NCBI RefSeq assembly: GCF_010183535.1
Contig: NC_071330.1
Location: forward strand, 17,217,717-17,281,716
Direction: 5' to 3'
Length of the DNA stretch: 64,000 bases
DNA from: Caenorhabditis remanei
Lineage: Eukaryota; Nematoda; Chromadorea; Rhabditida; Rhabditidae
The notes under the pieces: generated by a model
Databases searched by the model: none
What the model was told of the DNA's origin: nothing
Seen by the model: the letters and a program-made list of their open reading frames with translations, nothing else
Translations under genes and position numbers: made by a program
Part shown: positions 1 through 64,000 of the stretch, in pieces
How the letters are laid out: every line of letters begins with the position of its first letter
How positions within the stretch are numbered: the first letter of the stretch is position 1

Positions 1-3000
1 ATAAACTCATTTGGTTATGGTAATCAAGGTTGAGCGGAATTCCGTCTTCCGCCTTTCGCTCAACTCTGATTGGGAAAACGTTATCATATACGTGGGCGGA
101 GCCTAGGTTGTCTGATAGTTTCAAAAAACGGGTTTTACGGAGGTAAAAGCCGAAAATATTTGAAAGGTTCATTTCAAGAAAGTTAGTCTCTCCATATCTT
201 TTTTATAGCTAGAAATATTGTTAAGAAGAGAAATTGACAACTTCTTCTAACGAAAAAAATCCAGAAATCGTAATTTTTCGAAAATTTATGGTTCAGGCCA
301 AGTGGTTAAGGTATGGTTCAAAATGTCGGAAGTTCAATCACCGTGCTGGTCAAAAGTTATCGAATCTATCTTTGATTGTTTTTTCGGGTTCTACGTGTCA
401 GCTAACGTATGTTTTTGAAAGTTTATACCTCTAGATTTGGAGTTTTTGAGTCGAAAATACACAATTTTGATTTTAAGCTACCAGTGACTGTAGAAGTAAC
501 TTACCTTTCTCGATGATTGAGGTTCTGCAATTTTATACCCGATGAGAGAGATAGAGACGCAGAGAAGGCAGACGCTCTAACTGTCTGCGCTTTCAACTCT
601 CTATCTCATGCATATTATGTAATTAAATCTGTTCATAAGGTTCACGACACCTTGTCGGGTTGGTGTTAGCACCGCACACTTCGAAGAAAATTATGTGCGA
701 AATTGAGAGACTCAGAGAAAAAGAAACATTTTTTCAAGGGCATTTTGGTGGAGCACAGTTGTAAGAACTCTAGAAAGATTTTCTAGAAAGCAAGTCAACC
801 TACACATACTTTCAAAACAAAATATCTCATGTGACTCCTCTAACCTTAAACGGACTAAGAATGAGAAGTCAAGTGGATTTCTGCTCAAGCACTCTCTCTC
901 TTCTTAAAATCCACCCACAAAATTCCAAAGGATCAGACATTTTTTTCCTTCTGCAGCTTTTTTTTCTCTGATAATCAGAAAATGATTCGTCCTGTTTCAG
1001 ACAGGGAATCTGATCTTGCATATAGTAGACAGGAAATAGAAAAATAAATGGCGGAGAGAGAACATAATAATAAAATAATAATCTGGTTTTAGGAGGGGGG
1101 ATATCCGTTCCGATATGACATAGACAGGGAAGGGGGAGCAGGAGGACACCCATGGTGCCTAAAAGAAGATTCTTAATAATAATAAGACAAATGAAAACAA
1201 TTTTCTAAGAAGGATTGGCTGGTTTTTTGGTAAAATAATCGGATTTTTGTGAAACACAAGGTCATGTATGTAGAAGACTTTTTCTCCGGAACTGATTTAA
1301 AATTTTATAAAGTTTGACGGGTCATTACTCGGTTCACAGAATGATTTAGCAGAATTTCATTTCAAATTCGGAATCTACGGACTCGAAAGTATAATGAGCC
1401 GATTTCTTCAGTTGTTTGGCATGTTTACAGACTTTAAATATGCCAGAGAAACAAAAAAAGGTATTATAACGAAGCCTGCGAAACCGCGGTACCGTTTTAA
1501 ACAACCTTTTGAAAAATGTTCCTTCTGCGAAAAGTTTTCGGGTTAACATCGAAAATTAAAAAAAAAAAGATTATAAACCTGTAGGATTATTCAATATGGT
1601 TATTCTTACTGTTTATGGTTCTGAGCGATTAAAGCGTCAAATGTGCGCCTACGTCATCTGAAAGTACAACTCGATGCAATATGTACAAAATAGATGCCAA
1701 ATAAGAATGAAAGTAGAATGAGTCAAAAAGAAAGAAATAGTACGTGTCAAAACAGAAAAATGCAAAAAGAAAGATACAAAAATATTGGACTTTTGCATAT
1801 ACAAAATTTTGATGATCAGAGACGAAAAATATATAAAAACGACAAGATAGAAAGAGTGCAGTGGGATCAGAAAATATTTATGGTTTTCGATATGGAAAGG
1901 GCGTAATAGGTGATAAGCAGACACATACTTTTGCAAAATTGGTCACTGTAACATTAAAAATGGGCACTGTAGAAAATGTTAGTGTAAAAGGGGAAAATTG
2001 TCAGTGTATCTTATTGTCAGTGTAACTGTCATTTTCTAGACCTTTACAAGTTGATATAACTGTAAATTTATGTTTTCAGGACTATGGTTCAGAGCTTTCC
2101 AATGCTATCATAAGTTTGCAGCCCGTAGACTAAAAAAACCTAGAAATCTAAATTCTTACTAGTTAGTCATCACCCTCACACTGAACAATACAACACAAAA
2201 AAATCTGAGAAAAACAGAAGAAGTGAATAAAATAGAAGGGGTCCCCTCCCTGTGTCCCTCATTGTATCTTGTACATACACATACACACTACCAAATTGTT
2301 CATATCTTCCCCCATGAAGACACTACACAAAAAAAGGCTCGTAGAGGGGAGGGAGTGACTAGACGACTCTCTCAGGCTGCTGGAACAACAATTTTCTTTT
2401 ATTTTCTTTTTAGAAGAAGAAGAAGAAGGAGATGACAGATTTATTTGCTGCTGGTCGTGACTCTTTTCTGGGATTTGGATGAACATGGGAAGGAGGAAAA
2501 TATGTGAAAATAAGTCAGGTTTTGAAATTGAAAATGGAGATTTGGTTGAAGAGTAATTGGGTATCCAATTGGTATCTAATTGTCAGGGCCTCCGTATTAG
2601 AACCATTAGAACTACAGATTCTGGAAATTTCTCTCAAGACTAGTAGCCAATACGTAGGAGTTCAAATTTTTCAAAGAGTTCTGGTCACTACCAGACAACA
2701 GACAAAAGAACAAAGGGTAATCTAATTTCACGGATGTGATTTTAGACATCTGATCAGGCACAAGGCTAAGACTTGGTTTAGACTTTTCTGACATATTTTG
2801 AGTCTGAGAACCGTTTTATTGGTCAGCAATTTTAATAAATTTGGTTCTTGCAGATTAAACTAAAAAGGGCGGTCTCTGTGATGCGTGGGATGAGCTTGAC
2901 TCATTTCAAACTATGCATTTGACATGAGAACGGATAGAAAAGCGGGAAAATTATGTTTTTGATAAAACATGGGATAAAGATAGTCAACTTAATCCATGAA

Positions 3001-4056
3001 TCAAGAATTCTTGGTGAGAGTTAGTATAAATGTTAAACAATGCAGTTTTTTTCGACTGACTTCATTATCCGAACGAAGTTTTTGGGATTTTTAGGAAATT
3101 ACCAGTTAATTAGTGTCTTGGAACCAATATGTAGATAATTACAGTCACCTCAAAATTATCAGGCACAAAAATCTATCCTTGCAATTTTTCAAGGTTCGGC
3201 TGCTTCAAGAAAAGGTACCTACTTCTTAACCAAATTTTTTTTGAATTTTTTTGGAAATTTTACATCAAAATTTTTTATTTTTGATGCGTAACTAGTTTCT
3301 GATTGAATTTTGAAGCATAGTCAAAAATTCGACGTTTTCGGATAAAATTCAGAATATTTCAAATTTTCATTCACCTTCGGGCCGTTGCAAGTATGGAAAA
3401 ACCACATGAAATTTATATAGATTTTTTTCAAAACTGATAACAATTAAATCAAAATGATACACAAAAATATAAAAAAAACACGGACAATATTCCCAAAATT
3501 TCATTTTAGACCCTAGACCACCTGGTTACTCAAAAGTTGAATTTTTAATCCTTTCACTATCTTTAAAAGTTCTTTTTTATTAAATGACCAATTTTATTCC
3601 TAAATATCAAAGACCAAAACTTCCCGAAAAAGTGCTTCCGAAGAAAAGAAAAAAAGAAGAAGGAACCTAAAAAGAGAAGAAAGAATGGAAAATCTTCCTC
3701 AAATCAGGTCGTAAATCAAGATCAGTAGAGTATATGAGAGTAAGAGAGTGCCTTCCGATGACTCCACTGAACAAAAAAAAATGGAAAAAGAAAGAGAGAG
3801 AGGAAGAATTGTGGACTCAGGAGAGGGGGGACGTCTTCTAGGTTTTTGAAGTTTTGAACGTCATCAGATAGAGTGTCGAAGAAAGGAAAAATTGTATTGG
3901 TTGTTGGAGAATACAAAAGATTTTCTGATACGACAAAAAAGAAATAATACAAAATAACCAAGATTGGGGCTGCTAGACTAAAAAATGTTTGTTCTGCTTA
4001 TGACCTAAGCGCTCTTTCTGTCCAAAGGTCATGGCGTCCGTTTGAAGTCAAGGGAC
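1..4056. other. Gene-free AT-rich stretch
   Basis: I find no coding exon that I can support here; open frames are short and of low complexity. The stretch holds a hairpin-forming repeat near 543-612 (complementary runs around GATAGAGACGCAGAG and CTCTATCTCAT), a short dispersed repeat at about 684-719 that recurs at 10027-10062, another at 1313-1388, and purine-rich simple sequence near 2400-2435, 3640-3700 and 3774-3810. It could be intergenic DNA or a long intron. Confidence 0.5.
1313..1388 (+). repeat. Dispersed repeat, copy 1 (partner at 11120-11195)
   Basis: This stretch shares a continuous similarity with 11120-11195. Both contain TTGACGGGT, then ACTCGG, CACAGAA, GATTTAGC and CTACGGACTCGAAAG in the same order and with the same spacing. 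The family is not recognised and no target duplication is visible, so it is an old copy or part of a larger element. Confidence 0.55.
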
Positions 4057-5487
4057 GTGGCATATACCATTAAACAGCTAAGAAAACGCTGATTTCGAAT
4101 ATGTATTCAGTTTTTGCACTCGAAGCCTGGTGTTTGAGAAAATCGGAGTCAAAATTTGGTAAAATAGAGAATTATTACCTTTTTAACTCGCGAAAATTGT
4201 AAAAATTGCAAATATTTCTTCGCCAAATTTGGCATTTTCACAACTTTGACCTCATTTTTCTCGATCACCAGACCTCGAGGGCAAAAACTGAATACAGTAG
4301 CGATCATAGGTGAGTACACCTGCATACTTTCATATGTATCTCAGCTGAAATAACACCGTTTTGCACAAACTTTTTTTTCAAAGATAGCTGAAACAATCAG
4401 CAATACGAAAATCAGTTTTTTTTTTTTCCAATTCGAATTTTTTTTGATAATCGATTTTTCCTGATCGTGATTTGAAAATTCAAAAAAAAACTTTTTATCT
4501 TTCTCTTGGAGTTATTGAGGTTTTGATGTCAAAATGTTGGAAAACACTCAAATAAACAAAAAATTATGTTGAATCAACATTCTACCTTCTGAGCATCGTG
4601 CCACAGCTCCAGAAGTCAAAAGTAGCACCCTCGGTAAAACAACCATAACTCATCAAAAAATGTTCAAATTAGTCGAAACAAGTACCAAAAAATGTGTCTT
4701 GAGCTTTTCTACAAAAAAACATTAAAAAATTACATTTTTAGAAAAAATAATTTTTCTAATTTTTTTCACTCAAAAATTTTTTATTCCCATTTTTTCCTAA
4801 TTTTCGATAGTTTCTGGCTACAAAACGAACATACCTCTCACAAACTGGATACAAAGCGTTTTTTCACGCATAATCAAACACATTTCTGCATTCTTTCTTT
4901 GTTTTTTAGCCAGAAAATATCGAAAATTAGGAAAAAAATGGGAATAAAAAATTTTTGAGTGAAAAAAATTAGAAAAATTATTTTTTCCTTAAAATGTAAT
5001 TTTTTGAAGTTGGCTTGTAGAAAATCTCAAGACACATCTTTTGGTACATTTTTCGACTAATTTGGAGCATTTTTTGATGAGTTATGATGACTTTTCCGAG
5101 GACACTACTTTTGACTTCTGGAGCTGTGGCACGATGCTCAGAAAGTAGAATGCCAATTCAACATAATTTTTTGTTTATTTGAGTGTTTTCCAACATTTTG
5201 ACATTAAAAACTCAATAACTCCAAGTGAAAAATAAAAAGTTTTTTTCGAATTTTCAAATCACGATCAGGAAAAATCGATTATCAAAAAAAATCAGAATTG
5301 GAACTATTTCAAAAAACTGATTTTCGTATTGCTGACTGTTTCAGCTATCTTTGAAAAAAAAGTTTATGCAAAACGGATATTTCAGCTGAGATACATATGA
5401 AAGTATGCAGGTGTACTCACCTATGATCGCTACTGTATATATTCGAAATTAGCATTCTCTCAGCTTTCCAATGGTATAGGTCATGTC
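4057..5487. mobile_element. Decayed inverted-repeat element hosting a nested foldback
   Basis: The outer arms (about 4057-4104 and 5436-5487) are imperfect inverted copies. The left arm contains ACCATTAAACAGCTAAG and TTTCGAATATG, and the right arm contains the reverse of both with several substitutions. A second short inverted pair lies inside the left half, about 4106-4170 against 4230-4292. The intact foldback at 4295-5435 interrupts this older element next to the right arm. No protein is encoded, so it is a non-autonomous relic. Confidence 0.55.
4295..5435. mobile_element. Foldback MITE with TA target duplication
   Basis: Two arms of about 530 bp (4295 to about 4820 and about 4905 to 5435) are inverted copies of each other around a loop of about 85 bp. 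The termini start CAGTAGCGATCATAGGTGAG and are flanked by TA on both sides (4293-4294 and 5436-5437), as expected for a Tc1/mariner-type insertion. There is no transposase, and the open frame at 4692-4958 is a by-product of the arms. As RNA the arms would form a long duplex. The family name is not recognised. Confidence 0.75.
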
Positions 5488-7683
5488 CTAGAACTCCAAC
5501 CTGACTACATGGTCTTCTCTAGTAAGGTGGTCTGCTAAAAACGGGTTTCCTTAAGGAAGCACAGAAGGAAAATCGGAATATAGATCTGCTTAGGAAAACC
5601 GAGTCTGCTTATACCGTTGATTCTAGTATAAATAATTCTTTTTCCTGAGAAAACTCATGGGCGCACTGGGACAGTACTAAAACCATCCACGCTCCCTTGA
5701 AGTCAGCGAAATTTTTAATGCGATGTTCTAAATATTTAGAAATTTTAATAATTTTTAGGTAGAATTGATCTCAAAAGTCCTTGCGACGGTCGAAAAACTG
5801 TCCAAAAATGCGGGAAAACTGACATAAATTGTCACAAAAAGTGGTCGATTAAGCTGCGTATCAAAATGCTACAGTAAAACAGCGAATTGAAAAATTAAAC
5901 ATTTCAATTTGCCGCCAATGTCTAGTGGAGCGCCAGAGCCCGTAACGGCCGGACCCCGGTCTCTGTTTGAATTTTGAGACTTTGTATTTCGGGTCTGTCT
6001 GGCATTATAGATATACTTGAAAAATTGGGATTGCTCCAAAAACTATAAGTTCAAGTATGCCAGTGACCACGAGAACCTAAATCTCCAAAAACTCAACTTC
6101 CCTCCTCAAAAAAAACATTTTGAATAAAAAATGACTTCCATGTAGATAAAGCACCAAGAATCAAAGAATTCTATCACCTTCTCACTTGAAAAATGAATGA
6201 GTAAGTTTTTGATTAAAAACTAGTTCTGCTAGCAAAATAAAGAAAAACATATGAATATTTCACGACAACCAAGAAGGTGGCGTACTTGGAAAATAGGTAG
6301 TTTCTTACAAGAAATTTTACTAGAAAATTCATATTCTTGAGAATTCCATATACAAAAAAGAGTAGTAATAAATCAGGAAGTGCCGTGTCGTTAAGCCTAA
6401 TCCTAATCCTATAACTACTTAGAATGAAGACCTATGTGTGTTCTAATAAGGAACACCGCTCCACTAGGTGTTCCAGAAACCGATTAGATCAGATTTATTT
6501 CTTATTTTTCATCAATAATTCAGGGTCATGGTGGCATTATGACGGATGGTTTTTGAACTTTTTGGAAATATGTTGATTGTGAATAGAAGAGAGAATGAAT
6601 AGGTGGTGATAAAGGTATGTTTGTTTGCACGGAACCTTATGAACTTGGTTATTTTGGAGTACAAAAACTGTTTTCGAAAAAAAGAGAAAACAAAATTGAC
6701 AGCTTCAGAAGGATGACACAGATTGTGGCCGCAACTGACCAAAATAAGTCGAGTATTGACTTTTTTTTTCAAGAACGAGCGGTGGTTACAAATTGTCTAA
6801 AAGCTTATTGGGTCAGGTTGTGCATAGTAAACTTTTGAAAACCTCAACCGACATTTCGATATGACATTTGTATTGTCGGAGGCTGTAATTTAGAATAAAG
6901 GTTTAGTAGTATTTTCTGATTGTTCTAGAATGAAATGGGGGTTGAACATAGGTTAAGGATCTTGAAAATACATAGAAGTAATTAAAATAGGTAATTAACT
7001 AATTATGACAATTGAATAGGCAATTAAATCAGATTTTTCTTATAGTCTACTGCAAACAGGTTTTCAGGTCTATGATTTCAAAAATACCACTTATCTTGAA
7101 GGAAATTACTCAACTTTTTTTTTACAAATTTCAATAATTCAACATTTAAAAAAATTGGTGGAAAGCGGAAGGCGTGAGATGGAATTCCGCTCAATCCTGT
7201 TTTAGAAGTATCACGGCTAAAACGAGTCAAAAAACCCGAATTCAGAAACCCGAATCCAAAAACTAATAAACAAATCATGCTGCCGTATTTCTATATGATA
7301 TTGCATAACTCTAATCTAATTTAGAAAACAACTTGCATAAGCAAAATCACGAAAACTAAAAACCTTTCTAGTTTCATTATATTTAGAACCGAATTTTTAG
7401 AAATTGGTTTTCCACTAAATCTTCTTTTTCTCTTTTCCGGTTCAAATTATTTCAATATGAAAAAAAGAGAGAGATTCAAAATAAAATCCGGATAGGAAAA
7501 GGAGAAGAAGAAACCGAACACATAAAATTGAATAAACAAGAAAAAGGGAGGGATGAAGAAGAGACAATTTTGTTTTTGTGCACTTCTCACACAAAGTACA
7601 TTTATTTTCTCCGGAGATGCCTATTTTGTAGTTTTTTGACGGGTCATATGGACGAGAGACTTTGGAATTGAGGTGGAGAATGG
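5488..7683. other. Gene-free stretch
   Basis: No supportable exon is seen. The sequence is AT-rich. Near 7150-7195 it has a short match, on the other strand, to the first 60 bases of the window (around GGAATTCCGCTCAA), which suggests another dispersed repeat family. Confidence 0.4.
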
Positions 7684-7772
7684 ACTGGCCCGAGTAAGAA
7701 CCGCCCGGGTTAGAACCGTCCTAGTTAGAACCGCCCGAATAAGAACGCCCGAGTAAGAACCGCCCGAGTTTT
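7684..7772 (+). repeat. Short minisatellite, about 18 bp unit
   Basis: Five to six imperfect copies of a unit like GCCCGAGTAAGAACC follow each other directly. The next 50 bases (to about 7825) carry the complementary GGTTCTTG and CCAGTTCTTA, so the block can also fold back on itself. Confidence 0.7.
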
Positions 7773-9042
7773 ATCCCTGCGGTTCTTGTTCGTACCAGTT
7801 CTAATTCGTACCAGTTCTTAGCTACCCCTAGCATCCCGAAGAAAAACATCAATGCCTTTCAGTGTGTCGGTGCATCCGGATTTCCGAGAAAAAAATCAGA
7901 ATCTTCTAGAAAATTGTGGAACAACCAATTTTGAGTAAAGCTGATCCTTACCTTTCTACATTTATTTTAGAGGGGTAAGCAAGTTGAGAGACGCAGAGAA
8001 GCTAGAGTGTCGAAATGTTTGCGCCGCTCTCTCTCCGGCATTAAAACGGGAAGTTGGCGTCAAAATTCAAATTTAAATTTTTTTTTCAGAAAAATTGAAT
8101 TTTTTGGCGAAAATTAAAAACTGGAACATAACTGTTCATTTTTTTTTAAATTTTTAGCTTCCAATATCAGATTAGTTATCTTAAAAACTTGAAGAGCTAT
8201 CTTGATTTTGAAAAACGCGCTCACGACACGCCAGCCAAATATCAACACACACGTTTGTCTATGAACGCGCCAAAGGCACGCTTGATATGAGTAAAAAGGA
8301 AAGTTCAGGAAGAAAAGAAGAGATAGAAATAGTTGAGAAATGTAGTCGTGTAAAAATCAAAAAAGAATTTCGAGAAGGACCCCACCTTCTTCTGATTAGA
8401 AAGTGCTCCTTCTCTTCTCCGTTATTCGACGACACGAGTAGAAATTGAATTTTGTCCCTACGAGACCTCTACAACTTGTTTTATGATCTCTCTTGAGAGA
8501 GGGGGATGGATAAGTTTAGAAGAAGAAAAAAGAAATGTTTGAAGAAAACTTCTAGAATTTGAAATTATAGGGAAAAAGGGTATAATTATTATAAAATATG
8601 GAGGATAACAACAATAAACCCTCCTCCTCATTTGCCTATTTTCAGAATGTCTCAAATTTTGAAATTTTGGATTTCAGATGGGGAAGCTGAGACTAGAAAG
8701 ACATCTGGACACATAGAAAGGTTCTAGGACATCCGGAATATCAGAAGAATAGATAGTCAGATAAAATGAAACGTATTAAACTAGGTGTCGATTTACGTAT
8801 CATAAAACGGATTACGGTATAGATGGTCCTGCTTATTGTTATTGTTATAAGCAGAGCCGAATATTTATAGAATATTTATACCAAATCTGAGGCGTTCCGC
8901 CCACTGAACAGGTACAAAATCTCCAGGGAGCTATAGTGATGAAAAACAACCATATATTTTTAAGACCCGTTCTAATTATTTATCAGGTACATACATACCA
9001 ACTACGAAAAAAAAGAACTATACGATTTTTTGGATAAAAAAG

Positions 9043-9044
<2 letters not shown>

Positions 9045-9074
<30 letters not shown>
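9045..9074 (+). repeat. ATA trinucleotide microsatellite
   Basis: Ten uninterrupted ATA repeats. This is ordinary simple sequence, expected to vary in length between individuals. Confidence 0.9.
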
Positions 9075-9216
9075 TATATGGAAGATACGTTCCAGAATGT
9101 GGGGAACTGTCTCCTGGGAGGTATTGAATTCTGACAAATCTGACAGTTAACCTAAATTCGCTTTTTAGTCTCGGTTAAACAATTTGATACTGCTGTAGAT
9201 TTTTAAAGAAGGGATG

Positions 9217-9493
9217 TTCGTGACGAGTCAAGTTACACTTTTTTATTTAAATTTGACCATAGGTACTTTTGACCCTGTTGATTCCAAAACTGCAAGATAA
9301 ATCAGCCAAATGTTTACGTGGACCGAGTTACGAGCCGTCAAACTTTCACTATTAAAAAGCTATTATACCGAATAGTGTAGTAAAAGTTTGACGGTTCACA
9401 ACTCGGCCCATGTGATCATTTGGCTGATTTATCTTGCAGTTTTGGAATCCTCAGTCAAATTTATAGAAAAAGTTCAACTCGACTCGTCATGAA
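9217..9493. repeat. Hairpin element (inverted repeat)
   Basis: The left arm (about 9217-9352) and right arm (about 9366-9493) are inverted copies. Both ends carry TGACGAGTC and the inner parts share AACTGCAAGATAAATCAGCC and its complement. The loop is under 20 bp, so the RNA would be a near-continuous hairpin of about 130 bp. No coding sequence is present and I could not define a target duplication. It is probably a short non-autonomous element. Confidence 0.65.
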
Positions 9494-12400
9494 TTTAACA
9501 ATAATAGTGGTTTGAAAGGACACTCACACATTTGGATTGCAGACTACAGTTAACGCAAGAAGGAAATTATAAAAACTAGTCAGACACTGCGCATATTCAA
9601 ATAAACTGGTCTAGAATTATTTGACCGCTAAATAAAAGAATTATTTGGTTAGATTCATGACTTACGTTCCAGATGCTACTAAAATCTTTTCAGCGTAATC
9701 CAAAACTGGTTTCAAAGAAAAACTGTGCAGAACGGAGAGATATATCTTAGAAGTCAGAATTCTCTGGAAAAAACTAATAAGGTAATATCTACTAATAAAA
9801 ATAATCGTAGCCATGCACCCCCAGAGGGAGTATACTCTGTCTAGACAAGTGACTCCAGAAGAAGTCATCTGGAGGTAATATGTGAAACATGTATAGTTTG
9901 GAATCTGTTTTTGAAAATTTTTGAACTCTAGGACTCCAAAAAGGTACAAATAGATGTTTGGATTTTTAGAAAACGTTGTATATATTAGCACGACAAAATT
10001 CTTACAACCGCGCTCTACCGAAACCAAAGAAAATTATGTGCGAAATTGAAAGACTCGGAGAAATTGAGCGCAGCTGTAAGAACTGTTCCAAGCTAGTAGA
10101 AAACTTTTAACAATTTTAATCCAGAACAGGGTATACATATATAAAAAATGAAACTAAAAAATCGACTTTTGACTTTTTCTTCTTCTTCCTTCCTCAAATT
10201 CATATTCCCTTTCCTGAAGAATAGAAAGGGAAATACATTTTGATTCCTTCCACATCAATGATTCGATTGTGAAGGGTCCGCGAGGGGAAGGACACCTTGA
10301 GAAGGGCGGATAATACATATTTCTCTCAAAAACGAAAAAAATGAAGAAATCTTTGACCAGATAGAAAAACTCAATAGCACAAAAAGATGAGCACAGCACT
10401 TCACTTCCCTTTCCTCCAATTGACACTTAATTTTGAATAGGTATATATTTGAATGGAGTAGAGCGGAGTGACTCGTCTCGTTAAAACCTTTAATGAGGTA
10501 TTCAGGAAGATGAGGAGGTCCAAAAAACTGAATAGACACGTCATCAAGTTCTGACTCAAAGAAGGGGGAAGAGATTGGCTGGGAATCAGATTTGTAGCGG
10601 AACACAGGGGAGTGGACGTACAAAAAAGATGCTCACTATAAAATTTGAGATCAGTGTTTAATATCTATATAAATTGACATATATAAACAACGTGATGCAG
10701 TTTGAAAATTTGGTCGTTTCAATCATACAATTTTTGTGTCCGGTACCGTACCGCTTTCTATGTCCGTGACCTACTATGGGCCGGATGACTATCCCTCAAT
10801 GTGCCTCGGGCCGGGCTAGAATGGCTTTTTTGATAATTCTTGCGTGTTTGGCACTTTTTCCCGGCCTGTGGCTCAATAATGAATAGTCACCCGATTCGTA
10901 GTATCTCAGTGAGATAGAACTCGCCGAGATCTACATTGCGGTATACGTTTCAGTTCATAATAATGAGTTTTAAGCCAGGTACGCAAAAACTTTTGTTCTT
11001 AGTGGCAGATATCTTGTTTATTGAAAGTTCAGCATGTCTTTGTTCATTTCTGTAATTTTCCATAACTGTTTGGGTAGTCATTTCGGAATCACGCGGAAAA
11101 ACTTAACCATCGGAAAACCTTGACGGGTTATAACTCGGCTCACAGAAGGATTTAGCTGAACTTTAATTCAGATTCGAAATCTACGGACTCGAAAGGACCA
11201 AATTCTTTATTCTTTTGAAAGAAGACACTTTGAAGACTTCAATTGTGAGAAGTTTCATGCAATTTTTTAAATCGAATTTTATTTTCAGCGAGATCACTTA
11301 AATTTTCAGATCATCCTCCTACAACCAAAAGTCAATTCTCCTTTTCATGTTCCCCAATTAGATAATTTCAATTTCCTCGCAGTGGTCAGATGGATATTTG
11401 ATTCGATTTATGAGAGACATCCATTCACTCTATTACTCTTTTCTCCTTGACTCAATGTTTGGTTTGTTCCTGTTGCTTTCCCTTCTGATGTCAGTAATAT
11501 CTTACAATGATTTTTTCACAACGAACAGATTTTAATTTTTCCGAGACGTGACGTTCAGTTTTGTCGCGTATGATTAAATTTTTTAAATAAGCATTTTTTT
11601 GAAATTCCCGCTAAATTTTTCGCACTCACTCCCAAAATCCGTGCCAGCAAATAAAGTATCTTCCTATTTTTATTTTTCCGGGTTTTTCCTCAAATTCCTG
11701 GCTCCTCCAAAGTATACTTCCTTTAACATAATCTACATCATTTATCATCCATTCCATATTCTCCTTCCTCCTTTTCCTAATCCCCCTCTTCCTTCCAATT
11801 GTTATTTCAATATTTCAACATGTTAACATGCTAACAACACATCTAAAAAACAACGATTAAATATGTACTGAAAACAGAAAAAAAACAACACATCCTTCTC
11901 TTTAACAATTCTGAGGTCTTTTGGGAATCAAAGAAATCCCAAAAAAACTGGAAGAGGGGAGAAAACTCAAGTTATTTGTTCCTCTTGTTTAACACATTTT
12001 CCGGAACATTTTCAAATTTTATTTTGAATGGAAATTTATGGATTACATGCTTTTAGATGGATCTCTCTAAAATTTTTGTCTGGGGTAACGTTGACGCGTT
12101 TTTTTCCGGTCATTTCTCTCTGGAAAGAATAGATATTGTGAGCATTTTGCATTCCCTGATTACGACTAGTTGGAAGAATTTTTGTATTTTACAAACCTAA
12201 ATCTATAAAATTGCTATTAGGCACCGTAAGTTATCAATTAATCTTGAAAATCCCGTAAATCTCGTAAAAGCTACATACATTGAAGGAAAGTACCGTAAAT
12301 CTAGAAACAAATTCAGTGAATCGACACGAAACTCCGTAAATCTACACAGAGCTTTCGAAAATCTACACCTCAATTTTTTGGTATTTCTTCACTTGTGACT

Positions 12401-12543
12401 CTGTAAATACATCAGCTCGTAAATCAACATCGCAAATTTTTGTAACCCTTTTCCTTATCGTTTACAATAAAACATTCTCTTTTATATATAAACCACAACC
12501 CATAAAAAATTCTCGATTTGCGGAATAAAACGAGGGGTCGGGG
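9494..12543. other. Gene-free stretch with decayed repeats
   Basis: No convincing exon is visible. It contains the second dispersed-repeat copy at 11120-11195, the 10027-10062 copy of the 684-719 repeat, and a decayed copy of a GC-rich MITE at 10756-10985. The reading frames on the minus strand near 9662-10027 and 10255-10623 look like translated noncoding DNA. Confidence 0.4.
10756..10985. mobile_element. Decayed copy of the GC-rich hAT-type MITE
   Basis: The stretch matches the interior of the intact MITE at 57210-57587: CTATGTCCGTGACCTACTA, GGGCCGGGCTAGAATG and GGCACTTTTTCCCGGCC occur in the same order, and AGATCTACATT follows. The terminal parts of the element are lost or diverged and the inverted-repeat pairing is weakened, so this is an older insertion. 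Confidence 0.65.
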
Positions 12544-13006
12544 GGTTGCAGAAATTCATTACAGATGAGAGGAATGGGTTGGTGCTTCTTGAAACTAGGT
12601 ATCATTAGAAAAATGCAGTTCTGATACGGTAAGTTTTTATTCGGGTGGTTATGATTTGGGAGACGGATTATTTGCTAACTATAAGTTTTCACCTCCTGTG
12701 ACTTGGATGAATCCGATTGTTAGAATAAAAAGAACTAGAAAAAGACGATAAGACACCATGTCTCAGTTGTTTTCACTTCTCCATCTCAATTTCACTCTTT
12801 TTATACTCGGAATATTGATTCTCGTTGGTTATAGACACCGATAAAAACTTTCCAGTGTTTCTTGAGACATATGATTGTCCGATTTTTGACAAGTCTAATA
12901 GTAACTAAATCCACAGCGCCCAATACCGTTCAGTGACACCCAGAAAGACAGTATTGAAATTAAAGGAACAACACGTTTCTCTCATCTGCAATGAATTTCT
13001 GCAACC
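12544..13006. repeat. Short inverted repeat enclosing a clec exon 1 copy
   Basis: A 28 bp sequence starting GGTTGCAGAAATTCATTACA (12544-12571) recurs inverted at 12979-13006 with one mismatch. Between the two lies a copy of the promoter and first exon of the clec gene found 1.9 kb to the right. No target-site duplication is evident. Confidence 0.6.
12693..12759 (-). pseudogene. Orphan first exon of a clec-like gene
   Basis: On the minus strand an ATG at 12759 opens a 67-nt exon encoding a hydrophobic signal-peptide-like segment, followed by a GTGAAAAC donor. It has the same length and nearly the same sequence as exon 1 of the clec gene at 14548-14614, and the upstream DNA to about 12880 is similar too. 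I find no downstream clec exon before the inverted repeat at 12544, so this is a promoter plus signal-peptide exon without its gene. It might be a relic of a tandem duplication or a captured fragment. Confidence 0.6.
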
Positions 13007-13567
13007 GTAAACCGAGTCAGTAAACCGTTCAAAATCGCACTATTTTGTTCTGAAATACAGTTCTACCCATAAAAAATGCGATACTTGCCGTTTTCGGCTG
13101 AAAATTGTCAACTTTTTGGAAGAGCTTCATTGATTAGTAGGATGTGCCTGAGCGAAAATGTTGCCAACTACAAAAATGAAGCTCTACTTGTGATCTATAT
13201 ATACACTCCATAAACAATATATATGTATTGTACTCTCAGGAAAGCCATTTCACACTCAAAAATTCGATAATCTCCAACTGAAAGCTCTAAGTGCCGCATT
13301 CTATGGCCAGTACTGTATGTTACTTCGAAAAAAAAATTATGCCGATCTGCATAATTGTTAATGCCCGGTCCGCCTATTTTCAGCTGAAAACAGCTAAAAT
13401 TAATAAACTTTTTGACCGCACTGTAAGAGGTCAAGTAGAATCAGCAGCTCATACAATCATATCGCGTATTTTCTATGAATAACAATTATATAATTCAATA
13501 TTTAAAAGAATTCAAAAAAAATACAATGAATATTGTTTATTCCATGAAAATCAAAGAAAGATTTTAG

Positions 13568-14614
13568 TTAAAACTGTATTCCAGGGGCACCACACAAATT
13601 AGCGTTCACTTTTGGAGTTCCACGACCAGATTTTGCAACAACTCTATAATCTCCGTAACCAGGTACACTTGAATTCTTATTCAGAAATCAAGCAACACGA
13701 CCATTGGGGTCAACAACTGTCGGTTGGGGATCCAAAAGTCCAACTGCATGCCCATCGTCCCAATAGTATTTCTGATCAGTTGTGTTGAGACTCGCTGCTA
13801 CCCAGAGCGCTGTGAGGTCATAGAGAACCGTTTCTTCGACCACTGAAAATCACAAGAGTTGTAAGGTAGAATATTGATCTGACGGGTTTACACTTAATAT
13901 ATGCAGCTTTTTCCTTGTCCGTTTCCAAACTGCCCAAAACCAAATTATTAAGATTACAGTCGAAAAAAGCATTGTCGTATTCATAGATATTAGTACTGTT
14001 TGCGCCGTATACAAACATCTAAAATAAAATACACGTTCGAGAGTAAGAAAATTAAAATATCCTACCATTGAACACCAGTATCCATTCTTTCTTCCATAGT
14101 TGTCAAAGCCCGGCCCGGCCCGGGCCTTGTCGGCGAAATCAGGGCCCGGAATTAGAAGAAAATCTGAAAAAAATTTTTCAGAATTAGAAGAAAATCTGAA
14201 AAATAGTAAAAAATGGTCACATTTTCGATAAAAAATTGAAAAAATTTCGAAAAAAAATTAGGAAAAAAAAGGGTCATTTTTTGAAGCCGGGCCTTCGGGC
14301 CGGGCCGGGCCTTGAAAATTTTCTACCGGGCCGGCCCGGCCTTGACAACTATGCTTTCTTCGGTAAGGTGTTACAGGAGCATTAACTTTTCCACACGGCC
14401 GTATGGTTGTAGTCTTTGGAACAGTAGTTGTTGTTGTGACTGTCGTTTCTTTTCCATTGTTGTTAGATGGTGTTGACTCATCTTCACAAGGAATTTCTTC
14501 TTGATTTTCTGAAATAGAAATCAATGAAGCCAACGACAAGTTCTCACCTCCTGTGACTCCGATTAATCCGATTGTTAGAATAAAAAGAACTGAAAGAAGA
14601 CGATAAGACACCAT
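13568..14614 (-). pseudogene. Damaged C-type-lectin-like (clec) gene
   Basis: This gene encodes a predicted secreted C-type-lectin-like protein. On the minus strand, exon 1 (14614-14548) encodes a signal peptide. Exon 2 (14508-14066) encodes a linker with a CEDES segment and a run of threonines, then a CG.. segment and NGYWCSM. Exon 3 is 14018-13892 and exon 4 is 13842-13568. Exon 3 has a DCNLNN..LGSLET..EKAAYI block and exon 4 has LWVAAS and YYWDDG, which resemble nematode C-type lectin domains. Splice signals are good and introns are 39-50 bp. Two lesions break the reading frame: a 259 bp hAT-type MITE inside exon 2 and an in-frame TGA at 13688-13690 in exon 4, after which the same frame stays open for 39 codons to the TAA at 13568. 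The family assignment rests on pattern similarity only. Confidence 0.6.
14095..14353. mobile_element. hAT-type MITE inserted in clec exon 2
   Basis: The termini are perfect inverted repeats (CATAGTTGTCAA on the left and TTGACAACTATG on the right) and are flanked by the 8 bp duplication CTTTCTTC (14087-14094 and 14354-14361). An 8 bp duplication is the mark of the hAT superfamily. The arms are rich in GGGCCGGGCC and the element has no coding capacity. Removing it together with one copy of the duplication would leave the two halves of clec exon 2 in the same frame. Confidence 0.85.
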
Positions 14615-14751
14615 GTCTCAGTTTTTTCCACTTCTCCATCTCAATTCCGTTTTTTATGATTGAAATATTGATGCTCTTTGTTTATAGACATCCATTGAAA
14701 ATTCCCAGTGTTTATTGAGACAACAGGTTTTGGTTCCGTTTTGAAAAGTTA

Positions 14752-17700
14752 CACAAGTGAATTTAGTCACAGGCACTCACGGTTAGAGAACAGGATAATT
14801 CCGAAGAACCACCCTGAACATCACATTGGAGAAACCCGTGTTTCAAAATGTATTTTATTGACTTACTATCTAATTGATACCGAACTACACAAGTGAATTT
14901 AGTCACAGGCACTCACGGTTAGAGAACAGGATAATTCCGAAGAACCACCCTGAACATCACATTGGAGAAACCCGTGTTTCAAAATGTATTTTATTGACTT
15001 ACTATCTAATTGATACCGAACTACACAAGTGAATTTAGTCACAGGCACTCACGGTTAGAGAACAGGATAATTCCGAAGAACCACCCTGAACATCACATTG
15101 GAGAAACCCGTGTTTCAAAATGTATTTTATTGACTTACTATCTAATTAATACCGAACTACACAAGTGAATTTAGTCACAGGCACTCACGGTTAGAGAACA
15201 GGATAATTCCGAAGAACCACCCTGAACATCACATTGGAGAAACCCGTGTTTCAAAATGTATTTTATTGACTTACTATCTAATTAATACCGAACTACACAA
15301 GTGAATTTAGTCACAGGCACTCACGGTCAGAGAACAGGATAATTCCGAAGAACCACCCTGAACATCACATTGGAGAAACCCGTGTTTCAAAATGTATTTT
15401 ATTGACTTACTATCTAATTAATACCGAACTACACAAGTGAATTTAGTCACAGGCACTCACGGTTAGAGAACAGGATAATTCCGAAGAACCACCCTGAACA
15501 TCACATTGGAGAAACCCGTGTTTCAAAATGTATTTTATTGACTTACTATCTAATTGATACCGAACTACACAAGTGAATTTAGTCACAGGCACTCACGGTT
15601 AGAGAACAGGATAATTCCGAAGAACCACCCTGAACATCACATTGGAGAAACCCGTGTTTCAAAATGTATTTTATTGACTTACTATCTAATTAATACCGAA
15701 CTACACAAGTGAATTTAGTCACAGGCACTCACGGTCAGAGAACAGGATAATTCCGAAGAACCACCCTGAACATCACATTGGAGAAACCCGTGTTTCAAAA
15801 TGTATTTTATTGACTTACTATCTAATTAATACCGAACTACACAAGTGAATTTAGTCACAGGCACTCACGGTCAGAGAACAGGATAATTCCGAAGAACCAC
15901 CCTGAACATCACATTGGAGAAACCCGTGTTTCAAAATGTATTTTATTGACTTACTATCTAATTAATACCGAACTACACAAGTGAATTTAGTCACAGGCAC
16001 TCACGGTTAGAGAACAGGATAATTCCGAAGAACCACCCTGAACATCACATTGGAGAAACCCGTGTTTCAAAATGTATTTTATTGACTTACTATCTAATTA
16101 ATACCGAACTACACAAGTGAATTTAGTCACAGGCACTCACGGTTAGAGAACAGGATAATTCCGAAGAACCACCCTGAACATCACATTGGAGAAACCCGTG
16201 TTTCAAAATGTATTTTATTGACTTACTATCTAATTAATACCGAACTACACAAGTGAATTTAGTCACAGGCACTCACGGTCAGAGAACAGGATAATTCCGA
16301 AGAACCACCCTGAACATCACATTGGAGAAACCCGTGTTTCAAAATGTATTTTATTGACTTACTATCTAATTAATACCGAACTACACAAGTGAATTTAGTC
16401 ACAGGCACTCACGGTTAGAGAACAGGATAATTCCGAAGAACCACCCTGAACATCACATTGGAGAAACCCGTGTTTCAAAATGTATTTTATTGACTTACTA
16501 TCTAATTAATACCGAACTACACAAGTGAATTTAGTCACAGGCACTCACGGTCAGAGAACAGGATAATTCCGAAGAACCACCCTGAACATAACATTGGAGA
16601 AACCCGTGTTTCAAAATGTATTTTATTGACTTACTATCTAATTAATACCGAACTACACAAGTGAATTTAGTCACAGGCACTCACGGTTAGAGAACAGGAT
16701 AATTCCGAAGAACCACCCTGAACATCACATTGGAGAAACCCGTGTTTCAAAATGTATTTTATTGACTTACTATCTAATTAATACCGAACTACACAAGTGA
16801 ATTTAGTCACAGGCACTCACGGTCAGAGAACAGGATAATTCCGAAGAACCACCCTGAACATCACATTGGAGAAACCCGTGTTTCAAAATGTATTTTATTG
16901 ACTTACTATCTAATTGATACCGAACTACACAAGTGAATTTAGTCACAGGCACTCACGGTTAGAGAACAGGATAATTCCGAAGAACCACCCTGAACATCAC
17001 ATTGGAGAAACCCGTGTTTCAAAATGTATTTTATTGACTTACTATCTAATTAATACCGAACTACACAAGTGAATTTAGTCACAGGCACTCACGTTTAGAG
17101 AACAGGATAATTCCGAAGAACCACCCTGAACATCACATTGGAGAAACCCGTGTTTCAAAATGTATTTTATTGACTTACTATCTAATTAATACCGAACTAC
17201 ACAAGTGAATTTAGTCACAGGCACTCACGGTTGGAAAACAGGATAATTCCGAAGAACCACCCTGAACATCACATTGGAGAAACCCGTGTTTCAAAATGTA
17301 TTTTATTGACTTACTATCTAATTAATACCGAACTACACAAGTGAATTTAGTCACAGGCACTCACGGTTAGAGAACAGGATAATTCCGAAGAACCACCCTG
17401 AACATCACATTGGAGAAACCCGTGTTTCAAAATGTATTTTATTGACTTACTATCTAATTAATACCGAACTACACAAGTGAATTTAGTCACAGGCACTCAC
17501 GGTTAGAGAACAGGATAATTCCGAAGAACCACCCTGAACATCACATTGGAGAAACCCGTGTTTCAAAATGTATTTTATTGACTTACTATCTAATTAATAC
17601 CGAACTACACAAGTGAATTTAGTCACAGGCACTCACGGTTAGAAAACAGGATAATTCCGAAGAACCACCCTGAACATCACATTGGAGAAACCCGTGTTTC

Positions 17701-20700
17701 AAAATGTAAACTATTGGCAGAGTATCTAATTGATACCGAACTACACAAGTGAATTTAGTCACAGGCACTCACGGTTAGAGAACAGGATAATTCCGAAGAA
17801 CCACCCTGAACATCACATTGGAGAAACCCGTGTTTCAAAATGTATTTTATTGACTTACTATCTAATTAATACCGAACTACACAAGTGAATTTAGTCACAG
17901 GCACTCACGGTTAGAGAACAGGATAATTCCGAAGAACCACCCTGAACATCACATTGGAGAAACCCGTATTTCAAAATGTATTTTATTGACTTACTATCTA
18001 ATTAATACCGAACTACACAAGTGAATTTAGTCACAGGCACTCACGGTTAGAGAACAGGATAATTCCGAAGAACCACCCTGAACATCACATTGGAGAAACC
18101 CGTATTTCAAAATGTATTTTATTGACTTACTATCTAATTAATACCGAACTACACAAGTGAATTTAGTCACAGGCACTCACGGTTAGAGAACAGGATAATT
18201 CCGAAGAACCACCCTGAACATCACATTGGAGAAACCCGTGTTTCAAAATGTATTTTATTGACTTACTATCTAATTAATACCGAACTACACAAGTGAATTT
18301 AGTCACAGGCACTCACGGTTAGAGAACAGGATAATTCCGAAGAACCACCCTGAACATCACATTGGAGAAACCCGTGTTTCAAAATGTAAACTATTGGCAG
18401 AGTATCTAATTAATACCGAACTACACAAGTTAATTTAGTCACAGGCACTCACGGTTAAAGAACAGGATAATTCCGAAGAACCACCCTGAACATCACATTG
18501 GAGAAACCCGTATTTCAAACTGTATTTTATTGACTTACTATCTAATTAATACCGAACTACACAAGTGAATTTAGTCACAGGCACTCACGGTTAAAGAACA
18601 GGATAATTCCGAAGAACCACCCTGAACATCACATTGGAGAAACCCGTGTTTCAAAATGTAAACTATTGGCAGAGTATCTAATTAATACCGAACTACACAA
18701 GTGAATTTAGTCACAGGCACTCACGGTTAGAGAACAGGATAATTCCGAAGAACCACCCTAAACATCACATTGGAGAAACCCGTATTTCAAAATGTATTTT
18801 ATTGACTTACTATCTAATTAATACCGAACTACACAAGTGAATTTAGTCACAGGCACTCACGGTTAGAGAACAGGATAATTCCGAAGAACCACCCTGAACA
18901 TCACATTGGAGAAACCCGTATTTCAAACTGTAAACTATTGGCAGAGTATCTAATTAATACCGAACTACACAAGTTAATTTAGTCACAGGCACTCACGTTT
19001 AGAGAACAGGATAATTCCGAAGAACCACCCTGAACATCACATTGGAGAAACCCGTATTTCAAACTGTAAACTATTGGCAGAGTATCTAATTAATACCGAA
19101 CTACACAAGTTAATTTAGTCACAGGCACTCACGTTTAGAGAACAGGATAATTCCGAAGAACCACCCTGAACATCACATTGGAGAAACCCGTATTTCAAAC
19201 TGTAAACTATTGGCAGAGTATCTAATTAATACCGAACTACACAAGTTAATTTAGTCACAGGCACTCACGGTTAGAGAACAGGATAATTCCGAAGAACCAC
19301 CCTGAACATCACATTGGAGAAACCCGTATTTCAAACTGTAAACTATTGGCAGAGTATCTAATTAATACCGAACTACACAAGTTAATTTAGTCACAGGCAC
19401 TCACGGTTAGAGAACAGGATAATTCCGAAGAACCACCCTGAACATCACATTGGAGAAACCCGTGTTTCAAAATGTAAACTATTGGCAGAGTATCTAATTA
19501 ATACCGAACTACACAAGTTAATTTAGTCACAGGCACTCACGTTTAGAGAACAGGATAATTCCGAAGAACCACCCTGAACATCACATTGGAGAAACCCGTA
19601 TTTCAAACTGTATTTTATTGACTTACTATCTAATTAATACCGAACTACACAAGTGAATTTAGTCACAGGCACTCACGGTTAGAGAACAGGATAATTCCGA
19701 AGAACCACCCTGAACATCACATTGGAGAAACCCGTATTTCAAAATGTAAACTATTGGCAGAGTATCTAATTAATACCGAACTACACAAGTTAATTTAGTC
19801 ACAGGCACTCACGTTTAGAGAACAGGATAATTCCGAAGAACCACCCTGAACATCACATTGGAGAAACCCGTATTTCAAAATGTAAACTATTGGCAGAGTA
19901 TCTAATTAATACCGAACTACACAAGTTAATTTAGTCACAGGCACTCACGTTTAGAGAACAGGATAATTCCGAAGAACCACCCTGAACATCACATTGGAGA
20001 AACCCGTATTTCAAACTGTATTTTATTGACTTACTATCTAATTAATACCGAACTACACAAGTGAATTTAGTCACAGGCACTCACGGTTAAAGAACAGGAT
20101 AATTCCGAAGAACCACCCTGAACATCACATTGGAGAAACCCGTATTTCAAACTGTATTTTATTGACTTACTATCTAATTAATACCGAACTACACAAGTGA
20201 ATTTAGTCACAGGCACTCACGGTTAAAGAACAGGATAATTCCGAAGAACCACCCTGAACATCACATTGGAGAAACCCGTATTTCAAAATGTAAACTATTG
20301 GCAGAGTATCTAATTAATACCGAACTACACAAGTGAATTTAGTCACAGGCACTCACGGTTAGAGAACAGGATAATTCCGAAGAACCACCCTAAACATCAC
20401 ATTGGAGAAACCCGTATTTCAAAATGTATTTTATTGACTTACTATCTAATTAATACCGAACTACACAAGTGAATTTAGTCACAGGCACTCACGGTTAGAG
20501 AACAGGATAATTCCGAAGAACCACCCTGAACATCACATTGGAGAAACCCGTGTTTCAAAATGTAAACTATTGGCAGAGTATCTAATTAATACCGAACTAC
20601 ACAAGTTAATTTAGTCACAGGCACTCACGGTTAAAGAACAGGATAATTCCGAAGAACCACCCTGAACATCACATTGGAGAAACCCGTATTTCAAACTGTA

Positions 20701-22209
20701 TTTTATTGACTTATTATCTAATTAATACCGAACTACACAAGTGAATTTAGTCACAGGCACTCACGGTTAGAGAACAGGATAATTCCGAAGAACCACCCTG
20801 AACATCACATTGGAGAAACCCGTGTTTCAAAATGTAAACTATTGGCAGAGTATCTAATTAATACCGAACTACACAAGTTAATTTAGTCACAGGCACTCAC
20901 GGTTAAAGAACAGGATAATTCCGAAGAACCACCCTGAACATCACATTGGAGAAACCCGTATTTCAAACTGTATTTTATTGACTTACTATCTAATTAATAC
21001 CGAACTACACAAGTTAATTTAGTCACAGGCACTCACGGTTAAAGAACAGGATAATTCCGAAGAACCACCCTGAACATCACATTGGAGAAACCCGTATTTC
21101 AAAATGTATTTCATTGACTGACTATCTAATTAATACCGAACTACACAAGTGAATTTAGTCACAGGCACTCACGGTTAAAGAACAGGATAATTCCGAAGAA
21201 CCACCCTGAACATCACATTGGAGAAACCCGTATTTCAAAATGTAAACTATTGACTGACTATCTAATTAATACCGAACTACACAAGTGAATTTAGTCACAG
21301 GCACTCACGGTTAGAGAACAGGATAATTCCGAAGAACAACCCTGAACATCACATTGGAGAAACCCGTGTTTCAAAATGTAAACTATTGGCAGAGTATCTA
21401 ATTAATACCGAACTACACAAGTGAATTTAGTCACAGGCACTACCGGTTAGAGAACAGGATAATTCCGAAGAACAACCCTGAACATCACATTGGAGAAACC
21501 CGTGTTTCAAAATGTAAACTATTGACTGACTATCTAATTAATACCGAACTACACAAGTGAATTTAGTCACAGGCACTACCGGTTAGAGAACAGGATAATT
21601 CCGAAGAACAACCCTGAACATCACATTGGAGAAACCCGTGTTTCAAAATGTAAACTATTGACTGACTATCTAATTAATACCGAACTACACAAGTGAATTT
21701 AGTCACAGGCACTACCGGTTAGAGAACAGGATAATTCCGAAGAACCACCCTGAACATCACATTGGAGAAACCCGTGTTTCAAAATGTAAACTATTGACTG
21801 ACTATCTAATTAATACCGAACTACACAAGTGAATTTAGTCACAGGCACTACCGGTTAGAGAACAGGATAATTCCGAAGAACCACCCTGAACATCACATTG
21901 GAGAAACCCGTGTTTCAAAATGTAAACTATTGACTGACTATCTAATTAATACCGAACTACACAAGTGAATTTAGTCACAGGCACTCACGGTTAGAGAACA
22001 GGATAATTCCGAAGAACCACCCTGAACATCACATTGGAGAAACCCGTGTTTCAAAATGTAAACTATTGACTGACTATCTAATTAATACCGAACTACACAA
22101 GTGAATTTAGTCACAGGCACTCACGGTTAGAGAACAGGATAATTCCGAAGAACCACCCTGAACATCACATTGGAGAAACCCGTGTTTCAAAATGTAAACT
22201 ATTGACTGG
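14752..22209 (+). repeat. 136 bp satellite, array A (plus orientation)
   Basis: About 55 tandem monomers of exactly 136 bp; the phrase ACACAAGTGAATTTAG recurs at 14751, 14887, 15023 and so on. Monomers include GGCACTCACGGTTAGAG and ACCACCCTGAACATCACATT. They differ mainly in one 18 bp window (TATTTTATTGACTTAC, AAACTATTGGCAGAG or AAACTATTGACTGAC) and at a few single sites. The left third is almost uniform, the middle is a patchwork, and the last monomers carry ACTACCGGTT instead of ACTCACGGTT. The array begins about 137 bp upstream of the clec ATG. No reading frame or promoter is apparent inside the monomer. Confidence 0.97.
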
Positions 22210-23177
22210 TGGAAAGGTTTGAAAAATTACTGAAAACCGACAATTTTAGTGTTAAACGCATTTCTAATGCTAACGAAATTTGAAAAAAATTATTCAAGGA
22301 ATCAAGAAAGAAAAAAGCGCACAAAACGAGAGTGCGAGGGAGAACTGACTGTATTCTATCTACCTAGCGTCATATGGGCATGGGGGCGTGGCCTATTTGT
22401 CATCATCTATTAGATTTCCCATCAAGATAAGTGACAGGTGTCAAGGAGAGCAATAAGTACACAGATCGCGGCAAAGAAAAAAGAATACGCGAACCATCAT
22501 CTTCACATTTATAAATAAGAACATGTACCAAGTTGGGACACCTGTCAATATTTTGATGAATCACGTAACGAAATTCGGCTGTACGAGAACTTAAAATAGC
22601 TGTTAGGTGCTGTGTAAAATAGGGATACTGTATTATTGATCGAGAACAGTAGTCTGCGAGAAACCAATTAATTTGGTTTGTTCGAGCTCGGTCGATTTTA
22701 GTGAGATGTAGGAGACAGCGCAGAATATGAAAAATTGGAAATCTCGATACATTCAAGTTCCATGAGTTTTACACACCTAACAGCTATTTTACGTTCTCGT
22801 ACAGCCGAATTTCGTTACGTGATTCATCAAAATATTGACAGGTGTCCCAACTTGGTACATGTTCTTATATATAAATGTGAAGATGATGGTTCGCGTATTC
22901 TTTTTTCTTTGCCGCGATCTGTGTACTTATTGCTCTCCTTGACACCTGTCACTTATCTTGATGGGAAATCTAATAGATGATGACAAATAGGCCACGCCCC
23001 CATGCTTATATGACGGTAGGTAGATAAAATACAGTCAGTTCTCCCTCGCACTCTCGTTTTGTGCGCTTTTTTTCTTTCTTGATTCCTTGAATAATTTTTT
23101 TCAAATTTCGTTAGCATTAGAAATGCGTTTAACACTAAAATTGTCGGTTTTCAGTAATTTTTCAAACCTTTCCACCA
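22210..23177. repeat. Inverted-repeat core of the satellite palindrome
   Basis: Arms at 22210-22620 and about 22767-23177 are inverted copies of each other, estimated at 95% identity or more by eye, around a unique spacer of about 146 bp. The satellite on each side continues the inversion, so this is the axis of a palindrome many kilobases long. Each arm holds an outward-facing open frame whose last 67 or so residues are almost identical (minus strand in the left arm, 22403 stop; plus strand in the right arm, 22980 stop). I do not recognise the sequence of the arms, which is not satellite. Confidence 0.9.
22735..22980 (+). other. Hypothetical 81-codon open frame in the palindrome core
   Basis: This frame starts at an ATG at 22735 in the spacer and ends in the right arm. 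A mirror version (117 codons, 22756-22403 on the minus strand) occupies the left arm. In the shared part the two proteins appear to differ at one position (AILRSRT against AILSSRT), and at least one other nucleotide difference is silent (ATA against ATT). The sequence contains CPNLVHVLIYKCEDDGSR and matches no family I know. It may simply reflect the high arm identity, so I do not claim it is a gene. Confidence 0.2.
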
Positions 23178-26100
23178 GTCAATAGATTACATTTTGATAC
23201 ACGGGTTTCTCCAATGTGATGTTCAGGGTGGTTCTTCGGAATTATCCTGTTCTCTAAACGTGAGTGCCTGTGACTAAATTCACTTGTGTAGTTCGGTATT
23301 AATTAGATACTCTGCCAATAGTTTACATTTTGAAATACGGGTTTCTCCAATGTGATGTTCAGGGTGGTTCTTCGGAATTATCCTGTTCTCTAAACGTGAG
23401 TGCCTGTGACTAAATTCACTTGTGTAGTTCGGTATTAATTAGATAGTCAGTCAATAAAATACATTTTGAAACACGGGTTTCTCCAATGTGATGTTCAGGG
23501 TGGTTCTTCGGAATTATCCTGTTCTCTAAACGTGAGTGCCTGTGACTAAATTCACTTGTGTAGTTCGGTATTAATTAGATAGTCAGTCAATAAAATACAT
23601 TTTGAAATACGGGTTTCTCCAATGTGATGTTCAGGGTGGTTCTTCGGAATTATCCTGTTCTCTAAACGTGAGTGCCTGTGACTAAATTCACTTGTGTAGT
23701 TTGGTATTAATTAGATAGTCAGTCAATAAAATACATTTTGAAATACGGGTTTCTCCAATGTGATGTTCAGGGTGGTTCTTCGGAATTATCCTGTTCTCTA
23801 AACGTGAGTGCCTGTGACTAAATTCACTTGTGTAGTTCGGTATTAATTAGATAGTCAGTCAATAAAATACATTTTGAAATACGGGTTTCTCCAATGTGAT
23901 GTTCAGGGTGGTTCTTCGGAATTATCCTGTTCTCTAAACGTGAGTGCCTGTGACTAAATTCACTTGTGTAGTTCGGTATTAATTAGATAGTCAGTCAATA
24001 AAATACATTTTGAAACACGGGTTTCTCCAATGTGATGTTCAGGGTTGTTCTTCGGAATTATCCTGTTCTCTAAACGTGAGTGCCTGTGACTAAATTCACT
24101 TGTGTAGTTCGGTATTAATTAGATAGTCAGTCAATAAAATACATTTTGAAATACGGGTTTCTCCAATGTGATGTTCAGGGTGGTTCTTCGGAATTATCCT
24201 GTTCTCTAAACGTGAGTGCCTGTGACTAAATTCACTTGTGTAGTTCGGTATTAATTAGATAGTCAGTCAATAAAATACATTTTGAAATACGGGTTTCTCC
24301 AATGTGATGTTCAGGGTGGTTCTTCGGAATTATCCTGTTCTCTAAACGTGAGTGCCTGTGACTAAATTCACTTGTGTAGTTCGGTATTAATTAGATACTC
24401 TGCCAATAGTTTACATTTTGAAATACGGGTTTCTCCAATGTGATGTTCAGGGTGGTTCTTCGGAATTATCCTGTTCTCTAAACGTGAGTGCCTGTGACTA
24501 AATTCACTTGTGTAGTTTGGTATTAATTAGATAGTCAGTCAATAAAATACATTTTGAAATACGGGTTTCTCCAATGTGATGTTCAGGGTGGTTCTTCGGA
24601 ATTATCCTGTTCTCTAAACGTGAGTGCCTGTGACTAAATTCACTTGTGTAGTTTGGTATTAATTAGATAGTCAGTCAATAAAATACATTTTGAAATACGG
24701 GTTTCTCCAATGTGATGTTCAGGGTGGTTCTTCGGAATTATCCTGTTCTCTAAACGTGAGTGCCTGTGACTAAATTCACTTGTGTAGTTTGGTTTTAATT
24801 AGATAGTCAGTCAATAAAATACATTTTGAAACACGGGTTTCTCCAATGTGATGTTCAGGGTGGTTCTTCGGAATTATCCTGTTCTCTAAACGTGAGTGCC
24901 TGTGACTAAATTCACTTGTGTAGTTTGGTATTAATTAGATAGTCAGTCAATAAAATACATTTTGAAATACGGGTTTCTCCAATGTGATGTTCAGGGTGGT
25001 TCTTCGGAATTATCCTGTTCTCTAAACGTGAGTGCCTGTGACTAAATTCACTTGTGTAGTTCGGTATTAATTAGATAGTCAGTCAATAAAATACATTTTG
25101 AAACACGGGTTTCTCCAATGTGATGTTCAGGGTGGTTCTTCGGAATTATCCTGTTCTCTAAACGTGAGTGCCTGTGACTAAATTCACTTGTGTAGTTTGG
25201 TATTAATTAGATAGTAAGTCAATAAAATACATTTTGAAACACGGGTTTCTCCAATGTGATGTTCAGGGTGGTTCTTCGGAATTATCCTGTTCTCTAACCG
25301 TGAGTGCCTGTGACTAAATTAACTTGTGTAGTTCGGTATTAATTAGATAGTCAGTCAATAAAATACATTTTGAAACACGGGTTTCTCCAATGTGATGTTC
25401 AGGGTGGTTCTTCGGAATTATCCTGTTCTCTAAACGTGAGTGCCTGTGACTAAATTCACTTGTGTAGTTTGGTATTAATTAGATACTCTGCCAATAGTTT
25501 ACATTTTGAAATACGGGTTTCTCCAATGTGATGTTCAGGGTGGTTCTTCGGAATTATCCTGTTCTCTAAACGTGAGTGCCTGTGACTAAATTCACTTGTG
25601 TAGTTTGGTATTAATTAGATAGTAAGTCAATAAAATACATTTTGAAATACGGGTTTCTCCAATGTGATGTTCAGGGTGGTTCTTCGGAATTATCCTGTTC
25701 TCTAAACGTGAGTGCCTGTGACTAAATTCACTTGTGTAGTTCGGTATTAATTAGATAGTAAGTCAATAAAATACATTTTGAAATACGGGTTTCTCCAATG
25801 TGATGTTCAGGGTGGTTCTTCGGAATTATCCTGTTCTCTAAACGTGAGTGCCTGTGACTAAATTCACTTGTGTAGTTTGGTATTAATTAGATAGTCAGTC
25901 AATAAAATACATTTTGAAATACGGGTTTCTCCAATGTGATGTTCAGGGTGGTTCTTCGGAATTATCCTGTTCTCTAAACGTGAGTGCCTGTGACTAAATT
26001 CACTTGTGTAGTTTGGTATTAATTAGATAGTAAGTCAATAAAATACATTTTGAAACACGGGTTTCTCCAATGTGATGTTCAGGGTGGTTCTTCGGAATTA

Positions 26101-29100
26101 TCCTGTTCTCTAAACGTGAGTGCCTGTGACTAAATTCACTTGTGTAGTTCGGTATTAATTAGATAGTCAGTCAATAAAATACATTTTGAAACACGGGTTT
26201 CTCCAATGTGATGTTCAGGGTGGTTCTTCGGAATTATCCTGTTCTCTAAACGTGAGTGCCTGTGACTAAATTCACTTGTGTAGTTCGGTATTAATTAGAT
26301 ACTCTGCCAATAGTTTACATTTTGAAATACGGGTTTCTCCAATGTGATGTTCAGGGTGGTTTTTCGGAATTATCCTGTTCTCTAACCGTGAGTGCCTGTG
26401 ACTAAATTCACTTGTGTAGTTTGGTATTAATTAGATAGTAAGTCAATAAAATACATTTTGAAACACGGGTTTCTCCAATGTGATGTTCAGGGTGGTTCTT
26501 CGGAATTATCCTGTTCTCTAAACGTGAGTGCCTGTGACTAAATTCACTTGTGTAGTTCGGTATTAATTAGATACTCTGCCAATAGTTTACATTTTGAAAT
26601 ACGGGTTTCTCCAATGTGATGTTCAGGGTGGTTTTTCGGAATTATCCTGTTCTCTAACCGTGAGTGCCTGTGACTAAATTCACTTGTGTAGTTTGGTATT
26701 AATTAGATAGTAAGTCAATAAAATACATTTTGAAACACGGGTTTCTCCAATGTGATGTTCAGGGTGGTTCTTCGGAATTATCCTGTTCTCTAAACGTGAG
26801 TGCCTGTGACTAAATTCACTTGTGTAGTTTGGTATTAATTAGATACTCTGCCAATAGTTTACATTTTGAAATACGGGTTTCTCCAATGTGATGTTCAGGG
26901 TGGTTTTTCGGAATTATCCTGTTCTCTAAACGTGAGTGCCTGTGACTAAATTAACTTGTGTAGTTCGGTATTAATTAGATAGTAAGTCAATAAAATACAT
27001 TTTGAAATACGGGTTTCTCCAATGTGATGTTCAGGGTGGTTCTTCGGAATTATCCTGTTCTCTAAACGTGAGTGCCTGTGACTAAATTCACTTGTGTAGT
27101 TTGGTATTAATTAGATAGTAAGTCAATAAAATACATTTTGAAACACGGGTTTCTCCAATGTGATGTTCAGGGTGGTTCTTCGGAATTATCCTGTTCTCTA
27201 AACGTGAGTGCCTGTGACTAAATTCACTTGTGTAGTTTGGTATTAATTAGATAGTAAGTCAATAAAATACATTTTGAAACACGGGTTTCTCCAATGTGAT
27301 GTTCAGGGTGGTTCTTCGGAATTATCCTGTTCTCTAAACGTGAGTGCCTGTGACTAAATTAACTTGTGTAGTTCGGTATTAATTAGATAGTAAGTCAATA
27401 AAATACATTTTGAAATACGGGTTTCTCCAATGTGATGTTCAGAGTGGTTCTTCGGAATTATCCTGTTCTCTAAACGTGAGTGCCTGTGACTAAATTCACT
27501 TGTGTAGTTTGGTATTAATTAGATAGTAAGTCAATAAAATACATTTTGAAACACGGGTTTCTCCAATGTGATGTTCAGGGTGGTTCTTCGGAATTATCCT
27601 GTTCTCTAAACGTGAGTGCCTGTGACTAAATTCACTTGTGTAGTTCGGTATTAATTAGATAGTAAGTCAATAAAATACATTTTGAAATACGGGTTTCTCC
27701 AATGTGATGTTCAGGGTGGTTCTTCGGAATTATCCTGTTCTCTAAACGTGAGTGCCTGTGACTAAATTCACTTGTGTAGTTTGGTATTAATTAGATAGTA
27801 AGTCAATAAAATACATTTTGAAACACGGGTTTCTCCAATGTGATGTTCAGGGTGGTTCTTCGGAATTATCCTGTTCTCTAAACGTGAGTGCCTGTGACTA
27901 AATTCACTTGTGTAGTTCGGTATTAATTAGATACTCTGCCAATAGTTTACATTTTGAAATACGGGTTTCTCCAATGTGATGTTCAGGGTGGTTTTTCGGA
28001 ATTATCCTGTTCTCTAACCGTGAGTGCCTGTGACTAAATTCACTTGTGTAGTTTGGTATTAATTAGATAGTAAGTCAATAAAATACATTTTGAAACACGG
28101 GTTTCTCCAATGTGATGTTCAGGGTGGTTCTTCGGAATTATCCTGTTCTCTAAACGTGAGTGCCTGTGACTAAATTAACTTGTGTAGTTCGGTATTAATT
28201 AGATACTCTGCCAATAGTTTACATTTTGAAATACGGGTTTCTCCAATGTGATGTTCAGGGTGGTTCTTCGGAATTATCCTGTTCTCTAAACGTGAGTGCC
28301 TGTGACTAAATTCACTTGTGTAGTTCGGTATTAATTAGATAGTAAGTCAATAAAATACATTTTGAAATACGGGTTTCTCCAATGTGATGTTCAGGGTGGT
28401 TCTTCGGAATTATCCTGTTCTCTAAACGTGAGTGCCTGTGACTAAATTCACTTGTGTAGTTCGGTATTAATTAGATAGTAAGTCAATAAAATACATTTTG
28501 AAATACGGGTTTCTCCAATGTGATGTTCAGGGTGGTTCTTCGGAATTATCCTGTTCTCTAAACGTGAGCGCCTGTGACTAAATGCACTTGTGTAGTTCGG
28601 TATTAATTAGATACTCTGCCAATAGTTTACATTTTGAAATACGGGTTTCTCCAATGTGATGTTCAGGGTGGTTCTTCGGAATTATCCTGTTCTCTAAACG
28701 TGAGTGCCTGTGACTAAATTCACTTGTGTAGTTCGGTATTAATTAGATAGTAAGTCAATAAAATACATTTTGAAATACGGGTTTCTCCAATGTGATGTTC
28801 AGGGTGGTTCTTCGGAATTATCCTGTTCTCTAAACGTGAGTGCCTGTGACTAAATTCACTTGTGTAGTTCGGTATTAATTAGATAGTAAGTCAATAAAAT
28901 ACATTTTGAAATACGGGTTTCTCCAATGTGATGTTCAGGGTGGTTCTTCGGAATTATCCTGTTCTCTAAACGTGAGCGCCTGTGACTAAATGCACTTGTG
29001 TAGTTCGGTATTAATTAGATAGTAAGTCAATAAAATACATTTTGAAATACGGGTTTCTCCAATGTGATGTTCAGGGTGGTTCTTCGGAATTATCCTGTTC

Positions 29101-32100
29101 TCTAAACGTGAGTGCCTGTGACTAAATTCACTTGTGTAGTTCGGTATTAATTAGATAGTAAGTCAATAAAATACATTTTGAAATACGGGTTTCTCCAATG
29201 TGATGTTCAGGGTGGTTCTTCGGAATTATCCTGTTCTCTAAACGTGAGTGCCTGTGACTAAATTCACTTGTGTAGTTCGGTATTAATTAGATACTCTGCC
29301 AATAGTTTACATTTTGAAATACGGGTTTCTCCAATGTGATGTTCAGGGTGGTTCTTCGGAATTATCCTGTTCTCTAAACGTGAGTGCCTGTGACTAAATT
29401 CACTTGTGTAGTTCGGTATTAATTAGATACTCTGCCAATAGTTTACATTTTGAAATACGGGTTTCTCCAATGTGATGTTCAGGGTGGTTCTTCGGAATTA
29501 TCCTGTTCTCTAAACGTGAGTGCCTGTGACTAAATTCACTTGTGTAGTTCGGTATTAATTAGATAGTAAGTCAATAAAATACATTTTGAAATACGGGTTT
29601 CTCCAATGTGATGTTCAGGGTGGTTTTTCGGAATTATCCTGTTCTCTAACCGTGAGTGCCTGTGACTAAATTCACTTGTGTAGTTTGGTATTAATTAGAT
29701 AGTAAGTCAATAAAATACATTTTGAAATACGGGTTTCTCCAATGTGATGTTCAGGGTGGTTCTTCGGAATTATCCTGTTCTCTAAACGTGAGCGCCTGTG
29801 ACTAAATGCACTTGTGTAGTTCGGTATTAATTAGATACTCTGCCAATAGTTTACATTTTGAAATACGGGTTTCTCCAATGTGATGTTCAGGGTGGTTCTT
29901 CGGAATTATCCTGTTCTCTAAACGTGAGTGCCTGTGACTAAATTCACTTGTGTAGTTCGGTATTAATTAGATAGTAAGTCAATAAAATACATTTTGAAAT
30001 ACGGGTTTCTCCAATGTGATGTTCAGGGTGGTTCTTCGGAATTATCCTGTTCTCTAAACGTGAGTGCCTGTGACTAAATTCACTTGTGTAGTTCGGTATT
30101 AATTAGATAGTAAGTCAATAAAATACATTTTGAAATACGGGTTTCTCCAATGTGATGTTCAGGGTGGTTCTTCGGAATTATCCTGTTCTCTAAACGTGAG
30201 CGCCTGTGACTAAATGCACTTGTGTAGTTCGGTATTAATTAGATAGTAAGTCAATAAAATACATTTTGAAATACGGGTTTCTCCAATGTGATGTTCAGGG
30301 TGGTTCTTCGGAATTATCCTGTTCTCTAAACGTGAGTGCCTGTGACTAAATTCACTTGTGTAGTTCGGTATTAATTAGATAGTAAGTCAATAAAATACAT
30401 TTTGAAATACGGGTTTCTCCAATGTGATGTTCAGGGTGGTTCTTCGGAATTATCCTGTTCTCTAAACGTGAGTGCCTGTGACTAAATTCACTTGTGTAGT
30501 TCGGTATTAATTAGATACTCTGCCAATAGTTTACATTTTGAAATACGGGTTTCTCCAATGTGATGTTCAGGGTGGTTCTTCGGAATTATCCTGTTCTCTA
30601 AACGTGAGTGCCTGTGACTAAATTCACTTGTGTAGTTCGGTATTAATTAGATACTCTGCCAATAGTTTACATTTTGAAATACGGGTTTCTCCAATGTGAT
30701 GTTCAGGGTGGTTCTTCGGAATTATCCTGTTCTCTAAACGTGAGTGCCTGTGACTAAATTCACTTGTGTAGTTCGGTATTAATTAGATAGTAAGTCAATA
30801 AAATACATTTTGAAATACGGGTTTCTCCAATGTGATGTTCAGGGTGGTTCTTCGGAATTATCCTGTTCTCTAAACGTGAGTGCCTGTGACTAAATTCACT
30901 TGTGTAGTTCGGTATTAATTAGATAGTAAGTCAATAAAATACATTTTGAAATACGGGTTTCTCCAATGTGATGTTCAGGGTGGTTCTTCGGAATTATCCT
31001 GTTCTCTAAACGTGAGTGCCTGTGACTAAATTCACTTGTGTAGTTCGGTATTAATTAGATAGTAAGTCAATAAAATACATTTTGAAATACGGGTTTCTCC
31101 AATGTGATGTTCAGGGTGGTTCTTCGGAATTATCCTGTTCTCTAAACGTGAGTGCCTGTGACTAAATTCACTTGTGTAGTTCGGTATTAATTAGATAGTA
31201 AGTCAATAAAATACATTTTGAAATACGGGTTTCTCCAATGTGATGTTCAGGGTGGTTCTTCGGAATTATCCTGTTCTCTAACCGTGAGTGCCTGTGACTA
31301 AATTCACTTGTGTAGTTTGGTATTAATTAGATAGTAAGTCAATAAAATACATTTTGAAACACGGGTTTCTCCAATGTGATGTTCAGGGTGGTTCTTCGGA
31401 ATTATCCTGTTCTCTAAACGTGAGTGCCTGTGACTAAATTCACTTGTGTAGTTCGGTATTAATTAGATAGTCAGTCAATAAAATACATTTTGAAACACGG
31501 GTTTCTCCAATGTGATGTTCAGGGTGGTTCTTCGGAATTATCCTGTTCTCTAAACGTGAGTGCCTGTGACTAAATTCACTTGTGTAGTTCGGTATTAATT
31601 AGATACTCTGCCAATAGTTTACATTTTGAAATACGGGTTTCTCCAATGTGATGTTCAGGGTGGTTTTTCGGAATTATCCTGTTCTCTAACCGTGAGTGCC
31701 TGTGACTAAATTCACTTGTGTAGTTTGGTATTAATTAGATAGTAAGTCAATAAAATACATTTTGAAACACGGGTTTCTCCAATGTGATGTTCAGGGTGGT
31801 TCTTCGGAATTATCCTGTTCTCTAAACGTGAGTGCCTGTGACTAAATTAACTTGTGTAGTTCGGTATTAATTAGATACTCTGCCAATAGTTTACATTTTG
31901 AAATACGGGTTTCTCCAATGTGATGTTCAGGGTGGTTCTTCGGAATTATCCTGTTCTCTAAACGTGAGTGCCTGTGACTAAATTCACTTGTGTAGTTTGG
32001 TATTAATTAGATACTCTGCCAATAGTTTACATTTTGAAATACGGGTTTCTCCAATGTGATGTTCAGGGTGGTTCTTCGGAATTATCCTGTTCTCTAAACG

Positions 32101-33636
32101 TGAGTGCCTGTGACTAAATTCACTTGTGTAGTTCGGTATTAATTAGATAGTCAGTCAATAGTTTACATTTTGAAACACGGGTTTCTCCAATGTGATGTTC
32201 AGGGTGGTTCTTCGGAATTATCCTGTTCTCTAAACGTGAGTGCCTGTGACTAAATTGACTTGTGTAGTTCGGTATTAATTAGATAGTCAGTCAATAAAAT
32301 ACATTTTGAAATACGGGTTTCTCCAATGTGATGTTCAGGGTGGTTCTTCGGAATTATCCTGTTCTCTAAACGTGAGTGCCTGTGACTAAATTAACTTGTG
32401 TAGTTCGGTATTAATTAGATACTCTGCCAATAGTTTACATTTTGAAATACGGGTTTCTCCAATGTGATGTTCAGGGTGGTTCTTCGGAATTATCCTGTTC
32501 TCTAAACGTGAGTGCCTGTGACTAAATTCACTTGTGTAGTTTGGTATTAATTAGATACTCTGCCAATAGTTTACATTTTGAAATACGGGTTTCTCCAATG
32601 TGATGTTCAGGGTGGTTCTTCGGAATTATCCTGTTCTCTAAACGTGAGTGCCTGTGACTAAATTCACTTGTGTAGTTCGGTATTAATTAGATAGTCAGTC
32701 AATAGTTTACATTTTGAAACACGGGTTTCTCCAATGTGATGTTCAGGGTGGTTCTTCGGAATTATCCTGTTCTCTAAACGTGAGTGCCTGTGACTAAATT
32801 GACTTGTGTAGTTCGGTATTAATTAGATAGTCAGTCAATAAAATACATTTTGAAATACGGGTTTCTCCAATGTGATGTTCAGGGTGGTTCTTCGGAATTA
32901 TCCTGTTCTCTAAACGTGAGTGCCTGTGACTAAATTCACTTGTGTAGTTCGGTATTAATTAGATAGTCAGTCAATAGTTTACATTTTGAAACACGGGTTT
33001 CTCCAATGTGATGTTCAGGGTGGTTCTTCGGAATTATCCTGTTCTCTAAACGTGAGTGCCTGTGACTAAATTGACTTGTGTAGTTCGGTATTAATTAGAT
33101 AGTCAGTCAATAAAATACATTTTGAAATACGGGTTTCTCCAATGTGATGTTCAGGGTGGTTCTTCGGAATTATCCTGTTCTCTAAACGTGAGTGCCTGTG
33201 ACTAAATTCACTTGTGTAGTTCGGTATTAATTAGATAGTCAGTCAATAGTTTACATTTTGAAACACGGGTTTCTCCAATGTGATGTTCAGGGTGGTTCTT
33301 CGGAATTATCCTGTTCTCTAAACGTGAGTGCCTGTGACTAAATTCACTTGTGTAGTTCGGTATTAATTAGATAGTCAGTCAATAAAATACATTTTGAAAT
33401 ACGGGTTTCTCCAATGTGATGTTCAGGGTGGTTCTTCGGAATTATCCTGTTCTCTAAACGTGAGTGCCTGTGACTAAATTCACTTGTGTAGTTCGGTATT
33501 AATTAGATAGTCAGTCAATAAAATACATTTTGAAACACGGGTTTCTCCAATGTGATGTTCAGGGTGGTTCTTCGGAATTATCCTGTTCTCTAACCGTGAG
33601 TGCCTGTGACTAAATTCACTTGTGTAGTTCGGTATT
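23178..33636 (-). repeat. 136 bp satellite, array B (minus orientation)
   Basis: About 77 monomers of the same 136 bp satellite as array A, all inverted. Variant monomers alternate in runs: TACTCTGCCAATAGTTTAC units are interspersed with AGTCAGTCAATAAAATAC and AGTAAGTCAATAAAATAC units, and groups of several monomers repeat as larger blocks (for example near 28.5-30.7 kb and 32.1-33.3 kb). This suggests recent block amplification. The array ends at GTATT, where the LTR element is inserted. Confidence 0.97.
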
Positions 33637-34479
33637 TGTTGAGAGGGCAGCGAAAGTTAGCGGTCGGAGACTAACTGCAATCTCAGGGGAAATAAGAATC
33701 ATCCCAAATAATGTGTAAGCGGCATACATGTGAGATAAGCGGTGTAAGAAAGAACACAAGTGTATCAGTGACCCGTTTATTGAACCTTTTATCTCGGATT
33801 TCTCCTCGATAATACCAAAATATAGAGAAAGGGTAAATTAAAGGAATTTGTGCTGAGCGTCGTGTCCAAAGGAGCAGAAGAGGCGACGAAATGGACGACG
33901 AACGCGGCGGGAACTGATACGGCGGGAAAAAGAGACTGAAAGTCCCAAAAACCGGGTGAATGCCTGGACTCTAACGCGCGCTCGGTACAGATGGCACGGA
34001 AAACGTATAGTGCTGGCATCTGACCACCTCAACTACATTCTGCGGGACGTTCGAGGGAAAACCGAACGGAGACGGTCGAGAGCCGACCGTCCTCAAGCTG
34101 CCAGAATGAACACTGCTTTAGTCTGGCCTAAAAAGATAAGACTGAGCAAGACCACGCGACGCGACCGCACGCGAGTGACGGCATTGCGCACGTGGGAGAG
34201 AGAGTGGGAGAATGGAGAGGTGTTGGGTTTATTGGAGCGCAATTGCGGAGTTTTGAGCCTTTTGGGCGGTAATTTGAATTAGAATAATTTAGAATAATTA
34301 AATATAAACCAGATAACTGGAAATAACGACGATAATAGTGACATTGTTAATAAACAGATTGAATAAGATGTAATTAAAGGCTCCGATGGTCCTAGTTTTG
34401 TGGGGAAAACCAGAGGGGACCGTCGGATTGCCTTTGGTAGCCAAGTAAGGGGGTAACCGAAGGGGGAACCTTGGCTACA
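33637..34479 (-). repeat. Left LTR (3' LTR in sense orientation)
   Basis: This is an 843 bp direct copy of 43970-44812, starting TGTTGAGAGGGCAGC and ending CTTGGCTACA on the plus strand. It contains two CGGCGGGA sites (33905 and 33920), 15 bp apart, and an inverted pair TAGCCAAG/CTTGGCTA close to the right end (about 34437-34478). The 76- and 108-codon open frames in it occur in both LTRs only because the LTRs are identical. Confidence 0.93.
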
Positions 34480-34503
34480 CTCCCGGGGGGAGGGGACGGC
34501 GGG
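34471..34503. repeat. LTR/interior junction sequence, copy 1
   Basis: The junction TTGGCTAC-A-CTCCCGGGGGG followed by AGGGGACGGCGGG spans the end of the left LTR. Nearly the same 33 bases recur deep inside the element at 40454-40487, with one extra G and one substitution. Confidence 0.8.
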
Positions 34504-36796
34504 CTCCTGCACTTCAGCAAGTTTTACGCAGCCCGACGGGCACTACAAAACAAAAGCATCGGCGGGATTTCCCTGAACCTCCAGTCTTGACTGGTGGAAT
34601 TCAAAATCTGCATCATCGAGATTCTCTAGTTGATCGGTGTTTGGGTTCAGTGGTAGTTAATAATTTAATAATTTTTGATAAGTTTTAGTAGTAATTTTTA
34701 GATTCTGTTATAGGTTGGCTGATCTTGTGATTATTCTCGTGTTTATCTTTTAGAACGGCGGGAGCTGGCAATTCTTTAAGACGATTGTCCTGTGCGTTAT
34801 CTGTGCTATCCTCCGCTGCTGTATTTAGGCGGTTCAGTGGATTTAATTCCAGCGGAATCAGCAAACAGAATGCACGTGTATATGCATTGCTTTAGCATTA
34901 GACAATCTCAAGGCGAAATTGTCCGTCACGTTCACACAGATGATGATTGCCGATGACCAATTGTACCTTTTTTAGAATCGTTTTTCAATGATGACCACCT
35001 GTCCAACGGCGGAACGCAATGGCGTCAGCCGTTTTTCCTTCGGGTATGCTCTCTGGGTGGAAGATATCGATCAGATTTTTTGTATCAGTCAGATAGCTTG
35101 ATGCGACTTATTCAGATGGGTTGTAGATAACCTCTGTGCTCGAGTGAAGAGTATCTGATGTGTATTTGTCGGCAAGAGGTACAAGCTTGACTTTAAAGAA
35201 TGTAAAATCTTTCGGTATTGGAGCAGTTCTTTTTTTGGAAAGTTATATTGTGGAATCAAATTGGGTTAATTAGTGTGAATTTGTACAATTTATACAATGT
35301 ATCGATATAAGTGCTCCTTGAGTACTTTGTGACTTAAATTTTTGTCAAAGTTTGATACTCGATATCCGGTGGGAATTATAGCTTTCTGATTCAGTCTTTG
35401 GGAGGCTCGTTGATGCTGAGCGATCCGTCCGTTTTAGATCAATTGATTGATACATCAGACTTGGTGAACCGTTTCCTCCTGTAGCTTACCCATTATCGGA
35501 TTTTTAGTATTGCTGAACTTTGAATGTTTTTCGTATAATTTTAAATAATTTTATGAGAGAATTATGTTGCTGGAACGATGGTAGTTGATCTTAACGCCAG
35601 TGATGCCTACAGTCTTGACTGTTTCGGCGGGACTGGATTGTGTTTTATCATTTGAGCTCAATTGGCAGTTATTGAGTCAGATAGATGACTGTTACTATCA
35701 AGAAATGAAAACGAAGTGACAATTGGTGGTCTCTCATCCAAGATATAGTAGGCATAACAATCGACCGCACAGTTGTCATGTGACGCACTGCTAGACATAT
35801 GCAAGAGTTGTTCGGAAAATTCGTTTCCGTCGTAAGCTGTCTAGGGATGACGATCACTCTGTCTGTGAAGGTGTTACACAGAGCTCTCCCATACGGGTAG
35901 CAGCTCATTTGGGATGAGACTCTTCCAATTATTGACATAACTGTATGTAAGTGCTCACCAGAGCAGTGAGATCACCATTTACGGTTAGACGTTTTCAGCT
36001 GATTTGGAAGCAACTTCTCTGTTTAGATGTTTACTTTGTTAGAGTTGTGCTCTTCTTCCGAGTTTTTTCATAAGCACTGTGACCATGTTTTTGAGCTGTT
36101 GCCTATGCAACCATCGGCGGGACTAGTGAGCCTAGTGGGCCTTGGTGACTGTTGAGCGATTTTGCAAAGGAGTCTTTGCCATTGATCTTCGAGTAGGAAA
36201 ATTGGTTACGGTACTTGGATTGAACTTGAATCAAAATCAGTATACGCTTGTCAAGAACTTTTTTCCATCTTTTCACCGTGGTTTAATAGCACTGCACAGG
36301 TTGTGACTCATATCAAGGCCTGCGATCTTGATGGATCATTGGATCACTGTGGAATCGGAGAAGAGCTTTGAATACATTTTTATCGTTCTGGCTGATATTG
36401 TTGGACTTTTGGACTGATTACTGCGTTTGTTTCAAGATCATGAGATACAAGAGTTATTTAGTTGCTTTTTAGGAAGAGTGACAATCGAGCGTCCGATTCG
36501 ACCATAGCCAGACGAGTTACTCACTCTGACATCTCAATGTAGGCGTAAAGTGATTGTAGTCACAATAAGGGATTAGCATTATACTCTTGTCAGAATTTCG
36601 ATCTTGCCAAAAGGTTGGTAAACATCAGTATGTCCAGATTTATTGGATCCTCAGCTTCAGAACAGTTAGCTCGAGAAAACAAAAAACAAAAAACTATATA
36701 TATGTATATAGGTAAAAATGAAAAATAAAAGAGCTTATTGGTTTGTTAGGGTAGTGATGAATCCACGGCGGGACGAGCGCAATTTCAGAAACGGAA

Positions 36797-37590
36797 TTAG
36801 TAGAACAAGCAGGAAAATCTATCTTTAGCAATTAATTTTGCTGTTGGCAAGTTCTCTTTGTTTTCTGTAGTACTCTTTGGCTGGAAAGCCACCCATGTGG
36901 TGAAGATCGTCACAGTATCCGCAACTACTTGTTCGGCGGGAAGTTTTTTAGTTGCACTTTCTTCCGCTTCTCTGTCTGCGTTTAGCTGCGGTTCAACCTG
37001 CAGAGAGTTCATGTATTTGAAACTCTGTAATTTGCTGGTAAAGTCTTCTATGTATGTCTTCTCGTTGAGACTGAAACTGCTTTGCAGCTTCCATGAGAGA
37101 CAGGTCGCTTGCTGCAGATGACGTGTCTGAACAATCTGAGTTCGACTGAGACCTGGCTAAGATTCCCGAACCGGCTCCAGTATGTGCTGATTCTATACGA
37201 GTGCGAAGGATCTTCGAGTCGTAGCGACTGTTCTCTGTATCGGCGGGATTACCGTCCGTCATAATGTCATCCGCAACTCTGACATTGCTGTGCTGGAAGC
37301 CGCTTAGCGGTTGTCCGCTGGAGATGCATTTGTCTATTCAGAGATTTTAGAATCTCTGGCGATTGAAATTGTTCGTAGATATATGTATCAAGTGTTTCGA
37401 TCCGAGATGCCGTGTCCTTCGTGTTGAAGGCAAGTGTGGCTATGGATGATAGCATTTCTTGATCAATATCTTCAGGGATCTTATTGATGGGATCACACAA
37501 GATATTCAAAGCTGCTTCGAATTCCGCAAGGAGTTCTTCGGCTTTTGAACTTTTTGAAGGAATCGTCGTATTGACATGAGATGGTTACAA
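36797..37590 (-). pseudogene. Protein-like fragment in the LTR element (unidentified, frame-broken)
   Basis: Three overlapping minus-strand frames in succession (about 37590-37267, 37300-36993 and about 37030-36797) read like one acidic, coiled-coil-rich protein with frame changes near 37290 and 37010. Recognisable pieces are AEELLAEFEAALNIL, SPEILKSLNRQMHLQ, SDTSSAASDLSLMEAAKQF and NADREAEESATKKLPAE. The composition would suit a gag-like or host-derived protein, but I recognise no domain. With almost identical LTRs, the frame breaks must predate the last transposition, or the pieces are not one protein. CGGCGGGA sites lie within the frames and are read as Pro-Ala. Confidence 0.35.
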
Positions 37591-38049
37591 GAGGGATATC
37601 TTGTTTGAGGTAGATGCAAGAGGGATATCTTGTTTGAGGTAGATGCAAGAGGGATGTCTTGACTTGTGATGAATATAAGAGGGATATCTTGTTCATCTGA
37701 ATTTCCGTTTTATGTTTTATCCGCGGCTATGCACTACTAGTATGATTGTGGTGAACTGGAAGGTTCTTCGGATCTCCTAGTGTGTTAGCTCGTAGATGTT
37801 GACCGTCTACTTCACCCATTACGTCAGGGGATTTCTGTGTGGGAAGGCACAGCCTGGTTGTTCGTATTGGGTTGGTAGGTATTCTGAGTTTGATGGTATG
37901 TAACTCGGAAGGGGATACCTTCTTGGTGGATATGCACTCTACAGTGCCCTAGAGTTTATTTCAACTCATGGAAGGGGATGCCTTCTGCCTGGGGGAGGGG
38001 ATGCCTCTACTGGCCTTTGCGACTAAGCCGTACTCTCCGGGGATACCGG
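37439..38049. repeat. Hairpin cluster 1: shared GGATA/GGATG loop, varying stems
   Basis: Nine short hairpins share a loop but not a stem: GCTAT-GGATG-ATAGC (37439), CAAGA-GGGATA-TCTTG (37588 and 37617), CAAGA-GGGATG-TCTTG (37646), AAGA-GGGATA-TCTT (37677), GAAGG-GGATA-CCTTC (37908), GAAGG-GGATG-CCTTC (37971), GAGG-GGATG-CCTC (37995) and CCGG-GGATA-CCGG (38037). Three of them sit in a 29 bp tandem repeat, but the others have unrelated surroundings. On the opposite, sense strand the loop reads UAUCC(C). Confidence 0.8.
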
Positions 38050-38347
38050 TTGTTGTACAACTCCGAGGGACATCGGGCCGTGACCTCGCCAAGGGTCAGG
38101 GTCGCTCTGGCCACACTGATGTGAGCAGACTTCGGGGATAATTCCGGTGCTGTTCCGGATTGATTGCTCGGAATCGGAAGCGGATATTTCAGGATAAGGT
38201 GGCGAACTCCTTCTCCCTTCATATCTGATCATGAAGAGTGAATCTCTCTACACTAGCTTCTTTCTTTGCTGTTATCAATCTTTTGCGGTTAGGAATACCG
38301 ATTTGACATTCGAGAGAATTTGCAGTCATGTTTAAGTTTGATAAGTT

Positions 38348-39199
38348 TTACAAGAGTTTATTTGAATACGAAATAAACGAGTAGTTCGAATGAATTTGAC
38401 AAGATTCGGCGGGATATTGGATACACATCGGCGGGAATGTCAGACGATCAGTGTCATCTGATCATTGAGCCGGATCCTCTTGGAGTGCCGGAATGTTGCA
38501 AACACATTCTTGAGTCTCGTTACCCAGAACGGCGATAAGTTGATCCCAAGCAATTTGGAGGAAAATCCATTGCATCAACTCAGCAAATAATGATGTGCTC
38601 CCATGTGAATCCACCGCGAATTCCGAAGAAGAATTCGTCTGGAACATTCATCTTTTGAATGTCTGGTGTGCTCGGCGGGAAATGTCTCCACGAATAGCTC
38701 GTGGGCAATTGACTTCATCAGAAGGCACGTGTGCCAACCGCGAGGGACTGTTAGCCAGTAATTTTTGAGAAACTTTGTAACTTTTGGACTGCGTGTTCTC
38801 TCAAATGCCGTGACCGATATTAATCGATACGGATATGAAAATAGAACATGATAAAACCGCCGCCCTGTCGGTGGCCTTGGCCATATTATGTCTCGCTGTA
38901 GTGCGATATTCGATGGACTTGTATCACACTTTCTGGGTGTCAACCAGAGGTTTGATTCGTGAAATATCGCAACCAACTTTTCACTGAATAGGGTCCGCTG
39001 CGTACCAGAAAGCGCTTTCCGGCACAGACAACTTTCTTTCTGCTTCAATCTTTAACTGCCACTTATAGACATCTTTCAGTCGTCAAAGTCTGTGGTGCAG
39101 GGAATATAGAGTGATTGGTCGGGTCTTCGAGAGTTGACGGCTCTCTCCGATACTACAGTGTCCTCGATACAACACGGATTCGGTTGCCGACAGCGCCAT
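38348..39199 (-). pseudogene. 284-codon minus-strand frame interrupted only by TGA
   Basis: Starting at an ATG (39199), one frame runs to a TAA at 38348-38350 and meets six in-frame TGA codons but no internal TAA or TAG. Pieces include ESRQLSKTRPITLYSLHHRL, RLKDVYKWQLKIEAERKL and LLANSPSRLAHVPSDEVN; the last is faintly like the HVPS.eNPAD region of BEL/Pao elements, which is a weak resemblance only. A second frame overlaps it (39048-38575) and is fully open for 157 codons, so which frame was ever translated is uncertain. Confidence 0.25.
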
Positions 39200-39635
39200 A
39201 GTTTATGATTTCTAGAATCCGATCAGTATTTCAATTGCAGATTACTCTACAACCTAACTTTTGGAATACATATCACCTTTTCTGGAATGAAGAGGATTTG
39301 TTTTTGCATGATCAATTGAGGGCTTACTCGCGCTGTCAGTATATGACAGTGAATTACTTGGACAATTGAGAGCACGCTAGTAGTATTGGATGTTAAACTA
39401 CTATTTTTCGAAAAGGGGAAGCTTTTCTGGTATTTTTCTGATCTTTTAAGTTCAAAGGAGGTGGAACTTGTCGCGTTTGTGGACGTATGCTTGGCAACTT
39501 TTCGCTTTGCTGTGAAGCTGCGGGATGTTACATTGTAAGCTGTGTCTCAGTGTGCTCCGAAGTAGTTCATGAAGTGATATGAACGTCTACTTCTTGGAGC
39601 GTTATATTTTAGAAGTCGTCGCTTTTGAACGGAAG

Positions 39636-40072
39636 CGTTGGGATGACAACGTACTTACATCCTTCGTCGGCGGGACCTCTATACTCTGGAATCTGTGAGT
39701 GGAGTTCTCGTAGTGTGATTCCTTCGGAGTATTGTTTTAGCATCAGAGTAAGTAGCATGTAACCACAGAATCGTCTACTCTTCAGCAATTTTTTCAGTCA
39801 GAGTGAGGGATATCACTCGTAACCAGCGGCGGGACAATAAGATGAAATGCCATCTGGTTGTCTTTGGAATTTGTTATAAAATGTTTGGAGTGAAGGGATA
39901 TCATCGACTCCTTTATGGATTTACTGAGTGATGGGAATATCATCGATTCAGGGTCCAAATTTTCGAGTGATAGGGATATTATTGACTCGAGTTTCAGATA
40001 TTATGAGTAATAGGGATATTATCGACTCATTTTTATATTGATTTATTGAGTGATGGGGATATCATCGTCTCA
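39636..40072. repeat. Hairpin cluster 2: GGGATA-loop hairpins with bulged stems
   Basis: Seven hairpins: CGTTG-GGATGA-CAACG (39636), GAGTGA-GGGATA-TCACTC (39801), and five at 39887, 39924, 39964, 40003 and 40047 with inner GAT/ATC pairing beside a GGGATA-like loop and a bulge on the 3' side. The outer stems differ: GGAGT/ACTCC, CTGA/TCAG, CGAGT/ACTCG, ATGAGT/ACTCAT and TGAG/CTCA. The last five look like diverged tandem copies whose stem changes are compensated. Confidence 0.8.
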
Positions 40073-40453
40073 GACTTGTTTGCGCTGGACTATGTTCAAG
40101 CGGCTTATTATGAAAATTTATTAGGGTTTCTCATCCCTTTAATTTTGAGTGCTTTTTAAGCAGCTCAGAGATTGAGGATAAAGTTACCTAGTTATTTGTG
40201 CTCGAAAAGATCGTCTCGGGCTGCTGCCATTATCTCATATCAATACGAACACTCCACGAATGTCTTTTTGAAGTAATATGTTCAAAGTAGTATGACTCAG
40301 TGTGGTTTCATGAAGAAGAAATAATGGATATGGATAACAATAACAGATTTATTTGCAAGGATGGGCTTTTAAAAACATGTCTCGTTAGAGATAACAACAA
40401 AAAAGATTTGATTAACAGCGGCGGGATATGCTATTCAATCAGTATGAGAACTG

Positions 40454-40487
40454 TTGGCTACGCTCCCGGGGGGGAGGGGACGGCGGG
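40454..40487. repeat. LTR/interior junction sequence, copy 2 (internal)
   Basis: This is a near-exact copy of the 34471-34503 junction: TTGGCTACGCTCCCGGG and then a G-run and ACGGCGGG. It includes bases that belong to the LTR end in the other copy. It may be a remnant of an older LTR edge or a second functional tract. Confidence 0.75.
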
Positions 40488-41005
40488 AGTGTTCTGATTG
40501 AAGAAGTGTCTTCGTTGAGCTGATGCCACCTTGGGATGCTGTAATAATCAATAGTTGTTCACTGTCATGCTGATTTCTGCGCCATACCTTATTGGTTGGT
40601 CTTTTGAGAGACGATGGTAGAGCGGCGGGAGCACTCGTGGGTAGAGGGATTGCTCTGCTCGCACAGACCGCGTCCTTTCTGAAAAATATTCAGATGGGGG
40701 TATCTTTCGAGTAATTCTCTTTAATTCACGCTTTTATGAGGCGTTTCTGGAGTATGAATCCCTTCTTTGTTAGACTGCGTGTTACTCTGCATCTCGGCGG
40801 GATTACGATCACGTGTCAACAAGTCTGCGATACGACTTGCGGAGATTTTGTACACGGAAATCAATCAGTGGATGTTCTCGTTGATCCAAATCATGTCTAC
40901 ATGCCTCAACCAGATTCTCTCTCGTTCTCTGTGAGTGTGTATTCAAACCAAGTCGACTAGACTGTGAAGCATTTTAATAATGGCATTCTTTAGAATGACC
41001 AAGGT

Positions 41006-41623
41006 TTACAGAGAACGGTTGAACTTTGAGAGTTGGGAAGATATGTCTTTGCAGAGTTTGATCCAGAACGGCGGGAAGTCTAGTTGTATGACAATTGAGT
41101 CAACTTTACTCTTGATGTCTAGGATAGAACTTCGCAATTCATCGTCTTCTGGAAGAAAGGTCATACTTGATTCTGTATGCTATTAACGTTATACCTTGAC
41201 GAGAAGAGGCTTTAACGACTGGTGATGAACCACGGACAGCTGATGGAATGATCGTTTCAACTGAATCTGAACTCTCATCGGCGGGAATTTACTCTATGAG
41301 CTTTCCACGCTCGGAAGAGCTGTTGGACATGTGTCCTTAACTGGTTCAGACTTGAGAGCTCTCTTCTTTCTTCGGCTCTTGGTCACCTGCTCGCTATCTC
41401 TAACGTCCTCCGAAGACATACCGGTAGGCACATCGTTCGGCGGGATAGGAGCTTTGTCTTCTATAGCTTCCGTCTTTTCATTCTCTTTCAGTAGCACTCT
41501 GACTTTATTAGTTACGATAGTATGTGTCTCTTTAGAAGTCATCTGTATATATTTGTTACAGATTAGAAGAGCTTCGCAGTTTGGTGTAACATCAGTGCGT
41601 GTATTCCACGTCTGAATATGCAA
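41006..41623 (-). pseudogene. Protein-like fragment in the LTR element (unidentified)
   Basis: A 109-codon minus-strand frame (41623-41294) with the basic cluster KSRRKKRALKSEPVK ends in TAG. A second frame picks up at 41287 with PADESSDSVETIIPSAVRG, and a third continues with EDDELRSSILDIKSKVDSIV and stops at 41006-41008. The pieces are hydrophilic and partly coiled-coil-like. I do not recognise the protein, and the frame changes mean it is not expressed as one chain unless unseen splicing joins them. Confidence 0.3.
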
Positions 41624-43955
41624 AGTAGTTGAATATGTTCAAGAATTGTCTTGAAAGGAACAACAACAATGTACAACAGTGGTTTATAGGAGAATATATT
41701 AAGGTAAACAGCATTTAATCAATATTTGTTCGCTTTTAGCTGACGGCGGGATTCGGTGTCGTTTTCTGACATGTTCTCGCTTCACCGACACATTCCAGTC
41801 AATTCCCATCTTCTTCAGTTTCAGAGGCTTATGCTTCACAAGATGGAGATGGGCCATGAGGGCTATCATATGGGAATGACGGCGGGATCTGCAATGCCGA
41901 ATCCTTTGGCGACTGTTGCCTTGTCAGATTATCGAGACGGCAGGAACTAGTCGCTTGGCTTGGCTCTGAATAAAGAATAATTATTCATGAGCTCGCTTAT
42001 TGGAATTGATTACCTTGACTGAGTCCTCAGCTGTCTGGAATCCGGCGACTTGGTCGCTTTGATTCGCTTGAGACATCCGAAATGGCTTTGAACGTGTTGA
42101 AATTCTCTGAAGTCCTCTTGGGACGCACTCAGAGTGAGTGGAGGTTCACGTCGGCTCATCGGCGGGACTTGCTTCTGTAAAATGACAGAATTTGTATTAG
42201 GTATACAATCGTATGACTTGAAGCGATGCTTTTTTATCGAATTTCAGAGAATTTTTGGCGCTTTATCGGTTTATTTCAGCTTGGATTTATTCAAAATGAT
42301 GAAGTTTTTGCTGGGAATTGTTTGTAATGAGCAAAAGAATGAATGTTAAGGCATGATTTCGAAGAGATACAAAATATCACAGGCGGTCGCCACGCTACCG
42401 CACTGCTTTTGCCCTCATTCTTGTATTGCATCATCTTTTTCGAAGATTTTGGATGAAAATCCCGAAGAATGTGGTATTTCCCCGTGAAATTCCAACAAAC
42501 ACAGCATGAGCAATGGAGCTCAAGCGCATTGATTGTCATCCCACCTGGGGTTAACCAAGAATTTTCGAGTTTCAACCGAAAATCGCACGAAATACCGATT
42601 TTTTTGGCGATTTTATCGAAATTATTCGATTTTTTAGCATTAATGCCATGATTTTTGCCGAAAGCTTGGCTGTTAGCTTTTTAAACTTCAAGCGAGTGAA
42701 TAGTTTCGAGAATTTTTCACAAATCGGATAAGTTTTTAGCCTTGAAACCGAAAATTTTATGGGAAAATTATCGATTTTTTGAATTTTTGGTATGTTTCTC
42801 GGAAATTTTTTCTCGATTTTTTCCAAAATCACATAAGAAATACTTACTTTCTTTCGAAGAACTCCTCCACCGGCGGGACGTGTCTCTTTTGCACTGATTC
42901 CAGAGCTTTTCGAAGGCGGGGTGGTAAATTTGGAGTTTTTGACTTCTTTGTCAGTGATTTTTTCTTGTCATGCCACATTTTTTGTCTGAAAATATTCAGA
43001 ACAATTATTTTTTACAATATTTATGTAAAATATTAGCGAACGAGAGAGAATTTTGTACGGAAGAGCGAAAAGATTTGAGGCCTGAGCGAAAAACGTGTTT
43101 CGAAACTCGTGCGCGTAGGGTTGTGCACCATGCAGTCCGCAATTGTACGCAACCCGTGTGCGCGGCCTGCGGTCGCGTACCGTACTCCCTTTGGGAAATT
43201 CAAACGGTTATTGTCGATTTACGGGACCTTTAGCGGGTTTCCCGATGAATTTTCGATGAAATTTTCGAAAATTTTCGAAAATTATTGATTTGTGGGCAAT
43301 TGACAATGGAAAAAAATTTCACAGGGGCCACCTGATCGATTTACCATGGATTCTAGCACACTTGATTGCCTCTCTCGCACATTTTCACAGGAAAACGACG
43401 AATTTGAGTGGACTCTACTCATGAATGTGCTAATGGCGGCTATTTTTGTCCGTGAATGTGCCTTGCGGGAGTCATATGACTTCTCATCGCAGGTTTACCA
43501 CTAGGGGCTCCTGGACATTACCGCGGCTATTTCGACAGACACTGCTGGAAGCGATCGTGATCGCCGAACCAGGAAATGACGGAATAACGAGAAAAAGGAG
43601 AGAAATAACGAAGAAAAGACAGAGAATAAGGTGTTTCAGGGTATAAAATAGCATTCTAACATACTATCGCCCACTCACATGCCTTAAATTGAATTTTTGG
43701 GACGCCGACACGGTTCGTATAATGATTTCCGATCGAAAAATCGATTATATAGAATTTTTTGGTTTTTTTCCGGAGTTTTGTGCCATAGCGGTCACAAAAA
43801 ACGACTACTCCGTTACGCCTGGAGTTTTGCGACACGAGAGTCACAAAAAACGACTACTCCATCAGCGGCGGGACCAAAATACGTTCAACGATGGAAGAGA
43901 ACGGTTAAAAATCGATAAAAACGGAAAATCACAGCCAATCAATACAAGTATTGAA

Positions 43956-43969
43956 CGGTCGATGCACCA
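43956..43969 (-). promoter_or_regulatory. Primer-binding site, tRNA-Gly-like
   Basis: On the minus strand the bases directly after the right LTR read TGGTGCATCGACCG. This is the complement of a tRNA 3' end ...CGATGCACCA, which fits metazoan tRNA-Gly(GCC) for at least the first ten bases. No TGG occurs next to the left LTR on the plus strand. The site therefore sets the sense direction as minus and makes the right LTR the 5' LTR. Confidence 0.75.
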
Positions 43970-44812
43970 TGTTGAGAGGGCAGCGAAAGTTAGCGGTCGG
44001 AGACTAACTGCAATCTCAGGGGAAATAAGAATCATCCCAAATAATGTGTAAGCGGCATACATGTGAGATAAGCGGTGTAAGAAAGAACACAAGTGTATCA
44101 GTGACCCGTTTATTGAACCTTTTATCTCGGATTTCTCCTCGATAATACCAAAATATAGAGAAAGGGTAAATTAAAGGAATTTGTGCTGAGCGTCGTGTCC
44201 AAAGGAGCAGAAGAGGCGACGAAATGGACGACGAACGCGGCGGGAACTGATACGGCGGGAAAAAGAGACTGAAAGTCCCAAAAACCGGGTGAATGCCTGG
44301 ACTCTAACGCGCGCTCGGTACAGATGGCACGGAAAACGTATAGTGCTGGCATCTGACCACCTCAACTACATTCTGCGGGACGTTCGAGGGAAAACCGAAC
44401 GGAGACGGTCGAGAGCCGACCGTCCTCAAGCTGCCAGAATGAACACTGCTTTAGTCTGGCCTAAAAAGATAAGACTGAGCAAGACCACGCGACGCGACCG
44501 CACGCGAGTGACGGCATTGCGCACGTGGGAGAGAGAGTGGGAGAATGGAGAGGTGTTGGGTTTATTGGAGCGCAATTGCGGAGTTTTGAGCCTTTTGGGC
44601 GGTAATTTGAATTAGAATAATTTAGAATAATTTAATATAAACCAGATAACTGGAAATAACGACGATAATAGTGACATTGTTAATAAACAGATTGAATAAG
44701 ATGTAATTAAAGGCTCCGATGGTCCTAGTTTTGTGGGGAAAACCAGAGGGGACCGTCGGATTGCCTTTGGTAGCCAAGTAAGGGGGTAACCGAAGGGGGA
44801 ACCTTGGCTACA
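43970..44812 (-). repeat. Right LTR (5' LTR in sense orientation)
   Basis: This 843 bp copy of 33637-34479 has one substitution that I can see (T44633 for A34300). In the sense (minus) direction it begins TGTAGCCAAGG and ends CTCTCAACA. The promoter should lie here, but I see no clear TATA box or start site that I would assign. It carries two CGGCGGGA sites (44238 and 44253), one of which is followed by AAAA on the plus strand and so has the best E2F-like context in the element. Confidence 0.93.
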
Positions 44813-47129
44813 GTATTAATTAGATAGTCAGTCAATAAAATACATTTTGAAACACGGGTTTCTCCAATGTGATGTTCAGGGTGGTTCTTCGGAATTATCC
44901 TGTTCTCTAACCGTGAGTGCCTGTGACTAAATTCACTTGTGTAGTTCGGTATTAATTAGATAGTCAGTCAATAAAATACATTTTGAAACACGGGTTTCTC
45001 CAATGTGATGTTCAGGGTGGTTCTTCGGAATTATCCTGTTCTCTAACCGTGAGTGCCTGTGACTAAATTCACTTGTGTAGTTCGGTATTAATTAGATACT
45101 CTGCCAATAGTTTACATTTTGAAACACGGGTTTCTCCAATGTGATGTTCAGGGTGGTTCTTCGGAATTATCCTGTTCTCTAAACGTGAGTGCCTGTGACT
45201 AAATTCACTTGTGTAGTTCGGTATTAATTAGATAGTCAGTCAATAAAATACATTTTGAAACACGGGTTTCTCCAATGTGATGTTCAGGGTGGTTCTTCGG
45301 AATTATCCTGTTCTCTAACCGTGAGTGCCTGTGACTAAATTCACTTGTGTAGTTCGGTATTAATTAGATACTCTGCCAATAGTTTACATTTTGAAACACG
45401 GGTTTCTCCAATGTGATGTTCAGGGTGGTTCTTCGGAATTATCCTGTTCTCTAAACGTGAGTGCCTGTGACTAAATTCACTTGTGTAGTTCGGTATTAAT
45501 TAGATAGTCAGTCAATAAAATACATTTTGAAACACGGGTTTCTCCAATGTGATGTTCAGGGTGGTTCTTCGGAATTATCCTGTTCTCTAAACGTGAGTGC
45601 CTGTGACTAAATTCACTTGTGTAGTTCGGTATTAATTAGATACTCTGCCAATAGTTTACATTTTGAAATACGGGTTTCTCCAATGTGATGTTCAGGGTGG
45701 TTCTTCGGAATTATCCTGTTCTCTAAACGTGAGTGCCTGTGACTAAATTCACTTGTGTAGTTCGGTATTAATTAGATAGTCAGTCAATAAAATACATTTT
45801 GAAATACGGGTTTCTCCAATGTGATGTTCAGGGTGGTTCTTCGGAATTATCCTGTTCTCTAAACGTGAGTGCCTGTGACTAAATTCACTTGTGTAGTTCG
45901 GTATTAATTAGATAGTAAGTCAATAAAATACATTTTGAAATACGGGTTTCTCCAATGTGATGTTCAGGGTGGTTCTTCGGAATTATCCTGTTCTCTAAAC
46001 GTGAGTGCCTGTGACTAAATTCACTTGTGTAGTTCGGTATTAATTAGATAGTAAGTCAATAAAATACATTTTGAAACACGGGTTTCTCCAATGTGATGTT
46101 CAGGGTGGTTCTTCGGAATTATCCTGTTCTCTAAACGTGAGTGCCTGTGACTAAATTCACTTGTGTAGTTCGGTATTAATTAGATAGTAAGTCAATAAAA
46201 TACATTTTGAAATACGGGTTTCTCCAATGTGATGTTCAGGGTGGTTCTTCGGAATTATCCTGTTCTCTAAACGTGAGTGCCTGTGACTAAATTCACTTGT
46301 GTAGTTCGGTATTAATTAGATAGTAAGTCAATAAAATACATTTTGAAATACGGGTTTCTCCAATGTGATGTTCAGGGTGGTTCTTCGGAATTATCCTGTT
46401 CTCTAAACGTGAGTGCCTGTGACTAAATTCACTTGTGTAGTTCGGTATTAATTAGATAGTAAGTCAATAAAATACATTTTGAAACACGGGTTTCTCCAAT
46501 GTGATGTTCAGGGTGGTTCTTCGGAATTATCCTGTTCTCTAAACGTGAGTGCCTGTGACTAAATTCACTTGTGTAGTTCGGTATTAATTAGATAGTAAGT
46601 CAATAAAATACATTTTGAAACACGGGTTTCTCCAATGTGATGTTCAGGGTGGTTCTTCGGAATTATCCTGTTCTCTAAACGTGAGTGCCTGTGACTAAAT
46701 TCACTTGTGTAGTTCGGTATTAATTAGATAGTAAGTCAATAAAATACATTTTGAAATACGGGTTTCTCCAATGTGATGTTCAGGGTGGTTCTTCGGAATT
46801 ATCCTGTTCTCTAAACGTGAGTGCCTGTGACTAAATTCACTTGTGTAGTTCGGTATTAATTAGATAGTAAGTCAATAAAATACATTTTGAAATACGGGTT
46901 TCTCCAATGTGATGTTCAGGGTGGTTCTTCGGAATTATCCTGTTCTCTAAACGTGAGTGCCTGTGACTAAATTCACTTGTGTAGTTCGGTATTAATTAGA
47001 TAGTAAGTCAATAAAATACATTTTGAAATACGGGTTTCTCCAATGTGATGTTCAGGGTGGTTCTTCGGAATTATCCTGTTCTCTAAACGTGAGTGCCTGT
47101 GACTAAATTCACTTGTGTAGTTCGGTATT
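44813..47129 (-). repeat. 136 bp satellite, array C (minus orientation)
   Basis: About 17 monomers continue array B after the LTR insertion; the first begins with the duplicated GTATT. The right half is nearly uniform, with AGTAAGTCAATAAAATAC monomers in succession. The array stops abruptly at 47129 against an inverted piece of the RING-type gene. Confidence 0.97.
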
Positions 47130-48142
47130 TAACAAACTGCCATCCATCCTCAAATAATCTAACGACGATTGGCGGTGATGGATTTGTCTGGAATATAACA
47201 TTGTAAGAAATCTAACTTTAGTCTCGGCACCAGTCATTTCGGCACCGTTGAAAAACGAGTAACATTTGTGTCAAAACGGAGGATGAATTATTGTTTCAAG
47301 GGTGCAGGGATCGACATCGGGTGCTTGGAAAAGTGTTTCATACCTACTTTTCTCTTTTTGGTACAAACCTTACACCCATGGTTAGACTCTTAGTGCTGAC
47401 AAATCTGCTTTAATTTTGATTTCTGACGTTTTTCCTTCATTTAAGCTAGTTAAAAGCATTATTGCGACACAGGGGTGCGCGACGCAAGGTCTCTTAAACG
47501 CGCTCCGTCGCTCAGCGCTTGGCACGGTGCCAAAAAAGGACTTGGCTGAGTGTCAAGTTCAAGTTTAGCGTGTGTTTGTCGTATCTTTCAGTGTAAAACG
47601 CGACGCACACGCATTGCCACTCGGTCGGTAAATTCAAAACTTTTCGTTGCGGACCTTACGCCTCGCACCCCTGGGTTGCGAGGAAAGTAGGAATAACTGT
47701 TGATCAAAAGATTTGCACATGTTTTAAAAACCATTTCTTATTTCGTAGCCTTGAGAAAAGTTTCTCCGTATTCCAGAAGCGGTTTTCTTGAAGATTCAAA
47801 TTATCATCATTTGATTTGATTCACGTACAAGTCGTTTGATCAAGAGTTATTCCTATTTTCCTCGCAATAATGGTTCTAACTAGCTTAAATAAAAAAAATG
47901 TGAGAAATCAAAATAAAAAAAGATTTACCAGCACCAAGAATCGAACCCCGGATGTCAGATTAGTACCAAAAAGACAAACCTCCTTTCAACCTCCTTTTTA
48001 AGACAAATGTTACTCGTTTTTCAACGGTGCCGAAATGACTGGTGCCGAGACTAAAGTTAGATTTCTTACAATGTTATATTCCAGACAAATCCATCACCGC
48101 CAATCGTCGTTAGATTATTTGAGGATGGATGGCAGTTTGTTA
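47130..48142. repeat. Inverted duplication at the satellite/RING-gene boundary
   Basis: The outer 140 bp of each side (47130-47271 and about 48001-48142) are almost perfect inverted copies. They include the first 58 bp of the RING gene's first visible exon, its acceptor and part of the upstream intron. Further in, the arms continue as diverged inverted copies (for example ATTTAAGCTAGTTA on both sides) to a centre near 47.78 kb. The right arm, near 47940, has a tRNA-like GGTTCGATTC box on the minus strand. The satellite abuts the left arm directly. Confidence 0.85.
47470..47673. mobile_element. hAT-type MITE in the left arm
   Basis: The ends are CAGGGGTGCG and CGCACCCCTG. TTGCGA flanks both sides (47462-47467 and 47676-47681), an imperfect match to an 8 bp duplication. 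The right arm of the surrounding inverted repeat has no such insertion at the equivalent site, so the MITE came after the arms were formed. Confidence 0.65.
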
Positions 48143-49132
48143 TAAAATCAGAGTTGTTGAAAGCAATCGATCCGAATTCGAATTATATGGAAAGAGTTGA
48201 TTATGGATATGAGACTATTCAGATGAAGGAGGTGTTTGAGAAATATAAGGATCATATTGATCGAATTGAGGTAAGCTCTGCTTAAAAGTGGGCGGAGTCA
48301 AATCCAATTTCAGTTCATTTGCACGCCAATCCGTCGTACGAAACACAAGGCAGTGCCGATTCGATTGGTGGAGAATGAAGAGTTCTGTGTGCTCGCCGTG
48401 GATGCTTTGTTCGAATTACTCAGAGAAATCATTTTCGGAATCAAGTTGTTCCAATACGTTGAGGAATGGCCGCTATCGTTGTTTCGGCAAATTCTTTCGG
48501 TTTTCGATTCAAATTTAGTTAGTTTCTCAATAGAGCGCGATTGCCTCATGTCTATAATTCAAAAATTCTATGATTTCACTTCCAGAACAATCAATATTTC
48601 ATCAATCTTCGTGTTTTCAATGATCTCAAAAAATCAATAAACGCCGCCTATTCATCCCCGCCATCTCCACCACCTAAAGATGTTCGAAATGCGAAAAAAG
48701 ATGGATTCACTGTGCAAAATCTCAAGAATGAGTTGAAACATTTGGGACTCGAAAAACATTTTCCTGAAATTTCGGATCACGCAGAAATCGCCTATACACA
48801 CGTGATGGAGGTGAAAATAGGACGATATCTGAGGACTTGTGATCTGTATGATGCTGTGGAGATTTGTCAGTTACGATGTATTTTTAATCGAGTTCCAGAG
48901 GTGAGATTGGAGCGCGGTTGTAGAAAAATTTGAAGCTTGTGGAAAAATATGAATTTCTTTTGGTTTCATGTCTGAAAATGCGTCTAAAATGAGTTATGAT
49001 ACCTCAAAATGCCAAAAATCAATTCTTCCTCTTCGCCAGTTTCGTCGGGTGGAAGAACATCCAGGCTTGAAATCGCTGGACTAGAAATCCAACGGAAAAA
49101 GTTCAGTCACGACCACTTATAGCAGTTTCCCG

Positions 49133-51049
49133 TGTTATATAGAGATTCTTATGCCTTTAGTGTAGCGGTATCATCATCTTTATTCAGTGTCAGTTAGACA
49201 TCATTATGTCCAATAAACATAGATAAGAGAACCGACCAAGACTGGTCGGTGGCAGAGGTTAAATACAAATGTCTTATCAGTTAGTACCGGGAGCTGGTCA
49301 CTATATGGAAGATGCTAGAATAAGTGTTTACGTCAGAGGAACTCAAAGAACGTTACGGGGCATGACATCCCCCTTCTTTTGGGAAAGCTCGTCCCGAGCG
49401 ACTCAAAAATAAAAAAAGCTATAGGGGATAAGTAATACAATATTTTAAGTAAGTAATTCATCTGATGTAGCGGTAGAAGTAGTTGATGTAGATGTCATTG
49501 TCCAATATGAGTCCATTTCCATTTCCAACTTCTGTAGTTTCAATCCGTCTCCAAACCATGATGTTGTTGTGATCCTCAGCTTCCGATTACAAACCATCCT
49601 GCCTCTTGTCGTTGTTAATGATCCAATGTAGCAATGACTCCTTGACACAAGTTCCAGATGTTGTTGAAAACGCCAATGATCTTGTCTGTAGTGTCACGTT
49701 GAATCGAGCCATTGTGGTGACCGCAATGATGCCACTGTTTGCCAAAGTTGTAAAATACAAATTCAGCGTTTCGTGCCGTCATTTCTTTGTTATCAGTCAG
49801 AGAGAATTCATGACTTGCCAATAGCACGTCTTACGTTTGCAAGTTTTGTTTTCAAAGATTTCATCTCGATGGATGAATGAATTGAAATACTTTGCTTGCT
49901 AAGACTGAATGGTCGACAATCATATTCTAACTGCTGATCTGTCTTTACTGAATTTTGACTTTTAAGGCAGAATTCAGTTGGGCAAGGTCCGTCTTACACC
50001 TTTTATGGGGGTATTAAACGGTTACCTTTTTTTCGGTCTGGTTCCCAATGATTTGTTTTCCGATAGAAAACATCATTGCATATCTCATCTAGTTCTTTAA
50101 ACGTAACTTTTCCGTACTCGAAATCTTGGCTCGTTTTTTGAAAAGAGTTTCGATCTTACTCGCCACATCAGGTATTTACCGTTATCATCTTCTTTGAGCA
50201 TGACAACTAAAACCAATTGTTCTCTTCTCTGATGTGGATTGAATTCTCTCAAAATTATGAATTTCAAAATATTTCAATACGACATGATTCTCCTTACTTA
50301 TCATTCATTGATAAGCTTTTTTACAGAGTAACGAGCTTCTTTCTTCAAGCTTCGCCTCATTTCATTTCAACTATTTTTCTGGGCACGAAGAGAACAGAAT
50401 CATGTTGAACGAGCTTGATGTCATTCCTATCAAAGTCTTTGCTTTGATAACAAGCATTTCGGATGTCTAGCTTCACTCTGAATACTTTTGAGTGGTGGAC
50501 TAATAAGATATTTCGATTATGAAATGATTTCTTAGTTCACTAGCTCTTACAAAAGCGGCCAATTGGTTGACTTTTGCATTAGAGGTAGTTTTTGAAAATT
50601 TACCAGCTCTAACAGTAGAGAATGGAGAAGATACTGTCACAGGTGGAATATTCTTTTTCTTTTTCAAACCAAGCAATTTGCTATCGGGTACTCTTTGGTA
50701 GCCTTGCAATTGGTCAGAATTGAAAAGAAGAACTCGTCATTTCAGAATCAGGCTTCGAACTCTGCACCCTTGTTCACCATGAGCAGTATACTCATGGCGA
50801 AGGTGGTACCTCCATGTTATATAGAGATTCTTATGCCTTTAGTGTAGCGGTATCATCATCTTTATTCAGTGTCAGTTAGACATCATTATGTCCAATAAAC
50901 ATAGATAAGAGAACCGACCAAGACTGGTCGGTGGCAGAGGTTAAATACAAATGTCTTATCAGTTAGTACCGGGAGCTGGTCACTATATGGAAGATGCTAG
51001 AATAAGTGTTTACGTCAGAGGAACTCAAAGAACGTTACGGGGCATGACA
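49133..51049 (-). mobile_element. 1.9 kb non-autonomous LTR element in a RING-gene intron
   Basis: Two 235 bp LTRs (49133-49367 and 50815-51049), with TG...CA ends, look identical and are flanked by the 4 bp CCCG. On the minus strand the purine run AAAAGAAGGGGGA directly precedes the left LTR and a TGGAGGTACCACC directly follows the right one. These are the polypurine tract and a putative primer-binding site (tRNA not identified), so sense is minus. The 1.45 kb interior has only broken short frames (minus 50709-50500, 49827-49615 and 49648-49445) and no recognisable enzyme. It sits in the 2.5 kb intron between exons 48586-48900 and 51377-51666. Confidence 0.88.
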
Positions 51050-51096
51050 CCCGACTGAAAATTCGCGTATTGTGATTCTACAAAAATCGTAATTCT

Positions 51097-51333
51097 CAGA
51101 TTTGTCACGGGCCGGGCCGGGCCGAAATCATAAATATTTTCGCACGGCCCTTCGAAATTTTTTTGAAAAAGTATAATCTCCGACTGAAAATTAAAAACTT
51201 AATCAAAAGCTGAATATGTATAATAATTAAAGCACACTTTTACTCCAAATTTCCGAAAATTTTCATAAAAATTTTGTAAAAAAATGAGTACCCATTTTTT
51301 GAATCCGGGCCGGCCCGATATTTGATAAGTCTG
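51097..51333. mobile_element. hAT-type MITE, GGGCCGG family, older copy
   Basis: The ends CAGATTTGTCA and TGATAAGTCTG are imperfect inverted repeats. The 8 bp flanks GTAATTCT and ATGATTCT are similar but not identical. The interior resembles the MITE in the clec gene (CGGGCCGGGCCGG near the ends, AAAAAATGAGTACCCATTTT inside). It lies in a RING-gene intron close to the acceptor of exon 51377. Confidence 0.65.
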
Positions 51334-52024
51334 ATGATTCTGAGCACTTATTTCCTCCTAAATCTATAATTTCCAGCTGAGAATCTTCCTCTACCACCAA
51401 AAAGGGGATGTCACGGTTTCCTCGTGGCTGACGGACATACCGATTCCTGAGAGAATTAAGCCGGTTTTGACACCGAAAACCGAGGAAATGGAAACAAAAA
51501 TGCTGAAAGATAGCGAACAAATCGATACCGATCAGGAACAAAAAATCAAAATTGGCGATAATATCGATAGAATCACTAGTGACGTGAATAAAGAATCTGA
51601 ATCGAAAGTAGAGAGCCTGAGACCAAAATTGATGAAAAAAGAGGAGGAAATTGTGAATTTCAAACGGTTTGTCTAGAAAACGCGCTCTATTGATAATAAT
51701 AAACAGTTTTCAGCGACGCTCTGATTCATGAGAAAACAGTGAAGGGATTCAAGGAGTTGGAGGAGAGAATTGTGGATTTGGAAGCTCGAGAAAAAGAGTT
51801 GATTGAGGAGAGACAGAGGTGAGCTCAAATTTCGGTAGAGCCGGTTCTCAACGTGCTAGGAGATTTTTTTATCACAAAAATAGCGATTTTGTTGGTTTTC
51901 GACCGTTTTTAGTTGTTCTCAAATCAATTTTTCTAGTTTTTGTTATTAATTTCATCTAAACTGACACCAAAATAACAAAAATCCGTCAAAACACCCGAAA
52001 TCGATTCCTCGACGAATTGCGCAT

Positions 52025-52364
52025 CAGGGATGTGCCTATAGAGGCGCTTTGGGCGCTGAGAAAATCAAAAGTGTCCGAAAACGCGAAAAGAGAGAGAGTG
52101 TGTAAAATCGAGAGACGATGTCTGGCGAGGGGGACTAGTTTCCGCTTCGGCCACGGCAAAAATGCGAATATTGCTCATGCTTAATCTCAAGCGACCAATC
52201 AGCGTTCAGTGAGAGACTCCGCCCCTTCCAATCAGCCAATCAGCCGCGAGATTGGCCAGATATCGTCTCTCACTTTTACCCACTCTCTCTTTTCGCATTT
52301 TCGAGGTTTTTCATCCCACTTTGAAGAAATGCGAGGCGCTCAACGCCACTCAGGCACATACCTG
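52025..52364. mobile_element. hAT-type MITE in a RING-gene intron
   Basis: The termini CAGGGATGTGCC and GGCACATACCTG are inverted repeats flanked by the perfect 8 bp duplication TTGCGCAT (52017-52024 and 52365-52372). Subterminal parts are also inverted (GCGAAAAGAGAGAGAGTG and its counterpart near 52280). There is no coding capacity. Confidence 0.85.
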
Positions 52365-53006
52365 TTGCGCATCGAATTTTCTGATTTTCATTTTCTGTGA
52401 AATTGTCTTCAACTTTTTGCAAACGCGCTCTATTGACAATAATTATTTTTTCAGAGACGCTTTGGCTCATGAGAAAACTGAACAGGCATGGAAGATAGAC
52501 ATTGTGAGACATGCAGATAGAGAAAAGGAGTTGATTGAAGAGAGAACGAGGTGAGAATGAAAGAGTTCGGTAGAGCGCTGTTGCAGCTATCAGAAAGAGT
52601 TTTTACAGAAAAAGTTTTTGATTTTGAAAGTTTTAACCGATGTTTCTAGTTTTTTGTTCCGATTTTGTAGAAATATACTTGAAAATGACAAAAATCAATC
52701 AAAAACACAAGAATTCGCGAATTTTAACATTTTCTGTTGCAAACGCGCTCCATTGACAACTCAATTTTCTAATTTCAGAAATGAATCGGTTCATTCGAAA
52801 ACTGTCCTCGAAAATGAGCGTTTGATGCGAGAGAATGCTTCATTCAGAAGCCAATTGAAGCATTCCAATGATAGAACCAAATCGTAAGAATATTTTCGGT
52901 AGAGCGCACTTCCAACTTGAATTTTTAGAGAAATAGACACTCGTGACAAGGAAATCGAGAAATTGGGGAAAAAAATTGTGAATTATGAGGAGAAACAGAT
53001 GAAGTA

Positions 53007-54621
53007 CAGTGCTGGCCATAATTCTATCCCCTTTTGGTTTTTTCAGCATAACTTTTTTATTAGTTATCCGATTGATCTGAAAATTTTTCAGCCTACGGTA
53101 AGCATCTATACGCAAGATTGCAGACAGAAATTGCATCATCCAATAAAAAATTTTTAGCGTTTTTTTCGATTTTTCGATATTTTCACTTTTTCACGTTTTT
53201 CACTTTTTCCAGTTTTTAATTATTTGTGTTTTTCTGAAAAGTCCAAAGTGCATGTTCTGACTTGAAAGTTGATGTTTAGGTATGACTAGACCAACAAACA
53301 ACAAGAACTTCCCGCTTTCTGTCAAGACCGCCATCTTTCGTGGTCATCTGAATGGACAGTCAACCAAGATGCTTGCTGCTCAGTTTCAGTGCTCACCTTC
53401 AGGAATCCGTAAACTTATCAAGAGGTGTCTTGATCAGGTAAATGTTAAAAAACACTTGTTTAAATCATACAAACGTTTAGAACACGTTTGAGCTGGCAAA
53501 ACACCCAGGAAGACCTCGAAAAACCACCCATGTGATGGATCGCAACATCATCCGAGCGTCAAGAGAGGATCCTCGTAGGACCTCAACGGACATCCAAGTC
53601 GTCGTGACTTCTCCGAATGAACCAGTACCATCCAGAAGAACAATCCGAAGACGTCTCCAAGCTCAAGGACTTCATGGAAGGCGTCCAGTCAAAAAACCGT
53701 TCATCAGTGAGAAGAATCGCAGAAGCCGTGTTGAGTGGGCAAAAGCTCATTTGAGCTGGGGACGTCAGGAGTGGGCAAAACACGTCTGGTCCGACGAATC
53801 CAAGTTCAATTTGTTCGGCAGCGACGGAAACACATGGATTCGTCGTCCGATTGGAACCAGATTTGATCCCAAGTATCAAACACCGACAGTCAAACATGGG
53901 GGTGGATCGTGCATGGTTTGGGGATGTTTTTCCAGCCAAGGCATGGGTCCTCTACGAAGAATCGTTGGTATCATGGATCGATTCCAGTATGAAGATATTT
54001 TGGAGAATACGATGAGACCATGGGCACTTCAAAATGTCGGCAGAGCTTACGTCTTCCAGCAAGACAACGATCCGAAGCATACTTCTCTCCATGTTCGCTC
54101 GTGGTTTCAACGTCGTCGTGTGGATCTTCTGGAGTGGCCAAGCCAAAGTCCGGACTTGAATCCGATTGAACATATGTGGGAAGAGCTCGAACGTCGACTA
54201 TCTGGAGTTAGAGCCACAAATGCGGACCAAAAATTCGCGCAACTCGAAGCCGCCTGGATGGCAATCCCGAAGTCGGTGATCGACAAGCTTCTGGACTCGA
54301 TGCCGAGACGTTGCCAAGCCGTTATTGATTCTCGTGGATACGCAACGAAGTATTGAACTTATAAATTTTGTTTCTGGTCATTTTCTTTTTTATTTTTCAT
54401 TTCCGTGACTCTATTTAGCCGATCTCTTATTTTTGTTGATTTTCTTGGTTTTTTGAAAAAAGATGAAATTTTTAAAATTTTTAAAAATATTTTAAAACCA
54501 ATTTGTTTTTACATATTTTTTACCTTTATACACATTGCTGCCAAGTTTCAGATCAATCGGATAACTAATAAAAAAGTTATGCTGAAAAAACCAGAAGGGG
54601 ATAGAATTATGGCCAGCACTG
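53007..54621 (+). mobile_element. Tc1-type transposon, apparently complete
   Basis: The element is 1615 bp with terminal inverted repeats of about 77 bp (53007-53083 and 54545-54621, one mismatch seen) starting CAGTGCTGGCCATAATTC, and TA on both sides (53005-53006 and 54622-54623). The first dozen bases match the Tc1 terminus that I remember, and the size is close to Tc1 (1610 bp). It contains one intact transposase gene. The near-perfect repeats and open frame suggest a recent, possibly active copy. It lies exactly at the 5' splice site after exon 52929-53003 of the RING gene. Confidence 0.95.
53282..54356 (+). CDS. Tc1-family transposase
   Basis: The transposase cuts out and reinserts its element at TA sites. 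It is encoded by two exons (53282-53437 and 53481-54356) with a 43 bp intron, GTAAATG...GTTTAG, giving 343 residues, the length of Tc1 transposase. I chose the ATG at 53282 because it follows the left repeat and leads through a helix-turn-helix (residues about 12-50, GQSTKMLAAQFQCSPSG) into the GRPRKTT motif. The DDE catalytic residues are visible: D157 in WSDESKF, D247 in QQDNDPKHTS and E282 in SPDLNPIEHMW, with the DD34E spacing of the family. The C-terminus SRGYATKY is typical. No stop or frameshift is present. Confidence 0.95.
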
Positions 54622-55706
54622 TAAGTGTCCAGTGGAGCACGTCAATCGCGCTCCAATCAGAATATCATATTTTCGGTGGAGCGCGATTGCATCAGCTCAG
54701 TTTTTTTCAGAAACGAAACAACACTTGAAAAACTTTCCATTGAAAATTCGAATCTGAAAACACGGATCGCAGGACTTGAGGCGTCTGAAATACAGGAGAA
54801 ATCACAGTAAGAATCCTAAAATTTCGGTAGAGCGTGTTTGCATTAACTGGAATTTTCTTGTAGATACGAAATAACTATTGAACAATTGGAGAAGGAGAAT
54901 CAGGAGCTGAAAGGGAGCAATGAGTTGTACTGTAACAATTTCAATTCGATAAATGAGACGATTCATAGGTTAGACAGAGATCAAATGCGCTCTATTGGAA
55001 TTTAAAAGTTTCAGAGAACGTCAAACGTTTGGAGCAGTTCAACAACAGCTCGTCGAGAAGATTTCGGAGTTGGAGCGAGAGTTGATTAGGTATAAATTTA
55101 ATTTTCAGAAAAAAGATGTTTAAAAACATTTTTCAGCAGAAATCCACCTGGAAATGCTGGAAATACCGATTGGATGGCTGAAAAACGAGTGATGCAAGAG
55201 AAGAGGAAATTGCCGAGAAGACACGACAAATTGCACAGTGAGTCGAAGAGATGAAGCAACCGCGCCCACCGAACTAATTTTACAGAGTTATCGAATCGAA
55301 TGTAGTGTTGAGAACAGAGAATGAGATGAATAGTCGAATGGTTCAGAATCTGTTGGATCGGTTGTCAGGGATATCGATTTCTTCTGGTGTCGCTCAACAA
55401 GTGAATGTTGATCCGACTCCGCCCCCTCCTGGCCCCTCGACGTCATCTTGGTCGCCAGAATCCGACGAGAGATTCTGAATTAGAAGACGTGGAATGTGTG
55501 ATTTGTCTAATCGATATCAAACAGAGACAAAAGACGATCAAATGTCATCAATGTCGACGTAGATTCCATTCGAAGGTAGTTATCAATGGAGCGTGATTGC
55601 ATTAATACTACATTTTCAGTGTGCATCTGATTGGCTGAAAGTGAAGAGCGAGTGCCCGGCATGTCGTGGACGACTTCTGGATCCTCACGAATTTCCGGCG
55701 TTGTAA

Positions 55707-56898
55707 AAATCTCCAGATCGTTATAAAATGCATTCCCCCCACTTAATTACTCGCGTTTCATTGTTTTTTTTTCTAGAAATTCTGGAATTTTCTATCTGAA
55801 AATCTGATTTTTTCCATTTTGCTTGCTATTAGGGACACGCCCCCTTTTTCTGTGCTCCCTCCCATTATTCGAATGATAATTGTTAACAGAAAAGGGACTA
55901 TCTTCGATGCCTTTTCTAAAGAATGAAACTGTCAAATATAGGCTCCGCCCCCTTTTTGTGATTATTGATTGGTTATCTATGTGATTATTCAGATTTTTAT
56001 CTATTTTTTTTTGATTTTTGGAGGTTTTTGGTGAGGTTTTCAATGATCTTGAGCTGATAATTCTGAAAAAAGGTCTAAAATTAAGTTTTTAGCACTGAAA
56101 ATCAATTAGCCTCAACAAAAAAGTTAGCCTCAGTAAAAGACTCCTTTTTTTTCAGATTATTTGCAATTTTTGGTGAGGTTCTAAAGGTTTTTAGTCGAAA
56201 AAGCTAGTAATTAAATCATTTTCAGCTGATTATCCCGAAAAACTGACGAAAATTATGTTTTTTGCCCTGAAAATCAGTTAGCCTCAGCTGAATCTTACTA
56301 AAAAACTTTTCCAAAAAAGTTTCGAAAAAAATTTGACCGAAAAAACCGAAAAATTCGAAAAAATAGTTTCATGAAAACTGTTTGAAAAAAATCAGTTTTT
56401 CAGAGTCAAAAATTTCGAATTTGTAAGAAAAGTCCAAGTTATTCAAAGAAAGACTCATAGAAACCCGTTTTTGAGTACAAAAATTCAAGAGAAATCGAAA
56501 AAATACTATTTTTTCAGTTTTTTTTTTTTTTAATTTCGGAGAAATTTCCAATATTTTTCGAACGGGTTTTTCGAAAACCACCGAAAAAACCGAAAAAATT
56601 TTTCGCACAGCCCTGATTCGGATCGGAAAAATAGGGTTTGAAATCGTGAATTTATCAAAAATTGTCAAAAATTATAAAATTCAGTGAAAATTGCAGAATT
56701 TGTCTCATTTTTATTCGAATTTTGACTATCAGCAAAAAGTTAGCCTCAGTAAACTTTCCTTAGTCTCAAAATTGCTCTAAAAAGCTGATTTTTGGCTCAA
56801 AATGACTGGTTTTTTCGACGAAAAACTAGTTTCGAGTCTAAAAATTACATTTTCAACAAAAATTTTCTCATTTTCATATAAATTTGTTATTTTTTCAG
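55707..56898. other. Intergenic or intronic stretch, AT-rich
   Basis: I see no exon here. The stretch contains repeated phrases: TTTTTGGTGAGGTT near 56020 and 56170, each followed about 80-110 bp later by TTAGCCTCA, which suggests a diverged tandem duplication of roughly 145-175 bp. GTTAGCCTCAGTAAA also recurs near 56740. It ends with the acceptor of the AlkB-like exon. Confidence 0.45.
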
Positions 56899-57136
56899 CG
56901 GCCCATCGCTTCTGACAAAAGCTCTCCGCTGGACGACTCTCGGTGTGGAACTCTATGTCACTCGGCCAATCAGCAGTCTATCTCTCCGGCGCCTAACACT
57001 CTCCGAACCACCAATCCCTCTTTGGCTCAGAAATGGCGACTTTTTAGTGATGCACGGCGAGCAACGACTCGTTTATCAGGCGATTCCGTGTATTAGACCG
57101 AAAATTGAGAAACAAGATTTTGAGACGAATGGATAG
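56899..57136 (+). pseudogene. Terminal exon of an AlkB-like (ALKBH1-type) gene, probably dead
   Basis: After a TTTTTTCAG acceptor, an exon of 238 nt ends in TAG at 57134. Its protein has LRWTTLG early and then PLWLRNGDFLVMHGEQRL, the pattern of the C-terminal part of AlkB-family 2-oxoglutarate/Fe(II) dioxygenases. In the family the LRW.T.G segment lies well before the HxD iron site, but here it is joined after a short linker to the C-terminal motif and no HxD is present. The position of the third iron ligand reads YQAIP instead of HAVP, and the following Arg is Cys. No upstream exon of this gene is visible in the window. These losses suggest a non-catalytic relic; family motifs are from memory. 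Confidence 0.55.
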
Positions 57137-57209
57137 GCCTCGATGATTGTTGATTATTTGAATTGTAGTCGAATTAATTTCACAATTCGACAAGTTAATG
57201 CATAGATTT

Positions 57210-57587
57210 CATACTTGTCAACCGGGCCGAAACGGGCCGACACGGGCCGGCGCGTAACTCGCTTCAAACTGAATATTATGAGCTGAAAAATATACCAAAA
57301 TGTAGATCTCAACGAGTTCTATGTCCGTGACCTACTACGGGCCGGATGTTTATTCGTTAATGTGCCGCGGGCCGGGCTAGAATGCCTTTTTTGGCCTTTT
57401 TCGAGTTTTTGGCACTTTTTCCCGGCCCGCGGCACATTAACGAATAAACATCCGGCCCGTAGTAGGTCACGGGCATAGAACTCGTTGAGATCTACATTTT
57501 GGTATATTTTTAAGCTCATAATATTCATTTTGACGCGAGTTACGCGCCGGCCCGTGTCGGCCCGTTTCGGCCCGGTTGACAAGTATG
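57210..57587. mobile_element. hAT-type MITE, GGGCCGG family, intact
   Basis: This 378 bp element is almost entirely two inverted arms ending CATACTTGTCAACCGGGCC, flanked by the perfect 8 bp duplication ATAGATTT (57202-57209 and 57588-57595). The centre contains GGCACTTTTTCCCGGCC. It shares its interior with the decayed copy at 10756-10985. It is downstream of the AlkB-like stop codon. Confidence 0.88.
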
Positions 57588-57630
57588 ATAGATTTTGATG
57601 TTTTTTGTTGGTTTATATGATTTGTTCTTT

Positions 57631-57636
57631 AATAAA
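57631..57636 (+). terminator. Poly(A) signal AATAAA
   Basis: An AATAAA lies 495 bp downstream of the AlkB-like stop codon, beyond the MITE. It could serve that gene, but the distance is long for a nematode 3' UTR. The MITE insertion accounts for about 386 bp of it. Confidence 0.4.
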
Positions 57637-57845
57637 TGAGCTTTGCGAGGTCAGAATCAGAAAACAGTACACATTTTGAAAAGCAAAAATTTTTATTAAA
57701 TCACAAAATTTAGTTCAAAAGTTACCAAAAATTTGGAAAAGTATTCGCTCATAAATCTTGTCACCGGATCATATACACCAAGTATCACCGCGTGGATGTA
57801 ATCATCGCGAATAAGATTGGAGCTTATTTTGCTCTTAATTACCAC

Positions 57846-58870
57846 TTATGCAGATACCCGGAGCCGGCACTGACTTTTCCTGCAACGTGTAGAGCAACGT
57901 CCTGACGGTACTGGACAAAAGTTCCCGAAGAAACTTTCATCACTTACGTACCCGGAACGGCCCTTACTCATCCGTGTAGCATTCGGACCGTTGCAGACCC
58001 TCGGAGAAACGGTTTTGATTTCGTTCTCAACTGGGATTTCTTCCAGTTTGCCGAACATGCTCCAAACGGCATGGTACAGTAGTCCCCGAAGAGACTCCTG
58101 ACCCGGAGACAGTTCAAACTTTCACGTGGCAGATACCCGGAGCCGGTTCTGACTTTTTCTGCAACGTGTAGAGCAACGCACTGACGGCACCGGACAAAAG
58201 TTCCCGAGGAAACTTTCATCACTTACGTACCCGGAACGGCCCTTACTCATCCGTGTAGCATTCGGATCGTATGCAGACCCTCGGAGAAACGGTTCTGATT
58301 TCGTTCTCAACTGGGATTTCTTCCTTTTTGTGAACATGCTCCAAACGGCATGGTCCCGGAGTCCGCCAAGTGACTCCTGACCCAGAGACAGTTCAAACTT
58401 TCACGCGAGCAGATGCCCATGTGAGCAGTAACCCGGAGCCGGCACTGACTTAGCTGCAACGTGTAGAGCAACGTCCTGACGGCACCGGACAAAAGTTCCC
58501 GAGGAAACTTTCATCACTTACGTACCCGGAACGGCCCTTACTCATCCGTGTAGCATTCGGACCGTTGCAGACCCTCGGAGAAACGATTCTGATTTCGTTC
58601 TCAACTGGGATTTCTTCCAGTTTGCCGAACATGCTCCAAACGGCATGGCACAGTAGTCCCCGAAGTGACTCCTGACCCGGAGACAGTTCAAACTTTCACG
58701 TGGCAGATACCCGGAGCCGGTTCTGACTTTTTCTGCAACGTGTAGAGCAACGCACTGACGGCACCGGACAAAAATTCCCGAAGAAACTTTCATCACTTAC
58801 GTACCCGGAACGGCCCTTACTCATCCGTGTGGGGGCACGGATCGTTGCAGAAACCCGGAGAAAACGGATA
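57846..58870. repeat. Four-copy tandem repeat, about 280 bp unit
   Basis: The phrase ACCCGGAGCCGG recurs near 57854, 58136, 58432 and 58709, and each unit contains ACGTGTAGAGCAACG, TTACGTACCCGGAACGGCCC and ACTCATCCGTGT. Units 1 and 3 resemble each other (GGCACTGAC) and units 2 and 4 resemble each other (GGTTCTGAC), so the array grew by doubling a pair. The end of the last unit is diverged. Minus-strand frames of 60-145 codons arise from the repeat and I do not count them as genes. Confidence 0.85.
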
Positions 58871-59901
58871 TGATTTTTTCTCCGGGGTTTTTCTTCCTTT
58901 TCGTAGAACGTCCCGACTGTTCTGAAAAATAAAATATGTGCAAGGCGTTTCGAAAAAAAACGAGAGGGGCGGAAAGAAAAACGAGACGAGTGAAAGAGTG
59001 AACATGAGTTTTGAATAATTCCGGCGCAAAGAAAAGTGCATAAAAAGTTTTTAGCGGATAAATTCTTAGCAAACTTTCGGAGGAGCACGCAGGTAGATTT
59101 AAGCGGAAAATGGAAACCAAAGAAATTCAACAACTTGACGCGGAATACTCTATTGCAACTGAGCGAAAAAACTTGAATTGACAGAGAAATTGATGGAAAT
59201 CGGAGTTTTTTGGCAAAGCACAGCTCAAATAATGAATTGAGAAAAAAAATTTCTTTGATTTCTCAAAAATCAAAGAAATTTTGCTGGAAAAGGAGGAAAG
59301 CTGACCGATACGGTTAAGAAATAAGCAAAAACTATGTAATTGGCAGAGGAAATCATGAGAAATTGATTTTTCAACAATTTTAAGCTCGAATGATGAAATT
59401 TCAGAAAACTTTTTGTTGGAATATAATGAAATAGAACATCGAAGCTGTAAAAATCAAATTTTTAAATGAAAATTCGGAAAAAATCAGTGAAAAATCAATA
59501 TTTTTGACATTTTTCGCCAAAATGGGGTACGGTAGGTTTAAAGGCGCATGACGATATATTTTTTGTTGCGTCTCGCAGCGATTGTGTAAACTGGCAGAAG
59601 AAATTAGAGAAAAAAAAACCATTTTTCAGCAAAATCGAGGTCAATAATCGGAATTCCTACGAAAACGGGTCGATAACAACTAAAATAGAATGTTAAAGTC
59701 ATAAAAACTATATTTTTAAAGTGAAAATCTAGCAAAAAGCGGTTGGAAAATCAATATTTCCTGCAGGAATTATTGTGTGGAAAATTCGAAAATATCGATT
59801 TTTGTGGAAAATCGAAGAGATTTCGCTGAAAACGGAAGGAAAGAGACTACGGAAATATGACAAATCGATTATTGATCGAAACTTTAGCAATTTCTAGCTC
59901 A
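58871..59901. other. Gene-free stretch
   Basis: I find no coding sequence that I trust. It is AT-rich with runs of A and short inverted segments, such as the CGGAGAAAA/TTTTCTCCG hairpin at the very start (about 58855-58893). Confidence 0.4.
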
Positions 59902-60017
59902 CAAGGGAACCTTTTAAGTGGTCCTTAACGCCAGCAAAAACGACCTATACAGGGTGAAAGAGGATGTTTGAAAACCTATAAATCAACTTTCAAAAGTTGC
60001 TTCCGTGACCTGTAAGT

Positions 60018-60584
60018 CAGAGTTGCATGGAATTCCGACTTCCGACTTCCGACTTCCGACTTCCGGGCATTTTTTCCATGCCGACTTCCGACTTCCGACT
60101 TCCGGATAACAAAAATCACTTCCGACTTCCGACTTCCGGATAACAAAAATCACTTCCGACTTCCGACTTCCGACTTCCGGATAAGGAATTTTACTTCCGA
60201 CTTCCGTCATTCCATAACTGTGGAATTTTCGAAAAGTGCATTTCGCAAAAATGCATGAAAAAATGGTCTAAAAGGACAGAAAATAGGCTTTTCTTCAGCC
60301 AAAAACTAGTTTTCCACTGATTTTCGCGAATTTCATGATTTTTCTCTTGGAGTTTTTGAAAGTTTGAGAAAAAATCTAATTCCGACTTCCGACTTCCGGG
60401 CGTTTTTTCACTTCCGACTTCCGACTTCCGACTTCCTGATAAGGAAAATGGCTTCCGACTTCCGACTTCCGACTTCCGGATAAGGAAAATCGCTTCCGAC
60501 TTCCGACTTCCGGATAAGGAAATTCACTTCCGACTTCCGACTTCCGACTTCCGGATAAGAAAATTTCACTTCCATGCAACTCTG
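60018..60584. mobile_element. hAT-type element filled with CTTCCGA heptamers
   Basis: The ends CAGAGTTGCATGGAA and TTCCATGCAACTCTG are perfect inverted repeats flanked by the 8 bp duplication CTGTAAGT (60010-60017 and 60585-60592). Two blocks (60034-60207 and 60378-60570) consist of CTTCCGA repeats interrupted by GGATAA-type spacers. The middle 170 bp is AT-rich. Translations of the block as SEVGSRK repeats are meaningless by-products. Confidence 0.88.
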
Positions 60585-60690
60585 CTGTAAGTGTCTGAAA
60601 TCTCGACCTGAAAATTGACCATTTTTACCATTGATTTGGTGTATCTCCTACCACGTTTGTGAAGACTACGGCGACAATATAAAAACGTGT

Positions 60691-60770
60691 TCGAATGGCG
60701 CAGGTGGTTAGAGCCTAGGAGGAGAAAAGTTTTGCGCTGGTTCGACCCCTGCACCATCTTTTCTTTTTTT
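60691..60770 (+). ncRNA. tRNA-related Pol III unit, left arm
   Basis: An A-box-like TGGCGCAGGTGG (60696-60707) and a perfect B box GGTTCGACCCC (60739-60749) are spaced as in a tRNA gene, and T-runs follow from about 60757 and could terminate Pol III. The sequence ends in TGCACCA, but I cannot fold a convincing cloverleaf, so this is a tRNA-derived SINE-like unit rather than a functional tRNA. Confidence 0.55.
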
Positions 60771-60984
60771 TTGTTATTTTCCTTTTTTATAAATGTTTTT
60801 TGGAAGCTATCATACAAGTTTTTTGTATCACCATCAACGTGATTCCCTTCGGAATCCATTCAAACAATGATTATAAGAAAGATCTGCCGGCTGACAGATG
60901 GAAGTGCCTCCAGGTGGAAATTTATAATTTATGATAGCTTCCAAAAAATATTGAAATAAAAAATGGAAAAAAAAAACAAAAAAA

Positions 60985-61060
60985 AAGAAAAGATGGTGCA
61001 GGGGTCGAACCAGCGCAAAACTTTTCTCCTCCTAGGCTCTAACCACCTGCGCCATTCGAA
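60985..61060 (-). ncRNA. tRNA-related Pol III unit, right arm
   Basis: This is the mirror copy of the left unit. On the minus strand the A box is at 61054-61043 and the B box at 61011-61001, followed by T-runs. Both boxes are unchanged from the left copy. The two units are convergent, so transcription of either could give complementary RNA. Confidence 0.55.
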
Positions 61061-61509
61061 CACGTTTTTCTATTGTCGCCGTAGTCTTCACAAACGTGGT
61101 AGGAGATACACCAAATCAATGGTAAAAATGGTCAATTTTCAGGTCGAGATTTCAGACACTTACAGGTCACGTAAGCAACTTTTGAAAGTTGATTTATAGG
61201 TTTTCAAACATCCTCTTTCACCCTGTATAGGTCGTTTTTGCTGACGTTAAGGACCACTTAAAAGGTTCCCTTGTCAGATGATGAAATAATAGCGAAAATG
61301 AATCGAAAATCAATGAGAGAAAAAATTAATCCTATTAAAATATTATTTTCAATTAGAAAATCTGAAAAAATAGTCGAAAAATCACTTTTTAAAATCATTT
61401 TCGCCGATTTTATTCAAATGCACCGCCTTTTTTGAGGTCCGCAATCTGGCGTGATGGTGTTTGCGGGCAATACACAAAAGCCGACGACGGAGTCTTGTGG
61501 AATGTCAGT

Positions 61510-62260
61510 TGAGCTATTTTTAGGCCAAAATCATCGATTTTTATATCAAAATCACGCTAAAAATCTCGAAAAACTTCTGAAAATGAGTTTTTAGCCGAAA
61601 AATTTATTAAAAATGAGAAAAAACTAGAAAAAAACGAGGAAAACACTACAAAACTTGACAGATTTGCTCTTCACAGCATTTCAAGGCTGAAATCATCGAT
61701 TTTTATATCAAAATCACGCTAAAAATCTCGAAAAACCGCTGAGAAACAAGTTTTTAGCAGAAAAATTGATTAAAAATGAGAAAAAGCGAGGAAAACACTA
61801 CAAAACTTATAGAATTGCTCTGCAGACGTTTCTAGTCCAAAATCACGCTAAAAATCTAGAAAAACTAGTGAAAAATAAGGTTTTAGCCAAAAAATTGTTT
61901 AAAAACGAGAAAAATAACAAAGAAGCGCTCTTCAGACATTTCTATACTTAAACCATCGATTTTTATACTAAAATAACGCTAAAAATCCTGAAAAACATGT
62001 TTAAATGCTATTTTTTGACTGAAAACCTGCCAAAAGTCAAAAAAATAGCGAAAAACCACCGAAATCGCCAACAAATTGATTAAAAATGAGAAAAAACGAG
62101 GAAAACACTCCAAAACTCGCAGAATCGGATTTCAGACATTTCTAGACCAAAATGATCGATTTTTATACTAAAATAACGCTAAAAATCCAGAAAAAAACAG
62201 GTTTGAATGCTATTTTCCTAGAAAAAACCTGCCAAAACTCGAAAAAATACCAAAAAACCA
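61510..62260. repeat. Degenerate tandem repeat, units of about 110-200 bp
   Basis: About five diverged units start near 61518, 61682, 61833, 61945 and 62147. Each has ATCGATTTTTATA (lost in the third unit), then ACGCTAAAAATC, AAAAACGAG or similar, and GAAAACACT. The sequence is very A-rich and has no supportable gene. Confidence 0.6.
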
Positions 62261-62786
62261 CCGAAAACAGCCGACAAACCGACAAAAATTGAAATTGGCG
62301 CGCGCACGAGAAAAGCGCAAGGGCCCTTGACGCACATCTCGATCTTCCAATTTTTTTCGATAAAATCGTGATTTTCGAATGATTTTTCAAAATCTGTTTT
62401 GTGAATTTGCTAAATGGGACGTCTCGCTACATTTTAAGTACAAAACCCTCGCTGGTGGTTCGGTATGAAGGTCTTTTTGAATTTTTTTTTTGAAAAATAC
62501 TAATTTTTAGCGAAAATGTATAAAATGTCTTTAAAACAGCAGAAATAGAAGAAATATTTCGTTTGGATGAGGAGAAAAGTGGCAATGAAGAAAACGTAGG
62601 TGTAGGTCAGCATTTCTGGAAAAATACATATAGAAAATCTGAGATAACTTTTTCAGATGAACTCCATTTAGGTTTGAAGCACGATTTTCAGATTCCTGAG
62701 ATGAATACCTTTCATTTGATACCCATATCGACCTACTTCTCACCACTTTGAAATTTTAATGAATGGCGCGACGCGGTCGCATCGCG
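62261..62786. other. Gene-free stretch before satellite array D
   Basis: No family is recognised in the 62-codon frame at 62563-62751. A GC-rich GGCGCGACGCGGTCGCATCG sits directly against the satellite start at 62787. Confidence 0.4.
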
Positions 62787-64000
62787 GGATAATTCCTAAG
62801 AACCACCCTGAACATCACATTGGAGAAACCCGTGTTTCAAAATGTAAACTATTGACTGACTATCTAATTAATACCGAACTACACAAGTGAATTTAGTCAC
62901 AGGCACTCACGGTTAGAGAACAGGATAATTCCGAAGAACAACCCTGAACATCACATTGGAGAAACCCGTGTTTCAAAATGTAAACTATTGGCAGAGTATC
63001 TAATTAATACCGAACTACACAAGTGAATTTAGTCACAGGCACTCACGGTTAGAGAACAGGATAATTCCGAAGAACAACCCTGAACATCACATTGGAGAAA
63101 CCCGTGTTTCAAAATGTAAACTATTGGCAGAGTATCTAATTAATACCGAACTACACAAGTGAATTTAGTCACAGGCACTCACGGTTAGAGAACAGGATAA
63201 TTCCGAAGAACCACCCTGAACATCACATTGGAGAAACCCGTGTTTCAAAATGTAAACTATTGGCAGAGTATCTAATTAATACCGAACTACACAAGTGAAT
63301 TTAGTCACAGGCACTCACGGTTAGAGAACAGGATAATTCCGAAGAACCACCCTGAACATCACATTGGAGAAACCCGTGTTTCAAAATGTAAACTATTGAC
63401 TGACTATCTAATTAATACCGAACTACACAAGTGAATTTAGTCACAGGCACTACCGGTTAGAGAACAGGATAATTCCGAAGAACCACCCTGAACATCACAT
63501 TGGAGAAACCCGTGTTTCAAAATGTAAACTATTGGCAGAGCATCTAATTAATACCGAACTACACAAGTGAATTTAGTCACAGGCACTACCGGTTAGAGAA
63601 CAGGATAATTCCGAAGAACCACCCTGAACATCACATTGGAGAAACCCGTGTTTCAAAATGTAAACTATTGGCAGAGTATCTAATTAATACCGAACTACAC
63701 AAGTGAATTTAGTCACAGGCACTCACGGTTAGAGAACAGGATAATTCCGAAGAACCACCCTGAACATCACATTGGAGAAACCCGTGTTTCAAAATGTAAA
63801 CTATTGGCAGAGTATCTAATTAATACCGAACTACACAAGTGAATTTAGTCACAGGCACTACCGGTTAGAGAACAGGATAATTCCGAAGAACAACCCTGAA
63901 CATCACATTGGAGAAACCCGTGTTTCAAAATGTAAACTATTGGCAGAGTATCTAATTAATACCGAACTACACAAGTGAATTTAGTCACAGGCACTACCGG
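62787..64000 (+). repeat. 136 bp satellite, array D (plus orientation, runs off the window)
   Basis: Nearly nine monomers, with the first truncated. Monomers carry AACAACCCTG, ACTACCGGTT and AAACTATTGACTGAC or AAACTATTGGCAGAG, the variants otherwise found only in the last 1 kb of array A near the palindrome core. Confidence 0.96.

Follow-up and report, generated by a model that had tools for sequence, protein, structure and literature searches.

A hairpin-rich and probably intron-like leader in a BEL/Pao retrotransposon family of Caenorhabditis remanei

The question raised by this locus is whether hairpins that present one loop on many different stems form a signal read through that loop. The stretch of DNA analysed (the window, 64,000 nucleotides) contains two clusters, A (37400–38100) and B (39600–40100), in which the first-pass annotation had described sixteen hairpins with a GGGATA-like loop on changing stems. 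Both clusters lie within an 11.2-kb LTR element that spans 33637–44812. Its TG...CA LTRs, a short target duplication (GTATT, 5 bp, at 33632–33636 and 44813–44817, flanking the element) and a putative primer site were all found, and a check for a polypurine tract before the 3' LTR found a short GGGAG alone on the sense strand. The two LTRs show one difference in 843 bases, indicating that the lineage moved recently. The features of the element are as follows.

33637–34479, minus strand: LTR of 843 bp, the 3' one when read in sense, recognised by its match to the other LTR
35343–36020, minus strand: short weak pol remnants (tblastn E 8.5e-8 and 5.6e-5)
36797–37540, minus strand: gag remnant with broken frames
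37541–37559, minus strand: deletion junction, from comparison with relatives, whose acceptor-like site and gag start are gone in the window copy
43956–43969, minus strand: putative primer binding site, TGGTGCATCGACCG in sense, directly adjoining the 5' LTR
43970–44812, minus strand: 5' LTR in sense orientation, recognised by its match to the other LTR and by the target duplication

Intact BEL/Pao domains are absent from the window copy, its longest start-to-stop ORF being 157 aa, and Pfam gave no match in four searched pieces of the window, all from outside the pol part. The Pao peptidase, reverse transcriptase and integrase were found in the relative L046, in pieces (Peptidase_A17 (Pao), RVT_1, Integrase_H2C2 and DUF1759; PF05380 at E 5.1e-58), and the BEL/Pao domains of the relatives are read on the minus strand. 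The domains of L046 and its own 5-bp target duplication class the window element as a BEL/Pao LTR retrotransposon copy whose sense strand is the minus strand. The segment 34526–36852, which holds pol remnants only, is common to three relatives (L041, L042 and L044) at 82–84% identity, and the longest frames of these three are 740–764 aa. Since its LTRs are near-identical despite the lost gag start and acceptor and the presence of pol remnants only, the window copy was probably mobilised in trans. Large retrotransposon derivatives (LARDs) lack a long frame and are large, with near-identical LTRs and a structured interior; the window element resembles them in each respect, but differs in deriving from BEL/Pao with gag and pol remnants. 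Six relatives measure 12.3–19.7 kb between outer LTR ends, as against the bounds of 2–15 kb set for full-length elements in PMC3118150; the window family also differs from known BEL/Pao elements in its leader of approximately 6 kb with an intron-like stretch.

The sixteen hairpins were not listed individually in the first-pass annotation, and we identified them with nine sites in cluster A and seven in cluster B, all of which fold. They include the following.

37439–37453, plus strand: hairpin GCTAT-GGATG-ATAGC within the gag remnant, found by the strict scan described below and probably due to chance
about 37587–37693, plus strand: in cluster A, the hairpin CAAGA-GGGATR-TCTTG four times in tandem (3.6 repeat units) with a 29-nt period
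37908–38049, plus strand: cluster A GG-GGATR-CC hairpins at 37908, 37971, 37995 and 38037
39636–39651, plus strand: cluster B hairpin CGTTG-GGATGA-CAACG
39801–39818, plus strand: cluster B hairpin GAGTGA-GGGATA-TCACTC
about 39885–40074, plus strand: five tandem bulged hairpins at 39885, 39924, 39964, 40003 and 40046, with a period of approximately 39 nt (4.7 repeat units)

Across the whole window, a strict scan (Watson-Crick stem of at least 4, loop of 4–8 nt containing GGAT) recovered 25 hairpins on the plus strand and a single one on the minus strand. Of the 25, 9 lie outside the element and 16 inside it, 13 of these within the two clusters. The scan misses the bulged hairpins at 39885, 39924 and 39964. 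That GGAT-loop hairpins exist here beyond chance was upheld by shuffles of equal dinucleotide content, which gave far fewer. With stems of at least 5, the internal region (34483–43970) contains 9 such hairpins, 8 in the clusters and one at 42445, compared to a mean of 0.76 and a maximum of 3 in 200 dinucleotide shuffles. With stems of at least 4, cluster A contains 9 (shuffle mean 0.30, maximum 3) and cluster B contains 4 (0.24, maximum 4; n = 1000 for each).

The two tandem arrays, at 37588–37693 and 39888–40073, account for 9 of the 16 hairpins. In a stricter test, near-identical stems were collapsed and the loop 4-mer was left free. Shuffles as extreme numbered 0/200 for cluster B, a region chosen by the earlier reader, 8/200 for cluster A and 5/200 for the whole leader, where the best 4-mer was TTCC, not ATCC. 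The same test gave 2/200 for L061 (another leader family), 5/200 for the relative L051, 5/200 for the coding stretch L050 and 7/200 for window positions 1–6400, so that loop agreement across the whole leader is no better than in other stretches tested. A 5-mer version gave 8/200 for the leader, 0/200 for L063 and for window 1–6400, 1/200 for L043 and 4/200 for L049. An ACAAAT loop in L061, noticed by eye as a second case of a common loop, was rejected: the 5-mer test picked another 5-mer, with 27/200 shuffles as extreme, and the 4-mer result of 2/200 was for TATT.

Comparison with relatives addressed whether the loop is a rule of the family. Where the window has its CAAGA-GGGATA-TCTTG array, 7 of 7 relatives have one CAAGAGG-ATT-CCTCTTG hairpin; reading this as a GGAT loop (CAAGA-GGATTCC-TCTTG) was rejected, the structure being a 7-bp stem with the loop ATT. 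The window's GAGTGA-GGGATA-TCACTC corresponds to GAGTRA and TTACTC around six varying bases in 6 of 6 relatives examined, and in L040 one pair of the conserved cluster B stem can form only on the antisense strand, as G.U. The CGTTG-GGATGA-CAACG hairpin is TGTTG-GGAGTT-CAACA in the relative C4, a compensated change, and falls in a gap in five other aligned relatives. Among 11 relative pieces, no hairpin with a stem of at least 5 has GGATA or GGATG in its loop, and a test for a dispersed signal found homologous hairpins of related elements without a common loop. Six GGGATT loops on CTGATAT stems occur in three relatives, on the opposite strand. When 11 of the sites were aligned, their stems fell in two registers. 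Stems thus tend to persist across the sequences compared while loops vary, making the matching-loop array a feature of the window copy alone. As a family rule, the proposal of a fixed loop on changing stems is not supported: relatives keep the stem or the place and differ in the loop.

These data bear on the possibility that the hairpins are a by-product, in which template switching or slippage during reverse transcription would multiply and move their units and bring one unit to several places, with only the older family stems, or none, being functional. A genome search found neither tandem array outside the window copy; for the array of approximately 39-nt period, it recovered four of the five hairpins and nothing else. 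The unit GGAAGGGGATGCCTT at 37970 (hairpin 37971) lies inside a 25-nt stretch that aligned relatives lack; 4 of 7 relatives carry it too, at a different position that is a 16-nt gap in the window copy. Loop agreement is weak after duplicates are collapsed, which favours this explanation. However, the tandem copies have differing outer stems that still pair, the CAAGA, GAGTGA and GG-GGATR-CC groups have no common flanks by eye, and the near-identity of the LTRs marks a recently mobile lineage. We consider the by-product explanation somewhat unlikely. In those four relatives the hairpin, which does have a GGATG loop, is bulged (GGAAGG-GGATG-CCTTTCC) and lies elsewhere in the leader.

The leader as a whole is rich in structure. 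The internal region contains 103 hairpins compared to 54.6±8.0 in shuffles, and leaders overall stand at 1.6–2.4 times the shuffle level (relative pieces, hairpins/shuffles: L040 63/33.5, L043 54/32.5, L045 72/38.9, L047 88/37.3, L049 82/50.2, L051 88/41.9). The largely coding L048 has an excess too (77 vs 46.0). Among other leader families the excess is clear in L061 (58/27.8), L065 (32/13.6) and L066 (29/14.9), and weak in L062 (22/16.8), L063 (22/16.1), L064 (22/14.8) and L067 (20/16.0). Folding of the leader alignment in 58 half-overlapping windows gave a mean z against column shuffles of −3.06 in sense and −2.36 in antisense, although such shuffles push z downward and a few gapped windows are extreme on both strands (−20.7, −18.3). 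Sense was the lower in 40 windows, and z fell below −2 in 32 windows in sense and 23 in antisense; the gag control, of only 10 windows, gave −0.54 and +0.15. One long sense hairpin is conserved.

approximately 42481–42551 (by eye), minus strand: long conserved sense hairpin in the leader, z −9.1 in sense and −0.7 in antisense

Compensation accompanied 51 of 556 changed stem pairs compared to 22 of 616 in controls, and 279 of the 556 were broken (325 of 616 in controls); these counts rest on 13 comparisons that share sequences and are not independent. The refuting condition set by the earlier reader, uncompensated stem changes in homologous elements, thus gave a mixed outcome. That the region looks like selected structured RNA is supported by the leader hairpin excess, the conserved sense folding and several compensated stems. 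Changed pairs of the A.C type, which are G.U in sense, numbered 111 vs 81 in controls, and G.T pairs 115 vs 188. Conserved sense-strand structure is found at the family level; the window's own arrays fold better in antisense, and 15 of the 16 sites are more stable on the plus (antisense) strand. The sites might on that account act as DNA or antisense RNA, in the GGGATA reading, for example as palindromic factor sites or as hairpins of minus-strand cDNA. We regard this as highly improbable, because folding across the family and the distribution of wobble pairs both point to sense, and the plus strand is G/T-rich, with G.T also exceeding A.C in controls.

In sense order, the 5' LTR and primer site are followed by approximately 1.1 kb, a donor-like site and a hairpin-rich stretch of approximately 5 kb, which in relatives ends at an acceptor-like site approximately 42 nt before gag. 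Both kinds of site were recognised by sequence pattern.

42838–42851, minus strand: splice-donor-like site, GAAA/GTAAGTATTT in sense, G of GT at 42847, approximately 1.1 kb into the internal region
38818–39279, minus strand: leader segment with approximately 69–73% identity to 28 further genome places

The donor-like site is present in 7 of 7 copies, its counterpart being AAGA/GTGAGTATTT or AAGA/GTAAGCATAT in the 6 of 6 relative leaders examined; the acceptor-like site is present in 7 of 7 relatives and lost in the window copy. The leader is, by these patterns, probably intron-like, and an outron with SL trans-splicing would give a similar picture. Clusters A and B lie, in sense, between the donor-like site and the position of the relatives' acceptor-like site, and would thus remain only in unspliced genomic RNA. 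A search of Rfam 15 gave no matches above the gathering score in the window, L047, L051, L045 or L061.

This placement would also suit a nuclear-export or splice-control element, in which the hairpins would hold a share of the RNA back from splicing and have it exported, as the CERV protein does for the genomic RNA of Cer1. The conserved CAAGAGG hairpin ends 76–80 nt before the acceptor AG, and Cer1, according to PMC10309623, is a worm LTR element with an acceptor before the ATG that exports unspliced genomic RNA by means of its own protein. Cer1 is Ty3/gypsy-like, not BEL/Pao, and RNA hairpins go unmentioned for it in the passages of PMC10309623 consulted. We judge such an element unlikely here.

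An unexpected finding was the conserved octamer UCCCGCCG, which occurs 24 times in the internal region, in sense and on a single strand. Between the window and C4 it is intact at 12 of 13 aligned places, compared to 129 of 346 for other GC-rich 8-mers. Sireviruses likewise repeat a GC-rich motif (CGG-CCG), but as described in PMC2829016 that motif is symmetric and lies in the LTRs and near env, whereas the octamer is one-stranded and runs through leader and coding region. A distinctly unlikely extension is that this worm BEL/Pao lineage marks its genomic RNA with a two-part code. One part would be the octamer, recurring at intervals of a few hundred bases in leader and genes alike. The other would be hairpin modules carried by the intron, which would be duplicated, relocated and supplied with new shared loops (here AUCC in sense) as the older stems persist. 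A changed reader protein, or the bid of a pol-less copy for more particle space, would then account for the loop switch, and ATCCGCGG would be the repeated motif proper to another leader family, L061.

We tentatively prefer a structured BEL/Pao leader that splicing removes and genomic RNA keeps as an identity tag, most likely Psi-like, with the window copy mobilised in trans; transcription, splicing and binding of the leader RNA we infer from sequence. Splicing would remove the hairpin-rich stretch to give gag mRNA, and only full-length genomic RNA would retain it. The stretch would then mark that RNA, most likely as a Psi-like signal by which Gag chooses particle RNA, the UCCCGCCG octamers perhaps acting jointly with the leader hairpins. 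Two hairpins would have grown into tandem arrays in the window copy, several of whose loops are AUCC(C) in sense. The 279 broken pairs among 556 count against this proposal, as do the better antisense folding of 15 of the 16 window hairpins, the antisense-only pair in L040 and the hairpin excess of the largely coding L048.

Retroviral Psi is placed between the donor and gag. The leader stretch of the window family is far longer and its Psi role putative, but structured RNA is common to both, as in the MMTV signal covered by PMC8096270. Dispersed packaging signals of RNA viruses (PMC6281560) offer a further likeness in many stem-loops per RNA, matched here by a recurring loop in the window copy and a repeated octamer; they differ in that the loop is not common to the window family, and packaging is here a putative role. 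Our literature search found no account of BEL/Pao elements recognising their own RNA. The multi-kilobase, intron-like structured leader, with its conserved stems and scattered one-strand octamer, may provide a concrete and testable candidate for BEL/Pao RNA recognition, in a host genus of animals with good genetics.

The element carries 843-bp LTRs at 33637–34479 and 43970–44812 that differ at a single base, is bordered by GTATT at both ends, reads TGG... on the minus strand directly after the right LTR, and lies inserted in a 136-bp satellite. Arrays of this satellite occupy 14750–33636, 44813–47129 and 62787–63995, those at 14750 and 23176 being in mutually opposite orientation. An LTR search gave at least 44 matches, two of them the element's own LTRs, this being a lower bound with 40 of 85 candidates scored. 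Pieces of the relative L046 matched Peptidase_A17, RVT_1, Integrase_H2C2 and DUF1759 (protease matches fell slightly below the cut-off), and frames longer than 200 aa in the fetched relative pieces were on the sense strand only, L053 having none; these matches and frames indicate that the family is BEL/Pao and that the window's minus strand is sense. No ORF of the window's copy exceeds 157 aa, and its only pol matches are short and weak (35343–36020). Its segment 34526–36852 aligns at 82–84% with L041, L042 and L044. Long pol frames are missing from these three too, so pol loss is common to a subgroup. The gag frame, 728 aa in L041, L042 and L052, is broken in the window's copy.

A donor-like site occurs approximately 1.0–1.1 kb into the leader in six relatives and the window's copy (42847). 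An acceptor-like site, TTTTCAG or TTTCAG with TTGACTGG or TTAACTGG after it, lies approximately 42 nt upstream of the gag ATG and is kept in all seven relatives (L041, L042, L044, L052, L047, L048 and L051). These positions indicate that hairpin clusters A (37400–38100) and B (39600–40100) both fall within an intron-like stretch. Approximately 260 nt, including the acceptor and the gag start, are missing from the window's copy. Leader segment 38818–39279 has 28 further matches beyond the seven close relatives, at about 69–73% identity. An internal repeat of the pre-3' LTR junction (TTGGCTACGCTCCCGGGGGG...) at 40454–40487, also found in L040, L043 and L045, could be a central-polypurine-tract-like site.

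The first-pass annotation had described sixteen hairpins with a GGGATA-like loop on changing but paired stems, and all sixteen sites, as we identify them with those described, fold. A strict scan (stem of at least 4) found 25 GGAT-loop hairpins on the window's + strand, 16 inside the element and 13 inside the two clusters, and one on the minus strand. For stems of at least 5, the internal region (34483–43970) holds nine, eight of them clustered, compared to 0.76 in shuffles (maximum 3, n = 200), an excess that bears out the claim against shuffled sequence. ACTTCCG heptamer arrays at 60033–60573, with higher periods of 34 and 41 bp, contain TTCC-GGATAA-GGAA repeats that likewise score as GGAT hairpins.

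Repeats and single hairpins in the clusters (+ strand numbering)
37588–37693: tandem array, 29-nt unit, 3.6 copies (Tandem Repeats Finder)
39888–40073: tandem array, 39-nt unit, 4.7 copies (Tandem Repeats Finder)
37908, 37971, 37995, 38037: GG-GGATR-CC hairpin group
39636, 39801: single hairpin sites, 39801 similar to the tandem unit
37439: single hairpin in the gag remnant

Loop agreement was scored with like stems collapsed and the loop 4-mer left free, using 200 shuffles per stretch. It was equalled by 0 shuffles for cluster B, 8 for cluster A and 5 for the whole leader, whose top 4-mer differs from that of the clusters; comparison stretches gave 2 (L061), 5 (L051), 5 (coding L050) and 7 (window 1–6400). 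By these counts, loop agreement is conspicuous in the clusters, which had been picked by eye, and not across the whole leader.

The first cluster A hairpin has a counterpart, CAAGAGG-ATT-CCTCTTG (window orientation), in 7/7 relatives, and cluster B hairpin 39801 has one, GAGTRA-six bases-TTACTC, in 6/6; its homologue is placed slightly differently in two alignments, and the L040 counterpart contains one G.T pair, A.C in sense. Hairpin 39636 has a counterpart, TGTTG-GGAGTT-CAACA, in the C4 copy only. The proposal of a fixed loop on free stems is not supported for the family as a whole, since homologous hairpins retain their stem or position with a different loop. Homology is uncertain for hairpins of the GG-GGATR-CC group and of the tandem arrays. 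Across the genome of 130.5 Mb in 186 contigs, in which the window occupies G000:C3:17217717-17281716, the first array pattern, at one mismatch or fewer, had seven matches, four in the array and three at single sites elsewhere; the second, with three mismatches allowed, had four, all within the array itself.

No GGATA or GGATG loop on a stem of at least 5 was found among 11 relative pieces. GGAAGG-GGATG-CCTTTCC occurs in 4/7 relatives (copies C6a, C1, C4 and C49), where the window's copy has a 16-nt gap, and this hairpin weighs against a plain view of the loops as confined to this copy. Its letters GGAAGGGGATGCCTT reappear at window 37970, within a stretch absent from the relatives. In L040, L043, L045 and L052 the GGAAGGGGATGCCTT unit is found close to the counterpart of window position 39279. 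Where it stands in the leader varies between copies, and it always takes the form of a clean indel; such hairpin units may have been copied between places. On the sense strand, C6a has two copies of CTGATAT-GGGATT-ATATCAG, C4 one and C49 three. That the matching loops are a by-product, for example of copied hairpin units, is rather unlikely, but the GGATG hairpin that relatives carry at another leader place adds a little to its standing and takes a little from that of a role in export.

Hairpin excess was counted for Watson-Crick hairpins with stems of at least 5 against shuffles. The internal region has 103 versus 54.6±8.0 expected, and leader pieces of six relatives (L040, L043, L045, L047, L049 and L051) gave ratios of 1.6–2.4. 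Largely coding pieces showed a smaller excess (L050, 47 versus 36.9; L046, 49 versus 35.1), a pattern broken by L048 (77 versus 46.0). Mixed pieces also exceeded shuffles (L041, 49/28.0; L042, 46/28.5; L044, 86/43.6; L052, 93/60.3), and L053 showed no excess (6/9.9). The excess was small in flanking window DNA (156 versus 125.2; 106 versus 81.5) and little in element sub-region 40100–42200 (16 versus 12.2).

Mean folding z scores over alignments of seven leaders, cut into 58 windows of 120 columns, were -3.06 for sense and -2.36 for antisense; a few windows with gaps had extreme values on both strands. Sense was lower in 40/58 windows, and z was below -2 in 32 sense and 23 antisense windows. 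The gag control gave -0.54 sense and +0.15 antisense (10 windows, two of the three gag blocks being left out for too few rows). A long sense hairpin at approximately 42481–42551 (z -9.1; antisense -0.7) has compensated pairs across seven copies. Over 13 pairwise comparisons, omitting stems with gaps or without alignment, 51/556 changed stem pairs were compensated versus 22/616 in position-shifted controls, and 279/556 were broken (325/616 in controls), a mixed outcome for the proposed compensation in homologues. Non-Watson-Crick pairs were A.C 111 and G.T 115 in stems, and A.C 81 and G.T 188 in controls. The z scores and pair changes point to a sense-strand RNA signal diluted by many chance hairpins; selection for structured RNA is supported in part. 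Folded singly, 15/16 window hairpins were stabler on the + (antisense) strand. The purines in the loops and the richness of the + strand in G and T account for part of this; the + strand stability of the window's arrays still counts against their sense role.

The internal region contains 24 copies of the octamer TCCCGCCG (sense) and none on its other strand; in the window outside the element there are none. The octamer, CGGCGGGA on the + strand (UCCCGCCG in sense), numbers 28 in the element (33905–44253), including 4 in the LTRs. It is conserved, on one strand only, and also present in coding parts of relatives. TCCCGCCG was the top k-mer in 7/9 pieces tested, second to a 7-mer of its own in C6a1 and third in C4a. 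It was intact between copies at 12/13, 12/13, 6/9, 8/10, 8/10, 8/11 and 9/10 aligned places, versus 0.18–0.54 for other GC-rich 8-mers. In L046 the upstream ORF has it in three frames and pol in two, with one overlap site entering both counts. By median, it is predicted to be less paired than GC-matched 8-mers in 5/5 leaders; mean pairing in the window's leader does not differ (0.021 versus 0.023).

Another leader family that shares the 460-nt segment includes L061 (G000:C4:5551000-5556000), L065 and L066, which also show hairpin excess. They lack TCCCGCCG and carry 14, 9 and 7 copies of CCGCGG, respectively; this core is palindromic, and ATCCGCGG in L061 has 8 sense copies versus 2 on the other strand. 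L066:1161-1382 (sense) contains tandem GATCTG-AAACTC-CAGATC x3 and GGTCTGG-GATA-CCAGACC at 68-nt spacing, with one A-T to G-C pair change.

A literature search, which covered PMC10309623, PMC2829016, PMC3118150, PMC6281560 and PMC8096270 among others, found no description of such a leader, which does not prove its absence from print. For Cer1, PMC10309623 reports that export of unspliced RNA requires Cer1's own protein. It is improbable, more so than the by-product explanation, that the leader stretch acts specifically in export of unspliced RNA. The sequences show the element's anatomy, the persistence of stems and the difference in loops; we infer that the element is transcribed, spliced, bound and mobilised in trans. 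On the sequence evidence, the leader stretch is most likely an identity mark by which proteins of the element would recognise unspliced genomic RNA for packaging or for export, and extra sites could benefit a non-autonomous copy.
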